DNA from: a virus
Strand: one strand, 5' to 3'
Length of the DNA: 54,108 nt
IMG/VR virus record: IMGVR_UViG_3300008267_006666
Coordinates: 1 to 54,108 of that record
Within the stretch, counting starts at the first letter, position 1, and every line of letters starts with the position of its first letter. Shown here one piece after another: positions 1 to 54,108 of the stretch. The position numbers and the translations under genes were made by a program. The notes beneath the pieces were generated by a model. The model searched no databases. It saw nothing but the letters and a program-made list of their open reading frames with translations, and was not told where the DNA came from.

Positions 1-51
1 ACCTATTGACTTATTAAATAAATTTACAGATAATTATAAAAACTAAAAACT

Positions 52-261
52 ATGGATGAAAAATATTTTGTGGCAAAAGTAACCATTGATATGGTAGATG
101 CTGAATCAGGAAAATTAAAAAAACAAAAAGAGGAGAAATTGGTTAAAGCTTTTAGTCCAACAGATGTTGAGGCGAAAGTAACAAAACTTTTTGAGTCGTT
201 TACTCAAGATTGGAGAATCACGGCAATTGTTGAAAGTAAAATTGATGAGGTGGTAGAATAA
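52..261 (+). CDS. DUF4494-like small protein
   Basis: This 69-residue protein has unknown function. It resembles the C-terminal half of DUF4494 proteins from Bacteroidetes and their phages. The shared pattern is a YFVAKVT strand, a Lys-rich turn, an aromatic/acidic helix, then DWRITAIVESKIDEVV. That assignment is from memory of the family. The ATG follows an A-rich leader (taaaaactaaaaact) with no Shine-Dalgarno sequence, as is usual in Bacteroidetes. A strong terminator follows, so this may be the last gene of an upstream unit. No catalytic motif, signal peptide or membrane segment is visible. Confidence 0.6.
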   Translation: MDEKYFVAKVTIDMVDAESGKLKKQKEEKLVKAFSPTDVEAKVTKLFESFTQDWRITAIVESKIDEVVE

Positions 262-282
262 TTAATTTTAATTACAATTAAT

Positions 283-310
283 AAAAAGGAGGGAATTATC
301 CCTCCTTTTT
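283..310 (+). terminator. Intrinsic terminator
   Basis: An 11-bp perfect stem (AAAAAGGAGGG with CCCTCCTTTTT) closes a 6-nt loop and ends in a T run. It separates the DUF4494-like gene from the next gene, whose promoter box begins 11 nt later. Confidence 0.85.
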
Positions 311-320
311 TATTTTCTAT

Positions 321-329
321 ATATTTATA
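321..329 (+). promoter_or_regulatory. Putative late promoter box ATATTTATA
   Basis: The box lies between a terminator and the start codon at 334, with a gap of only 4 nt. The same nine bases recur upstream of many genes here, always in the gene's own sense orientation. Confidence 0.55.
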
Positions 330-333
330 GTTA

Positions 334-1311
334 ATGAAAATTGTAATTACAAAAGACCAATACCAAATTTTACAAGAAGCCTTCAGAAAAAGGGAAGAAG
401 ATAAAATCGCTACCACTATTAGAGAGTGTCTTAAATTAGTCTACCAACCGAAAGGAAAATGGGGTTCTATTAATGAGCCCGATAATAATTGTGAAACAGG
501 TGAAGGAGTTATTGGTGTTTACCCTCATTTAGAAGGAATTGATAATTGGTCTATTCTAAATAGATTCGATACAAATAGTTTAGTTAGAGATAGATTAAAA
601 GAAATATATATTAAGGACACAAATAATTCTAATTTTACTAACGAAGAATTTATTAAATGGTTATTAGAAAACAAAGAAAAATTATTTGACGGAGAATATA
701 CCGAGGAGTTAGTTAATTTAAATAAAACAACCGTAGAAAAAGGAAATAGGAATGAACAATTTGCAATTGATGTTTTAAAGACAGAATTCCCTAACTCAAA
801 TATTAAAAGATTTTGTTCCGGAGATAAAAGAGATACCAAAATGGGTATGGACATTGCAATAGAATCTGAAGGTGATATTGTGTTTGCTCAAGTTAAATCA
901 TTTGAAAGTGTTAAACATATGTATGAACCTGAAACGGGTAAAGAATTTTATATGGTTAAGGCGTATTTTAATCACGAAAAATATTCAGAAACAAATGTGC
1001 AATTTTTCTTCTTTGTTAATTTTGATAAGAGAGAATATGTAATATTTCAAAATATAAAATCAAATATTCAAACTTCAGGAAATCAAAAAACATTATTCTT
1101 AGAAAATCCTCTATTAATATCAGATAATTTAGAATTAGGTACCGAACCTGAAGAGAGGGTGTATCGACAAACAAAGAACATTAAAAAACAGAAAAAAGTT
1201 AAAGATATTTTTAAAACGTCAAGTAAAAAATTGGATAATCTAATCAAGAAAAGAAATCTTATTGATAAATTAATTGCGAAAGAAATAGAAAATCTTAAAA
1301 CTAATAAATAA
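334..1311 (+). CDS. Putative virion-packaged PD-(D/E)XK nuclease-like protein
   Basis: This is a 325-residue protein. Residues 1-16 form a short N-terminal segment ending in LQE before Ala, which fits a T4-type prohead protease site (hydrophobic-x-E). Residues about 136-190 look like a PD-(D/E)XK nuclease core: Glu141 in a KGNRNEQ helix, Asp173 in MGMD, then QVK at 186-188 on the next strand. The C-terminus is Lys-rich and helical and could bind DNA. The gene sits directly before scaffold and capsid genes behind its own promoter box. A virion-internal nuclease injected with the DNA is an inference; the fold call is by motif spacing only. Confidence 0.5.
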   Translation: MKIVITKDQYQILQEAFRKREEDKIATTIRECLKLVYQPKGKWGSINEPDNNCETGEGVIGVYPHLEGIDNWSILNRFDTNSLVRDRLKEIYIKDTNNSNFTNEEFIKWLLENKEKLFDGEYTEELVNLNKTTVEKGNRNEQFAIDVLKTEFPNSNIKRFCSGDKRDTKMGMDIAIESEGDIVFAQVKSFESVKHMYEPETGKEFYMVKAYFNHEKYSETNVQFFFFVNFDKREYVIFQNIKSNIQTSGNQKTLFLENPLLISDNLELGTEPEERVYRQTKNIKKQKKVKDIFKTSSKKLDNLIKKRNLIDKLIAKEIENLKTNK

Positions 1312-1369
1312 AAAAATTAAAAAAATATACAGGAAATTATTAAAAATTAAAATTTTTTAATAAAACACT

Positions 1370-1378
1370 ATATTTATT
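1370..1378 (+). promoter_or_regulatory. Putative late promoter box ATATTTATT
   Basis: The box is 24 nt upstream of the scaffold ATG and is followed by an A/C-rich leader (ataaataacaaacaaaaact). It would drive scaffold and capsid expression. Confidence 0.5.
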
Positions 1379-1402
1379 AATAATAAATAACAAACAAAAA
1401 CT

Positions 1403-2812
1403 ATGGCAAAAGAAAAATCAGTAGTTGAAGATGCGATACTTCAAATGAAGAATTTAGAAGAAACGGTCGCTGAAAATGCAAAAGGAATACTTGCGTCTAC
1501 AATGAAGCAAGAAATCAAAGAATTGGTAAAAGAATCTCTATCCGAACAAGAAGAAGAGGAAGAAGAGGTTGATGATGTTGAAATGGATTCCGAAATCGAA
1601 GGATCTGATTCTGATGAAGATGAAGATGAGATGGAAGATGAAATGGAAACTGATAATGAAGAAGATATGGATTTCGCCGGCATGGAAATGACTCCAGATG
1701 ATGAAGAACCTATCGACTTAACAGGAAAATCTGACGAAGAAGTACTTCGTGTATTCCAATTAATGGGTCCTAATGACAATGTTATTGTTACAAAAGATGA
1801 CTCAGGAAACATCAATCTTAAAGATGGTGAAAAAGAATATATGATTGTACAAGAATCTGATTTAGAAGATTCTGTTATGGACGAAGATTCTGATGAAATG
1901 ATGGAAGAAATGGAAATGGAAGAATCTGAATTGGGTGAAGAAGAAATGGATGAGTCTGAATTAGATGAAGAAGAATCAACCGAAATGGACGAATCTTACG
2001 AAGAAAATGAAGAAATCGTTTATGAAATTTCTTTTGACGATGAAGAGGAAGAAGATGAGGAAGAGGAAGAATATGATGAAGAAGAGTTTTTTGAATCTGA
2101 CGAATCTTTAATGGAATCCAAAATGAAAATAAAAGCAAAAGGTAAAGTTGGTAATGGTCCTAAATTCAAATACTCTGCAAAACCAAATATGGCTGGAGGA
2201 TTTAAAGAAAAAATGAAACAAGGTCCTAAGTCAGTTGGAACAGGTAAAGCCAAATTTGAATACAAAGAAGGTGAAAATTTGGATGGAAAAATGAAGAAAG
2301 TTACCGGCAAAAAAACCGAAACAAAAGAAGCTTCTCGTACTTTAGGTTCAGGAAGAAAGTTTGGAAGAAAAGGACTACCCAAACCAAAAGCAGCTCCAAG
2401 ACACATTCAAGTTGAGTCTACGGATGTTGAAGTTAAACTTCTTAGAGAAAAAAATGAAGAATACAGAAAAGCTCTTAACGTATTTAGAAATAAGTTAAAT
2501 GAAGTAGCGGTATTCAATTCAAACTTAGCTTACGCTACACGTTTGTTTACAGAACACTCAACTTCAAAACAAGAAAAAATAAATATTTTAAGAAGATTTG
2601 ATTCTGTTGAAACATTAAAAGAATCTAAGAATTTATATCAGACCATTAAAAATGAATTGTCTACAGACAAAGGAAAAAGCATAAATGAGTCAGTTGAAAG
2701 AATAATTGAAAGCACACCTGCGACAGGTTCGGCAACAACTTTAATTGAATCAAAAACTTATGAAAATCCTCAGTTTATGAGAATGAAAGATTTAATGGCA
2801 AAAATAAAATAA
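1403..2812 (+). CDS. Prohead core scaffold protein (gp22-like by position)
   Basis: This 469-residue protein lies 30 bp upstream of the major capsid gene, the place T4 gene 22 holds. Residues about 45-235 are extremely rich in Glu, Asp and Met and low in complexity. A basic Gly/Lys linker (about 237-330) follows, then a helical C-terminal part (about 345-469) suited to coiled-coil assembly. Many hydrophobic-x-E tripeptides could be cut by the prohead protease, as happens to T4 core proteins. No homology is claimed beyond position, acidity and helical C-terminus. The ATG follows an A-rich leader without Shine-Dalgarno, and the promoter box is at 1370. Confidence 0.7.
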   Translation: MAKEKSVVEDAILQMKNLEETVAENAKGILASTMKQEIKELVKESLSEQEEEEEEVDDVEMDSEIEGSDSDEDEDEMEDEMETDNEEDMDFAGMEMTPDDEEPIDLTGKSDEEVLRVFQLMGPNDNVIVTKDDSGNINLKDGEKEYMIVQESDLEDSVMDEDSDEMMEEMEMEESELGEEEMDESELDEEESTEMDESYEENEEIVYEISFDDEEEEDEEEEEYDEEEFFESDESLMESKMKIKAKGKVGNGPKFKYSAKPNMAGGFKEKMKQGPKSVGTGKAKFEYKEGENLDGKMKKVTGKKTETKEASRTLGSGRKFGRKGLPKPKAAPRHIQVESTDVEVKLLREKNEEYRKALNVFRNKLNEVAVFNSNLAYATRLFTEHSTSKQEKINILRRFDSVETLKESKNLYQTIKNELSTDKGKSINESVERIIESTPATGSATTLIESKTYENPQFMRMKDLMAKIK

Positions 2813-2842
2813 ATAAAATAAAAAATAAAAAAAAACAAAAAA

Positions 2843-4717
2843 ATGGGAGCATTATTAGAATCAGGTCTTGTTGGTAATATTGGTTTAAAACACCTTAAAG
2901 TTATCAAAGAAGATACAATCAACAAATGGGATAAATTAGGATTCCTAGAAGGTCTTAAAGGACATTTAAAAGAGAACGTAGCTCAGTTATATGAGAACCA
3001 AGCGTCTCACTTAATTAATGAAGCGACTGGAGAAGGTTCAAACGGAGCGTTTGAAACCGTTGTATTTCCAATCGTAAGACGTGTTTTCTCTAAATTATTA
3101 GCGAATGACATCGTATCAGTACAAGCTATGAACTTACCAATCGGTAAATTATTCTACTTCGTACCTAAAATTCAAGGTTTTCAACCTAATACTTACGGTG
3201 ACCCTGGCGCTAACCAATCAGGTGACCATTACGCACCTGTAGGATCACCTAACGCCGTTTACGATGGTGCTAATGACCCTGGACAAGGTTATACTGGAGA
3301 TTACGCATATAAGAAAAATCTTTATGATTTGTTCTATGAAGGAAGTGAAGGAGAACTAGATCCTCCAGGCTTATTTGACTACTCAAAAGGTCGTTGGTCA
3401 GCAATTACTTCAAACGCTACAATGGTTTATTGGAGTAATGGTGAATTAGCCCCAGATACTGCTAGTGATAAATACGTTGGTGTTAATAGAAAAGTAATTG
3501 TAAAACTTTGCAATTTTTCTACGTCAGGTGCAGGTAAATTAATTGGACCTGATGGACATGAAATGGATAACGAATCATTCTTATCTGATTTAAGAATTTA
3601 CTTAACAGGTGAAGGTTCTACTCCTAATATGTCTTTATCAGGATGTGATATTAAAGCAAATACTTCATTATTGTTTAGAGTCGTTACTCAACAATACGGT
3701 AAAAGTATTGTTAAATACGGTTCAACTACTCAAACTTATTGGCCAGGACCCGATCTTACAAATTCACCAGCAGGAAACGGCGGATCATTTAAAGATATCT
3801 GCGACGCTGAAGGTTGTATTTATTTAGAAGTTGATCTTTCTTGTCCTGTATGCGCTGAATGTGGTTCAGGAACTTTAGATGGTTACACAGGTTCAACAAT
3901 CGAATCATACAATTATAGCACCGCATTCGCAGCTGCTTGGAGACGTTATGAAGAACTTGAATTCGAAGACAAAATTGGTGAAGTTTCTTTCGATTTAGAA
4001 TCTGTTACGGTTTCTGTTACTGAAAGAAAATTAAGAGCACAATGGTCTCCAGAATTAGCTCAAGACGTTGCGGCATTCCACAACATTGATGCTGAGGCTG
4101 AATTAACAGCATTGTTATCTGAACAAGTTGCGGCTGAAATCGACCGTGAAATCTTACGTGACTTACGTAAAGGTGCGGCTTGGACATTACGTTGGGATTA
4201 CAACGGATGGAGAAGAGTTACAGGTTTAGCAACTTCTTACACTCAGAAAGATTGGAATCAGACTTTGATTACAACTATTAACCAATTGTCAGCTCAAATC
4301 CACAAGTCAACTCTTCGTGGTGGTGCTAACTGGATCGTTGTATCAAGTGAGATTTCTGCAATCTTTGATGATTTAGAATACTTCCACGTATCTAACGCAT
4401 CTCCTGAGCAAGATCAGTACAACATGGGTATTGAAAGAGTAGGTACTTTAGCAGGTCGTTACCAAGTGTATCGTGACCCTTATTTCCCACCAAACACAAT
4501 TTTGATTGGGCATAAAGGAACATCGTTACTTGACACTGGTTACATCTACGCACCGTACGTACCATTACAATTAACACCTACAATGTATAATCCATTTAAT
4601 TTTACACCAATTAAAGGTATTATGACAAGATACGCGAAGAAAATGGTAAACAACCGTTTCTACGCGAAAATTACCGTAGATGGTGTTCGTACATTTGATT
4701 TAAGAGAGTTAAGATAA
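2843..4717 (+). CDS. gp23: Major capsid protein, T4 gp23 type
   Basis: This 624-residue protein is the main shell subunit. Residues 56-61 read HLINE then Ala, the hydrophobic-x-E/Ala site of T4 prohead maturation, at a distance (60 residues) close to T4 gp23 (65). Residues 68-107 and about 376-624 match the gp23 core, including the WSPELAQDV and AAEIDREI segments. The region from about 110 to 370 is longer than in T4 gp23 (521 residues) and carries a Cys cluster (CPVCAECG near residue 340), so it is probably a surface insertion. Leader and start: an A-rich run (aaaaaaaacaaaaaa) precedes the ATG. Codon choice is visibly less AT-biased than in the neighbours, as expected for a highly expressed gene. 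Confidence 0.95.
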   Translation: MGALLESGLVGNIGLKHLKVIKEDTINKWDKLGFLEGLKGHLKENVAQLYENQASHLINEATGEGSNGAFETVVFPIVRRVFSKLLANDIVSVQAMNLPIGKLFYFVPKIQGFQPNTYGDPGANQSGDHYAPVGSPNAVYDGANDPGQGYTGDYAYKKNLYDLFYEGSEGELDPPGLFDYSKGRWSAITSNATMVYWSNGELAPDTASDKYVGVNRKVIVKLCNFSTSGAGKLIGPDGHEMDNESFLSDLRIYLTGEGSTPNMSLSGCDIKANTSLLFRVVTQQYGKSIVKYGSTTQTYWPGPDLTNSPAGNGGSFKDICDAEGCIYLEVDLSCPVCAECGSGTLDGYTGSTIESYNYSTAFAAAWRRYEELEFEDKIGEVSFDLESVTVSVTERKLRAQWSPELAQDVAAFHNIDAEAELTALLSEQVAAEIDREILRDLRKGAAWTLRWDYNGWRRVTGLATSYTQKDWNQTLITTINQLSAQIHKSTLRGGANWIVVSSEISAIFDDLEYFHVSNASPEQDQYNMGIERVGTLAGRYQVYRDPYFPPNTILIGHKGTSLLDTGYIYAPYVPLQLTPTMYNPFNFTPIKGIMTRYAKKMVNNRFYAKITVDGVRTFDLRELR

Positions 4718-4740
4718 TTAAACTCTTAATGAGAAAATTA

Positions 4741-4770
4741 AAAGGTCAGAGAAATCTGACCTTTTTTTTT
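4741..4770 (+). terminator. Intrinsic terminator after the capsid gene
   Basis: A 10-bp stem (AAAGGTCAGA with TCTGACCTTT) is closed by a GAAA tetraloop and followed by a run of T residues. It ends the scaffold-capsid unit. Confidence 0.9.
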
Positions 4771-4799
4771 GTGGGTTAAAAATAAATGGCTTGATTAAT

Positions 4800-4808
4800 A
4801 TATTTATT
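4800..4808 (+). promoter_or_regulatory. Putative late promoter box ATATTTATT
   Basis: It lies between the capsid terminator and the homing endonuclease, 18 nt before its ATG. Confidence 0.45.
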
Positions 4809-4825
4809 ATATATAGATTTATAAT

Positions 4826-6514
4826 ATGGTTGATATTAATAAAGTAATTGAATTGTATACCGAAAATAATTACTCCACACATAAATTGGCAGAATTATTT
4901 AAAATTGGACATAAAAAAATAAGTAAAATTTTAAAAGACAATAATGTTGTTATAAGAAAAAAAGGTGGTCAAATAAAAATAGGTAATAGTAAAGAAATTG
5001 AGTCGGGTAAAACAATAAAATATAATTCAGATGATTTTGACCTAGTGGCTGTTTGTAAAAAAACAGGAGAATCAATTAATGACCCCAACAATTTATCAGG
5101 TAAATTAACTAAACATATTTTAGATTTATATGGAGATATTGACATACCTAAAAATAATTACCAAAGAAAAAAATACGAAATACAAAATGGTAAAAAATGG
5201 TTTGAAGAGTATTTTGATATTATAAAAAAAGAAAAAAAAGAAATAAGAAAATGTAGTTTATGTGATTGGTCGACAACAGATATTGACAACAAAACAGGTT
5301 GTTTTGAACAACACGTTTTAGATATTCATAATATGGGTTTATCGGACTATTTAAATAATTTTAAAGATGAAAAAAAATTCCATAAAAATTTCTTAAAAAA
5401 AGAAAATCGAGAAAATGAATTTTTATCAGATAAAAATTTTATTAAATGTGAAATATGTGGTGAAAAAATGATGGTAATAACTAATACTCATTTAATTAAT
5501 AAACACAATATTTCAGTAGAGGAATATAAATTAAAATATCCAAATTCAAAAATAGTATGTAACAGAGTTTCTGAAATTTATTCTAAAATAATAAAAGAAG
5601 TTAATATAAATCAATCCCCTACTTGGACATCTAAAGGTGAAAATGAGATTAAAGAATTTATTGAGGGTTTAGGATTAAAAACTGAAAAAGGTAAAAATAG
5701 AAAATTACTTGAAGGTAAAGAAATTGATATTTTAATTCCTGATAAAAAAATAGGTATAGAATATAATGGGTTATATTTTCATACTGAAAAAATGGGTAAA
5801 AATTCTTCATACCATTTAAATAAAACTTTAGAATCTAATATTAACGGGTATAAACTCATTCAGGTTTTTGAAGATGAGTGGATGGTAAATAAAGATTTAG
5901 TTAAAGAAAAGATAAAACATATTTTAGGATTTAATGGCGGTATTAAAATAGGTGCAAGAAAAACAAAAATTATTAAAATAGATAAAGAACAGAAAACAAT
6001 TTTTTTAAAAGTGAACCACATTCAAGGTAATGACAAGTCTGACATATTTTATGGTGCGTTCTATGAAGATATTTTAATTGGTGTTATGACTTTTAACTCC
6101 AAAAGAAATATGACAAAAAATAAAGATAACGAATATGAGTTAAGTAGGTTCTGTATTAAATCAGGTTATATTATTTCAGGATTGGCATCAAAATTACTTA
6201 AACATTTTATAAATGAATATAACCCAAAAAGTGTGATTAGTTTTGCCGATAGGAGATGGACTATTGACGGGAATAACAATTTATATATTAATTTAGGTTT
6301 TAAATTAGACTCAATTTTAAAACCTTCATATTTTTATTATAATTCATCAGTATCTAAGTATAAGAGATTTCATAAATTCTCATTTGGTAAGAATAATCTA
6401 AAAAAGAAATACCCTAATTTAGATTTTAATAAATCTGAAAATGAATTGACAAAAGAATTGGGTTTTAATAAGATATGGGATTGTGGTTTATTTAAATATA
6501 AATTAACCTTATAA
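4826..6514 (+). CDS. Homing endonuclease, VSR-like nuclease with zinc fingers and C-terminal GNAT-like domain
   Basis: This 562-residue free-standing selfish gene is inserted behind the capsid gene. Domains in order: an HTH (about 1-48); two short zinc-finger-like units, C-x2-C with downstream His (about 142-169 and 207-228); and a PD-(D/E)XK/VSR-like core from about 270, with Asp in KEIDILIP and Glu in IGIEYNGLYFH (about 299-319), ending GYKLIQVFEDEW. A C-terminal part (about 375-545) with ELSRFCI and SFADRRW motifs is typical of phage homing endonucleases of this type. It is Lys/Asn-rich and more AT-biased than the capsid gene, in line with separate acquisition. It has its own promoter box and ends 13 bp before the next gene. 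Confidence 0.8.
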   Translation: MVDINKVIELYTENNYSTHKLAELFKIGHKKISKILKDNNVVIRKKGGQIKIGNSKEIESGKTIKYNSDDFDLVAVCKKTGESINDPNNLSGKLTKHILDLYGDIDIPKNNYQRKKYEIQNGKKWFEEYFDIIKKEKKEIRKCSLCDWSTTDIDNKTGCFEQHVLDIHNMGLSDYLNNFKDEKKFHKNFLKKENRENEFLSDKNFIKCEICGEKMMVITNTHLINKHNISVEEYKLKYPNSKIVCNRVSEIYSKIIKEVNINQSPTWTSKGENEIKEFIEGLGLKTEKGKNRKLLEGKEIDILIPDKKIGIEYNGLYFHTEKMGKNSSYHLNKTLESNINGYKLIQVFEDEWMVNKDLVKEKIKHILGFNGGIKIGARKTKIIKIDKEQKTIFLKVNHIQGNDKSDIFYGAFYEDILIGVMTFNSKRNMTKNKDNEYELSRFCIKSGYIISGLASKLLKHFINEYNPKSVISFADRRWTIDGNNNLYINLGFKLDSILKPSYFYYNSSVSKYKRFHKFSFGKNNLKKKYPNLDFNKSENELTKELGFNKIWDCGLFKYKLTL

Positions 6515-6515
6515 G

Positions 6516-6524
6516 ATATTTATA
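6516..6524 (+). promoter_or_regulatory. Putative late promoter box ATATTTATA
   Basis: It begins 2 nt after the endonuclease stop and ends 3 nt before the ATG at 6528. If the box is a -10 element, the transcript would be leaderless or nearly so. Confidence 0.5.
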
Positions 6525-6527
6525 TGT

Positions 6528-6950
6528 ATGAATCTTAAAAAGTTAATTAGAGAACATTTATTATTAGAGAAAAGAATAGGTCAATTGGTGGATACATTTG
6601 AGATTACAATGTCTTTTGATTTAATCAAACATATGGGTCACGCAGAACAAAGGGCTATGGGTATTGGTAGGGAAAAGATTGATGACTACGATATGAGACC
6701 TGTAAGTAATATGGAAATAAGATATTTTGTTGACCTTTTTAAAAGAGATATTGGAGAAAAAATTATATATGGGGAAATTAAAAATGAAGAACCTTTTGTT
6801 ATTAGAAGTCCTGAGAAAGGCTTGGCTATTCCCCTTAAACCAATTCATAACGGAGGAACTAGTTGGAAATTGGTCGTTTTAACCATTTGGAGGGAAAGTA
6901 ATATTCACAAATTTAAAACATTTGAGGGACAGGTGGTTATTGAAAAATAA
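6528..6950 (+). CDS. Small protein with capsid-targeting-like N-terminus, possibly toxin-like
   Basis: This 140-residue protein has unknown function. It begins MNLKKLIREHLLLE, an amphipathic segment ending in L-L-E that fits the prohead-protease tag pattern seen in other small genes here. The rest contains a HAEQR helix, an internal region of charged residues, and C-terminal strands (WKLVVLTIWRE). This layout is reminiscent of DUF4258/BrnT-like small RNase folds, but the match is weak. It ends at a strong hairpin terminator. If the tag is real the mature protein would be an internal head protein delivered into the host. Confidence 0.6.
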   Translation: MNLKKLIREHLLLEKRIGQLVDTFEITMSFDLIKHMGHAEQRAMGIGREKIDDYDMRPVSNMEIRYFVDLFKRDIGEKIIYGEIKNEEPFVIRSPEKGLAIPLKPIHNGGTSWKLVVLTIWRESNIHKFKTFEGQVVIEK

Positions 6951-6972
6951 AAAGGGGACAATCGTCCCCTTT
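6951..6972. terminator. Bidirectional terminator
   Basis: A 9-bp stem (AAAGGGGAC with GTCCCCTTT) encloses a 4-nt loop. The T run is better in the minus direction (ccccTTTTTaTTTTTc), so it can end both the plus-strand gene at 6950 and a minus-strand transcript starting near 7137. Confidence 0.8.
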
Positions 6973-7137
6973 GGTTTTGAAGTTTTTGTCTGAGCTTGTG
7001 AACTAATCGGTTGTCCGCGTAATAAACAAAGGTGGCTTCAAATTATTCCATCTTAACGATTGAGGTTTACCAAACCCTGAATGTTCGTCATTCATTCCGC
7101 CGAGTTGTTAGGGTAATCTCGGTTCAACCCTTTTCAT
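6952..7137 (-). ncRNA. Putative structured small RNA (or tiny-peptide transcript)
   Basis: This gap holds no long reading frame but looks like a complete minus-strand transcription unit. A Bacteroidetes-type promoter lies just before it (7142-7173) and a strong terminator ends it. The inside is visibly GC-richer than the flanks. Read on the minus strand it forms three successive hairpins: CCGAG/CTCGG with a 13-nt loop, TGAATG/CATTCA with a 5-nt loop, and GGTTT/AAACC with a 3-nt loop. It could alternatively encode a 30-residue peptide (minus strand, about 7087 to 6995) starting MNDEHSGFGK. I do not recognise an RNA family. Confidence 0.45.
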
Positions 7138-7141
7138 TATA

Positions 7142-7173
7142 CAAATATACAAACTTTTTTTGATTATTCCAAA
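7142..7173 (-). promoter_or_regulatory. Bacteroidetes-type promoter (host sigma)
   Basis: On the minus strand a -33 TTTG (7170-7173) and a -7 TATATTTG (7142-7149) are separated by 20 nt. This fits the known Bacteroidetes consensus TTTG / TAnnTTTG. It points into the 6952-7137 RNA, and its -33 element overlaps the end of the minus-strand gene at 7164. Confidence 0.6.
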
Positions 7174-7523
7174 TCTTCAATGAAATAAATTTGAATGTAA
7201 ATATAAGTATTTTTTCCCATATTAAGATTTGTGTTTGTCATAATAAGATAATTTTTTAATTCCATTTCAAATTCTTTGTGATTAAATTTAATATCAGAAC
7301 AATGTTCAAATGAGTAGTTTGACAGATGAAAATCATCCATTTGGTCGTAACAAGTTCTGTCAATATGTTTTGATATAAAATCATCACCAAGGGTTATTGT
7401 AACATCCACCTGAAGATGGGAGAAAACTTCTTTATATCTTGTAACATATATGTTTTCAAAAAACGGATATTGTTTTTTTAAGATGATGTTTAATGTCTTT
7501 TCGTATCTTTCTTTCTCTGTCAT
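7164..7523 (-). CDS. Hypothetical protein
   Basis: This 119-residue protein is not recognised. It is mixed alpha/beta, with a charged N-terminal helix, a central strand (HLQVDVTITLGDDF) and a hydrophobic C-terminal strand rich in Tyr and Ile. There is no signal peptide or obvious catalytic motif. The ATG lies 4 nt downstream of a promoter box (7528-7536, minus strand). That box faces away from another one for the plus-strand gene at 7566, forming a compact divergent promoter. Confidence 0.7.
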   Translation of the reverse strand: MTEKERYEKTLNIILKKQYPFFENIYVTRYKEVFSHLQVDVTITLGDDFISKHIDRTCYDQMDDFHLSNYSFEHCSDIKFNHKEFEMELKNYLIMTNTNLNMGKNTYIYIQIYFIEDLE

Positions 7524-7527
7524 TTTT

Positions 7528-7536
7528 TATAAATAT
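7528..7536 (-). promoter_or_regulatory. Putative late promoter box ATATTTATA (minus strand)
   Basis: It reads ATATTTATA on the minus strand and ends 4 nt before the ATG of the gene at 7523. It is back to back with the plus-strand copy at 7540. Confidence 0.5.
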
Positions 7537-7539
7537 AAG

Positions 7540-7548
7540 ATATTTATA
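7540..7548 (+). promoter_or_regulatory. Putative late promoter box ATATTTATA
   Basis: It lies 17 nt before the ATG at 7566 and is divergent from the minus-strand copy at 7528-7536. Confidence 0.5.
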
Positions 7549-7565
7549 TATAAAACTATTTTAAT

Positions 7566-8612
7566 ATGAAAAATTTATTTATTATAAATGAGGACGAGAG
7601 AAAAAGAATTTTAGGTCTTCACGAAACCGCAACTAAAAAACAATATTTAGGTGAGGCTAAAATAACTGGAGATCAATTTAGTGGAAGAAAAGTTGAACTT
7701 GATAAGGAAAATCAAATAACCAAAAACATATACCAACTTCTTTTTACTAGTGGTGGGGGTATGTTACCTGATGTTGATGAAACTAAATTGGTGAATGAAC
7801 TTCTTAAAATCAAAGATGTTAATACTTTTAAACAGGTTAATAATGAATTAACTCAAATTTTTAAATTGCTAAACACGCAATATAAAAATTTAGATTATGT
7901 TTTAAATGATGTTTTAGATTATAATCTTGGGGATAAGTCTGATGTTGAGAGATTAATTTCTCATTTAAATACGTTAGGTGTTAGTAAGGAAATAACTAAA
8001 AATCTTAGAAGTGCTAATTTTGATTCGTCTAAAATACAAGGTGAGACAGCAGCAAATCCTGATCAAACTAAAAAAACACCCGAAGAGGTTAGTAAAAATT
8101 TTAATTACATTTTTACGACAAAATATCCTTGTGTGATGGGTGGTAAAGAAATAAAATATACTTCAGGTAATGGTGGTTTTTATTATAAAATTGGCGATAT
8201 TGTGTATTATGTAAATGGTGGATATAAAAATACTATAACAGGAGCGAAAGGAACTTTTAAATGTAACGGTAAACAAATTTCATTAGATGGTGAAACTGCT
8301 GCAAATCCTGACGTAACTCCAAAACCAAGAGTTGTACCAACAACTAGCGATGAATTATTACAAGGTAAAGGTTATTTAAAATTAAATGATTCTAATAGTT
8401 TAGTTAAACAAGTTCAAAATAATTTAATTTCCGCAGATGAATTTGTAACTCCAACAGGAACTTTTGATAAAGAGACATATGATGCGGTTAAATCATTTCA
8501 AAGTAAAAATGGGCTTAAATCTGATGGTATTGTAGGTAAAAAAACTTGGTCAATTTTGTCAAACGTAAAACCTGAAACTATAGCACCTAAAGAAATTGAT
8601 AGAATTTCTTAA
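7566..8612 (+). CDS. Putative packaged protein with C-terminal peptidoglycan-binding domain
   Basis: This is a 348-residue protein. The first 20 residues (MKNLFIINEDERKRILGLHE) form an N-terminal tag ending in L-H-E, and a second L-G-E follows at about 29, both fitting prohead cleavage. A helical domain (about 38-155) and a small beta domain with two Cys (about 180-245) are joined by two nearly identical linkers starting GETAANPD. Residues about 268-332 match the PG_binding_1 fold (KQVQNNL, YDAVKSFQSKNGL, GIVGKKTW). No lytic catalytic domain is visible, so it may anchor to the cell wall rather than degrade it. Virion delivery is inferred from the tag. Confidence 0.7.
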   Translation: MKNLFIINEDERKRILGLHETATKKQYLGEAKITGDQFSGRKVELDKENQITKNIYQLLFTSGGGMLPDVDETKLVNELLKIKDVNTFKQVNNELTQIFKLLNTQYKNLDYVLNDVLDYNLGDKSDVERLISHLNTLGVSKEITKNLRSANFDSSKIQGETAANPDQTKKTPEEVSKNFNYIFTTKYPCVMGGKEIKYTSGNGGFYYKIGDIVYYVNGGYKNTITGAKGTFKCNGKQISLDGETAANPDVTPKPRVVPTTSDELLQGKGYLKLNDSNSLVKQVQNNLISADEFVTPTGTFDKETYDAVKSFQSKNGLKSDGIVGKKTWSILSNVKPETIAPKEIDRIS

Positions 8613-8634
8613 ACTAATATAAAAATATAAATTT

Positions 8635-8665
8635 AAAGAAGATAATCTTATTGGTTATCTTCTTT
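8635..8665. terminator. Bidirectional terminator between convergent genes
   Basis: An 11-bp perfect stem (AAAGAAGATAA with TTATCTTCTTT) encloses a 9-nt loop. It lies after the plus-strand gene ending at 8612 and overlaps the last codons of the minus-strand gene ending at 8648. Confidence 0.7.
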
Positions 8666-8872
8666 TGTTTTAGATAAAGTCCTAATAGATTTAGAAATAA
8701 TTTCTGTTTCGCCGATTGAAAACGCTCCTGAATGATAAGCGTGTTTTACTGCTTGTATAAGTATGTATTTTGAAAACTCTTCATTCATATTTTCATATAA
8801 CGTTTCAAAATGGTCTTCACTTAATAATGGTATTGAGTTAAATAATTTTCCGTGTAATTTTTCTTCTTCCAT
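8648..8872 (-). CDS. Conserved-looking small phage protein, function unknown
   Basis: This 74-residue, mostly helical protein has an N-terminal LHGKLFNSIPLL segment and a C-terminal SIGETEIISKSIRTL segment. I recall similar short proteins in other T4-like phages but no function. There is no Cys, membrane helix or nuclease motif. It is convergent with the peptidoglycan-binding gene and divergent from the gene at 8919. Confidence 0.7.
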   Translation of the reverse strand: MEEEKLHGKLFNSIPLLSEDHFETLYENMNEEFSKYILIQAVKHAYHSGAFSIGETEIISKSIRTLSKTKEDNQ

Positions 8873-8887
8873 TTTATATAGTTTGTG

Positions 8888-8896
8888 ATATTTATA
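8888..8896 (+). promoter_or_regulatory. Putative late promoter box ATATTTATA
   Basis: It is 22 nt upstream of the ATG at 8919, in the short divergent gap after the minus-strand gene starting at 8872. Confidence 0.45.
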
Positions 8897-8918
8897 ATTA
8901 TAAGAACTTTTTATTAAA

Positions 8919-9533
8919 ATGTTAAGAGATTTAATAAAACAAATATTAAGAGAGGCGACATCAGATAGTAGTGGTGCTAGAGGATCTTACTCTCTTCCAT
9001 TACAACCAGGATTTAAAGAGTTTAATAAAACTCAATTAGCTCCATTTACTGAAGATGTTTCTGATTTTGATAACGCGGAATTATATTGGGATAGTTTAGA
9101 TGGTAATATGGATGAAGACCAATATGAGATTAGAAAAAAAGAATCTATTGCCAAAAAAATATCTAACTATAAAAAATATCATCCCGTTCAAAATGACGAG
9201 GATGGTGATATCATTAATCCTTACCCCGGTAAAATAAATGAAGATTTGGCGGTTTGGTTTGGCACAAAAAAGAAACCTAAAGGTAGTTCACAACCTAAAG
9301 GTCCTTGGGTTAATATATGTAAAAAGGTTGATGGTAAACATCCCCCTTGTGGTAGACCTGAAGCAACTGATAAAGCTTACCCTAAATGTAGGGCGGCAGG
9401 TGTTGCGGGTAAAATGTCAGATTCTCAAAAGAGAGCTGCGTGTAATCAAAAAAGAAGGGCTGAAAAATCAAACCCTAAACCTGGTACAGGAAACAAACCT
9501 AAAATGGTAAGTTACAAACCTAAAAAGAAATAA
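8919..9533 (+). CDS. Tagged basic protein with Cys/Pro-rich C-terminal domain
   Basis: This 204-residue protein starts MLRDLIKQILRE then Ala, a short amphipathic tag ending in I/L-x-E. The middle (about 20-110) is acidic. The C-terminal region (about 118-204) is strongly basic and has a recurrent phage/giant-virus module: GPWVNICKK, HPPCGRPEA, YPKCRAA, then RAACNQKRRAE, with four Cys that could bind metal or nucleic acid. The function of that module is unknown. A tagged, basic, possibly DNA-binding protein resembles T4 internal head proteins in design. It converges tail to tail with the minus-strand gene ending at 9534. Confidence 0.7.
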   Translation: MLRDLIKQILREATSDSSGARGSYSLPLQPGFKEFNKTQLAPFTEDVSDFDNAELYWDSLDGNMDEDQYEIRKKESIAKKISNYKKYHPVQNDEDGDIINPYPGKINEDLAVWFGTKKKPKGSSQPKGPWVNICKKVDGKHPPCGRPEATDKAYPKCRAAGVAGKMSDSQKRAACNQKRRAEKSNPKPGTGNKPKMVSYKPKKK

Positions 9534-9788
9534 TTATATACTATCTTTCTTTGTTTCCTCTACTTTAACTTCTTCAGTTTTCTTTATCTTTTTTTCTTTA
9601 ATACGAATTGTGTCGTAAATAACTTTTTTAACTTTAATTGTGTCGTACACAATTTGTTTATCGACATTAACAATTTCTTTATTTCTTGGTGGACCTATTA
9701 ACGTCATCGTTAACATTAAAATTAAAAGTAAAAAAGGCATACCGATTAATGTTAATCCCGTTAAAAATGCTTTATCAAATTTGTTCAT
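9534..9788 (-). CDS. Small single-pass membrane protein
   Basis: This 84-residue protein has a short N-terminal polar stretch, one strongly hydrophobic helix (about 9-32, rich in Leu and Met) and a long charged tail. The tail carries two copies of a VYDTI/IYDTI-like repeat followed by Lys/Glu-rich coil. The tail probably faces the periplasm. Such a layout would suit a spanin-like or envelope-acting early protein, but nothing specific supports that. Its start overlaps the end of the preceding gene (9775) by 14 nt, so the two are probably co-expressed. Confidence 0.65.
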   Translation of the reverse strand: MNKFDKAFLTGLTLIGMPFLLLILMLTMTLIGPPRNKEIVNVDKQIVYDTIKVKKVIYDTIRIKEKKIKKTEEVKVEETKKDSI

Positions 9789-10188
9789 TTGTGATGTTTT
9801 TAAATATGTTACTTAATGAATGTTTTACGTTAGACCTAATCTCATCTTCCATTTTCTTTCTACGAGTTTCTACCTCATTATCAAAAGATAAATTTAACCT
9901 ATCACTTGTTTTGGGTGTTAAGTCTATTGTGTAACTATAATTGTGATTTACAATGGTAATGGTTCGATTATCCATAATGATAAAGATTTGGTCTTCATCA
10001 TTTTTAATATACCTTTTACCTGAGATTGGTGAGATTAGTAATTTTGATTTCTCTTTGTTAATCAGATTCTTACAAATGCCAATACATTCGTATTCATACT
10101 CTGATTTAACATAGTCTTGTTTTTGAGTTGTTTTTCTTACAAAGGCAATTCCTACTCTTTGGAAAAACCTTTTTACTTTGTGTTTCAT
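9775..10188 (-). CDS. Hypothetical protein under a host-type promoter
   Basis: I chose the ATG at 10188 (MKHKVKRFFQRVG, 137 residues) rather than an upstream TTG, because the TTG lies inside the promoter's -7 element. The protein has a basic amphipathic N-terminus, a central beta-rich part with two Cys (ECIGICKN) and a basic helical C-terminus. Its function is not recognised. A Bacteroidetes-type promoter ends only a few nt before the ATG, so the mRNA is probably leaderless or nearly so and read early by host polymerase. It is followed in an overlapping operon by the small membrane protein. Confidence 0.65.
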   Translation of the reverse strand: MKHKVKRFFQRVGIAFVRKTTQKQDYVKSEYEYECIGICKNLINKEKSKLLISPISGKRYIKNDEDQIFIIMDNRTITIVNHNYSYTIDLTPKTSDRLNLSFDNEVETRRKKMEDEIRSNVKHSLSNIFKNITNEQI

Positions 10189-10192
10189 AATA

Positions 10193-10223
10193 CAAAGATA
10201 CAACTTTTTTTAGAAACTACAAA
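10193..10223 (-). promoter_or_regulatory. Bacteroidetes-type promoter (host sigma)
   Basis: On the minus strand a TTTG (10220-10223) and a TATCTTTG (10193-10200) are 19 nt apart, matching the Bacteroidetes -33/-7 consensus. The surrounding bases resemble the other host-type promoter at 7142-7173 (a run of A, then GTTTGTATATTTG or GTTGTATCTTTG). Confidence 0.6.
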
Positions 10224-10233
10224 AAAAATTAAA

Positions 10234-10713
10234 TTATTTTTTCTTCCACTTACCACCCTTTTCTTTGTATCTTTTTGCGGCGGCACCATTACAATATGCA
10301 CTTGGACATACTTTGTATCTCGATTTTGCCCAAGATAGACATTGAGACCATAATTGTGGGTTTGTTGGGACATTTTTTTTCTTTCTGCCTTCTTCCATCA
10401 TTTCAGGTTCAGAAGGAACCATAACCTCATCTTCCATCTTGTGGTAACGTTTTGTTTCATTCATAACGAAATCGAAAACTTGGTCAAGGTTATTTTTAGA
10501 TTCGGCAATATGGTCTTGAGCCCAATCGTGACCATTCTCTAATAATTCTGTAACTTCATTCTTATCCAAATTTAACAACAATTCACATTGTCTTTTCATT
10601 TGTTCTAAATTTGAGAAGAACATATATCGAGATGAGTCATCATCGTGAGTTTCATTTAAAACTCTTTGAACTATTTTAGTTAGGTCAGATTCTTTTAATT
10701 TAATAACTTTCAT
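10234..10713 (-). CDS. Tagged protein with C-terminal SAYxNG-type domain
   Basis: This 159-residue protein begins MKVIKLKESDLTKIVQRVLNE, a clear copy of the tag also seen in the next two upstream genes. It ends in V-L-N-E before Thr, a candidate prohead cleavage. The middle is acidic and Met-rich. The last 45 residues form a small basic domain (NPQLWSQCLSWAK, VCPSAYCNGAAAKRYK, GGKW) that occurs widely at the ends of phage and giant-virus proteins with unknown role. It overlaps the neighbouring gene start by one base (10713), so translation is probably coupled. Packaging into the head is inference. Confidence 0.7.
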   Translation of the reverse strand: MKVIKLKESDLTKIVQRVLNETHDDDSSRYMFFSNLEQMKRQCELLLNLDKNEVTELLENGHDWAQDHIAESKNNLDQVFDFVMNETKRYHKMEDEVMVPSEPEMMEEGRKKKNVPTNPQLWSQCLSWAKSRYKVCPSAYCNGAAAKRYKEKGGKWKKK

Positions 10714-11015
10714 TATTCTTCATCTTTTAACATACTTTTATCCAACATATTTAAATCTAATAAACGTTTGGTTAAAGTTTTTCTACCTAATTTTCTTAAA
10801 TATCTAACAACAATCGGAGGAACATCATCTTTATATTTTCCAAATAAAGTCGTGATTTCATCTTCTTTTGGTGTTGATTCATAATCGGCTCTTGATCTTG
10901 AAGCTCTAACTCCTCTAGGACCTTTCTCATAAGGTGTTTCATCTTCACTTTCTTTGATTACTCTTTTTACGATTTGTTCTAAATCGGATTCTGTTAGTTT
11001 AATTACTTTTTTCAT
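10713..11015 (-). CDS. Small tagged protein, putative internal head protein
   Basis: This 100-residue protein begins MKKVIKLTESDLEQIVKRVI, then KES, giving a V-I-K-E cleavage candidate at residue 22. The mature part is highly charged, first Arg/Ser-rich, then a helical C-terminus (IVVRYLRKLGRKTLTKRLL). No enzymatic motif is visible. It sits in a three-gene minus-strand run (11403 to 10234) where every member carries the same kind of N-terminus. The repeated tag on otherwise unrelated bodies is the main evidence for a sorting function. Confidence 0.7.
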   Translation of the reverse strand: MKKVIKLTESDLEQIVKRVIKESEDETPYEKGPRGVRASRSRADYESTPKEDEITTLFGKYKDDVPPIVVRYLRKLGRKTLTKRLLDLNMLDKSMLKDEE

Positions 11016-11016
11016 A

Positions 11017-11403
11017 TTAGTTTAATGATTGTTTTGTTAATGTTTCTATTTTATTTATTTCTTGAGTATAATAATTGAAATAATTAATCGCATCATCGAT
11101 ATGATTAATTAAGTCAAGTTTTTTTTGCCCTGGCATTTTAGATGCCGAAATATTATTTTTTAATGTAGTTAATTCCAATATAACTTTATGATTAGGTTGG
11201 TCTAATTTTTTTAATTTAGACATTAATCTTTGTAAATTACTTAGGTATTTGAAATAAGGAAAACCTTCTCCTCTAGCAAAGCCCTTAACTCCTTGATAAA
11301 TATCTTTAATTCCTCCAAATAAATCTTCATTTAAACTTGTGTCATTAACTTCATTTACCAATTTTTGTAATTGTTCCTCTGTTATTTTAACTGATGTTTT
11401 CAT
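11017..11403 (-). CDS. Small tagged helical protein
   Basis: This 128-residue protein begins MKTSVKITEEQLQKLVNE, then Val, and has a second N-x-L-N-E site near residue 26. The remainder is almost entirely helical (YLSNLQRLMSKLKKLD, then HIDDAINYFNYYTQEINK), compatible with a four-helix bundle or coiled coil. The function is not known. It is the first gene of a three-gene run of tagged proteins, and a promoter box lies 3 nt before its start codon. Confidence 0.7.
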   Translation of the reverse strand: MKTSVKITEEQLQKLVNEVNDTSLNEDLFGGIKDIYQGVKGFARGEGFPYFKYLSNLQRLMSKLKKLDQPNHKVILELTTLKNNISASKMPGQKKLDLINHIDDAINYFNYYTQEINKIETLTKQSLN

Positions 11404-11406
11404 ATT

Positions 11407-11415
11407 AATAAATAT
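11407..11415 (-). promoter_or_regulatory. Putative late promoter box ATATTTATT (minus strand)
   Basis: It reads ATATTTATT on the minus strand and ends 3 nt before the ATG at 11403, heading the run of three tagged genes. Confidence 0.45.
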
Positions 11416-11421
11416 ATCGTT

Positions 11422-13281
11422 TTAAGCATTTAATCCGTTAGGTCCTCCTAAAGTTATCGCATTTAATTGTGTTACCGGTGTTCCATAACCATCAGTCCAT
11501 ACAGGATGTGGAGGAGTTACCTGTGTAAATGTTCCACTTTCACAAGTTTCAACACACACTATTGTTTCAGTATTTGCACTTCTTGGCGGAATATAATTTG
11601 AATTACAATCGCTACAATTATAATAAAATTCGATAGGTGTAACCTCGGTTGTTGCGGTTAAAGGTAATGGACAATCATTTAAAGCTCTGAGACATCTACC
11701 ATCATTCGTTAAAAAAGTTCTTGAAGGAAAACCGGTATTGATATCTGAAACCGTTATATAATCGTTCAAATTTAAAGATACGTAAGAAAGTTCATTTGTG
11801 TCACAATTTATGACACTAATACCAATTCTAGATGATTGTTCTAAACAATCAATACAATCGTTATATGTAATAGTATTACCTGAATTATCTCTTTTTGAAT
11901 TATAGAAATCGATTCCGTTTGTAATAGATCCTGTTGAAACATTCGCAACCCTCGCACATAAATAGTCATTTTCACCACGTTTAATTTTTACAATATCCCC
12001 AATATTAACTCCAACACTAGTAATTACTTTACCACCATTACCAATACCAACATTACAATTTGGATATTGAGTATCAATAATCATTTCTATATTTCTAACT
12101 TCAAAATTTTCCTCATAACAGGTATTACAAAATTCATCACCAACACCAAAAGTTTGAGTACTATATATTGTTCCATAATTAACTCCGGCCTCACCATAAC
12201 CAACAACTTTACAACATTGGTCATTATATGGGTTATAGAATATTTCACCTATTTCAAAATATTGATATGAAAATACGGTCGGTGATGTAATGGGAGGGAT
12301 ACTATCACAAACCACGAATTGATAATATTGTCCGAAACATTCTGCACAAGGTTCACATCCAGGTGTCGGATTATAATCAAAAATATTATCTATTGTTATT
12401 GGTGCTTCAGGTTCAGCAAGACCAACAACACTATAACATCCCGATGATAATGATAAATTTGAAATTTCTCCATTTTCATATAATTGAGAACCCCAAACCG
12501 TCTCAACTCGCTCAGAATTAAAACAATCTTGAATTATTATTTTATCGCTAGCGACATTTAAACAAGTTTCACAAGCACCTGCATCTACAGGTCCGTAAAT
12601 ATTGATAAAATTGTATTGTACTGAAGTTGATGGAGAGATGTCAATAAAAACACCACAAAATTGGTTTAAATTATCACCATAACCGATAACATACTTTCCA
12701 AAATCCTCGTATTGTTCGGGATTAAAAATTGAGACATAGTCAAACTCCCCTGTCAAACAATTTTCAACCTTACAAGTTACTGAATTAGAACTAAAACAAG
12801 TTAAACATCCCTCTTCCCCAGAATATTCAATAGGGGGTGATAGTAAAACACTAAATTCTCCATTTTGTAATGATTTATCGTAAACTCCCGCACTTAATGT
12901 TCTAATATTTGAAATTGTAAAACACCTTTTAATTACCTCATCTCGATAACCTATTTCTAAAAAATATGTGCTATTTGTGTTTGGTAATGATTCGAACTGA
13001 TTTATCGATATTTTATATGTCACTGCCTCATTGCATGCGGATATTTCAACAATACCTAGATTATTAACCAGACAATCGTAACAACTATCGTATTGCGTTG
13101 TTAATATGAGATTAGTTGAAGTATTATCATCTAGAGAAGTTATTGTCCCACAAAGTGTTGGTTCACTGGGGTCGTCAATTGCGGACCATATTTGGTCTAT
13201 AGATACCGAATTACCGGAAAAATTTACACCTAAAGGAAATGATTCAGGAAAATCACACAATGAAAAATTAATAATTGGCAT
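11422..13281 (-). CDS. Cys-repeat adhesin / tail-associated structural protein
   Basis: This 619-residue beta-rich protein has no catalytic motif. It contains about seven tandem units of roughly 80-90 residues, each with a C-x2-C pair followed by a C-x-TGE- or C-NE-like turn, for example DSCYDCLV, GCLTCF, ACETCL, CIDCLEQ. These look like small disulfide- or metal-stabilised beta domains. The last 53 residues (from about 566, PRSANTETIVCVETC) are nearly identical to the end of the neighbouring LRR protein, so this is a shared C-terminal module, perhaps for attachment to the virion. A promoter box lies 13 nt before the ATG. A tail-fibre or host-binding role is inferred from repeats and location. 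Confidence 0.6.
   Translation of the reverse strand: MPIINFSLCDFPESFPLGVNFSGNSVSIDQIWSAIDDPSEPTLCGTITSLDDNTSTNLILTTQYDSCYDCLVNNLGIVEISACNEAVTYKISINQFESLPNTNSTYFLEIGYRDEVIKRCFTISNIRTLSAGVYDKSLQNGEFSVLLSPPIEYSGEEGCLTCFSSNSVTCKVENCLTGEFDYVSIFNPEQYEDFGKYVIGYGDNLNQFCGVFIDISPSTSVQYNFINIYGPVDAGACETCLNVASDKIIIQDCFNSERVETVWGSQLYENGEISNLSLSSGCYSVVGLAEPEAPITIDNIFDYNPTPGCEPCAECFGQYYQFVVCDSIPPITSPTVFSYQYFEIGEIFYNPYNDQCCKVVGYGEAGVNYGTIYSTQTFGVGDEFCNTCYEENFEVRNIEMIIDTQYPNCNVGIGNGGKVITSVGVNIGDIVKIKRGENDYLCARVANVSTGSITNGIDFYNSKRDNSGNTITYNDCIDCLEQSSRIGISVINCDTNELSYVSLNLNDYITVSDINTGFPSRTFLTNDGRCLRALNDCPLPLTATTEVTPIEFYYNCSDCNSNYIPPRSANTETIVCVETCESGTFTQVTPPHPVWTDGYGTPVTQLNAITLGGPNGLNA
11429..11586. repeat. Direct repeat copy 1 (shared adhesin C-terminal module)
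   Basis: These 158 bases match 13335-13492 with about six mismatches by eye and no gaps. Both copies code on the minus strand for the C-terminal module of two otherwise different adhesins. Confidence 0.95.
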
Positions 13282-13294
13282 GGTTTTTTTACAT

Positions 13295-13303
13295 TATAAA
13301 TAT
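13295..13303 (-). promoter_or_regulatory. Putative late promoter box ATATTTATA (minus strand)
   Basis: It lies 13 nt before the ATG at 13281, in the 46-bp gap between the two adhesin genes. Confidence 0.5.
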
Positions 13304-13327
13304 TCAGATATTAATAATAATTTATAT

Positions 13328-15508
13328 TTAGGCGTTTAATCCGTTAGGTCCTCCTAAAGTTATCGCATTTAATTGTGTTACCGGTGTTCCATAACCATCA
13401 GTCCATACAGGATGAGGCGGAACTATTTGTGTAAATGTTCCACTTTCACAAGTTTCAACACACACTATTGTTTCAGTATTTGCACTTCTTGGAGTGTTAA
13501 CTAATAAACAAAAACCGCAGGTCGAATGTGTGTTTAATATATCACTAACATTAACCGTAGGTTCATTAGATGTTTGATCAAATGTAAAACAAGCACAGAA
13601 TATTGTCTCACCTGAATAATAACAAATATAACTAACAGCACTTTCACCATTATTAATAATTTGTGAAGAATTTGTAAAAGCGGTTATAGGCAATGTTACT
13701 ATTTCACTATCATCACAAGGATACGATAAAATATTTATCTCTTCGGAATTTAAACATTCAAAACAATTTGAATATTCTGTCATACCGCTAAAGTTTGATG
13801 GTTCTGAAGTTTCTAAACCAATAGTTACACAATACTTATTAACACCATCGGTCATTGAATATTTAATGCCTTTAGATGCGACATAATATATTTCTATTGT
13901 ACCAAGAACTTCTGAAGTTATACAATTAATCGCTTCATAGTAGTACCTAATAAGTTCAACACCCTCAATATCGGAACCACTCATTATTAGATAATTATAA
14001 GCCTCTTCACTCGCAATAGTTCTTTCGCCTGATGTTATAAATGTAACACCATCAATCCACAAATTGATAGATTGATTATACGCCAATAAAATTATTAAAG
14101 AATCATTAACTTCAGGAGGTAATGGGTTACCGTTAACATACAGGTATTGTAAAAAATTTAACCCTGTTAAATCCAAATAAGTTAATTGATTTCCGCTTAA
14201 ATTTAGATAATTTAAACTTGTTAATCCTGTTCCTGTAAAACTTGATAATTCTTTTAAGTTAAATTCTTTAGTGTCATTAAATAATGTTAATTGGTTGTTA
14301 GATAAATTTAAACTGGTTATTCCCGTCATATTTCCACCGTTAAATGATTCTAACGTTGTTATGTTCCAGATATTTGGGAAGTCTAAAGTACCTGTCAAAC
14401 TAACCATATTACCACCATCAAATGATGTTAAAGGATTACCATACAAATTTAAAGTTGTTAAACCTGTCATATTTCCACCATTAAAGGATTCTAATGTGGT
14501 TATTCCATTATCGATAGAAAGAGATAACTCAGTAATGCCGACCATATTTCCACCGTTAAATGAGACTAGCGGGTTATCATTTAAATTTAAATAAATTAAA
14601 TTAATCAATCCCGTTCCTGTAAATCCGGTTAATAAATTATCATATAAATCTAAACCAGTTAAATTAGGTAATTCAACCCCATTAAATGATGTTAATTTAT
14701 TTTTTTCTAAGTTTAAGGCAATTAAACTAGACGGAAGTGTTAAATTATTAAGTGATGTTATTTGGTTAGAATTTAAATTAATACCAATTAAACTTGTCAT
14801 ATTTCCACCGTTAAATGATTCTAAAGTGGTGATATTCCAAGAATAGAAATCTAAAGGACCCATCAAACTAACCATATTTCCACCGTTAAATGAGACTAGT
14901 GGATTGTTAGCCAAACTAAAGGTGGTCAAATTTGTTAAATCACCACCATTAAATGAAACGATTTGATTGTTATTTAAGTAACATTCTACAACATTTGATA
15001 ACCCTATACCCGTAAATTCTGTCAAATTATTATCGTAAAAATCAAAATATTCTAAAGTTGTAAGATTTGAAATATTAATCGTTGATAATTCATTAGAATA
15101 TAAAGACAAATAAGTTATACTCGATAATCCATCTCCATCGAAAGATTGGAGATTATTTTCATTTAATTTTAAGGTCGTTAGACTCGAAAGACCTGTACCC
15201 GTAAAACCAGTTAAATCATTAAAAAGCAAATCCAGCTCAATTAGTCCGGATAATCCAATACCATTAAATGATATTATTTGACCTGCGCTGCACCTTATAA
15301 TGGTTATAACACCCCCAACATTTCCAATAGAATCGCAAGATATTATGGTAAATTCACCACTAGACCCTGATATTGTCGCGTATTGAAGACCATTTGGTAA
15401 CGGAGATGAATCAATCCCATTATGATTGTATTTCCAATAACCTTGAGATGACTCAACTTCTATACCAATAGAAGTTCCGGATAATTTTGAAGTTATAAAT
15501 GTTGCCAT
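13328..15508 (-). CDS. Leucine-rich-repeat adhesin
   Basis: This is a 726-residue protein. A short beta N-terminal part (1-75) leads into about sixteen or more leucine-rich repeats (about 75-470), each of roughly 21-24 residues, with units such as LTTLNLYGNPLTSFDGGN. LRRs are protein-binding solenoids and are uncommon as phage adhesins. After them comes a beta region (about 480-590) and one Cys-repeat unit like those of the neighbouring gene, then the shared C-terminal module (about 674-726). The gene lies 4 bp downstream of the structural gene at 15513. A role in recognising a host surface protein is inferred. Confidence 0.8.
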   Translation of the reverse strand: MATFITSKLSGTSIGIEVESSQGYWKYNHNGIDSSPLPNGLQYATISGSSGEFTIISCDSIGNVGGVITIIRCSAGQIISFNGIGLSGLIELDLLFNDLTGFTGTGLSSLTTLKLNENNLQSFDGDGLSSITYLSLYSNELSTINISNLTTLEYFDFYDNNLTEFTGIGLSNVVECYLNNNQIVSFNGGDLTNLTTFSLANNPLVSFNGGNMVSLMGPLDFYSWNITTLESFNGGNMTSLIGINLNSNQITSLNNLTLPSSLIALNLEKNKLTSFNGVELPNLTGLDLYDNLLTGFTGTGLINLIYLNLNDNPLVSFNGGNMVGITELSLSIDNGITTLESFNGGNMTGLTTLNLYGNPLTSFDGGNMVSLTGTLDFPNIWNITTLESFNGGNMTGITSLNLSNNQLTLFNDTKEFNLKELSSFTGTGLTSLNYLNLSGNQLTYLDLTGLNFLQYLYVNGNPLPPEVNDSLIILLAYNQSINLWIDGVTFITSGERTIASEEAYNYLIMSGSDIEGVELIRYYYEAINCITSEVLGTIEIYYVASKGIKYSMTDGVNKYCVTIGLETSEPSNFSGMTEYSNCFECLNSEEINILSYPCDDSEIVTLPITAFTNSSQIINNGESAVSYICYYSGETIFCACFTFDQTSNEPTVNVSDILNTHSTCGFCLLVNTPRSANTETIVCVETCESGTFTQIVPPHPVWTDGYGTPVTQLNAITLGGPNGLNA
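13335..13492. repeat. Direct repeat copy 2 (shared adhesin C-terminal module)
   Basis: Partner of 11429-11586; same length, about 96% identical by eye. The differences cluster in a 15-base stretch that changes TQVTPP to TQIVPP and nearby silent sites. Confidence 0.95.
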
Positions 15509-15512
15509 AATT

Positions 15513-16982
15513 TTATTTATAATTTACTATTTGAAATTTTATTTGTTTTTTATAAACACTTACTTCCCCTGAACTTTCAACTTTTATATCTATATAATAT
15601 TCATTTGGAATTTTATCTCTTGTATCGAATATAAAATAATATTCATTTGGAGTTCTATTTATCTGAGTCCAATCTTGAACTTGAACTTCTGTTTGACCTT
15701 CTCTAACATAAATTCTGTATTCAGCATGAACTTTATTTAATAATTTGTTTGTCGTATAAGCTTGTTTAATTATAACCCCAACTTTTCTAATATCTGTGTT
15801 AAAAATTTTCTCGTCTTGTTTAATACCATAAAAATCAAACCCGTAAAGTTTTGGCTCTACCGAATTAGTTCCAATTTGTAATGAACTTTTCAATGGTAAT
15901 AATGTAAACTCATTAAGAATATCGGGTAAAGAAAAACCATTTAATGTTATATTAGTCCATTGGTCTGTAAATGTGCAAGGAGTTTTATAACCTAATAATG
16001 CTGGTATTGTAACCTCATAGACGCCTTTAGTTCTTCTACAACTTGTTAACCCTGTTAGACTAGGTATAGGTTCACCTGAATTATCTAATATATTAACTTC
16101 AGGCGCATAATCTAAATTAACAGGAATTCCGTTATCGTAAACATATAAGTATAATTTATTTACTCTACCTAAAGTAAAAAGATTTCTATCATCATCTATT
16201 AAATCATTATAAGTCGTTTCGAGAAAAGGTTCATAAAAAGTTTGTGTATGTCTCGTAAAAAATTGAACTTCATAAGATTCACTTAAACCTGATATATTTT
16301 CTAATTGGGGTTTGAAGGCGATTATCCACCCTGAAACATTTTCTAAAGTACCGTCAAGAATTTGGTTAATTTCATTTGTCATATCAAACTCAATATTTTC
16401 ATTACCAAACTGAAAATGTTGTTCATCAATTTTTGTTAAAGCACTATAAGGATAATATCCATTATTGTTGTTATCATATATTCCTGGTTGACCGTCCCAA
16501 TCACTTAATGTTGTTGACTGATACCAATTTGATGGTCTATCGGAAAAATTTTTGTCAGATGCGGAAATTGTATATACTAAATCCGCAAAATCATATCCAA
16601 CACCTTCATCCCAAATCTGAGGTCTGTCAGGGTCGTATTCGATAAAAGGTATTCTGAATAATTCTAAATCAAATGATGTTGCTCTTTTTCTTCCTTGGGA
16701 GGTTGATGAGTTTAAGAATTCTAAATCAAAAGTCGATGTGTTAGTCATTCTTAAAATGTGTTTCATATTATTAACACAATCATTTGAAATAGTCCCATCA
16801 ATAACCTTTTCTTTTAATAGAGTTAAATCCAAATTAAAAATAAATCTACTAAAACCTGTAGGGTATTGAGTTGAAATTGGAGTCCCAAAAAATAGTTCGG
16901 TAACAGGATTCCTACCTGTATTTGTATAACTATTTGATATTAATGTATTGTTTTTACTAAAATAAGAATTATTAATTGACAT
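15513..16982 (-). CDS. Virion structural protein (tail/baseplate region)
   Basis: This 489-residue beta-rich protein has no enzyme motif. The N-terminus (SKNNTLISNSYTNTGRNPVTELFFG) and the following FSRFIFNLDL...LRMTNTSTFDLEF segment resemble conserved structural proteins seen in other large T4-like phages of marine and Bacteroidetes hosts. This is recalled, not searched. The C-terminal half contains immunoglobulin-like or fibronectin-like beta patterns (about 270-489). Its place between the adhesins and the baseplate spike suggests a baseplate or fibre-attachment part. A promoter box lies 17 nt before the ATG. Confidence 0.6.
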   Translation of the reverse strand: MSINNSYFSKNNTLISNSYTNTGRNPVTELFFGTPISTQYPTGFSRFIFNLDLTLLKEKVIDGTISNDCVNNMKHILRMTNTSTFDLEFLNSSTSQGRKRATSFDLELFRIPFIEYDPDRPQIWDEGVGYDFADLVYTISASDKNFSDRPSNWYQSTTLSDWDGQPGIYDNNNNGYYPYSALTKIDEQHFQFGNENIEFDMTNEINQILDGTLENVSGWIIAFKPQLENISGLSESYEVQFFTRHTQTFYEPFLETTYNDLIDDDRNLFTLGRVNKLYLYVYDNGIPVNLDYAPEVNILDNSGEPIPSLTGLTSCRRTKGVYEVTIPALLGYKTPCTFTDQWTNITLNGFSLPDILNEFTLLPLKSSLQIGTNSVEPKLYGFDFYGIKQDEKIFNTDIRKVGVIIKQAYTTNKLLNKVHAEYRIYVREGQTEVQVQDWTQINRTPNEYYFIFDTRDKIPNEYYIDIKVESSGEVSVYKKQIKFQIVNYK

Positions 16983-16999
16983 TACAAAGTTGTTTACCT

Positions 17000-17008
17000 T
17001 ATAAATAT
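17000..17008 (-). promoter_or_regulatory. Putative late promoter box ATATTTATA (minus strand)
   Basis: It lies 17 nt before the ATG at 16982 and just abuts the end of the upstream gene. Confidence 0.5.
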
Positions 17009-18579
17009 CAATTAATTCGGATATTTTGATTTAGTATTGTATTTTCTGCGTTAGATAATAATTCTTCTATTTTTTGAACCGTAACTCCACTACCCTCACT
17101 CTGTTTACAAGGTGACATAAACGCGATTGGGTGAACGTGGTCTCGTAAAAATACGAAAATAATTCTAATTAAAGATATTAATTCTTCACCTCTAACTGAT
17201 GAATATGTTAAACTTTGAACACTATTTTCATTACCTATAAATTTGTCTTGAGGAATTCCGTATAATGTTTCGTTAAGATTTATCGCTCCTTTAGGTCCTA
17301 TAGAATCTTGAGATAATAAATACAATCTTTGAGCACCAACCACCCCATATGAAATAGGTGTTAAAGAATAATCTGAAGGTTTTATCTGTGTTGTTGTAAG
17401 TTCTTTTTGAGGTCCAAAAATCGGCTTACCTCCTTTATTCAAACCCGAGACAATAAAAAAGCCCTTTTGTTTATATAATGAAATTTCGTTTGAAAATCTT
17501 GTATAATTAATTAGTTCTTTAGTATCTACGTTTATATCCGCCAAACTAAATTTATTACCTTTTAGATATGTCACTTTAGAAGGTGTAACAACAAAAGGAA
17601 ACTGATCGGTAACATCATAGGTTAATATGCCCGGAAAATTTATTTTATTTTTTAATACACCCTCGATGTAAAAATTAATAAAATTAGTTGTTTCTGAAAA
17701 TGAAATCCCTGTAAAAACAGCTAACGTCTCATTGATTATTTTATAATCAACTCCCTCATTATATTTGGTAATTGTTTGTTTGTCGGCATTACTTGTTGTT
17801 ATTTGACTATTTATTACATCGTATAACGCGATTTGACCTGTAAAAGAATCTTGTTCATTCTCTAAATTAATGATAGTCCAAATAACCATCTTTTTTATTT
17901 GTTGAGGTTTTTCTTTTGTATTAATAATTGTTTCAGGTTTAGATTCTTGTTTTTTTACAGGAAATGATGATAGTTGAATAAACGACCTATTAATATTTCC
18001 TATAGGTGGTGACGTTGTTTCTAACTCACCATTATATTTTCCCGACCTAATTAAAACTTCATTTTTTTTAACAATAACATCTGAACTTCCCCTACCTTGT
18101 AATGAATTGTCCCCAACATCGGGAAAAATACCCGCACTATCGCCTTCATATGTAATTGTATCGGGCAAAGAAAATTGAGTTCCTTGTCCTAATAAAGTTT
18201 TAGCGTTACGATAGTCTTCCTTTCTAATATTTCTTGGGTCGGTTAATACATTTGAAATGTAAAACTGATTTTTAAATTTATAATTCTTATCATAATAAAT
18301 TACATTAACGTATTCATCAATTTCAGGAATAGGGTTAATATTATATGGTAATAATGGTAAAAATAATTTTGGGTCATCTTTATCCCATTCTCTATAATTT
18401 GGTTTTGCTTGTTTGATAGCGGATTCATCAATACCTTCAATATCAATTCTTAATCTACCCAATTTTCTTGGGTCATTATTATCAATAACTCTTCCAGGAA
18501 ATAAAATTTGAGTAATTTGTTTCTCCTGAATATACTTATCAATAGTTTCCCTAATTAATTGCTCGTCCGTTTTAGCCAT
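17008..18579 (-). CDS. Baseplate spike/hub protein with gp5-like OB domain
   Basis: This is a 523-residue protein. Residues 28-49 (PGRVIDNNDPRKLGRLRI) match the start of the gp5/gpV-type OB domain found in phage baseplate spikes and VgrG. The C-terminal region has the familiar LTYSSVRGEELISL segment and the DHVHPIAF segment of such proteins. No lysozyme domain is visible, unlike T4 gp5. The protein would sit at the central tail tip. Its start overlaps the end of the small gene at 18572 by 8 nt, and the large baseplate-like gene lies just upstream, so these form one operon. Confidence 0.65.
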   Translation of the reverse strand: MAKTDEQLIRETIDKYIQEKQITQILFPGRVIDNNDPRKLGRLRIDIEGIDESAIKQAKPNYREWDKDDPKLFLPLLPYNINPIPEIDEYVNVIYYDKNYKFKNQFYISNVLTDPRNIRKEDYRNAKTLLGQGTQFSLPDTITYEGDSAGIFPDVGDNSLQGRGSSDVIVKKNEVLIRSGKYNGELETTSPPIGNINRSFIQLSSFPVKKQESKPETIINTKEKPQQIKKMVIWTIINLENEQDSFTGQIALYDVINSQITTSNADKQTITKYNEGVDYKIINETLAVFTGISFSETTNFINFYIEGVLKNKINFPGILTYDVTDQFPFVVTPSKVTYLKGNKFSLADINVDTKELINYTRFSNEISLYKQKGFFIVSGLNKGGKPIFGPQKELTTTQIKPSDYSLTPISYGVVGAQRLYLLSQDSIGPKGAINLNETLYGIPQDKFIGNENSVQSLTYSSVRGEELISLIRIIFVFLRDHVHPIAFMSPCKQSEGSGVTVQKIEELLSNAENTILNQNIRIN

Positions 18580-18790
18580 TAGTCTTAGTCCTTTCTTCGT
18601 ATTCTTTAAGGATTAAATTATACGTATTTTCTAATTTATCTAAATGATTTGTTAACTTAATTAAATTTGTTTTAGTGTCTTCAAAATCATCTTTGATAAA
18701 ATCTAAAGCGAATACTAAATCTTTATTATTAGAAGATTTAAAATCTTTTACTATTCTTAAAACTTTTTCCGCCTGTTCTTTTTTTGTCAT
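18572..18790 (-). CDS. Small coiled-coil protein in baseplate operon
   Basis: This 72-residue protein is highly charged and almost entirely helical, with heptad-like spacing of Leu and Ile (LVFALDFIKDDF, LTNHLDKLENTYNLIL). No family is recognised. It lies between the large baseplate-like gene (2 bp gap) and the spike gene (8-nt overlap), so a chaperone or minor tail role is possible. Confidence 0.65.
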   Translation of the reverse strand: MTKKEQAEKVLRIVKDFKSSNNKDLVFALDFIKDDFEDTKTNLIKLTNHLDKLENTYNLILKEYEERTKTNG

Positions 18791-18792
18791 AA

Positions 18793-20709
18793 TTAAAACT
18801 TTTTACCGGAAACTTGTGTTAATGCGGTTGTGAATGCCGGTGTAACAATTAATGGAGGTATTGCAACATTTACTTTACCATTTTCAGCTTCTTCATTTGC
18901 CATTGCGGTCATTTGTCCAAAACGAGACAATATATCTAAATTAGGACTACCATCAGGTAAAGTCCCTGTCGGTATTCCTAAACTTTGAAACTCTTCTATC
19001 ATATTGATAAACGCTCTAGTTTCTGAATATCCGTCTAAAAGATCCGATAATAATAAAAGTGGTGAAGGTATACCATTAAAATTGTTAGGAATTAATTTTA
19101 ATAACGCTAATATCTCATCAATAACACTTTTACACCTCCTCCAATCTTGTATCAGACTGGCAACAATAATTAAAATTTCCGCTAATTTAGCAATCATTTT
19201 AAGTCTCTTATTATTACTTTCTTTAATGATATCTGCAATTACTTGTTGAACTAAAGTTTTAATATCTTTTTTAATTATCTCAAATAATTCCTCAATAAAT
19301 AATGCCGCAACTTTAGAAACTAAACTTATCACTAAACCATAAAATTGTTTGGTAAACTGAACATAAGAGTCCACTAAGTCAACCGCATTATTACCCAAAC
19401 CTTTAAAGGCAATATAAATCGGTAATAATACTTTTGGAGATAATAAAGAAACTACTAATCCTTGTGAAATAAGTTTTATAAAATTAACATTTAATGCGAT
19501 TTGAATGTCAAATCCATTGAACTGAGGATCGTTATTAACTTGATTAGTTAAATTGTCCGCAGCGTCAATTAAATTAACATCTTGAATATATTCTAAATTA
19601 TTTAAAGAATTTATAATCGCGTCAGCGTCTACAGGAATTTCCACATCGTCACACTCAATAAATTTGACAACACCTTTTCTAATATTTTCAAGTCTTTCTT
19701 CAATCGTTGACAGATCATTATCAGTAAATTCAAAAAATGAATTATCGATACCATCTAGTTCAGATACTTTAGCAATACCGCTAACGTCAATTTCTTTATC
19801 CTCATCAAAACATAACCCCAAAATCCTTTGGATTATTAATTGAAATTTTCCCATATCCTCAATTTGGAATTGTCCTGCACCAATATTAATTGATATCATA
19901 CCGGTAAGTTGCTCCATAATTGAAGCCAATATATTTTTGAATTCAACAACTTTTATTGTTTTATAGTAGTCCAATAAAAATTCATATATTAAAAAATTAT
20001 TCCCCCTGTTAACGATTTCAACCTTATACCAAGGTCCTGGTCTACCTAAATCATCGTTTTCAACATAAGTAATATCAAATAAAGGTTGATTAGATTTACC
20101 TAAATAATAATTTCCGTATTGAGTGTTAAAACTAACATTTGGAAATTGGATTCTGTTATATAATTCTTTGTTTGTCGCATTAGGTCTATCGTTAGGTGCT
20201 AAAGATCTTGTTTCATATAAACATCTACCCTCAATATCATTCGGATCAATTTTTAATAAATCAACTAAATCTATAGATTTAACTTTAATGTAAACAATTG
20301 TGTTTGGTTTAAAAGCCTGTTGTTGATCACAACCGACCGTTTTAAAAATTTCTTTATATAGAATATCTAAAATTTTAGGTTCAATATTATTTAAAGTTTT
20401 TAAAAAAGTTCTTTTTAAATAGTTGTAAGTGTTACCACCATTTTCATTTGTTAATGTCAATACTTCCAATAAATGGTCAAATTGAGTTTTAACTTTCTTT
20501 TCAAATTTTTTTAAATCTTTTTTTAAATCATTAGTTTTTTTACTAACCTTAGAAACTTTCTTAGTGACTTCAGATTTATTTTTTTCAAAAGAATCTTTAG
20601 CGGTTTTTTTCTTAGCTTTAACGTACTCAGTTTTTAAATCCTTATAATTTTTTATGGATTTAACTTTTTCTTTCGCTTTTTTATAGTCATTTTCTAAGTC
20701 TAAAGACAT
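18793..20709 (-). CDS. Large baseplate/tail structural protein
   Basis: This is a 638-residue protein. Residues 1-80 are a Lys-rich coiled coil. The middle (about 100-340) is mixed, with a YYLGKSNQPLFDITYVEND segment. The C-terminal half (about 400-600) is helical with long hydrophobic stretches (LVVSLLSPKVLLPIYIAF, LAEILIIVASLIQ) that may pack in the tail hub or contact membrane. Proteins of this type accompany the spike gene in related large phages, but no exact T4 counterpart can be named from sequence alone. It overlaps the start of the downstream gene set with tight spacing and is translated in the same operon as the spike. Confidence 0.5.
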   Translation of the reverse strand: MSLDLENDYKKAKEKVKSIKNYKDLKTEYVKAKKKTAKDSFEKNKSEVTKKVSKVSKKTNDLKKDLKKFEKKVKTQFDHLLEVLTLTNENGGNTYNYLKRTFLKTLNNIEPKILDILYKEIFKTVGCDQQQAFKPNTIVYIKVKSIDLVDLLKIDPNDIEGRCLYETRSLAPNDRPNATNKELYNRIQFPNVSFNTQYGNYYLGKSNQPLFDITYVENDDLGRPGPWYKVEIVNRGNNFLIYEFLLDYYKTIKVVEFKNILASIMEQLTGMISINIGAGQFQIEDMGKFQLIIQRILGLCFDEDKEIDVSGIAKVSELDGIDNSFFEFTDNDLSTIEERLENIRKGVVKFIECDDVEIPVDADAIINSLNNLEYIQDVNLIDAADNLTNQVNNDPQFNGFDIQIALNVNFIKLISQGLVVSLLSPKVLLPIYIAFKGLGNNAVDLVDSYVQFTKQFYGLVISLVSKVAALFIEELFEIIKKDIKTLVQQVIADIIKESNNKRLKMIAKLAEILIIVASLIQDWRRCKSVIDEILALLKLIPNNFNGIPSPLLLLSDLLDGYSETRAFINMIEEFQSLGIPTGTLPDGSPNLDILSRFGQMTAMANEEAENGKVNVAIPPLIVTPAFTTALTQVSGKKF

Positions 20710-21080
20710 TATTTTTTCATTTTAAAAGGTGTATTGTTATCAACATCTTTGTTGATTAACTCTGATAATATGTTATCATCAACATCTAAATCAGATAAAG
20801 AAAAAGACTCTTGAGTTGAATTTGTTTTTTCCCAAATACTTGATTGTAGTTTGGAAAGTGCTAATTTTTTATCCACACAATCATTAACAATTTTTTGTTG
20901 TTTTTCGATTACAGGACCAATGAGAGTCATATCTTCAGGTTCTTTCATCATTGCCAACATTTTATTTTGAATTCTAATTGCGGTAGTTCTTTGTTCGACT
21001 AACTCATTATATATCTCTTGCATTAGAGATAATATAGATTCTTTAGTTAGATTTATTTCTTTTTTTGGAGGTCTGCCCAT
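20709..21080 (-). CDS. Hypothetical helical protein between sigma factor and baseplate genes
   Basis: This 123-residue, mostly coiled-coil protein begins MGRPPKKEI, a short basic AT-hook-like motif, followed by long helices (ILSLMQEIYNELVEQ, VDKKLALSKLQSSIW) and an acidic tail. The function is not known. It lies 12 bp after the late sigma factor gene and shares one base with the next gene, and it has its own promoter box within the end of the sigma gene region. DNA-binding or a tail-assembly role are both possible. Confidence 0.6.
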   Translation of the reverse strand: MGRPPKKEINLTKESILSLMQEIYNELVEQRTTAIRIQNKMLAMMKEPEDMTLIGPVIEKQQKIVNDCVDKKLALSKLQSSIWEKTNSTQESFSLSDLDVDDNILSELINKDVDNNTPFKMKK

Positions 21081-21084
21081 AAAT

Positions 21085-21093
21085 TATAAATAT
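21085..21093 (-). promoter_or_regulatory. Putative late promoter box ATATTTATA (minus strand)
   Basis: It lies 4 nt before the ATG at 21080 and touches the stop codon of the sigma factor gene. Confidence 0.5.
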
Positions 21094-21842
21094 TATTTAA
21101 CCATATTTTGAATTAAGTTCTCATATATTATTTTGAATTTTTTCATAGAGTTCCTAATTTCTTTAGTATTTAAATTAGTCATTTCTCTGATTGATAATAA
21201 TATGATATTTTTATTAAATTTATTATTATCATTACTTATAAAAATATCATCATAGTCTTCAAATATATCGTATAATGCTCGACCTAATTTGACTTCGTTT
21301 TCTGTTAAATCTTTTTTAACTAAAAACGAATCTAATTCTTTTAAAAAATTTTTAATTATTAATTCAGAATCTATATGTTCTTTATCTATCGTATATGAAA
21401 ATTCTTCATTATTTTCTAAATCAGAGGAGATATCTTCATAAGATATTTTACGATTAATTTCTTTTTGGTCTTTAATTATTTGACCCATAAGATAATTCTT
21501 ACATATCGTACCAAAATAAGAATAAGCTTTTTTCTCTTTTGACGGTTTAAACTTCTCAAGTTTTGTCATAAGGAAAGAGTGAGTATCTATATGAATTTCA
21601 TAAAAATCCATATCTTTTCTATATAATTTATATCTTCTAATAATTGAAGATATCATTTTGTCTAAAGGTTTTCTTAAAAACTCATTGTATATTTTGTTTC
21701 TTTCGTGTAAGGAAGTGGCCTCTAAAAATCTTAGAACGGCCATCTCCTCTTTAACATCAAAATAATTTGTTTGAGTTGGTTTCCTACCTTTCTTCTTAGA
21801 CTCAACACTTGTTTCGCCTGATAAAGTAATATTTTCAAACAT
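21093..21842 (-). CDS. Late-transcription sigma factor, T4 gp55-like
   Basis: This 249-residue protein is a divergent sigma-70 family member. Residues about 55-130 carry a region-2-like helical block, with HSFLMTKLEKFKPSKEKKAY followed by SYFGTICKNYLMGQI. This is the part of gp55 homologues that corresponds to the core-binding and -10-binding region. The C-terminal part (about 150-249) is helical and less recognisable. In T4, gp55 directs host RNA polymerase to late promoters with the help of the sliding clamp. The window's repeated ATATTTATA boxes are the obvious candidate targets. It overlaps the next upstream glycosyltransferase gene by one base. Confidence 0.75.
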   Translation of the reverse strand: MFENITLSGETSVESKKKGRKPTQTNYFDVKEEMAVLRFLEATSLHERNKIYNEFLRKPLDKMISSIIRRYKLYRKDMDFYEIHIDTHSFLMTKLEKFKPSKEKKAYSYFGTICKNYLMGQIIKDQKEINRKISYEDISSDLENNEEFSYTIDKEHIDSELIIKNFLKELDSFLVKKDLTENEVKLGRALYDIFEDYDDIFISNDNNKFNKNIILLSIREMTNLNTKEIRNSMKKFKIIYENLIQNMVK

Positions 21843-22645
21843 TAAACTTCACTAGGTTCATATTTTATGGCTCTATCATTAATAAAGAAATATTCTTTTT
21901 TTGCCGAGTCGACCCAAAATCTAACCTCATTGTCAGTTAAAATATTATCACCATTTTTATAATTCCAAAATATAGAACCTTCTCTTAAATTAGTATGTTT
22001 ATACCCAATTCTAGGTATTGTCATAAATTTAATGGAATTATGTGTCATTCTTAAAAAGAATTCATAACCAAATGTTAGTTTAAAAGATGGTTTTAAAAGT
22101 CCAAAATCAATAAAAGAAGATTTTTTAATAACCATTCCTGATGTTTGGAAATTTTGATAATTTTGTAAAGTTTCATTAGTTAGGTAACCCATTTCAGATG
22201 AAATGTTAAGAGCGAATGTTGCTTCATTTGTGAAACCCGCGAAAACACCTTTCTCGTCAGTATCAACAACAATAGGTAAAAAAGCGTCAACATCAGGATA
22301 TGAATCTGAAAACTTTTTAACATTCTTGAACCAAATTTTAGAATATTCATCATCGAATTCGAATAATGAAACCCAATTTGATTTCGCACTTCTAACGCCA
22401 AAATTAATTTGGTTTGAGTAATTGGCTTCTTTAGTCCACTCAATTTTTACAACATTAATGTCACCAAAATCAAATTGATTTAAAAATTCAACCAAATTAG
22501 TTTCATTTGTATGAACTATAATTAATTCATTAATCCCAACAACTTGTTGTTTTAAGGATTCAATACATTTTTTAAAATAATCCTCAAACCAAGCACTGCT
22601 TGAAGATTTAATTGGTAATATTACCGATACGTCAAATTTTTCCAT
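21842..22645 (-). CDS. Family 2-like glycosyltransferase (GT-A)
   Basis: This 267-residue protein has the N-terminal strand of GT2 enzymes (VSVILPIKSSS), a typical acceptor-side start (CIESLKQQ, ELIIVHTNE) and an acidic metal site at FEFDDEY (about residues 96-102). A conserved tail contains ISSEMGYLT, SGMVIKKSSF and FGYEFFLRMTH. It would move a sugar from a nucleotide donor to a cell-surface, DNA or virion acceptor in the cytoplasm. It is the last gene of the glycan island before the sigma factor, and the two genes overlap by a base. Confidence 0.7.
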   Translation of the reverse strand: MEKFDVSVILPIKSSSSAWFEDYFKKCIESLKQQVVGINELIIVHTNETNLVEFLNQFDFGDINVVKIEWTKEANYSNQINFGVRSAKSNWVSLFEFDDEYSKIWFKNVKKFSDSYPDVDAFLPIVVDTDEKGVFAGFTNEATFALNISSEMGYLTNETLQNYQNFQTSGMVIKKSSFIDFGLLKPSFKLTFGYEFFLRMTHNSIKFMTIPRIGYKHTNLREGSIFWNYKNGDNILTDNEVRFWVDSAKKEYFFINDRAIKYEPSEV

Positions 22646-22647
22646 TA

Positions 22648-23709
22648 TTATTCTGCTATTTGAAGTTTATTTAATTGTTCTTCGAAAGATTCTAATCTCT
22701 TATTTATATACGATTCAAATAATTCAATTGATTTTGAATTAAATTCTTGTTCTGTTGGTAATTCAGAAATAGTTTTTTTCATACCCTCAGATAAACCATC
22801 ACTAACATTATCTTCTAACCAGTTTTGTAAAAATTGAGATGTAAAATCAACCAATTGGTTTTTGTTATTAATCCATAATCCATTATCTTCATTCATCCAA
22901 CTAGGAACTAAATTAGGGACTAATCCAATAACAGGTACTCCCGATTTCATAGACTCCAATGGGAATGTTCCGTAAGCACTTGTTTCATCAATCCATACCG
23001 AAACAAAACAATCTTTTAAATTTTTTGCAAATTCTTTTTGAGATAATCCCCTCATATCTTTAAAAGTTATCCATCTGTATTGAGGGAATTTAATATAGAA
23101 AGTTTTAATAAAATTTGCGGTATCTCTTTGTTCTCTTGAGTGAATAGCGATAATTGGTTTTGCCGGGTAATTACTTGGGGCGAAGTCTTCAGAAATAAAA
23201 GGTTTTAGAATATCGTAAGAAACATTTCTCATAACACTTTCAAGATGCTCTTTTTGGATTTCTGATGTTGTAATACACTTATAAAATCCGTGTTGAGTCC
23301 AAGTTTGACCTGGTTGTAAGGTTTCCAACATATGGTCATAAGCTTGACACAAAATAATTTTACCACAAGGTAGATTTGATATTTGACTCATTACAAAACC
23401 GAATAGTTCTGGTATAATGATAAAATCTTCAGGAGCAACCTCCAAATTTTGACCTTCAATAGCTCTATGAGGTAATTTTTCCATATAATCAGAACCCAAC
23501 CAACCTGATACACCCATATAGTCCGGCTTTTCGTGTAACATAATTGGATTGTACCCTCCTTTTAATAAGGCCATTCCTAAATTATAAATGTAAGAAATGG
23601 ATGCTTTTGCATTACCTTTTGTGTCTTGAACTAAAAGATAAATCCTTGATTTTTTTTCTTTTAAATTTTTAACTGATTGTTCCAGTTTTACTAATTGTTC
23701 TTGATTCAT
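22648..23709 (-). CDS. GT-B fold glycosyltransferase
   Basis: This 353-residue protein is two Rossmann-like halves. The N-terminal half has SRIYLLVQDTKGNAKASI and a Gly-rich SGWLGS loop. The C-terminal half carries the GT4-like donor signature GTFPLESMKSGVPVIG (about 247-262). A short coiled coil closes it. The retaining GT-B call is by pattern. It is separated by 2-3 bp from both neighbours, so it is co-translated within the island. Confidence 0.7.
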   Translation of the reverse strand: MNQEQLVKLEQSVKNLKEKKSRIYLLVQDTKGNAKASISYIYNLGMALLKGGYNPIMLHEKPDYMGVSGWLGSDYMEKLPHRAIEGQNLEVAPEDFIIIPELFGFVMSQISNLPCGKIILCQAYDHMLETLQPGQTWTQHGFYKCITTSEIQKEHLESVMRNVSYDILKPFISEDFAPSNYPAKPIIAIHSREQRDTANFIKTFYIKFPQYRWITFKDMRGLSQKEFAKNLKDCFVSVWIDETSAYGTFPLESMKSGVPVIGLVPNLVPSWMNEDNGLWINNKNQLVDFTSQFLQNWLEDNVSDGLSEGMKKTISELPTEQEFNSKSIELFESYINKRLESFEEQLNKLQIAE

Positions 23710-23712
23710 AGT

Positions 23713-23988
23713 TTAATATTTGTTTATTAATTTTTTATTTAATAATGAGTTAAACGCTAATTTAAACGGGATTGATAAATCGTTTGACGCTTTTAAACCT
23801 AATGTTTCATCGGCCTCCTCATCTTCAGTTAGAACCGTATCGATTAACATTTTAACCATTTCGTATTTAACCACAGATATTTGATTTGTTGGTTCTCCCG
23901 AAAATTCACTTTCAATTGGTTCTACATTTATGAATTCTTCTATCTCATCTAAATCGAAATAGTAGTGGTCTCCTAAAATTTTTAACAT
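23713..23988 (-). CDS. Conserved small phage protein, function unknown
   Basis: This 91-residue protein begins MLKILGDHYYFDLDEIEEFI and continues with VVKYEMVKMLIDTVL and FKLAFNSLLNKKLI. I recall similar proteins in T4-like cyanophages and related phages without known function. It is acidic and helical, with no catalytic motif. It lies between a glycosyltransferase and the HAD-like gene, with a 7-nt overlap with the latter. Confidence 0.7.
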   Translation of the reverse strand: MLKILGDHYYFDLDEIEEFINVEPIESEFSGEPTNQISVVKYEMVKMLIDTVLTEDEEADETLGLKASNDLSIPFKLAFNSLLNKKLINKY

Positions 23989-24581
23989 ATTATTTCTTTT
24001 AATTTGTTTTCAAAATCTCTAATAGTTGTAATTGTGTTTTGATTTTGAATGTGTTTATTATAACTCGTCTCAAATTTTATAACAATTTTGTCTGACGGAT
24101 GATCTAATAATAAGGAAGGATTTGCCGTAAGTAAAACATCAATTTCGTCCCACATTGAATTAATTGTGTAATTACTATAAAATTTTACTTTTTCAAATAA
24201 ACAACCAAACTTAGATAAGAAAAATAAAGTAGCTGGTTTTGATTTACCAATCTCATCCGATATAATAATTAAATCGTGATTATCTCTTAAATTATGATAG
24301 ATTTGATTTAAATCATTAAATGTGGTATATTCTGATGATTGGGAATGGCCGAAGATTTCCATTGGAAATTCTTCATAAAGAAATGAAAATAATTCTTCGT
24401 CATTTCTAAAATTAAAATGGTCTTTTAAATCAATTGATTCTACCGGTAGTTTTATCTCGTATTTGAAATCATCTTCAGACTCAATTCCATCGGTTTTATC
24501 TATCAGGAATTTTTGATATGTCTGAGTGATTTTATCGATGGTGTTTCTTAATACCCCATTAACATCAACTCCTATTCTCAT
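23982..24581 (-). CDS. HAD-like phosphatase-fold protein with altered motif I
   Basis: This 199-residue protein matches the HAD superfamily at its N-terminus (RIGVDVNGVLRNT). The presumed nucleophile is Asp6, but the general acid two residues later, normally Asp, is Asn8. Motif II is plausible at LIIISDE and motif III/IV near DEIDVLLTANP. Many phage HAD proteins act on nucleotides or 5'-phosphates. With D-x-N it may be inactive, slow, or have another role. It overlaps phoH by 4 nt (ATGA), so the two are translationally coupled. Confidence 0.6.
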   Translation of the reverse strand: MRIGVDVNGVLRNTIDKITQTYQKFLIDKTDGIESEDDFKYEIKLPVESIDLKDHFNFRNDEELFSFLYEEFPMEIFGHSQSSEYTTFNDLNQIYHNLRDNHDLIIISDEIGKSKPATLFFLSKFGCLFEKVKFYSNYTINSMWDEIDVLLTANPSLLLDHPSDKIVIKFETSYNKHIQNQNTITTIRDFENKLKEIIC

Positions 24582-25303
24582 TCTTCGTATCTTTTTAATA
24601 TTTTACCAATTAACGGATTACGTACAATATCTTTAGGGTCAAACTCAAATACTCCAACATCGTCTAAACCTTTAAATTTAGATAAAGCGTCCCACAAACC
24701 TGTTTGAGTTTTATCTTTATGTCTATCGAATTGTTCCAAATCTCCCGATATGAAAAACTTACTATTAAAACCAATCCTTGTCAATAGTAACTTCATTTGA
24801 TTTGGAGTCGAGTTTTGAGCTTCCTCAAAAATTAAGATTGAATTATCGATATTCATACCTCTCATATATGCTAATGCAAAAACCTCAATAACATCCATAT
24901 TTTTTAATTTTTCTCTAACATCCTTACCGATTAATTTATTCATCAGATAATAAGAAGGGAAAATATATGGGTCTAATTTTTCTTCCATATTCCCAGGAAG
25001 ACTACCAAGTTTTTCTTCAGCCTCAACCGCTGGTCTGACAATTATAATTTTTTCGTATGGAGTTGTTGGGTCGGCCAATAAGTCAATAGCCGCTTTCATA
25101 GCGATATAACTTTTACCAACACCGGCAGGTCCTGAACAAATTGTAATCTGACTTTTGGTTAGTAAATCATAATATTTTTTTTGATTTTCGGATAAGAATT
25201 TTTCTTTTGTTTTTCTTTTTATTAATTCAGAAATAATCTCTTTTTTTGTTTTATAAGTTTTCGGTTCTTCTGAATTGTTATTTGTTTTTTTTCTTTGAGT
25301 CAT
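24578..25303 (-). CDS. phoH: PhoH-like ATPase
   Basis: This 241-residue P-loop ATPase has Walker A GPAGVGKS (58-65), a family loop IIIVRPAVEAEEKLGSLPG (86-104) and Walker B ILIFEEAQN (156-164), with Glu-Glu in place of the more common Asp-Glu. ISGDLEQFD serves as sensor. The first 35 residues are a basic extension. PhoH proteins are common in large phages and are related to RNA-helicase-like nucleotidases, but their role in infection is not settled. The gene overlaps the HAD-like gene by 4 nt and the upstream glycosyltransferase by 26 nt. Confidence 0.95.
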   Translation of the reverse strand: MTQRKKTNNNSEEPKTYKTKKEIISELIKRKTKEKFLSENQKKYYDLLTKSQITICSGPAGVGKSYIAMKAAIDLLADPTTPYEKIIIVRPAVEAEEKLGSLPGNMEEKLDPYIFPSYYLMNKLIGKDVREKLKNMDVIEVFALAYMRGMNIDNSILIFEEAQNSTPNQMKLLLTRIGFNSKFFISGDLEQFDRHKDKTQTGLWDALSKFKGLDDVGVFEFDPKDIVRNPLIGKILKRYEE

Positions 25304-25880
25304 AATTATTTGGTCTTAGTTTATTATAGAATGATATTGGTTGATTCCATATTGCACATTTTTTTTCGTAAAAATTAAAAACGGAATCCCAAAATAAAAA
25401 ATCACGAGCTTGATATTTTTGAGTTACTTCTGTTGGCCATCTAACTGATTTAAGACAAGACGTGTGACATAAAACATTACCGGTATCGATATGACAATAT
25501 ACTGGTTTTGAGGCTATTAATCTTAATTTATCGTCAGTATCAATCTGTTCACCAACTAACATTCCGATAAAATTATTTTCCTCACATTCTTTATATTTTA
25601 TATACATATTTTCGTGAAAAATTGTATCATCATCCAAAAAACAAAAATACCCTGATTTTATATTATTTAAAGCGGTATTTCTTTTTATTGTAGTATTATT
25701 ATCTTCGCAATCCAATTCATATATTATAACTCTTTTATCTTTTATTATAAAATCATTTTTTAAATCTTCTCTCCTACTTGATTTTGATATATGCCAAGTT
25801 ATGTCATCATTTATTAAAATTGAATTATATACCTTTTCAAGGTTCTCAAATCTATATAGCGGGGTAACGATATGTAACAT
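25278..25880 (-). CDS. Short GT-A glycosyltransferase
   Basis: This 200-residue protein starts with MLHIVTPLYRFENLEKVY, typical of GT2 enzymes, and has the metal-binding acidic motif FLDDDT (Asp83-85) after a TIKRNTALNNIKSGYFC segment. It is shorter than usual GT2 enzymes (about 250-300) but keeps the donor half and a C-terminal RDFLFWDSVF acceptor/base region. Its end overlaps phoH by 26 nt. The acceptor cannot be told from sequence. Confidence 0.7.
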   Translation of the reverse strand: MLHIVTPLYRFENLEKVYNSILINDDITWHISKSSRREDLKNDFIIKDKRVIIYELDCEDNNTTIKRNTALNNIKSGYFCFLDDDTIFHENMYIKYKECEENNFIGMLVGEQIDTDDKLRLIASKPVYCHIDTGNVLCHTSCLKSVRWPTEVTQKYQARDFLFWDSVFNFYEKKCAIWNQPISFYNKLRPNNYDSKKKNK

Positions 25881-25881
25881 A

Positions 25882-26985
25882 TTATAATATTTTTTTTAAT
25901 GCGTTAGTAACATAATTAACATCATCGTCAGTTAAGTTTTGATGTAATGGTATGTTTAGCCCGACCTCATTCAATTTTTCGGTATTTTCTAAATAAAAAT
26001 TAGATTTAAATATATCGTTTAAATGAAGTGGGTGATATCTTAAAGTGGTATAAATACCTAAATCAAATAATTTTTTAGCGATTTCGTTTCTTTTATTATT
26101 TGTGAATTGAATAAAATATGTAAAATACGAATGTGTTTGGTTAGACTCACAATTAATTGGTTGTATTAAATTTATATTTTTAAATTCTTCCTGGTAGAAG
26201 TCCCATATTTTTTTTCTTCTATCTTGATTTTTATTTAAATTTTTTAATTGTGTTAAGGCTAAAGAACCTTCAATATCGGATGGCAACATTTTAATATTAG
26301 CATCTTTTATATCATATTCCCACCAAACCTTGTCATTTTTTTTTTGAGCGGAATCAAACCCTGAAAAACCAATACCACAATATCTCATCATTAATGATTT
26401 TTCGGACATTTTATTATTCTTAAAATAAATTCCACCACCTTCACCAACGGCAATGTTTTTGACAGAATCAAAACTCCAAACTCCAGCATCGCCAAAAGTA
26501 CCACAAAATTCGCCGTTTACCGTTGAGTCTACGGCGTGGGCGGCATCTTCAATAACAGGGAATCCTAAATCAATTATTGGTTTAATATCTACGGGTAACC
26601 CAGCATAATGAACAACCATTATTGCCGATGTTTTACTTGTTATTTTTTCTTTAATCAAATCAATAGTAACATTTTGTGTTAATAAATCAACGTCACAAAA
26701 AATTGGAATTAAGTCATTTAAAATGATTGATTGTGCACAACTGACCCAAGTAAATGATGGTAAGATTACCTCACTTTTTGGAGGTAGATTTAAATTTTTC
26801 AACGCCAAAAACAACGCGTTTGAACCCGAATCCAACATCAAAAAATTATCAACTTTTAACCTATTTTTAAATTCTTGTTCGAATTGTTTAACGTTTTTTC
26901 CAATACCCGTCCATCCGTTTTTTAAACATTCGACAACTCCGTCAATGTCTTCTTGTGTATATTTTGAACCAAAAACTGAAATCAT
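25882..26985 (-). CDS. DegT/DnrJ/EryC1/StrS sugar aminotransferase
   Basis: This 367-residue PLP enzyme converts a keto-sugar nucleotide to an amino sugar. The cofactor sites are visible: SGSNALFLAL near 53-62, PSFTWVS at 76-82, EDAAHAV at 146-152 and the Schiff-base lysine Lys176 in SFDSVKNIAVGEGG. Length is normal for the family. It overlaps the NeuD/PglD-like acyltransferase gene by 4 nt, an arrangement typical of N-acylated amino-sugar pathways such as those for bacillosamine or perosamine derivatives. The upstream dehydratase/epimerase is not in this window and may come from the host or elsewhere in the genome. Confidence 0.9.
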   Translation of the reverse strand: MISVFGSKYTQEDIDGVVECLKNGWTGIGKNVKQFEQEFKNRLKVDNFLMLDSGSNALFLALKNLNLPPKSEVILPSFTWVSCAQSIILNDLIPIFCDVDLLTQNVTIDLIKEKITSKTSAIMVVHYAGLPVDIKPIIDLGFPVIEDAAHAVDSTVNGEFCGTFGDAGVWSFDSVKNIAVGEGGGIYFKNNKMSEKSLMMRYCGIGFSGFDSAQKKNDKVWWEYDIKDANIKMLPSDIEGSLALTQLKNLNKNQDRRKKIWDFYQEEFKNINLIQPINCESNQTHSYFTYFIQFTNNKRNEIAKKLFDLGIYTTLRYHPLHLNDIFKSNFYLENTEKLNEVGLNIPLHQNLTDDDVNYVTNALKKIL

Positions 26986-27626
26986 ATAATTTTATTTTCT
27001 CTAATTATTTTACAAGGACTTCCATATGCCACTACGTTATCCGGTATGTCTTTAACCACTAAAGAACCTGCGCCAATTATCACATTTTTACCTATTGAGA
27101 CTCCATTTAATACGTTTGTACCCATCCCAATTATAGTATTTTCACCTATTATTGAATGTCCGGCTATATTAACTCCAGGATTTATCGTTACAAAATCACC
27201 TATCACATCGTGGTGGCCAACTAAAGAATTCCCATTTATTGAAACGAAATTACCTATTTTTGTGTGAGGACCTATCGAAGATAGTGCATTTATTAAACAC
27301 CCACTACCAATTTCAGTAGTCGAGGATATTTGAGATGATTTATGTATTATATTAATAAACTTGTCAATTTTTATTTTAAAATATTCAAATATTTTTTTTT
27401 TGGCTTCAGGTGAATATGCCCCTATAATAAACTCAGAACTTAAACTTTCTAAATGACCAACAATTTCAAATTTAAATTTTGGGTTATTAAATTCATAAAT
27501 CACATCTAAATTTTGATTATTAATTATTTTAATATTTGGAAATAGGTAGTTAGATTCTAAATTACTGAAAATCATAGATAATGTGGCGTCACTTTTACCT
27601 AATATTGTTAATTTTTTGGTTTCCAT
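26982..27626 (-). CDS. NeuD/PglD-like sugar O/N-acyltransferase
   Basis: This 214-residue enzyme is in the left-handed beta-helix acyltransferase family. The N-terminal part (about 1-95) is a Rossmann-like domain of the PglD/NeuD type, although the nucleotide loop (LGKSDATLS) is less Gly-rich than usual. Residues about 96-205 are hexapeptide repeats (IGSGCLINALSSIGPHTKIG, INPGVNIAGHSIIG) with the catalytic-type histidine pair in VGHHDVIGDF. It would use acetyl-CoA or another acyl-CoA on the amino sugar made by the adjacent aminotransferase. It overlaps that gene by 4 nt and the BKACE gene by 32 nt. Confidence 0.85.
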   Translation of the reverse strand: METKKLTILGKSDATLSMIFSNLESNYLFPNIKIINNQNLDVIYEFNNPKFKFEIVGHLESLSSEFIIGAYSPEAKKKIFEYFKIKIDKFINIIHKSSQISSTTEIGSGCLINALSSIGPHTKIGNFVSINGNSLVGHHDVIGDFVTINPGVNIAGHSIIGENTIIGMGTNVLNGVSIGKNVIIGAGSLVVKDIPDNVVAYGSPCKIIRENKII

Positions 27627-28425
27627 ACCCTAATTTTTTAAACTCTAAAGGATTCATAATTTTTAAATCCATCTCATTCATAATGATATGAATCCTTTTT
27701 AATAAATCAATATTGGTTGTCTTTTCTCTATCTCTGTAATATAAGTTATCCTCAAGACCAATTCTAATACCGTCAAAATATAATAAACCCATAATGTTAC
27801 TTCTAAGTTGGTCTTTACCTATCCCACCAAGACACATTAAAGAATTTTCAGGTTTATTATAATATATTGAGGATATTGTTGATAAATCGGTTTGAGCGTT
27901 ATATATATTACCCAATATAACGTTAATATAGTGAGGACCTTTTAATATATTTCTTGAAATTAAATAGTTTGTGTAATTTAACATTCCACTATCAAAACAC
28001 TCAATCTCAGGTATAACGCCACAATCATCCATTTTTTGGATTAACTTTAAAATCATATCAGGTTCATTAACCGATGCTGATTTTGGGAAATTAAGTGATG
28101 ACATTGTTAGAGAACCCATATCGGGATAAAGTTCTAATACCTCAGAACGTTTTTCAAACTCAGGATGTAATCTTCCCGTTAAAGAAACACAAATAGATAA
28201 GTTAGGACAATATTTTCTTATCCCTGTTATAATTTCACCATATACGTCTTTTCTATATGTGTTAGAAAAATCTTTTGGGTCTCTCGCATGAATGTGAGTA
28301 ACGGTGATACCTAATTCGTAAGCGTTATGAACCTCCTCAATAATTTCATTTGGAGTTAGTGGTGCTAAAGAATTATCTCTAGTTGTTTGAGTCCCAGTTG
28401 GTGTAAAATTAATTATTTTTATCAT
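27595..28425 (-). CDS. BKACE-family (DUF849) beta-keto acid cleavage enzyme
   Basis: This 276-residue TIM-barrel protein matches the beta-keto acid cleavage enzymes, which condense a beta-keto acid with acetyl-CoA using zinc. Visible signatures: N-terminal INFTPTGTQTTRDNSLAPLT, zinc ligands His44 and His46 in THIHARD, GSLTMSSLNFP, EIECFDSGML, and RIGLEDNLYY with the third ligand Glu225. Length is close to the family norm (about 280-310). Such enzymes are rare in phages as far as I know. It may make an unusual acyl donor or acyl-sugar precursor for the adjacent acyltransferase, with which it overlaps by 32 nt, but that is speculation. Confidence 0.85.
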   Translation of the reverse strand: MIKIINFTPTGTQTTRDNSLAPLTPNEIIEEVHNAYELGITVTHIHARDPKDFSNTYRKDVYGEIITGIRKYCPNLSICVSLTGRLHPEFEKRSEVLELYPDMGSLTMSSLNFPKSASVNEPDMILKLIQKMDDCGVIPEIECFDSGMLNYTNYLISRNILKGPHYINVILGNIYNAQTDLSTISSIYYNKPENSLMCLGGIGKDQLRSNIMGLLYFDGIRIGLEDNLYYRDREKTTNIDLLKRIHIIMNEMDLKIMNPLEFKKLGYGNQKINNIR

Positions 28426-28449
28426 TTTATAACTTTAATACCTATATAA

Positions 28450-28992
28450 TTAATGTTTTTTTACAATACAAAACGTTGGACACCCATCTTTAGTTAAGTA
28501 ATCTATTTTTAATTTTTTTTCTTCACAAAATTCGTTTACCGCTTTTACAACCCCCTCAAATCTAGGTGATACATAATCGTGACCACATATAAATCCATTA
28601 TTTTTTATTTTAGAATAACTAATTTCCAAATCTTTTTTTATCCCTTCGTATGAGTGATCACCATCAATATATATTAAATCGAAATATTGGTCTATAAAGT
28701 TGTTTAAAATTTTTTCACTATAACCTTTATGTAATAAAACATTTTTATTGTTTTTATATGTTTCAGTTAATAAAGAATATTCTTTATCTAAGTTAGTCCA
28801 AACTATATTATCCCCATTTTTATCACCGGAACACATTTCACCGTCAAAAATATCGATTAAATGTAATTCATCGGGTTTTAATTTTTCTAATAAAATTTTA
28901 GAAAATTCTCCTTTAAATACACCTATTTCACAGACTATTTTTTTTTCCTTTATAAAATCTAAAAGTTCCTCTCTAGTATTTAAAAAAACCAT
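28450..28992 (-). CDS. Class I SAM-dependent methyltransferase
   Basis: This 180-residue protein has the SAM-binding motif I as CEIGVFKGEFS (about 21-31), an acidic strand HLIDIF (about 44-49) and the IDGDHSYEGIKKDL loop (about 109-122) followed by GHDY. These are features of the Methyltransf_24 type of O-methyltransferases common in polysaccharide gene sets. It probably methylates a sugar or sugar precursor. The neighbour is a GT8-like glycosyltransferase with a 6-bp gap. Confidence 0.85.
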   Translation of the reverse strand: MVFLNTREELLDFIKEKKIVCEIGVFKGEFSKILLEKLKPDELHLIDIFDGEMCSGDKNGDNIVWTNLDKEYSLLTETYKNNKNVLLHKGYSEKILNNFIDQYFDLIYIDGDHSYEGIKKDLEISYSKIKNNGFICGHDYVSPRFEGVVKAVNEFCEEKKLKIDYLTKDGCPTFCIVKKH

Positions 28993-28998
28993 AATTAA

Positions 28999-29724
28999 TT
29001 ATTTTTTAATTTTAAAATTTTTCATTTTTTCATATTTTGAATTAAAATTACCAGGTCCTCCCGCAAAATGAAGGACAACTCCGTCAAATTCATTTAAATT
29101 ATATCCGTTATGCGAAATATATTTTGATATATTAGTATTATATAATTTATTTCTATATAAGTAAACGTTTAAAAATGGTTGTTCTAAACATTCATTAGAT
29201 AAGTCTTTATTTTCGATTAAAAACTGGTCAATTTTTTTAAAATGATTTATCATTCTACTATTAAATCCGTATAAACCGGCGTTAAGTCCATTTATTCGGT
29301 TTTTAATAATACCCTGTTTTTCATCTTGATTTAATATTCTTAATCCCCACCATTCGTCAGACATTAACGAATTTTCTGTACTTATATAAATTTCGTCAGT
29401 TTCTATCATTTTAAATATTATGTCAGGATTTTTTAACCATAAAATATCTAAATCCGAATATATAATTTTATCAAATTCGTAAACTTTTTCAAAATTATAT
29501 ATTTTCAATTTATTTGAGCTGGACTCAAATAAAGAATTATTTTCTATTTTTAAAAAATACGGAGACTTAACGAATTCAATACTATTTAAAATTTCTTTTT
29601 CAAAATTTGTTATAAATAAAAAATCTCCATCGTAGTTATGTTGGTATAAAGATTTTACACATAGTTCGGCCAATTTTATATAATTTATATTATTACTTAA
29701 AGTAAAATAAATCAATTTATTCAT
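28999..29724 (-). CDS. GT8-like glycosyltransferase
   Basis: This 241-residue protein has GT8-type features. They are a KIIYSDLDILWLKN strand-loop with Asp91-x-Asp93 binding the metal and nucleotide sugar, LNAGLYGFNSRM, an ECLEQPFLNVYL segment, and HFAGGPG near the C-terminus as the family's His-containing site. It would be a retaining enzyme. It overlaps the truncated methyltransferase-like gene by 4 nt. Confidence 0.8.
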   Translation of the reverse strand: MNKLIYFTLSNNINYIKLAELCVKSLYQHNYDGDFLFITNFEKEILNSIEFVKSPYFLKIENNSLFESSSNKLKIYNFEKVYEFDKIIYSDLDILWLKNPDIIFKMIETDEIYISTENSLMSDEWWGLRILNQDEKQGIIKNRINGLNAGLYGFNSRMINHFKKIDQFLIENKDLSNECLEQPFLNVYLYRNKLYNTNISKYISHNGYNLNEFDGVVLHFAGGPGNFNSKYEKMKNFKIKK

Positions 29725-29996
29725 AATAGTGAAAGTATTTTTTCTTCCCAGTAATCGTAATTTAATAAGTTAAGATTATAAACATTATTTTTAACTAGAT
29801 TTAATTTTTTATTAATTAAATCTTCATAATTTAAATCTTCAATTTTTTTGTTTTTATGTAACCATAGAGATAACCCACCTCTATGAAAACCAATTTCAAT
29901 AATTTTATCGAATTCGTGTAATATTTTTAAAAACGGTTCCTCTATGTTTGGGGTTTGACCTGCAACAATATTATCAACAATTAAGTAGTTTGACAT
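29721..29996 (-). CDS. Truncated methyltransferase-like small protein
   Basis: This 91-residue protein contains what looks like SAM-binding motif I of a class I methyltransferase (KIIEIGFHRGGLSLWLHKNK, about 31-50) preceded by the usual N-terminal helix. The rest of the fold (the acidic motif, the DGDHSY-type loop and C-terminal strands) is missing. It is probably a decayed remnant or a small subunit, and it still keeps an intact start and coupled stop with its neighbours. A functional methyltransferase is unlikely. Confidence 0.55.
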   Translation of the reverse strand: MSNYLIVDNIVAGQTPNIEEPFLKILHEFDKIIEIGFHRGGLSLWLHKNKKIEDLNYEDLINKKLNLVKNNVYNLNLLNYDYWEEKILSLL

Positions 29997-30000
29997 AATT

Positions 30001-30828
30001 TTAGTAATTAATTACTTTATTAAAAATTTTTTTAGTTGTTAAATTATTCTTAACATAATCAAGAATAAATTCATTATGTTCTAAATTAGGTATTCGTTCT
30101 TTGTTAAATAAAATAAGTTCTTTTTTAGGTAAATCAGTTAAAGTTAATTCGGGACAATTTTCCAAATTTTCAAACAATGGAACACATCCATTCATCATTA
30201 TTTCATAATGTCTCAAACAATCCCATCCCGCCTTTTTTTTAGTTATTGCGAACCAACATTTTGAGTAATGATTATAATAATCCTCCTCATACTCATACTT
30301 ATAATTTCTACTATTATCAGGTATTATATTTGAAATTATATCTGATTTTGACGTTAAATTAGTTAATATAAGTTCTTCAGGAATCCCAAAATTTATTGGG
30401 TGAACATCATTTTGTTTTTTATAAAGTTCTCTTTTAAAATATATAGATTTATTTACATATGAGTTGTTAATGTCTCCCACATCTTCACCATCAATAACTA
30501 TAATATCTTTTTTATTGTATACTTTTGACACCAAATCGAAATAATCGTCACATCTACATATAGAACCGTAAATGATTTTATCAAAAAATTTGTTACTTAT
30601 TAGGTCTATAATATTATCAGGTAATTCGTTATAATCCGATTTTTTTATTTTGCCATATAATGTAAAACCTCTACCATATAAACTTTTTTTATCAACAAAA
30701 TCATCATACATATACCACATTTTTTTTGATTCATAAAAATCGTGTCTATAAATTGATTTACCCCCATGAAATAAAACATCTGACATATAATCAGGACCTG
30801 ACGAATTTGTTACAAATAAAATTTTCAT
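30001..30828 (-). CDS. Glycosyltransferase, exostosin-like C-terminal motif
   Basis: This 275-residue protein starts MKILFVTNSSGPDYMSDVL. It has the phage/giant-virus glycosyltransferase signature AGWDCLRHYEIMMNGCVPLF (about 200-219), with a following ENCPELTLTDLPK. This segment is like the donor-binding end of GT-B/exostosin-like enzymes. The N-terminal half has an IIVIDGEDVGD strand. The exact sugar is unknown. It is spaced 4 bp and 0 bp from its neighbours. Confidence 0.7.
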   Translation of the reverse strand: MKILFVTNSSGPDYMSDVLFHGGKSIYRHDFYESKKMWYMYDDFVDKKSLYGRGFTLYGKIKKSDYNELPDNIIDLISNKFFDKIIYGSICRCDDYFDLVSKVYNKKDIIVIDGEDVGDINNSYVNKSIYFKRELYKKQNDVHPINFGIPEELILTNLTSKSDIISNIIPDNSRNYKYEYEEDYYNHYSKCWFAITKKKAGWDCLRHYEIMMNGCVPLFENLENCPELTLTDLPKKELILFNKERIPNLEHNEFILDYVKNNLTTKKIFNKVINY

Positions 30829-32079
30829 TTATTTTCTTTTTAATATTGTTAACCCATTATTATTTAAGTAAGTTTTAAAAACAAACCAATCTTGACCCGG
30901 CTCAGTTTTTAAAAAATCATCAATGGCGGGATTTAAACCTTCTTTACTTCTATCTTTTTCTTTAATAATATCGCTAGCGTGTTCATAAATTACCTCATCT
31001 CTATATCCAAAAGAAACGGTATCGTGTAAGATAATGTATTTATTAACCTTTTTAGAATGTAGATTTAACTCATTAGATAATTGAGTATATGTATGTAAAG
31101 TATCAATAAATAATAGATCGGTAGGTTCTATCTCTATTTTAAGAACATCGGATTCTACGAAATTAAAATTATATCCACATTCTTTAGTAATATCTTCAAC
31201 TTCATAAACTTCATTAGTTTTCATAATATCATAACTAATCATTTTTTTAGGATTTGACCATAAAAATGCCCAAGTAGAACAAGCTCCTCTAACACCCATC
31301 TCCGTAATATGTTCACATTCTTTTGAGTATTGATATAGAGTTTCTAAATGTTCGTTAATATCACTAATCCTATTTTTATTTTCATTAAATTTTAATAGTA
31401 TTTTATCCACAATAATTGTATTTTTAATTTTTAATTGATGTATGTCTTTCATTGTTTGAATGTCATTATCTCTAAAATAATGATTTGTTTTTAAACGATA
31501 ATGAAAAAAATTAATTGAATTTGGGTTGGTTAAATTACCGTGATCGGGAATGTCGTACCTGGTAAACTCAGCACCGTTAGGATAAACATTAAATTTTTGT
31601 AATAAGTGTCCAATAGACACATCATCAATTAATGACCTATCAATCATATCGGAATTCTCAATAACAAGATTAAAAATATCTCGACTCATTACAAATAACG
31701 CTCCTGAAGCAAAGGGTATTCCATTATGATTTCCAATAATGCCGCCATAAAAATTATTTTTTGGTTTGTTAGATAAAAACTCGTAAAACAATTCTTTATC
31801 TAAATAAGAACTGGAATTAGTTCTAACTATATAATCAAAATCAAAATCTTTAACCAAATTAAAAGCGGAAACCATTTTTTCAGTGCATTTATAATTCTCG
31901 ATGTCTGTCGTATATATCTCATTCCCAATAATTTTGTTTTCAATCGAATTCCCAAAATAATAAAATGTATCAACATTATCCACTTTTATAGAATCCCAAG
32001 TCGTTTTTTGAGCTTCGTAAAACTTACTATAAGTACCTCCGTTATCATTATAAGATAAAACCAATATTAATATTTTCAT
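30829..32079 (-). CDS. Fusion of GT31-like glycosyltransferase and SAM methyltransferase
   Basis: This is a 416-residue protein. The N-terminal domain (about 1-220) looks like a beta-galactosyltransferase-type fold (ILILVLSYNDN, then DFDYIVRTNSSSYLD, GALFVMSRDIF, DDVSIGHLL). The metal motif, normally D-x-D, is RTNSSS. The C-terminal domain (about 240-416) is a methyltransferase: ITEMGVRGACSTW as motif I, then DLLFIDTLHTYTQLSNEL, then ILHDT. One protein would add and then methylate a sugar. Such fusions fit glycan capping, where methylation stops chain growth, but no evidence here shows that. Confidence 0.7.
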   Translation of the reverse strand: MKILILVLSYNDNGGTYSKFYEAQKTTWDSIKVDNVDTFYYFGNSIENKIIGNEIYTTDIENYKCTEKMVSAFNLVKDFDFDYIVRTNSSSYLDKELFYEFLSNKPKNNFYGGIIGNHNGIPFASGALFVMSRDIFNLVIENSDMIDRSLIDDVSIGHLLQKFNVYPNGAEFTRYDIPDHGNLTNPNSINFFHYRLKTNHYFRDNDIQTMKDIHQLKIKNTIIVDKILLKFNENKNRISDINEHLETLYQYSKECEHITEMGVRGACSTWAFLWSNPKKMISYDIMKTNEVYEVEDITKECGYNFNFVESDVLKIEIEPTDLLFIDTLHTYTQLSNELNLHSKKVNKYIILHDTVSFGYRDEVIYEHASDIIKEKDRSKEGLNPAIDDFLKTEPGQDWFVFKTYLNNNGLTILKRK

Positions 32080-32843
32080 AAAAAGTTATTAATAGATAAT
32101 TTATTTAAATTAAAGTTATCCCAAATACGATAATATAACGATTCTGTCAAATTTTCTAATTTTAAATCACTCCAATTATTAATTATTAATATAGGTAGAT
32201 TTTTATAGAAATCAATATTGGTTGATTTTGTGACAATAGGAATAGTCTTTAAATATAAAGATTCCCAAGTTTTATGACAATCAACCCCATTACCATTTGG
32301 TGAAAGAACAAAAAATGATTTAGATAAATCTTTTAAATAATTTTTAAAATCTGTTCTTTCGGACATTTTAAGATTATTTTCAATCATTGATTTCATACAA
32401 AAACTTCTTTCTATTATATTTGTTCTGATATCAAAATTACAATATATTAAGTTAGATTTTTCATTGTCTTCCAACATAATGTTATTTAAAACTTCAATGT
32501 TACCGTGTAACCATTTTTCATTCGCAATCCCGATTGGGATTGAGTTTAATTTAGGATGTGTAAAATCAACGTTTTGCGCAAACCACTTTATTAAGTGGTT
32601 ATCATTTAAATATTTTTCGTGATTTTTTGTAATATGATAATCACTATTATGTGTGACAATAATAAAATCTGAGTTAGGTTTAATTTTAGAAAAAAATAAA
32701 TCAATGAAATCAGTTTTTACAAAATATTTTGGAATTTCATTTAGTGAAGGATTTTTAATAGTCCCAAAACCAAATTCATCAAAATAATAATGACATCTTT
32801 TTTTAAAATTATTACCGGTTATAAATTCATTAATTTCGATCAT
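32076..32843 (-). CDS. Exostosin-like glycosyltransferase
   Basis: This 255-residue protein is one of several in the island with a C-terminal donor-site motif. Here it reads FFVLSPNGNGVDCHKTWESL followed by YLKTIPIV (about residues 180-207). The N-terminal half has FIIVTHNSDYHITKNHEKYL and LNSIPIGIANEKWLHG. It is similar in pattern to GT47/exostosin-like enzymes of bacteria and large viruses. It overlaps both neighbours by 4 nt. Confidence 0.65.
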   Translation of the reverse strand: MIEINEFITGNNFKKRCHYYFDEFGFGTIKNPSLNEIPKYFVKTDFIDLFFSKIKPNSDFIIVTHNSDYHITKNHEKYLNDNHLIKWFAQNVDFTHPKLNSIPIGIANEKWLHGNIEVLNNIMLEDNEKSNLIYCNFDIRTNIIERSFCMKSMIENNLKMSERTDFKNYLKDLSKSFFVLSPNGNGVDCHKTWESLYLKTIPIVTKSTNIDFYKNLPILIINNWSDLKLENLTESLYYRIWDNFNLNKLSINNFL

Positions 32844-33739
32844 GATACGAATTTTTTTAAATTTTTTGAGTGTATGTGTAAATTATTAATCCTTATTTCG
32901 GTATCTTTATAAATTAAAAAAGGTATTTTTCTATTTCTATTATCAATTTTAAATATGAATTTAAAATGATTAGGATTAAAAAATGAACTTTCATTTATAA
33001 ATCCCTCTGTTGATAGTTTATGTCCCACATTTCTTTGGTCTATCCCTCCTAAAAATTGACCTATTGCTGCGGCATCGAAAATGGAATTAAAATATTCAAA
33101 ATTATTAAAATATTGATTTGGTTTTTTTGATTTATTACCGGTCAATGTTATTAATTCTGAATCATAATTAGATGGTAATATAGGTAAATTAAACATTTTA
33201 TTCACGTAATTTTTATATTCGGATAATAATTCCATATCATTTCTGTTAGGATTATTGTTAATAAAACTATTTAGTTTGGTAATAGAGTCCAAATTTTTAA
33301 TGTATACGAATCCTGGAATGGCTCTAAAATCATTATCAAATGTAACCGCCAGTTCATAATTAGACTTAAAAAAATCTATATATTCGTCTAAATCAAAAAA
33401 AATTAAATTATCATTTTCTAAATGAAAAACATTTTCTAACCCATAAAAAAACATTAAATCCTCAATATATAAAAATCTTTCAGTTGAAAATTTCCAAAAC
33501 CCTCCCCTAAATTCTTTATCAAGATTATTGTTTTTATCAAAATTTATATGATTTTTTGTTTTAGGTAAGGATTCTGACGATACTATTATAACATCTTTAT
33601 CAATTATTTTTCCAACATTACATTCATTAATGATTAAAAAAATTTTATCATCATTAAATTTTTTTATTTGACTTATACAATCATTAATATAATCAAAAAA
33701 ATGGTTTCCAAGATGAATTAAAACTAAACTTTTGTCCAT
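32840..33739 (-). CDS. Putative GT-A glycosyltransferase (uncharacterised family)
   Basis: This 299-residue protein has a mid-region typical of an uncharacterised glycosyltransferase family: FWKFSTERFLYIEDLMFFYG, then NVFHLENDNLIFFDLDEYI (about 110-130), with Glu-x-Asp-x and Asp-x-Asp acidic motifs. FDAAAIGQFLGGIDQRN follows later. The C-terminus LHIHSKNLKKF is another recurrent mark. It shares its first base with the next upstream gene's end. The donor and acceptor are unknown. Confidence 0.6.
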   Translation of the reverse strand: MDKSLVLIHLGNHFFDYINDCISQIKKFNDDKIFLIINECNVGKIIDKDVIIVSSESLPKTKNHINFDKNNNLDKEFRGGFWKFSTERFLYIEDLMFFYGLENVFHLENDNLIFFDLDEYIDFFKSNYELAVTFDNDFRAIPGFVYIKNLDSITKLNSFINNNPNRNDMELLSEYKNYVNKMFNLPILPSNYDSELITLTGNKSKKPNQYFNNFEYFNSIFDAAAIGQFLGGIDQRNVGHKLSTEGFINESSFFNPNHFKFIFKIDNRNRKIPFLIYKDTEIRINNLHIHSKNLKKFVS

Positions 33740-34554
33740 TAATTAATATTTTTATTATGACTTTGATGAAAATAAGAAATTGATTTATTTTCCGAGTAAT
33801 GTTTAGGTTCCAATAAAGTTGAAAGTACCGCCCCCCATATTGGAAGATCCCCCCACCTATTACTATATATTCCGTGAGAATTATCAACACATTTTAAAAA
33901 AGAATTAATTAAATCATTTTTTAAAATATTTTTAATATCGACAATCATTAAATTAGTGTATGGGCATTTAATGTCCCCGAAAGATTTAAATGGTGTTATA
34001 TCATTTTCTTTTATGAATTTATTCCAAAGGGTTTCTAAACCCACAATAACATACCATTCATCTTGTTTTTGGAATTCAGGTGAAACAAAATAAATTTCAT
34101 TTTTCTTCATATCATCGATTAGTTTTAAATCAAAATTTTTTATAAAACAATCTTCATCAATTCTAATTATAAATTCATAATCTTTAAGATATTCTAAAAA
34201 ATCTATCGACCAAAAGTGACACATATGTTTATATCCCAATGGAAACATATTAGATTCTACGGTAGGTGGACACAAATCCATATTTATCAAATTTCTATTA
34301 TCATCAAAGGCGGTTTTAGGATTTGTTTTTTTTATATCAATAAAAATTAATTTTAAATTTGGCGTTCCATTGGAGATAAATTTCTGATGGTCTTTAGTAA
34401 TATTACCTTCGTGAAATATTATCATATCAAAATTTCTATTAGATTTTTTTAAAATCTGTTCCTCAATTTGTTTATTTCTAAAAATTAACGAACTATAATG
34501 AATTGGGTTATTATAACCTCTAGTTAAAACAACGATAGCGTCTTTATTTAACAT
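33739..34554 (-). CDS. GT15-like glycosyltransferase
   Basis: This 271-residue protein has the pattern of the KRE2/MNT1 type (GT15) of alpha-mannosyltransferases: GYKHMCHFWSIDFLEYLKDY leading to FIIRIDEDCFI (metal site at 131-135), then a NRWGDLPIWGAVLSTLL segment. GT15 is best known from fungi, and bacterial and viral relatives are less studied. The N-terminus IVVLTRGYNN has a normal start strand. It begins 4 bp after the next upstream gene (34558) ends. Confidence 0.65.
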   Translation of the reverse strand: MLNKDAIVVLTRGYNNPIHYSSLIFRNKQIEEQILKKSNRNFDMIIFHEGNITKDHQKFISNGTPNLKLIFIDIKKTNPKTAFDDNRNLINMDLCPPTVESNMFPLGYKHMCHFWSIDFLEYLKDYEFIIRIDEDCFIKNFDLKLIDDMKKNEIYFVSPEFQKQDEWYVIVGLETLWNKFIKENDITPFKSFGDIKCPYTNLMIVDIKNILKNDLINSFLKCVDNSHGIYSNRWGDLPIWGAVLSTLLEPKHYSENKSISYFHQSHNKNIN

Positions 34555-34557
34555 TTT

Positions 34558-35976
34558 TTAATTTGTTATTAGTTCTTTTATTTGATTATCAAAATCTACA
34601 ACGTGGTCTTGAGTTCCGTGAGAATTCATCTGATAATGTTTCATTAAGTTATTTAAGATTAAAGGATTTAATTGTTTTAAATAACAATAAAATGTTATTG
34701 ATCTTTCGTGGGCGTGACCTGCGGTTTTTGATTCTTTAATTTTATTGACAATTGGATTAAACCATTCCATATATGAATTAAAAAATGACGTATTCATTGT
34801 ACAATTGCTAGTCGATGACCACATCATATTTGGGTTCCTACTTAATATAATTCTTATAGTTTTTTCTAAATCTATTTTATAAATTTCTTTTATTGCCGAA
34901 AAGATTTCACTAACCCATACGGAATTATTTATAAAATGAAAATTATTACAAGGTATTGGAACGTATCCAATAATTTTAAACTCTTCATACAAATATTTAC
35001 TTATAACCTGCTCTAAACTCTTACTTAAAACAACATCATATTCAAATAAATTAACATAAGGTGTCTTTATTAGTTTATTTTTCCACAAAGCATACCAACC
35101 TGTATATGAATTTATATTTGGATATTCTTCCATATTATGTTCTAAATTTTTGGCAATGATAATTTTATTATTATCCTGAATTTTATCTGTAGGTCTACCA
35201 CCTAAAAAAACATATTTATAATTTTTAATATGGTTAAATTTTTTATTCTGCTCATACTCCAATATTATATCTTGGTCGTGACAGAATATAAAAGTGTCAC
35301 AAACCCCTTGATTTGTAATGTCGATTGGAAAATTATTTTTGTATTTACCAACAAATTGGGCTCTATTTTTTTCCCATATTTCATTTGTCATACCAATAGA
35401 TAAATGTGTTAATCTAACATCCGTTATTACACCTATTTTAACATCAGACAAATAATTTGGAATACAAAAAGATAAATCATAAAAATGAAACCCATTAAAC
35501 TCTTCATCAAATTTATGTTTAATCTTAGTTTTATCGAAAGAAATGAAAAGACCGTCAACCAAAACCACCTCTTCAATTTTATTACCTAAATCTTTTGAAT
35601 ATGTACTAGTCCATTTCTTACCTTCATTTTTATGGTTGACAATACCATACATTGTTTGAGGAACGTCCCACCATCTTCCTGTTTCAGGTAAAAATTTACT
35701 ACCAGCGACGCCAATAATCCCATATTCAGGATTTTTACTATAATGTTTTAATAATTTATCACCCCAATTCTTAGTTTCAAACTCCAAATCATCGTGAAGT
35801 AAAACAACTATATTGTGATTGGATTCTTCAATAATTTCATTGTAAACCTTTGATAATGATTTTTCACCATTATTAACTTTTTCAATAATTTGAACTTCTT
35901 TATACATACAAGTATCTTGTATATATTTTTTATATTCCGGGTTTGAGACCCTTGTACTATATCCTATTGTAATCAT
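34558..35976 (-). CDS. Two-domain glycosyltransferase (GT2 plus DUF4422-like)
   Basis: This is a 472-residue protein. Residues 1-220 form a GT-A domain (MITIGYSTRV, then HNIVVLLHDDLEFE as the acidic motif, GIIGVAGSKFLPETGRWWD, VDGLFISFDK, GFHFYDLSFC). The remaining 250 residues are a second module containing INSYTGWYALWKN, SNCTMNTSFFNSYMEWF and HAHERSITFYCYL, which resembles DUF4422-type sugar transferases. The second assignment is weak. It overlaps the dUTPase gene by 4 nt. Confidence 0.6.
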   Translation of the reverse strand: MITIGYSTRVSNPEYKKYIQDTCMYKEVQIIEKVNNGEKSLSKVYNEIIEESNHNIVVLLHDDLEFETKNWGDKLLKHYSKNPEYGIIGVAGSKFLPETGRWWDVPQTMYGIVNHKNEGKKWTSTYSKDLGNKIEEVVLVDGLFISFDKTKIKHKFDEEFNGFHFYDLSFCIPNYLSDVKIGVITDVRLTHLSIGMTNEIWEKNRAQFVGKYKNNFPIDITNQGVCDTFIFCHDQDIILEYEQNKKFNHIKNYKYVFLGGRPTDKIQDNNKIIIAKNLEHNMEEYPNINSYTGWYALWKNKLIKTPYVNLFEYDVVLSKSLEQVISKYLYEEFKIIGYVPIPCNNFHFINNSVWVSEIFSAIKEIYKIDLEKTIRIILSRNPNMMWSSTSNCTMNTSFFNSYMEWFNPIVNKIKESKTAGHAHERSITFYCYLKQLNPLILNNLMKHYQMNSHGTQDHVVDFDNQIKELITN

Positions 35977-36569
35977 ATTCCAGTCGAACCGAACCCGTTA
36001 CTACCTCGGTCTTTATCAAATTTATTAATACTTTCAGTTGGATTAACCCATTTACCATTAACTACGGGACATAAAACTGCTTGAGATATTTTCATACCTT
36101 TTTTAATTGTAAAAGGTGTTTTATTTGTGTTAAAAATAATAACCTTTACCTCACCTGTATAAGAACTATCAACGGTTCCTGGTGAATTTAAACACATTAA
36201 TCCTTGATTAATCGCTAACCCACTTTTAGACCTAACTTGAATCTCATACCCGTCTTTAATGTCAAATGATAATCCAGTAGGAATTAACGCTCTACCAAAT
36301 CCTTCAATAACAACCTCCTCAGTTGAATATAAATCAAAACCTGAATCTCCTTCATAATTGTATTTAGGACTTATAGCATCTTCATTTAACTTGTGATATG
36401 GTAATTCTATTCTTGGTGCATAATTAGACATATCTTTTTCCATTCCAAGTATATCTATACCATATTCATCTTCAATTAATTTATAATCAAAATTTTCATC
36501 AGTATCTTCACCTAAAACACTTCTTATTTTTTTTGTTTGTTCTCTAAGAGAATTTAAATCGTATTTCAT
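35973..36569 (-). CDS. dut: Trimeric dUTPase
   Basis: This 198-residue enzyme hydrolyses dUTP to dUMP and PPi, keeping uracil out of DNA. All five motifs are visible: DSGFDLYST (75-83), RSKSG (113-117), GTVDSSYTGEV with catalytic Asp134 and Tyr137 (131-141), KGMKISQAVLCPV (157-169), and DRGSNGFGSTG (187-197), the last covering the phosphate of bound substrate. An N-terminal extension of about 70 residues is unusual and of unknown use. The gene is coupled by 4-nt overlaps to the exonuclease upstream and the glycosyltransferase downstream. Confidence 0.95.
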   Translation of the reverse strand: MKYDLNSLREQTKKIRSVLGEDTDENFDYKLIEDEYGIDILGMEKDMSNYAPRIELPYHKLNEDAISPKYNYEGDSGFDLYSTEEVVIEGFGRALIPTGLSFDIKDGYEIQVRSKSGLAINQGLMCLNSPGTVDSSYTGEVKVIIFNTNKTPFTIKKGMKISQAVLCPVVNGKWVNPTESINKFDKDRGSNGFGSTGI

Positions 36570-37300
36570 TCTAATTCTTTTAATTTTTTAATAACTTTTA
36601 TTAATACATTAACATCTTCTTCACAATATTCAGATATTTCTTTTAATTTACCACCATTCCAATAAGAATCGTGAACATTATCCCCCTTAACTTCCCCTTC
36701 TTTTGATGAAGGTAGTTCAAGACAGGAACATAATAAATCTAAGGAACCTATTGAACTATATGAACCATATTGCCAAATTTCTTTTGTATCAATTGCCTTA
36801 ACTTCCCAAGGTTTTGTATCGTAATTTGGTAAAATTGATGGAGGCATAATACCATTAATAATCATTCTTTTCGCAATCATTGGAATATCGAAATTCTTTA
36901 GATTATGTCCACATAAAAAGAAATCTAATTTTGAACATCTATCTAATAAAACTTTACAAGATTTTAAAAGTTGTTTTTCATCATCACCTGAAAATGTTTG
37001 TCTTTTAATGTCTCCACTATCGGTTACAAATGCAAAACTAACACAAACTATTTTGGCGAATTCAGGAACTAAAGCCGATCTTTTAATGAAAACATTATTT
37101 TTATGGTTAAATATTTCCTGAAGATTAGAACCAACTTCAATATCATCTTCAGGAAATCTTTTTAAGAACCAATCAAAATATTTATCAAATTGTGAACATA
37201 AAGATATATCTTGTTCTAAAAAGGTGGTATAGTCTTTATAACAACCCACGGTCTCAATATCCATAAAAAGTATTTTTGTTAGAGGTACTTTTACAATCAT
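36566..37300 (-). CDS. DEDDy 3'-5' exonuclease
   Basis: This 244-residue protein is like the exonuclease domain of family B DNA polymerases (PolB-like type 2). Exo I is FMDIETVG (Asp14, Glu16). Exo II is GHNLKNFD (131-138, Asp138). Exo III is EYCEEDV with Tyr225 and Asp229. No polymerase domain follows, so this is a stand-alone enzyme, probably for DNA repair or recombination. It lies between dUTPase and a GT4-like gene, overlapping both by 4 nt. Confidence 0.85.
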   Translation of the reverse strand: MIVKVPLTKILFMDIETVGCYKDYTTFLEQDISLCSQFDKYFDWFLKRFPEDDIEVGSNLQEIFNHKNNVFIKRSALVPEFAKIVCVSFAFVTDSGDIKRQTFSGDDEKQLLKSCKVLLDRCSKLDFFLCGHNLKNFDIPMIAKRMIINGIMPPSILPNYDTKPWEVKAIDTKEIWQYGSYSSIGSLDLLCSCLELPSSKEGEVKGDNVHDSYWNGGKLKEISEYCEEDVNVLIKVIKKLKELE

Positions 37301-38514
37301 TTCACTAAATCTTTATAAATTTCACATCTTGTTTTTGTTACATTTTTAAGGTGATACGTGTCTTTAACCGTCTCATATAGGCGATTACCCATATCTTCAA
37401 TCATATTTGGATTGGTAACCAATTTTTTAATGTATTTAGCCCAATCACTATGATTTTTTTGCTCATCAACTAATAACGCGTTACCATCAACAAAATTACC
37501 ATCTTTTAAACAATGTTTTAAATCTATAGTATATGGACCTATGTTAGAAGCGATTAATGCTTTTTTATAGAAACCTGCCTCAATAACTTTTAATTGAGAT
37601 TTAACTCTATTAAAGATATGATTTTTAATTGGTGCTAATGAAATATCGAATTTAGAATAATTCTTAGCGTAAGTAGTTACAGGTAAAGTCCAAACTCTTC
37701 TATATGGTAAAGTATAATCGGATGAATATTCATCTTGTTTAAATTCCATTAAGAATTTTTTATAATTCTCATCAATAGTTTTATAATTATTTGTAAAAAT
37801 TTCTTCATATCTTGCCCAAACCGTTTCGTGAGGTAAAATATCTCTTCTTGTTTGTTTACCCGTTTCTTTATTTATTTCTGTAACAGTACCTCTTGTGTCG
37901 AATCCACATAAAACGTATTGAATATTTTTATTGAATTCTTCTCCGTTTTTTGAAATAAATCCGTCAAGTAATTTTAAATCGTGAAGATGCGAAGAACCTC
38001 CTAACCATCCTATTCTAATTTTATCACACTTTAAGGTTGGTTCTTTAAATTGTGCTTCGTCAGGGTTAATTGCGTTAGGTAATATATAAACATTTTTATT
38101 ATATTTGCGTATTTCATTTGCGAACAATGTTGTAGTTGTTGTAACACAACTTGCAACTTTTAAATTGGCAACAATTTTTTCGTGAATTTTATTTTGAACG
38201 ATTATACTATGTATTGGGTGTTCTATTGTGGGTAACCAATAATCATCTAAATCGACAATAACTATAATACCCATAGACTTTAATTTAGTAATTAACGCCG
38301 GTACTTTATCATAATCTTGTCCAATACTTCTATGAGCGTGAACTATCTGATATTTTTTCCAATAGTTATCGTTTTCTATTTGGGGATTGTAATCAATATC
38401 CACGTGAAATTCATCTGGATACATATTTTGCAACATTACGTGCGGGTCAACTGAGCGAAACTTACCAACGCCGGTAAAATCTGATGCGAGTACTAAAACA
38501 TTAATTTTTGACAT
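37297..38514 (-). CDS. GT4-like glycosyltransferase (GT-B)
   Basis: This 405-residue protein has GT-B architecture. The N-terminal domain has NVLVLASDFTGVGKFRSVDP and a nearby QIVHAHRSIGQ strand. The C-terminal domain has RIGWLGGSSHLHDLKLL and the donor-binding segment RVKSQLKVIEAGFYKKALIASN (about 317-338), then a C-terminal helix. It is the first glycosyltransferase of the island in its reading direction and its start overlaps the end of the endonuclease remnant by 14 nt. Confidence 0.75.
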   Translation of the reverse strand: MSKINVLVLASDFTGVGKFRSVDPHVMLQNMYPDEFHVDIDYNPQIENDNYWKKYQIVHAHRSIGQDYDKVPALITKLKSMGIIVIVDLDDYWLPTIEHPIHSIIVQNKIHEKIVANLKVASCVTTTTTLFANEIRKYNKNVYILPNAINPDEAQFKEPTLKCDKIRIGWLGGSSHLHDLKLLDGFISKNGEEFNKNIQYVLCGFDTRGTVTEINKETGKQTRRDILPHETVWARYEEIFTNNYKTIDENYKKFLMEFKQDEYSSDYTLPYRRVWTLPVTTYAKNYSKFDISLAPIKNHIFNRVKSQLKVIEAGFYKKALIASNIGPYTIDLKHCLKDGNFVDGNALLVDEQKNHSDWAKYIKKLVTNPNMIEDMGNRLYETVKDTYHLKNVTKTRCEIYKDLVK

Positions 38515-38737
38515 ATTTTTGTATTATTTCTATAATTGATTTGTGTTCGGAAAATTCTGATTCCCATATCACTTCCAAATTATAACCATAATTCTTTAAA
38601 TTATCAATTCTTATTTTATCGTCTTCCCAAATTTCCATAGCTTTCTTTTTTTTATGAGGGTGAAAGTAGTCAGGACTAAATTTATTTGGGTTACAATGCC
38701 AATAATCCCCATTATATTCAATTAAAAATCCCCACAA
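38501..38737 (-). pseudogene. Remnant of VSR-like homing endonuclease
   Basis: The 78-residue frame has only a TTG as possible start, so it is probably a fragment. It holds a VSR/PD-(D/E)XK segment: GFLIEYNGDYWHCNP near the start and GYNLEVIWESEFSEHKSI at the end, with the IEYNGxY..H motif also seen in the complete gene at 4826. The N-terminal domains are missing, and the first codons overlap a terminator hairpin. It shares 14 nt with the start of the glycosyltransferase gene. It is likely a decayed homing endonuclease. Confidence 0.65.
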
Positions 38738-38751
38738 TTTATGTGAGGATT
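38724..38751 (-). terminator. Intrinsic terminator (minus strand)
   Basis: On the minus strand AATCCTCAC pairs with GTGGGGATT (one U-G pair) around a 7-nt loop and runs into TTTTTAATT. The pairing is worse on the plus strand, which fits minus-strand use. It ends the 41214-38776 gene set. Confidence 0.7.
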
Positions 38752-38775
38752 ATTAAGTAATAAATTTTTATTAAA

Positions 38776-39357
38776 TTATTGAATTTTTTTAATTTTAGTA
38801 ACCTTACCTTCAAAAATATGTTTTCCAACTCTAAATGAAAACACTTCATTAGATTTTGATGTCGATTCCACTAATAAACCATTTTCAGATAAAACCTCTT
38901 CAATAGTCTCCCTAACAATTGACTTGATAGTTTCTGTGTCTATCCCTAAATTAGGTTTTTGTGTTGGTTGTGATTTATTAGTTTGTTGACCTGCGGCATT
39001 TGTGGTCATAAGTCTGGCAGCTTTTTCAACTAAATCATTAGATAGAGTTGGTCCGGCAGACATAGAAGGTTGATTAATTGGGTGCTCAATCATTAATTTT
39101 TTTATCTCATCGGGTAATTTTGATGACATAACTCTATCCTCAGTAATAGGTTGTGGGTTAAAATTTTTCTTTGTTTCGGGCATAAATTCGTTAGGTATAG
39201 AGTATTTTGGTTGTGGTGTTTGAAACTCTTGGACATCTGGGGATGAAAAATTTTCATTTATGGGTGGCTGATTTCCCGCTCTTGGCATTTCTTTATGTTT
39301 ATCCATTATTTGTTTGGAAATCATTAATTTTTTAATTAAGTCACTTTCGTTTGTCAT
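38776..39357 (-). CDS. Conserved phage protein with C-terminal beta segment
   Basis: This is a 193-residue protein. A Pro/Gln/Asn-rich disordered stretch (about 25-75) is followed by a short helix block (DEIKKLMIEHPI), a helical region (TIKSIVRETIEEVLSE) and a C-terminal beta hairpin (FSFRVGKHIFEGKVTKIKK). I recall similar proteins in T4-like phages of cyanobacteria and other hosts, but no function is known to me. It is the last gene before the terminator at 38724. Confidence 0.6.
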   Translation of the reverse strand: MTNESDLIKKLMISKQIMDKHKEMPRAGNQPPINENFSSPDVQEFQTPQPKYSIPNEFMPETKKNFNPQPITEDRVMSSKLPDEIKKLMIEHPINQPSMSAGPTLSNDLVEKAARLMTTNAAGQQTNKSQPTQKPNLGIDTETIKSIVRETIEEVLSENGLLVESTSKSNEVFSFRVGKHIFEGKVTKIKKIQ

Positions 39358-39359
39358 TA

Positions 39360-39758
39360 TTAAGTAGTTCTTATATCGTCAAAAGACGTGTTTATTATTA
39401 CTTTTGTCATACCTTTATCACCAGTTTTATTATAACCCGGCCTAATTTCATTAAACTCTTCTCCTGAAGGTTTGAAAGATAAAATTTTATCAACTCTAAA
39501 TAACCTCCATCCCGGTAAAGGTTGTTCACCTTTATATGCGGTATGTGAAGACCCTTCAGAATCCCACGCTCTTAAAACGGGATTATCTGCTTTACTATAA
39601 CCAAAACAAACAGGTTCAATTTCTCTTAAACCTCTTCCTCCTGGTTCATCACCATCATAGTAAATTATCACTTTTTTTCTTTTTTTAATAGCGTCAACAA
39701 TAGAATCGATTGATGCTACTTCTAAAATAAGTGATTTAGCTATGTTGTAAAGTTTCAT
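39360..39758 (-). CDS. WYL-like domain protein with capsid-targeting-like N-terminus
   Basis: This 132-residue protein starts MKLYNIAKSLILE then Val, an amphipathic segment ending in L-I-L-E that matches the prohead tag pattern. The remainder (about 20-132) looks like a WYL domain: KKRKKVIIYYDGDEPGGRG, LREIEPVCFGYSKADNPVLR, then GWRLFRVDKI. WYL domains sense ligands such as nucleic acids and regulate transcription or defence. There is no HTH, so it may act alone as a delivered factor. It shares one base with the next upstream gene. Confidence 0.65.
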   Translation of the reverse strand: MKLYNIAKSLILEVASIDSIVDAIKKRKKVIIYYDGDEPGGRGLREIEPVCFGYSKADNPVLRAWDSEGSSHTAYKGEQPLPGWRLFRVDKILSFKPSGEEFNEIRPGYNKTGDKGMTKVIINTSFDDIRTT

Positions 39759-40048
39759 TATGATGTTGGTTTTGTGTAAGGTTTTGATGGTCCGTATTCA
39801 TTAATCGCTAATTCTTTTTTTCTTTCCACGATATCCTGTATAGCACCGGCCTTGTCATTGAAAATATCTAAGAATTGTCCTGTCCCCTTACCATTTTCGT
39901 CCCCATCAGCCAAAGCGTCTTTATTAACTGCTGAATATTCATTTTTAGTGTTAAAATCATTTTTTGGTAAAAGTCTAGCTCTTTCCATTTCAGCAACTTC
40001 AGTAAGTTTGTTTTTTGGTTGTTCAAAATTTAATGGTTCTTGTATCAT
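39758..40048 (-). CDS. Conserved small phage protein, function unknown
   Basis: This 96-residue polar protein has no strong hydrophobic core. Conserved-looking parts are EVAEMERARLLPKNDF, LADGDENGKGTGQFLD and INEYGPSKPYT. I recall relatives in other large phages without known function. It has no membrane segment or catalytic motif. It lies 4 bp after the gene at 40053 and shares one base with the WYL-like gene. Confidence 0.65.
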   Translation of the reverse strand: MIQEPLNFEQPKNKLTEVAEMERARLLPKNDFNTKNEYSAVNKDALADGDENGKGTGQFLDIFNDKAGAIQDIVERKKELAINEYGPSKPYTKPTS

Positions 40049-40052
40049 AACT

Positions 40053-40511
40053 TTAAATTATTTTATTGATTATGTCTTTTATTCTTCTAAGACTCTCTGT
40101 CACCTGTAAATCGTATTGGCCTAAATTAGTTTTATGCGATTTTGATGGTCTATTTAGATTCCTAACATCAATATTAGTATGTGGGTTTTCAGGGTCGTGA
40201 GGTCTTAATTCATCATTTGATTTTGTATCTCTTCTCATCCCATCTAAAGTTTTATCAACCCAATTTTTAACGTAATGCCCACCATTTAATATATAAGTTA
40301 AGTCATTTTCATTACCATTAAAATTGTCGAAGAAATTTTTCATTCTTTTTAATTGTTGATAAGTAACTTCCCTACTATCTCTTAGTTCTTTATTTCTTTT
40401 AAAACCTTCAGTTTTATCATCCGCACCTTTTGCGGCCTCAAAACATTGACCTAAATAGGTAACAACATCTTCAGGTAGTTCAATTTTATTTCCGTATAAT
40501 TTATTATTCAC
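40053..40511 (-). CDS. Conserved phage protein, function unknown
   Basis: This is a 152-residue helical protein. Conserved-looking segments are VTYLGQCFEAAKG, TEGFKRNKELRDSREVTYQQ, LKRMKNFFDNF and ILNGGHYVKNWVDKTL. Its C-terminus LQVTESLRRIKDIINKII resembles the N-terminal tag pattern found elsewhere in this window, but is at the wrong end. The function is unknown. It overlaps the start of the neighbour at 40504 by 8 nt. Confidence 0.65.
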   Translation of the reverse strand: MNNKLYGNKIELPEDVVTYLGQCFEAAKGADDKTEGFKRNKELRDSREVTYQQLKRMKNFFDNFNGNENDLTYILNGGHYVKNWVDKTLDGMRRDTKSNDELRPHDPENPHTNIDVRNLNRPSKSHKTNLGQYDLQVTESLRRIKDIINKII

Positions 40512-41214
40512 CTGTTTTTAAAACTTTAATCAACTGGTTAATACTAATACCTTCTTTATCTGCCAATTTTTTAATATTTTGAAGATTTTTGGTTAAAATT
40601 TTACTAACAGATGTTTCTTTTTTAATAACATCATTATCTTTTTTAGATTTTTTTGCCAAGATATCTTCAACCATTTTAATCATTCTTTTTTTCTGTTCTT
40701 CTTCTATACTATCTTTTTCAACAAGTCTTTGTTTTAATACTTTTTTACCTGTTTTAGTCTTTTTAACCTTTTTACCTCTTAATTTTCCAAAGGCCTGAGC
40801 TCTTTCATCTCTTTCAATTGGGTCTTCAATACCCATTTTTTTAAGAGTTTTAACGGTACCATTATAATCTAGGTCTTTAGTTTCTTCATAACCAAAGGCA
40901 TCTGAAAAATCCATCTCGGAAACAACATTATCATCTTTTTCTTCACTTTCACCGTAATAAACACGATAACCTCTTGTTACTGGATCATTAGAAATTCTTG
41001 ATGCAACAACGGTCTGATCCATCGTTTTTCTTGGATGAAGTGTCATATTATATAGTGGTATTTTACTACCCAATAAACCTCCATCATCATCAACCAATTC
41101 ATCTAATTCTCCTTTAAACTTATCCAATTCAATTTTAACATCTTTTTCAGATATTGAATCCTCAGAATCAGGTTTGATTTTTTTTCTATTTAAATTCTTT
41201 TTTTCTGTTTTCAT
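40504..41214 (-). CDS. Charged phage protein, function unknown
   Basis: This 236-residue, very charged protein has an N-terminal Lys-rich start, an acidic centre and a Lys-rich region (KLRGKKVKKTKTGKK, about 143-157). It ends in a helical segment that includes LADKEGISINQLIKVLK, reminiscent of a small HTH. The middle has a conserved-looking SRISNDPVTRGYRVYYGE. No enzymatic motif is visible. It is the first gene of the five-gene set ending at 38776, with a promoter box 28 nt before its start. Confidence 0.6.
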   Translation of the reverse strand: MKTEKKNLNRKKIKPDSEDSISEKDVKIELDKFKGELDELVDDDGGLLGSKIPLYNMTLHPRKTMDQTVVASRISNDPVTRGYRVYYGESEEKDDNVVSEMDFSDAFGYEETKDLDYNGTVKTLKKMGIEDPIERDERAQAFGKLRGKKVKKTKTGKKVLKQRLVEKDSIEEEQKKRMIKMVEDILAKKSKKDNDVIKKETSVSKILTKNLQNIKKLADKEGISINQLIKVLKTGE

Positions 41215-41242
41215 ATTTGATTTTAAATAAAAGAGTAATGAT

Positions 41243-41251
41243 TATAAATAT
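41243..41251 (-). promoter_or_regulatory. Putative late promoter box ATATTTATA (minus strand)
   Basis: It lies 28 nt before the ATG at 41214, in the divergent gap shared with the fibre gene at 41307. Confidence 0.5.
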
Positions 41252-41287
41252 TCACAACTTTTTTATTAATAAATACTTCACTTTAAT

Positions 41288-41296
41288 GTATTTATC
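41288..41296 (+). promoter_or_regulatory. Putative late promoter box (variant GTATTTATC)
   Basis: The variant keeps the TATTTAT core. It lies 10 nt before the ATG at 41307 and is divergent from the minus-strand box at 41243. Confidence 0.35.
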
Positions 41297-41306
41297 ATAA
41301 AAAAAG

Positions 41307-44150
41307 ATGTCAAATCAAAATATTAATCATTGGGCTAACTCGAAATGGTTTCCTAAATTGTCTTTGGGGTCTTACGATATGTCATTAACTACCGATGAAA
41401 CCGAGTTTAATCAGGAGGTAGTTTTTTCTCCGTATCTAATATCTCAAACCTACGGTAAAAAATTACCTGTGTATTTTGATTTGAATGATTCCGGAACAAC
41501 ACAAAATATTGTTTTAAATTATAAAGAATATAATGAAAACAATGTAATAGTCTCCCAAAATAATTATAATCCTAAGAATGAAAATTTAAATTGTTTTAGT
41601 TCGTCAACATCTTGTGATATTGGTTTAACAGGTACGGATAATGGACTTGTAACTAAAATGACAGGAGAAACAATTACATTTACCAATGGATTATTTGAAG
41701 ATAGTTTAAAATTCGATAGATTACATTTTGACAGAAGATTAAAATTATTTCAAGTTACAGGATATACTCAGTCTCCAAATATTAGATTTTCAGGTATACA
41801 AAAGACTACTTTATATGAAGTTGTGAGTAAAGAAGACCCTTCTTTTGGAAAATATCACGAATTATATGGAGGATTCTATCAAGGATTTTATAAATTATTT
41901 GGGTATGATTATGAGATTTTACCCGAAAGATTTAATAAGGGTTGGTCTGTTGAAATGTTGTTAAAACCTAGATTATTTAATGAGTATTTTCCTGATTTAG
42001 GGGAAACAACTTTAAATGAAATATATCCTAATAATAAAAATATTTTCTTTTACTTTGGTGCAAGATCCGAAAATAAGTATTATCATCATGCCGATGGGAC
42101 ACCAAATTGTTTTACAGGATATACTAGGATAACATCTGAATTAACAGGTATAACAACTTGTTCTTGTTGTAATAATACAATTACAAATAGTAGGTGTATT
42201 TTTATATATCCTCCACGTTCAGTTAATGGTGTTCACGACCCTCACGTAAATTATGGTTGTGATAAATGTAATGGTAATAAAGAAATAAGTATAACTTGTG
42301 GGTGTGATTGTAATAAGAATCCTTGTGAAACTTGTGGATGGGAGTGTCAAACTCACAAATGTGAAACTATTATAAGTGCAACAACTACAACCACAACAAC
42401 TACAATATCAGATGGTTGTGTGGTAACCACAACCTGTACCCCCGATTGTCAAACTTGTTATGAGTGTGATGATTGTGATACGTGTGAAGAAACTTTCGAT
42501 TCAATAGAGGATACTTGTGAAAAAGACCCGTTATATGACGGAATGTCAAATGCTTTCGCATTAAAACTTTGCGGAGACCCAAAAAACCCTCAAATAGGTG
42601 TTAGATTTTTAAGGTTTACAGGTGATTGTGTAACAACAGGAACTTGTGAAACAGGTAAGACATATAACACCGGTTATACTATCACAGAATATTGTACACC
42701 ACCAATTTATCCTAAATGTGAAAAAGAAAACCCGTCTTGGTTAGATTTAGAACATTGGTTTCAAGTTAACGTTGTTTGGGAAAGATATACATTTTTAGAT
42801 GAATGTGATTTAAAATATCGAGGAGGATTAGCGGACATAACTAAAAAAATATTTTTAGAGTCATTAGCAAATAACTCAGTTTCGTTAATCACTACACCAT
42901 ATACAAATGGTAAAAAAACTGCATTACAGATGGAGTTGGTTAACTTAAATGAAAAATGGTTATTAGATGGTAAATTTAGAAAAGGTAGATTAAAAATTTA
43001 TGTTAACGGTAAATTACATCATACTATTGAAGATTTTGAGGAAATAATACCAAGAGCGTTAAATACGGACAAAGAAAGACAAATTGGAGTTCCGTTTAAC
43101 ATTTCTTGGGGAGGAGGAACTCAAGGACTTAGAGATAATTTAGTTTTTAGTTCATCAACTCAATTAGAAGGTCCGTACGTTCAAGACCCAGAATTGTTTC
43201 CATCAAATGTATTGTCAGGTACAACTTTTAGCGGATTAAATACTAACATACAAATAGAACAAAATTTTGCAGGAACTTTTGAGGGAGGAATCTCCCAATT
43301 TAGAATGTATGTTGAACCTTTAAAAGCGTCGGAAGTAAAGCATAATTTCAAACTTTTAAAAGATAAGTTTATTATGTTTGACCCCGATTGTCCTAATTGT
43401 GATTTATCGGTATGTGAAGTTAATGACTTTGAATACGACATTTATAGTTCCACCACAACAACAACTACGTTAAATATAGAAACACTACAAAATTTAGGGT
43501 TTGGTTTGGGTAGGGAATTGATAATAGATAAAAGAGATTTGAATTATTTAATTGAAAATAAGATTAATTTACCAAAAACTTTATTAACTGAAAAATATTG
43601 GGACGCTGACGGATGGTGGGGTAATCAAGGAAATACACCTCATTGTGTTGGATATTCTTGGGCTCATTGGATTGATGATGGTCCCATAAAACATTCAGGA
43701 CTTAAACCAAATACTGATCCAGTTTTAATTTATCGAAACGCTCAAAAATTAGATGAATGGCCGGGAGAAAATTATAATGGAACTTCAGTTAGAGGAGGTG
43801 CAAAATATTTACAAAATATACGTAAAATAAAATCATATTTATGGACTTTTAATATTAATACTTTAATACAAACTCTTTTAACTCAAGGACCTGTTGTTGT
43901 TGGTACAAATTGGTATATGGGAATGTTTTATCCTAACAACCAAGGAGTAATAAAAATAAGTGGTAGAATTGCGGGAGGTCACGCATATGTTTTAAATGGT
44001 GTTAACACAAAAACACAATTATTTAGACTAAAAAATAGTTGGGGTAGAAATTGGGGGTTATCTGGACACGCGTTTATTAGTTTTTCAGATATGCAGAGAT
44101 TAATAAAAGAAAAGGGTGAAATTTGTTTGGCGGTTGAAAATAATTTTTAA
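41307..44150 (+). CDS. Tail-associated protein with Cys-rich, poly-Thr and papain-like peptidase domains
   Basis: This is a 947-residue protein. N-terminal beta structural parts (1-270, with receptor-like segments) lead to a very Cys-rich domain (about 275-410, with [43 protein letters not shown]) split by a run of eight Thr. A lectin/LamG-like part follows (about 470-670), then a second poly-Thr (about 716-721). Residues about 755-947 are a papain-fold cysteine peptidase with Gln774, Cys780 (CVGYSW), His892 (GGHAYV) and Asn910 (NSWGRNWG). The enzyme may cleave host surface proteins or process the fibre itself. It begins the plus-strand fibre block. Confidence 0.75.
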
Positions 44151-44152
44151 TT

Positions 44153-45169
44153 ATGAGTAATTTTATTGAAATAAAAAGTGTTAATTATGATGGTGAAGAG
44201 GCGAATATTCTTTTCACACCATACCAAGGGGATAATGTGATAAATTTAGGTTTTGTAACACTACCTTTCATTTTTGAGCCTGTCCCACCAATAAATATTT
44301 ATGGAACTTACACAATATTAGTTAAAGATAGTAATTGTCCTTACATATTAAATGTTCCATCACCATCACCCACACCAACTCCTAGTTTGACTCCTAGACC
44401 AACAAGAACACCAACCCCTACACCAACCATAACCCCAACTCCAAGTCCTACTTGCCCTACACCAACAAGAACTCCATACCCCACACTAACACCGACACCA
44501 ACAAGAACTCCATACCCTACAAGAACACCAATACCTACTCCAACACCTACTTCAACACCTACTTGTACCCCAACACCAACTCCAACACCTACTCCATTAC
44601 CGGCTGTTAGATACGCATATCTATTTATTGAGCCAATATCAAAATCGACAATGATAGGTCAATGGATGTATGACGGAGGTTCGACATTCTACGGATTTTC
44701 AAATGCGACTCAACCAACTCAAGACCAAAACCAATTTAACTCAGATATGAATTTGTATGTTAATTTTACGGGTTGGACTAATGGTGAATTTCCTACTATT
44801 AAGAGTCAAGTGGTGCCACAATCAACTGGAGGTATTGATTCTTTTGGTAATTTAAAAGTTGCGTATAACTTTATGACCACAGAAGTAATGGAAAATACCA
44901 TAGGGGGAGACGCTTGGTATACCTGGATAATACCTACCACATTAACTAACAATGAAATACAAATAACGATAGATTTAAATACAAATAGTAGCCCTAACTT
45001 AATGACCGCAGTGGGTACGGAAGGAACAATAAACTCTTACACGTTTAACTATAGCGGTACAACAATACCTCAAACAACATATAAAGTTTATACAACTTTT
45101 CCTAATACTATATTCCAAATATTGGATTCTCAAAATATTTATTTTAAGGGGAATTCGGTAGGTCCTTAA
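44153..45169 (+). CDS. Fibre protein with long Pro-Thr mucin-like linker
   Basis: This is a 338-residue protein. A small beta domain (1-68) is joined by an 82-residue Pro-Thr linker (69-150, mostly PT repeats with Arg, Ser and two Cys) to a C-terminal beta domain (about 151-338) with [11 protein letters not shown] and [18 protein letters not shown]. The linker is extended and flexible and offers dozens of Thr residues for O-glycosylation. No signal peptide is present, so the protein is a virion part and not exported. The gene starts 2 bp after the peptidase gene ends. Confidence 0.7.
44357..44602 (+). repeat. Pro-Thr codon repeat region
   Basis: About 82 codons of mostly PT dipeptides (acc/act/aca mixed with cca/cct/ccc) form a low-complexity tract. 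Codons vary, so the tract is kept at protein level and is not a simple DNA repeat. Confidence 0.95.
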
Positions 45170-45179
45170 TCAGTAAAAT

Positions 45180-46154
45180 ATGAATTTTAATTATAAAAAT
45201 CCTGTAACACCATTAACCGCTTTAGGTAATATAAGTACCAAAAGAGATGACGTATTTGGTACTAATTTTAGTATTCTGTCCACGGGTGGATATATGGAAG
45301 TTTATAGTCTTGACGATTTAAATTATACAATACCTTCCGGTACTACCGGATTAATAAAATTTTCAGGGAATACAATACCTATACAATTTAATAAAGGAAC
45401 AGGTTCGGTATTTTCTCCGGATGTTTTAACCTTAAATTCTGATAATTTTTCTTCAGGTAGAAGGAGAATCGGTATGTTGGTATATGTTAAAGAGGTTGAC
45501 CAAGTTTATCAATACCAAGTCCCTAATTTTGAACTTTACTGGTCTCAAATCACAGGATTAACAGGGACAACCGTATTCTCAAATTTCGGAACAACTATTA
45601 AAAATAATACAATTCTTAGTGATTTATTTATTGAAGAATGGAAGTCCTCAAAAATTGAAGGTATTAGTGGTAATACAAGGTCGGATTCAAATTGGATTAA
45701 ATATTATGGAACGACTTTAGCGGTAACTGGAGGTTCTTTTAATAGTCTTACAAATATATTAACACTAAATAATATAACAGGGGGTAGCGTTTTTATTTCT
45801 GGTTTTACAAGTTTTACAGGGGGATCGGGTAGTTGTTTATCTGAAATAGTAGTGGATAAGATTAGTTCTTGTATAAGTGCAATAACCGTGAATAATCAAT
45901 TAATAGTTTTAAGTGGAATAACTTTAACTGGAAATTTAGTTCCTTCATCAGATGCTCAATATGATATTGGCACAACAATTAGGAGATTTAGACAAATAAA
46001 CACCGTAAGTGGAACATCGACCATTTGGTCGGCAACGACAAAAATTTATACACCCGAACTTGATTTAGGTTTAGATAGTTTTGGTAATAGTAGAATTATA
46101 AATGCAAATAACTCAATAATACAAGATGATGTTTTATCGGGAGGTAATTTTTAA
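45180..46154 (+). CDS. Tail fibre / virion structural protein
   Basis: This 324-residue beta-rich protein begins with a domain (about 1-130) that recurs in the gene at 52613: a VYSLDDLN start, then RRRIGMLVYVKEVDQVYQY. The middle is Gly/Ser/Thr-rich and repetitive. The C-terminal part has AQYDIGTTIRRFRQINTVSG, a motif widely seen in phage tail fibres. No enzyme motif is visible. It lies 10 bp after the Pro-Thr protein gene. Confidence 0.65.
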   Translation: MNFNYKNPVTPLTALGNISTKRDDVFGTNFSILSTGGYMEVYSLDDLNYTIPSGTTGLIKFSGNTIPIQFNKGTGSVFSPDVLTLNSDNFSSGRRRIGMLVYVKEVDQVYQYQVPNFELYWSQITGLTGTTVFSNFGTTIKNNTILSDLFIEEWKSSKIEGISGNTRSDSNWIKYYGTTLAVTGGSFNSLTNILTLNNITGGSVFISGFTSFTGGSGSCLSEIVVDKISSCISAITVNNQLIVLSGITLTGNLVPSSDAQYDIGTTIRRFRQINTVSGTSTIWSATTKIYTPELDLGLDSFGNSRIINANNSIIQDDVLSGGNF

Positions 46155-46162
46155 AAGTAAAG

Positions 46163-46171
46163 ATATTTATA
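46163..46171 (+). promoter_or_regulatory. Putative late promoter box ATATTTATA
   Basis: It lies 27 nt before the ATG at 46199 and is followed by an A-rich leader. Confidence 0.5.
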
Positions 46172-46198
46172 TATAAATTAATTAAAAAAAAATAAAAA

Positions 46199-47506
46199 AT
46201 GGCAAATAGAAGTACGAGGTTTCAGTTAAAACATAACTCAACAATCACAGGTTCAACATTACCTTCATCAGGTATTTTGGTTGCTGAACCATTGGTTAAT
46301 CTTTATGATGGTATAATGTATTTTTCTGGAACTCCTGGTTCTACGGGTTATACCACCGGAAATACAAACGTTGGTTACTTTGAGGTTGGTTCTCATTTAA
46401 CTAATCTAAGATTGGATGGATTGATAACATCCTATAGTGGTGTTAGTGGTTCCGGATTGGAAAACAAAATTTTATCGGGTACGTCACAAGGTTTTGTTTT
46501 GGTCGATTCCTCAAATATAAATGGAATTAGTGCGTTTACTTATACCGCGTCGGCAAATACTTTCACAATTTACGATAGTAACGGAACACCTTATTCGGCA
46601 ACCGTTACTTCTGTTTCTGGACTAACAATTAATGGGGATTTTACAATTACAGGTAATACGACTTTACAATCAGTAACCGCGTCAACATTAAACGTAACCG
46701 GTAATACAATATTACAATCCACAACAGCTTCAACATTAAATGTAACAGGTAATACCACTTTACAATCTTTTACTGGTGGGTCAGGAACAATTAATGGTGA
46801 TTTAAATGTTACTGGAAATACAATATTACAATCAACGACTGCGTCAACATTAAACGTAACTGGTAATACAATTCTGGAGTCTACAACCGCGTCAACATTA
46901 AATGTGACTGGTAATACGATTTTACAATCAACTACCGCCTCAACATTAAACGTTACAGGTAATACAAGTTTACAATCAACAACCGCGTCTACCTTAAATG
47001 TGACCGGTAATACCAACTTAAATTCTTTAACGGCATCAACAACAAATATTAATGGTAATTTAACCGTAACAGGTTCAACGACCACTAATTCAATTAGCGC
47101 AGCAACCTACAATACCAATTTAGGGGCTAATCTTGTTGTTTATACAAATGGTTTAGGAACATTAAGTACAGAAACGGGTTTTAGTTACGACTCAACTGGT
47201 GATACTTTATCGGTTAAAAACGCGATTATCGGTAGTGGTGGTAGTATATTTAGTGCTGGAACAGGTGATTTAGTAGTTCACGGAAATTTAACCGTGTTTG
47301 GTGAATCCATATCAGCGTTTACATCAAGCTTATATATTGAAGATAATAACATCGTTTTAAATTTTAATCCTACAGGTTCTACGGCGGATTCTTCAGTTAA
47401 TTCAGGTTTTGAAATTAGAGATGGGTCAGGAATTTCAGGTAGTTCAGTTAATTTAGATATTGTTAGGTTACAATATTTACTAATAGAGGTTGGATTACTC
47501 AACTGA
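46199..47506 (+). CDS. Repeat-containing tail fibre protein, frame interrupted near the end
   Basis: This is a 435-residue protein. The N-terminus MANRSTRFQLKHNS resembles that of the gene at 47726 and is probably a shared attachment domain. Residues about 150-290 contain tandem 16-residue beta-helix-like repeats (TTASTLNVTGNTILQS). Near residue 423 the annotated frame leaves the expected coding pattern and stops at 47506. From about 47467 the -1 frame continues with VTIFTNRGWITQLNDIVIRS to a stop at 47616. So the natural protein probably had about 50 more residues. A true frameshift mutation, sequence error or programmed shift cannot be told apart here. An A-rich leader precedes the start. 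Confidence 0.7.
   Translation: MANRSTRFQLKHNSTITGSTLPSSGILVAEPLVNLYDGIMYFSGTPGSTGYTTGNTNVGYFEVGSHLTNLRLDGLITSYSGVSGSGLENKILSGTSQGFVLVDSSNINGISAFTYTASANTFTIYDSNGTPYSATVTSVSGLTINGDFTITGNTTLQSVTASTLNVTGNTILQSTTASTLNVTGNTTLQSFTGGSGTINGDLNVTGNTILQSTTASTLNVTGNTILESTTASTLNVTGNTILQSTTASTLNVTGNTSLQSTTASTLNVTGNTNLNSLTASTTNINGNLTVTGSTTTNSISAATYNTNLGANLVVYTNGLGTLSTETGFSYDSTGDTLSVKNAIIGSGGSIFSAGTGDLVVHGNLTVFGESISAFTSSLYIEDNNIVLNFNPTGSTADSSVNSGFEIRDGSGISGSSVNLDIVRLQYLLIEVGLLN
46650..47060 (+). repeat. 48-bp tandem repeats in fibre gene
   Basis: About seven to eight copies of a 48-nt (16-codon) unit with sequence variation between copies; the protein unit is like TTASTLNVTGNTILQS. Such arrays can expand and contract by recombination. 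Confidence 0.85.
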
Positions 47507-47616
47507 ATGATATCGTAATTAGAAGTACGGACATTACTGATAATGGTTCCGTGGGTTCTATTACTGGTGTCAGAGTTTTGGCCGAATTTGATGTCCTCGA
47601 TGGAGGTTCATATTAA
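47467..47616 (+). pseudogene. Out-of-frame 3' end of fibre gene
   Basis: These 50 codons are in the -1 frame relative to the gene at 46199. They read through VTIFTNRGWITQLNDIVIRS and end in FDVLDGGSY. The composition and TNRGWITQLND motif look like a normal fibre C-terminus, so it most likely belongs to the same protein after a shift near 47466. Confidence 0.6.
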
Positions 47617-47640
47617 AAGTAATGTCAAAAAATAAATTAA

Positions 47641-47668
47641 AAAGGAAGGTTTTACCTTCCTTTTTTTA
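47641..47668 (+). terminator. Intrinsic terminator
   Basis: A 9-bp perfect stem (AAAGGAAGG with CCTTCCTTT) encloses a 5-nt loop and runs into a T tract. It follows the out-of-frame end at 47616, which supports that as the original gene end. Confidence 0.9.
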
Positions 47669-47676
47669 TATCTATA

Positions 47677-47685
47677 ATATTTATA
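47677..47685 (+). promoter_or_regulatory. Putative late promoter box ATATTTATA
   Basis: It lies 40 nt before the ATG at 47726, directly after the terminator at 47641-47668. Confidence 0.5.
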
Positions 47686-47725
47686 AAATGAGGTTATATA
47701 ATCTTATAAAATATAGGTCATATAT

Positions 47726-48934
47726 ATGGCAAATCGTAGTTCAACGTTTTTACTAAAACGTTCAAATGTTATTGGGAAAATACCCGAATTAACGGGTCTT
47801 ACAATTGGTGAATTAGCTCTTAATACTGCCGACGCTAAACTATATACAATATTTACATCGGGTACAACAGGTTCAACCGAGGTTAGACAGATTGGTTGGG
47901 ATAGAATTAGTAGAACAGGTGATACGGTTTATGGTGACTTTAATTTTTATGGTAATATACAAATTAGTGGGTTAACCCAACCAAGTGGTTATACACTATC
48001 AATAACCGGTGATACAAATTTAATCGGTTATTCTTTTCATAGTGGTAATACGGAACAAATTGGTAATTACCACATAACAGGTAATACGAGTCAAGAAGGT
48101 ACATATACTCATAGCGGAAATACTTTCATTACAGGTAATACCACTCAAATTGGTAATTTTAATTTAACAGGTGATACTAATTTAAGTGGTAATACAGATC
48201 AGTTTGGTAGTATTAATTTAACGGGCAGCACTTCAGGTCAATGCGCCTTATACGTTGATGGGGATGTTTGTATAGATGGTAATTTAAATATTACAGGTAA
48301 TACAAATATGGTTGGCACTCTTAGTTTACAAAACTCAAATTCATTAGGTAATACAGGTATTAATATATTTGACACCACTTTAATTCCATCGGGAATTACC
48401 GTAGTGCACCAATTCCAAGGGGAGGGAGGGATATTCGCCCATTTAGGTGATTTGGCGTCAGGAGAACCAAACTCAAAAGGTTATATCTATATGGAAAATA
48501 ATGGGGTTGCAAATATTATGCCTACAGGAACAGCGTATCAAAAAGTTTCGGGTACCACATCAACAATAGTAGAATATTTAAATTTTTTTACAACCGGGTC
48601 ATCAAGTAATGAGTTATTATATACCTTTAGTAGTTCAACAGGGTCAAGTTCGACATTTTTAAAATATTCAGTATCTTATACGGTACAGAGTTCTGGTGGT
48701 TCTAAAAGATTATCATTCGCGATAAGAAAAACAACAAGTGGTGGAACTCAAACCATTGTTCCTGCGGCGATGACACTTTATACGTCAGGTGCTAATTTAG
48801 AAAGTGCCGGTTCGTTATCGGGTATTGTCTCTGCTCAACTAGGTGATAGGTTTGAAGTTGTGGTTTCTAATGGTAGTGGAGCACCTACATTTAACGCACT
48901 AATAAGTGATTTAACTTTTTCATTATATACTTAA
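47726..48934 (+). CDS. Tail fibre protein
   Basis: This is a 402-residue protein. The N-terminus (MANRSSTFLLKRSN, then LTIGELALNTADAKLYT) is a common tail-fibre start, and it is similar to the start of the gene at 46199. The centre (about 75-210) is a repetitive beta structure with GNTxxxGxxxxTGNT-like units such as TGDTNLIG and SGNTFITGNT. The C-terminal domain (about 215-402) is a beta sandwich with one conserved GDRFEVVVSNGSG segment. It is the probable receptor-binding or decorating fibre. It is followed by a small gene 5 bp later. Confidence 0.7.
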   Translation: MANRSSTFLLKRSNVIGKIPELTGLTIGELALNTADAKLYTIFTSGTTGSTEVRQIGWDRISRTGDTVYGDFNFYGNIQISGLTQPSGYTLSITGDTNLIGYSFHSGNTEQIGNYHITGNTSQEGTYTHSGNTFITGNTTQIGNFNLTGDTNLSGNTDQFGSINLTGSTSGQCALYVDGDVCIDGNLNITGNTNMVGTLSLQNSNSLGNTGINIFDTTLIPSGITVVHQFQGEGGIFAHLGDLASGEPNSKGYIYMENNGVANIMPTGTAYQKVSGTTSTIVEYLNFFTTGSSSNELLYTFSSSTGSSSTFLKYSVSYTVQSSGGSKRLSFAIRKTTSGGTQTIVPAAMTLYTSGANLESAGSLSGIVSAQLGDRFEVVVSNGSGAPTFNALISDLTFSLYT

Positions 48935-48939
48935 AACAT

Positions 48940-49569
48940 ATGAAATTATTAGCGTTTAAAATAAATAATAAACCTATCACAAATATTGTGAATTGGTCAG
49001 TTTCACAACTAAACGGAAATCAACCATTTTTAGTTTCGGATACAACAATTCAGGATTATGATGATGTTTCATCTATAATTAATTGGGATAAATATGGTAA
49101 TAAATTAAAAGATTTTATTTTTGTTAGAAATGAAATTAAGTTATTATATGATTTAACAGATTATGATAATCTTTCCTATGATGAAAAAATCATTGTTTCA
49201 AAATATTTTCTAATAAATCAAGTTAATAGAAACTTAACCATAAGTAATGAAGAACAAGAAAGATACTGGTCAGAACTTGTAAAATTATCAAGAATATCAA
49301 GATTTAATAGGTGGGAAGCTGCCAGAATTTACATATCTTATAGATTGGAGCCGATTAATTCTTCAGATTTGGCAAAATCTACTACAGAACTTTGTGACGA
49401 TTATATTAATTATAATATAATCACTAAAATTAAAGACGGCACTTCCGGATTATTCGATTATTTGAAAGGGGAGGGAGATTATATGGTTAATGGATACCCT
49501 TCAAAATCTTATTGGACTCAGATTGACCAAAATAAATTAATGGATATATTAGAAAACGGAAACTATTAA
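48940..49569 (+). CDS. Hypothetical protein in fibre block
   Basis: This 209-residue, mostly helical protein has a beta start (MKLLAFKINNKPITNIVNWS) and conserved-looking segments such as LINQVNRNLTISNEEQERYW and ISRFNRWEAARIYISYRLEPI. The helix content and its place directly after a fibre gene fit a fibre-assembly chaperone, but there is no firm match. No transmembrane or catalytic motif is visible. Confidence 0.6.
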   Translation: MKLLAFKINNKPITNIVNWSVSQLNGNQPFLVSDTTIQDYDDVSSIINWDKYGNKLKDFIFVRNEIKLLYDLTDYDNLSYDEKIIVSKYFLINQVNRNLTISNEEQERYWSELVKLSRISRFNRWEAARIYISYRLEPINSSDLAKSTTELCDDYINYNIITKIKDGTSGLFDYLKGEGDYMVNGYPSKSYWTQIDQNKLMDILENGNY

Positions 49570-49596
49570 ATGTTTTTCAAAATTAAAAAAGATAAG

Positions 49597-49605
49597 ATAT
49601 TTATA
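49597..49605 (+). promoter_or_regulatory. Putative late promoter box ATATTTATA
   Basis: It lies 8 nt before the ATG at 49614. Confidence 0.5.
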
Positions 49606-49613
49606 ATATAAAT

Positions 49614-49742
49614 ATGGACGTGGGAACATTTAGTAATCGAACAGAATATATAACTTGTGTTAATTGTGATTATTCATCGGTAGTCACACCAACAACTTTT
49701 TTTAATGTTATATCTTACGGAACAAGGGTTAAACTCATTTAA
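49614..49742 (+). CDS. Tiny protein of 42 residues
   Basis: The short frame starts 8 nt after a promoter box and ends 8 nt before the next start. The protein begins MDVGTFSNRTEYITCVNCDY, with a C-x2-C pair like those of the Cys-repeat adhesins in this window. It then has a Thr/Phe/Val-rich end. Its position with its own promoter box supports expression. A fragment of a larger adhesin is also possible. The function is unknown. Confidence 0.5.
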   Translation: MDVGTFSNRTEYITCVNCDYSSVVTPTTFFNVISYGTRVKLI

Positions 49743-49750
49743 AATAATTG

Positions 49751-50047
49751 ATGTCTCAAGTTATCGAAATAACAAATGTAAATGGGTCAGGAACATATGA
49801 CGTTTATTTATGTGATATAACTTTAACCTATTGTTTTTTAATTTCGGGAGCAACATCAATTCCCCCAACCGTATCTTTTGAATTACCTTCATCTTTACCA
49901 AACCCAAATTCACCTCCCGCAACAATAACTTTTGATGGTGCAACCTCAGTAATTGTTAAAATAGTAGATACATCAACAGGATGTGAAAAATTTATGGTTT
50001 ATGATTGTGGTGAACCTCCTACCACAACAACTACTACAACAATATAG
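49751..50047 (+). CDS. Small beta protein ending in a poly-Thr tail
   Basis: I chose the ATG at 49751, not the preceding TTG. The 98-residue protein starts MSQVIEITNVNGSGTYDVYL, a single beta domain with Cys pairs, and ends in [13 protein letters not shown]. The end is like the Thr tract of the gene at 51383 (PTTTTTTIPP), where a further domain follows. Either this is a complete small virion protein with an exposed Thr tail, or the reading frame has been cut short by insertion of the glycosyltransferase gene. The Thr tail is a candidate O-glycosylation target. Confidence 0.6.
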   Translation: MSQVIEITNVNGSGTYDVYLCDITLTYCFLISGATSIPPTVSFELPSSLPNPNSPPATITFDGATSVIVKIVDTSTGCEKFMVYDCGEPPTTTTTTTI

Positions 50048-50064
50048 TTTCTTTTTTTAAAAAA

Positions 50065-50091
50065 ATATTATCATTCTAAAAATGATAATAT
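50065..50091 (+). promoter_or_regulatory. Hairpin covering the start of the GT60 gene
   Basis: An 11-bp stem (ATATTATCATT with AATGATAATAT) has a 5-nt loop. The first two bases of the ATG at 50090 lie in its right arm. It could mask the start codon or act as a processing or weak attenuation site. Confidence 0.4.
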
Positions 50092-51343
50092 GAGTAAAAT
50101 TTTTATACAAATTGCAAGTTTTTCTGACCCCGAATTAATACCAACAATTAAAGATTGTATTAATAATGCGAAGTATCCTGAAAATTTAGTTTTTAGTATT
50201 TGTAGACAATATCACCCTGATTACACGTTTGATGATTTATCCGAATATGAAAAAGATGAACGATTTAAGGTTATTAATGTTTTATATACTGAAACGTTAG
50301 GAGCTTGTTGGGCAAGACACCAACTACAAAAACAATATGATGGTGAAGAATATACTTTACAGATTGATAGTCATATGAGATTTGTAAAAGATTGGGATGA
50401 AATCTCAATTAATATGATTAAAGATTTACAATTAAAGGGTTATAAAAAACCATTACTTACTGGATATGTATCTTCTTATGACCCTGATAATGACCCCAAT
50501 GGTAGAATTAACGTTCCTTGGGGAATGGTTTTTGATAGATTTATTCCTGAAGGTGCGGTATTTTTCTTGCCCGAATCAATACCAAATCATACAGAATTAA
50601 AAGAACCGATACCATCAAGATTTTATTCTGCACATTTTTGTTTTACTTTAGGTTCATTTGTTAAAGAGGTCCCTCACGATGAAAATTATTATTTCCACGG
50701 AGAAGAAATATCAATAGCGGCAAGATCTTATACTCACGGATACGATTTGTTTCATCCTCATATTATTATATGTTGGCACGAATATACAAGAAAAAATAGA
50801 AAAAAGGTTTGGGATTATGATAGTAATTGGTATATTAAAAACGATAATTCACATTTAAGAAATAGAAAATTATTCTCTATGGACGGTGAAGTTTATAACC
50901 CTGAAGAATTTGGTGTCTATGGATTTGGTAAAGAAAGAACTTTAAAAGATTATGAAATATATTCAGGAATATTATTTTCAAAAAGATCCGTCCAACAATA
51001 TACTTTAGATAAAAAATACCCTCCAAACCCATACGAATTTAAATCTGAAGAAGAATGGATTAATAGTTTTTCATATATATTCAAACATTGTATTAATATT
51101 TACCATAATCAAGTTACCGAATCTGATTATGATTTTTGGGCGGTAACTTTTAATGATGAGAATGGGAAAGAAATTTATAGAAGAGATGCGGATAAAAATG
51201 AGATTAATCGATTATTATTAGATAAAGATAAGTATTGTAAAATATGGAGAGAATTTAACACCACCACAAAACCAAAATATTGGGTTGTATGGACTCATTC
51301 AATATCTAAAGGTTGGTGTGAAAGAATTACAGGTAATTTATAA
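50090..51343 (+). CDS. GT60-type polypeptide GlcNAc-transferase
   Basis: This 417-residue protein matches the GlcNAc-transferase family of CAZy GT60. Visible signatures are IFIQIASFSDPEL (4-16), LGACWARHQLQ (70-80), the metal/donor motif QIDSHMRF with Asp93 and His95 (91-98), then HGEEISIAARSYTHGYD (203-219) and HEYTRKNR (230-237). Known eukaryotic members add alpha-GlcNAc to hydroxyproline of Dictyostelium Skp1 or to Thr of Pro/Thr-rich mucins in Dictyostelium and Trypanosoma cruzi. It sits between two fibre genes with Thr and Pro-Thr tracts, so these are the likely acceptors. Its ATG lies inside a hairpin. Confidence 0.85.
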   Translation: MSKIFIQIASFSDPELIPTIKDCINNAKYPENLVFSICRQYHPDYTFDDLSEYEKDERFKVINVLYTETLGACWARHQLQKQYDGEEYTLQIDSHMRFVKDWDEISINMIKDLQLKGYKKPLLTGYVSSYDPDNDPNGRINVPWGMVFDRFIPEGAVFFLPESIPNHTELKEPIPSRFYSAHFCFTLGSFVKEVPHDENYYFHGEEISIAARSYTHGYDLFHPHIIICWHEYTRKNRKKVWDYDSNWYIKNDNSHLRNRKLFSMDGEVYNPEEFGVYGFGKERTLKDYEIYSGILFSKRSVQQYTLDKKYPPNPYEFKSEEEWINSFSYIFKHCINIYHNQVTESDYDFWAVTFNDENGKEIYRRDADKNEINRLLLDKDKYCKIWREFNTTTKPKYWVVWTHSISKGWCERITGNL

Positions 51344-51360
51344 AAAAACAATTTTTTAAA

Positions 51361-51369
51361 GTATTTATG
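51361..51369 (+). promoter_or_regulatory. Putative late promoter box (variant GTATTTATG)
   Basis: It keeps the TATTTAT core and lies 13 nt before the ATG at 51383. Confidence 0.35.
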
Positions 51370-51382
51370 ATAAAAAACTTTA

Positions 51383-52591
51383 ATGAATTTTTTTATCAAG
51401 AAAAACGCCACTTTACCTTTATTAAAACTTGAGGTAGTTAAGGACGGTAGAAATGAGTTCAATAACTTTATGAATTTAATTGAACAATCGGCCATTTTCT
51501 TTTCAATGGAGGATGTTGAAACGGGAATCTCAAAAATAAGTTCAAGGCCAGCTGGGTTTGTTGAGAAGGTTTTAATTAACCCTGACGCCGAACCTGAATA
51601 CTATATATATTATCAATTCACATCTAAAGATACTAATAAGATTGGGAGATATGAGGGTCAATTTATGTTAAGAAGTGATGATGGAGTTTTAATATTACCA
51701 ATCAGAGAAAAACTTTTTATAAATGTTCAAGAATCGTTTATTGCGGATGATTTACCTTATGAGACTTGTTATACCTCAGAATTTCCTTGTTGTATAAGTC
51801 CTTCACCAACACCAACAATTTTACCGACCACAACTACAACTACAATTCCTCCAACAGGTGTTACGGTTAGTATTTTAACCGAAGTTATGTCTGGATCAGT
51901 AATATTTAATTTTAGTATTATTTTATCAAAATTATTAGATACAGACTATACAATAACTTTAACAAAACAATTTAACGTTGTTAGTGGGGATCCAATAAAT
52001 GTTTCTGCAAGTGTTACAATACCCCTTAATTCAATTTCAGGTTCAACATCTGTAATAATTGATGATGATATAGATAGGATTGCTAGTGGTACTACCACAA
52101 CTTCTATTGATCATAACCCAAATAATGGTATTAGTTATAGCGAGGTGGAGGACATTAAATATGTTAATTTCACTCCTAAACCGACCCCAACGCCAACACC
52201 TACGATAACCCCAACACCAACTCCCACCCCAACTCCAACACCTACTCCTACACCTCCTCAAGAAACTTTTGTTAAGTTTGGTAAATCAACAAAACAAAGA
52301 ATTTATGATACTGATATAACAAATTTCACTAAGAAAAATGTTAATGATGTACAAAATCAATATTTAGAATATCCAAGTCAACAAGGATATTGTTATTTAT
52401 TGGTTCCAAGTTATATGAACCAACCAAGTGTGTTTAGAGATAGTGCGGATGGATGTGATGGTTTTGTTATTCCTTTTTTAAAGGTTGAAGATATTGAATT
52501 TATTGACTCAAATGGAAATTTGAGTATATATTATGTGTATAGGTCATTTGTCTCGACATCATCTAAGGTTGATGTTTGGGTATGTGACTAA
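51383..52591 (+). CDS. Fibre protein with poly-Thr and Pro-Thr linkers
   Basis: This 402-residue protein has three parts. The N-terminal domain (1-135) is a beta structure starting MNFFIKKNATLPLLKLEV. A first Thr tract (PTTTTTTIPP near 150) is followed by a beta domain (about 160-260) that resembles a Calx-beta or Ig-like fold, and then a Pro-Thr linker (about 264-292). The C-terminal domain (about 293-402) has FVKFGKSTKQRIYDTD and CDGFVIPFLK. Two mucin-like segments between globular domains make it a prime candidate acceptor for the GT60 enzyme encoded directly upstream. Confidence 0.7.
   Translation: MNFFIKKNATLPLLKLEVVKDGRNEFNNFMNLIEQSAIFFSMEDVETGISKISSRPAGFVEKVLINPDAEPEYYIYYQFTSKDTNKIGRYEGQFMLRSDDGVLILPIREKLFINVQESFIADDLPYETCYTSEFPCCISPSPTPTILPTTTTTTIPPTGVTVSILTEVMSGSVIFNFSIILSKLLDTDYTITLTKQFNVVSGDPINVSASVTIPLNSISGSTSVIIDDDIDRIASGTTTTSIDHNPNNGISYSEVEDIKYVNFTPKPTPTPTPTITPTPTPTPTPTPTPTPPQETFVKFGKSTKQRIYDTDITNFTKKNVNDVQNQYLEYPSQQGYCYLLVPSYMNQPSVFRDSADGCDGFVIPFLKVEDIEFIDSNGNLSIYYVYRSFVSTSSKVDVWVCD
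52172..52258 (+). repeat. Pro-Thr codon repeat region
   Basis: About 29 codons of mostly PT dipeptides with mixed synonymous codons, similar to the tract at 44357-44602. Confidence 0.95.
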
Positions 52592-52612
52592 TATTATTTA
52601 AAATTTATATGA

Positions 52613-53098
52613 ATGTCGGATTTTAGTCTTGTAGGTGGCATAGGTGTAATGGGTTTTATTAGTCCAAAAAACATTAATGATACTTACGCTGTTATAGACC
52701 CATTATATGGGATTGACGGTCTTAGGAATGTTAGTTCTTTAGACGAGTTAAATTCTATTACGCACGAGAGACGAAGAGCCGGGATGATTGTCGGTGTTAA
52801 TGAAGGTGAGGTTTATTACAAATTAAAATCAACTCCTTGGGTATTTGACATTAGTGATTGGATTGAGATTGATTTCACAAAACAAATTAGTGTGGATAAA
52901 GAAGTCCCTCAAGGAATTATTGATGGCGTTAATACAAATTTTACGGTTAATTATTTACCCATAACAAATAGTGAACACGTTTTTTTAAATGGTCTTTTAC
53001 AAGATAATGATGATTATTTTATGTCAGGAAACACAATATCTTTTTTAGAACCACCTTACCCAAATTCCAAAATAAAATGTTCTTATAGAACGGTGTAA
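52613..53098 (+). CDS. Small virion structural protein
   Basis: This is a 161-residue protein. The first 90 residues contain the same module as the gene at 45180 (LDELN, then RRRAGMIVGVNEGEVYYKL), and the rest (about 95-161) is a small beta domain with QGIIDGVNTNFTVNYLPI and VFLNGLLQ. The latter is a typical tail-fibre or baseplate-associated attachment domain pattern. There is no enzyme motif. A nearby out-of-frame ATG at 52609 is followed by an early stop, so the start at 52613 is chosen. Confidence 0.65.
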   Translation: MSDFSLVGGIGVMGFISPKNINDTYAVIDPLYGIDGLRNVSSLDELNSITHERRRAGMIVGVNEGEVYYKLKSTPWVFDISDWIEIDFTKQISVDKEVPQGIIDGVNTNFTVNYLPITNSEHVFLNGLLQDNDDYFMSGNTISFLEPPYPNSKIKCSYRTV

Positions 53099-53137
53099 AA
53101 AAAAATAATAATTTTCAAAATATTTTAACAATTTGAT

Positions 53138-53160
53138 ATATTTATTGTTAAATATTTATA
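53138..53160 (+). promoter_or_regulatory. Tandem promoter boxes ATATTTATT and ATATTTATA
   Basis: Two copies lie at 53138-53146 and 53152-53160, 14 nt apart, and the nearer one ends 10 nt before the ATG at 53171. Confidence 0.45.
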
Positions 53161-53170
53161 TTAATCTCTA

Positions 53171-53407
53171 ATGAGTATGGATAACCAATATGTGACATCA
53201 GATTTATATTTAACGGCCTATCTCAAAATTAAGGGATTTAACTTTAAAGTCGAACAAAAGAAATCAAAATCTGAGTTCGTGTTTGAATCGAGTCCAGAAC
53301 TATTATCAAATGTGGATGAGTATTTGTCGGAAATGGGTAACTGCAAGCCTTTGGTGTACACAAACGCCATAAAAAACCTTAAAAATTATATATACAATAA
53401 AAAATAA
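53171..53407 (+). CDS. DUF5659-like small protein
   Basis: This 78-residue protein has the pattern TSDLYLTAYLKIKGFNF, then FVFESSPELLSNVDEYL, then LVYTNAIKNLKNYIY. This resembles DUF5659 proteins found in phages and some bacteria, a family with no known function that I can name. It is cytoplasmic by composition. It lies behind two promoter boxes and before the last fibre gene. Confidence 0.65.
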   Translation: MSMDNQYVTSDLYLTAYLKIKGFNFKVEQKKSKSEFVFESSPELLSNVDEYLSEMGNCKPLVYTNAIKNLKNYIYNKK

Positions 53408-53527
53408 TTCTTTTTGATTTATTTTTTATAAAAGTTAATATGGTGTTAATTTCATCATTATTAATCGTTAATTAATTTTTTGGTAAAAAAATAAAGACAA
53501 ATAAATTAATAAAAAAAAACAAAAATT

Positions 53528-54108
53528 ATGTCACAAACAAAAATTATCTTGGACAGGCAGTCCGACCTGATATTATCGTCTCCTTCGATTACCTCACCTG
53601 TTGGTATCGTAGCGGCTGACTTACAGGACGTAACCTTAAATCAAGATGTTCAAACAACCTTGGATGGTTTGGGAACAAATTTATCAACTGAAGTTGAGAG
53701 AGCCGGTTCGATTGAATCTGTAATTTCCGCTGATTTATCTTCTGAGGTGGTAAGAGCAACAAGCGTTGAGGCGTCGGTTGTCTCTGATATCGAAGCAATG
53801 CCTGATGTTGATGGTACAACTATCGAAATTGATGGTAATAACCTGATTAAATTGATGGACACCGTTGCGGCTCCAACAAGTGGTACAAGAACATTTGAAG
53901 GTGTAGTTGCTTTGAGTTCGGCACCTGTATCATTTAATGAATTAGATTTAATTACTAAAGGTCATTTAAGTACTGAATTATCAACTGAAGAATCTCGTGC
54001 AATTGCTGCAGAATCTTCATTAGCGAATGATATTCAAAACATCATTTCTAACGTTGACCCAGCAGCTTTAGATTCATTAACTGAAATCGTTGACGCTTTT
54101 CAATCTGC
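53528..54108 (+). CDS. Tail fibre-like coiled protein, incomplete at the window end
   Basis: The reading frame starts at ATG 53528 and stays open to the end (193 codons visible, no stop). The start MSQTKIILDRQSDLILSSPS is followed by repeated units with Ser/Leu/Glu heptads (STEVERAGSIESVISADL, SSEVVRATSVEASVVSDI), then STELSTEESRAIAAESSL. These are typical of trimeric T4-like tail-fibre or structural coiled coils. An A-rich leader (aataaaaaaaaacaaaaatt) precedes the start, as for capsid and scaffold, suggesting a highly expressed structural gene. The 120-bp gap before it has no recognisable box. Confidence 0.7.
   Translation, partial: MSQTKIILDRQSDLILSSPSITSPVGIVAADLQDVTLNQDVQTTLDGLGTNLSTEVERAGSIESVISADLSSEVVRATSVEASVVSDIEAMPDVDGTTIEIDGNNLIKLMDTVAAPTSGTRTFEGVVALSSAPVSFNELDLITKGHLSTELSTEESRAIAAESSLANDIQNIISNVDPAALDSLTEIVDAFQS

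Follow-up and report, generated by a model that had tools for sequence, protein, structure and literature searches.

Can a bacteriophage carry out mucin-type O-glycosylation of its own proteins? The question is raised by a stretch of viral DNA of 54,108 nucleotides (IMG/VR record IMGVR_UViG_3300008267_006666, positions 1 to 54,108; hereafter the window), in which a preliminary description had noticed a GT60 glycosyltransferase gene flanked by genes with Thr and Pro-Thr tracts, and had proposed that the phage attaches GlcNAc to its own fibres. In the present analysis the observation was confirmed and the interpretation is partly supported. We consider it fairly probable that the phage, a large aquatic one, encodes a soluble mucin-type O-HexNAc system that acts on its own Thr and Pro-Thr proteins, and phages that carry GT60 are likely to coat parts of their particles with sugar.

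The GT60 enzyme and its predicted fold

The gene had been assigned to GT60 by its motifs, all of which are present, and by profile search membership of its product in the family is beyond doubt. PF11397, "Glycosyltransferase (GlcNAc)", matched the catalytic domain at E = 2.6e-64 and 218.3 bits against a curated cut-off of 21, and phrog_24687, "glycosyltransferase", matched at 1e-162. When 66 phage and bacterial homologues with 29-71% identity to the window protein were aligned, Q91, D93, H95, E206 and H230 were among the invariant residues. No N-terminal membrane anchor or segment was found in the window GT60, in which catalytic strand 1 is the start of the protein. In this it departs from the anchored enzymes of secretory compartments that are expected in mucin-type glycosylation; the missing anchor is to be expected for a phage, and cytosolic GT60 members have none either. 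The conserved C-terminal domain of ~115 residues was found in the GT60 of 160/160 phage loci and in none of the remaining proteins encoded by the loci retrieved, and it sets the phage enzymes apart from those of protists. It is apparently missing in shorter viral GT60-like proteins. In the literature searched, nothing on GT60 in bacteriophage was found.

The AlphaFold2 model built on the 66-homologue alignment reached a pLDDT of 95.6 and a pTM of 0.89, and an earlier model from a shallow alignment (pLDDT 67.5) was set aside. Searched against the PDB with Foldseek, the model gave 37 top matches that were all ppGalNAc-transferases, the best being 2ffu, human ppGalNAcT-2 with UDP and the mucin peptide EA2 (E 1.2e-11); a PDB search by sequence found no relative. 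The predicted GT-A fold, akin to that of peptide HexNAc-transferases and with a DxH-type metal motif, had a TM-score of only ~0.5 over the full length and of 0.64 (normalised by target) for the isolated catalytic domain. The model supports a resemblance of the window GT60 to mucin-initiating transferases. The animal ppGalNAc-transferases (GT27) are its nearest solved folds, share the DxH-type motif and initiate mucin O-glycans, but their sequence identity to the window enzyme is 9-16%, their donor is UDP-GalNAc, and they carry a ricin-type lectin domain, which was not recognised in the window GT60.

Protist enzymes of the same Pfam/CAZy family initiate the glycosylation of Thr/Pro-rich mucin segments (PMC3769586, PMC8724618). 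The 14-residue peptide on which the T. cruzi enzyme was assayed (PMC3769586) is close to the ten-residue end of the 99-aa window protein and to LPTTTTTTIPP of the 402-aa protein (Table 1). The protist enzymes work within the Golgi, where their substrates are secreted or surface mucins; the phage enzyme is soluble, is borne by a bacterial virus and has a predicted activity only.

Thr and Pro-Thr tract proteins of the window

All the flanking tract genes named in the preliminary description exist (Table 1), including the gene before GT60 that ends in a Thr tract, the gene after it with PTTTTTTIPP and a Pro-Thr run, and the gene at 44153 with a Pro-Thr-rich run. The 402-aa protein consists of a conserved N-terminal domain, PTTTTTTIPP, a Pro-Thr run and a C-terminal domain, and its N-terminal domain is homologous to a 125-aa protein that is kept near GT60 in 74 of 80 close relatives. 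The weak phrog_15511 match of the 338-aa protein, whose tract lies between N- and C-terminal domains, is common to mucin-like proteins of relatives. For the 947-aa protein the two reported poly-Thr runs were found, with the correction that its C-terminal end matches a papain-like peptidase (PF00112 E 2e-5; phrog_16701 E 3e-56). This C1 peptidase domain (residues 734-944) lies behind poly-Thr and Cys-rich segments, in what is probably a virion protein. The word "fibre" used for these genes was an assumption, established for no named tract gene; among the Ser/Thr-rich repeat genes nearby, the one at 47726 has a weak match to the distal subunit of a long tail fibre (phrog_1699 E 0.0014).

Table 1. 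Features of the window that bear on the proposed glycosylation system (T6, T7 and T8, runs of six, seven and eight Thr).
Position	Strand	Product	Internal positions	Evidence
21842..38514	-	Glycosyltransferase and sugar-modification island		Profile matches
41307..44150	+	947-aa protein with T8, T6 and papain-like C1 peptidase domain; candidate acceptor	T8 about 42381-42404; T6 about 43452-43469
44153..45169	+	338-aa protein; candidate acceptor	80-residue Pro-Thr-rich tract about 44369-44608	Tract; weak phrog_15511 match
45180..48934	+	Three repeat proteins rich in Ser and Thr; genes of the same module, probably of virion fibre type
49748..50047	+	99-aa protein ending in T7; candidate acceptor	ATG start 49751; T7 about 50021-50041	Family beside GT60 in 16 loci
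50090..51343	+	GT60/PF11397 glycosyltransferase, 417 aa	QIDSH (DxH) near 50360-50374; HGEE near 50696-50707; C-terminal domain (about residues 300-417) 50990-51340	PF11397 profile, PHROG, alignment, AF2 model
51383..52591	+	402-aa protein; candidate acceptor	T6 about 51827-51844; ~30-codon Pro-Thr run about 52163-52273	Reading frame, tract count, homology

The window held 5 runs of at least five Thr, about thirtyfold the 0.16 obtained by shuffling each protein (never above 2 in 1000 shuffles). Separate Pro-Thr runs were unexceptional in number for proteins of such composition (3 against 0.65 expected, maximum 4), and it is the length and composition of these runs, rather than their number, that stand out. 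Each tract is written with two to four kinds of Thr codon (ACA, ACT, ACC, ACG). Such mixed codons rule out a simple microsatellite or trinucleotide-repeat origin of the poly-Thr, and suggest that the tracts are kept at the protein level and not through slippage of one triplet.

Association of GT60 with tract genes

The preliminary description had made its proposal depend on whether GT60 also stands beside Thr or Pro-Thr tract genes in other phages, and this association was found, both in 160 phage loci (80 close and 80 more distant, from two scans) and in genome controls. A tract gene lay within 4 kb of GT60 in 72/80 close and 40/80 distant phage loci, and in 13/70 bacterial loci; in the close relatives it was nearly always directly upstream. 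Tract codons were densest within 4-6 kb on the upstream side of GT60 (10-25 per kb, against 0-1.4 downstream); in the close relatives there were 25 per kb in the nearest 2 kb upstream and none at 6-10 kb downstream. With random non-tract genes from the same loci as the expectation, GT60 touched a tract gene more often than by chance, in 18/58 loci after dereplication at 85% GT60 identity (7.6 expected, p < 0.001) and in 8/35 at the stricter 75% (4.1 expected, p = 0.03). Within 6 kb of GT60 lie 276 tract proteins, which fall, with tracts masked, into 35 unrelated families, so that one inherited gene pair does not account for the pairing.

Many of these proteins read as true mucin-like stalks, such as one locus (L006) with about 300 residues of TPTNTVTPTN repeats and another (L606) in which a single protein repeats P-TTTTTT and Pro-Thr tracts. 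Dedicated Ser/Thr/Pro-rich tract proteins are thus encoded together with the enzyme, for which they would be the acceptors. Several of the tract-free loci were contigs cut near GT60, and one cluster (L007/L008) is a real local exception; a search for Thr-rich, Pro-poor neighbours in loci without Pro-Thr tracts found none in most. At L465 and the Burkholderiales loci L469, L470, L476 and L485, GT60 was seen near a VgrG-like baseplate protein with a long Pro-Thr run, and at L465 an RHS-repeat protein lies between the two.

The association was also found at the scale of whole genomes, when DNA was searched for a strict (Pro-Thr)3-Pro pattern, whose chance expectation is below 0.003 per 300 kb. 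Nineteen large isolate genomes were selected for a related DNA polymerase or capsid protein. Of these, 3/3 with GT60 contained the pattern (13 matches in XacN1, 7 in RAS14 and 7 in CM1) and 0/16 without GT60 did (p = 0.001, or 0.007 dereplicated, since RAS14 and CM1 are near-identical). IMG/VR records of at least 150 kb with GT60 had it in 16/19, and two of the three exceptions (L603, L604) do have tract genes when judged at the protein level. In a sister capsid protein (MCP) clade from the same collection, GT60 was found in 0/22 and the pattern in 2/22 (G189, G192). Contigs chosen by the tract pattern alone had GT60 in 9/50, against 0/49 for the reversed pattern, a comparison confounded by the higher GC of the reversed-pattern contigs, for which reason the sister-clade and isolate controls were added; many of the 41/50 tract-selected contigs without GT60 were fragments or high in GC. 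The MCP clade of the window itself gave little contrast, as nearly all its long records carry GT60 (7/7 of these with tracts) and those without are mostly short fragments. All these p-values are descriptive, as the phages are related to each other and isolates and metagenome contigs were sampled differently. The association recurs across many related phages and is not one-to-one.

Partner genes of GT60

An HtrL/YibB-like gene was present within the fetched flanks of 144/160 phage loci, and GT25-like and unassigned 290-aa proteins stood near GT60 in many. This company, GT25 being an LPS-type name, would fit a cassette that modifies a surface glycan of the host (LPS or capsule) during infection, with the tract genes as mere neighbours, as would the 57/70 bacterial GT60 loci without tract neighbours. 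We regard this as unlikely, as it leaves the whole-genome association and the above-chance adjacency unaccounted for, the nearest folds of GT60 are peptide-modifying enzymes, and these large phages, if lytic, would gain little from serotype conversion.

No recognisable homologue of the HtrL/YibB-like, GT25-like or other GT60 partner genes was found in the 54-kb window. The window does hold an island with two GT2, GT15-like, GT31-like and GT4-like glycosyltransferases, a DegT aminotransferase, a hexapeptide acyltransferase and a TylF-like methyltransferase, and the preliminary description had suggested that such an island could extend the glycans. As its gene set differs from the GT60 partners of relatives, this role is only possible. 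Within the island, at 25882-28992 (minus strand), the DegT aminotransferase, hexapeptide acyltransferase and TylF-like methyltransferase lie together with a BKACE enzyme, possibly for synthesis of a modified amino sugar. Elsewhere in the window, at 4826-6514, a homing/HNH endonuclease-like gene lies directly behind the major head protein gene.

The chromosome of the bacterium Jiulongibacter sediminis encodes a Pro-Thr protein, hydrophobic over an N-terminal stretch, with a GT60 gene on either side; a carbamoyltransferase and an FkbM-YibB fusion come next, making this an independent recurrence of the same gene set. GT60, a NodU-like carbamoyltransferase and an HtrL/YibB-like protein stand together in XacN1 and in J. 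sediminis (L083:13409-18946 and L464:9241-13151).

Comparison with phage XacN1

The cultured Xanthomonas phage XacN1, like the window, has GT60 (ORF334, 45% identity to the window enzyme) and Pro-Thr proteins, and adds a NodU-like carbamoyltransferase near GT60. Its ORF232-237 are six tandem paralogues that share a conserved N-terminal region, carry a Pro-Thr stalk and differ in their C-terminal domains (L454, XacN1 124048-133104), and they resemble a diversified set of display proteins; ORF180, 325, 350 and 384 are further tract proteins, and a papain-like protease (ORF382) lies two genes from ORF384. In the published report, proteomic analysis found at least two glycoproteins in XacN1 virions, and the authors suggested that two annotated glycosyltransferases, GT60 among them, make these; the main text there draws no connection among GT60, mucin tracts and glycoproteins (PMC5852040). 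Virion glycosylation by phages is already known: glycosyltransferases of mycobacteriophages decorate virion proteins (Freeman et al. 2023, cited in PMC12619734), where, as cited there, the sugars sit at the C-terminal ends of capsid and tail tube proteins, with no mention of GT60 or a mucin-like tract. The earlier statement that no phage system of this kind had been described is thus largely right for the combination of GT60 and mucin tracts, and too broad for virion glycosylation.

It was also considered that the tracts could be unglycosylated flexible linkers, co-inherited with GT60 in a large-phage module, with the enzyme acting on some other protein. Synteny is common to close relatives, Pro-Thr tracts occur in phages without GT60, and Pro-Thr linkers need not be glycosylated. 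As a full account we find this a little less likely than the modification of host glycans, as the tract proteins beside GT60 belong to many unrelated families, GT60 and tract genes are paired again at other loci and on a Bacteroidota chromosome, the longest tract noted above exceeds the needs of a linker, and glycoproteins were reported in XacN1.

Phage glycosyltransferases often act on DNA, and neighbours of GT60 weakly match PHROG families of HMC-glucosyltransferases; yet glycosylation of hypermodified bases by the cassette is improbable, since GT60 is nearest to peptide HexNAc-transferases and tracks tract proteins, and in a non-systematic look no base-hydroxymethylation gene was noticed beside it. 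Least probable is hydroxyproline of the Pro-rich tracts as the acceptor, which would follow the Skp1 GlcNAc-transferase Gnt1, a soluble cytosolic GT60 member like the phage enzyme that needs and modifies one hydroxyproline of Skp1, as the poly-Thr tracts have no internal Pro and the prolyl-hydroxylase-type family PF13640 does not track GT60, being absent from XacN1, RAS14 and most records with GT60 and present in cyanophages without it, so that no matching hydroxylase pattern exists in these phages. Glycosylation of Thr in the tracts explains the whole-genome association more simply than any of these rivals.

Proposed system and its significance

If Thr glycosylation of the tracts is the correct reading, the soluble GT60 would work in the host cytoplasm with a host UDP-sugar, most likely UDP-GlcNAc, and would place a single alpha-linked HexNAc on many Thr of the mucin-like segments of the phage's own proteins, the targets being Pro-flanked poly-Thr runs as well as Pro-Thr repeats. 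The proteins so modified would be part of the virion or associated with it, with an N-terminal domain, a mucin-like stalk and a variable C-terminal domain, and the sugar may render the stalks stiff, extended and protease-resistant. Neighbouring HtrL/YibB-like and GT25-like glycosyltransferases might extend or modify the first sugar in most relatives, joined in XacN1 by the NodU-like carbamoyltransferase. What stands on direct observation is the enzyme family, its active-site motifs and fold resemblance, and the recurrent pairing with tract proteins; these back the first proposal in part, while acceptor, donor and linkage are what we infer, as are the benefit to the phage and the place in the virion.

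A wider proposal, for which we see the balance as about even, is that large aquatic phages hold, as a widespread class, a complete eukaryote-like mucin pathway, in which phage mucins receive their first, dense O-HexNAc from GT60, the linked YibB-like, GT25-like and carbamoyltransferase enzymes build the glycans further, and a glycosylated mucin coat or stalks result. The phage mucins of such a pathway are proposed to be paralogue sets with a conserved base, a mucin stalk and a variable head, as in XacN1 ORF232-237.

Should this hold, phages would possess mucin-type O-glycosylation, regarded as a eukaryotic trait, together with dedicated acceptors, and this would bear on the origin of GT60 and could provide soluble tools for producing mucins by bacterial expression in E. 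coli. It would also account for the XacN1 virion glycoproteins, so far reported but unexplained, and for the many Pro-Thr proteins of aquatic phages that lack annotation.
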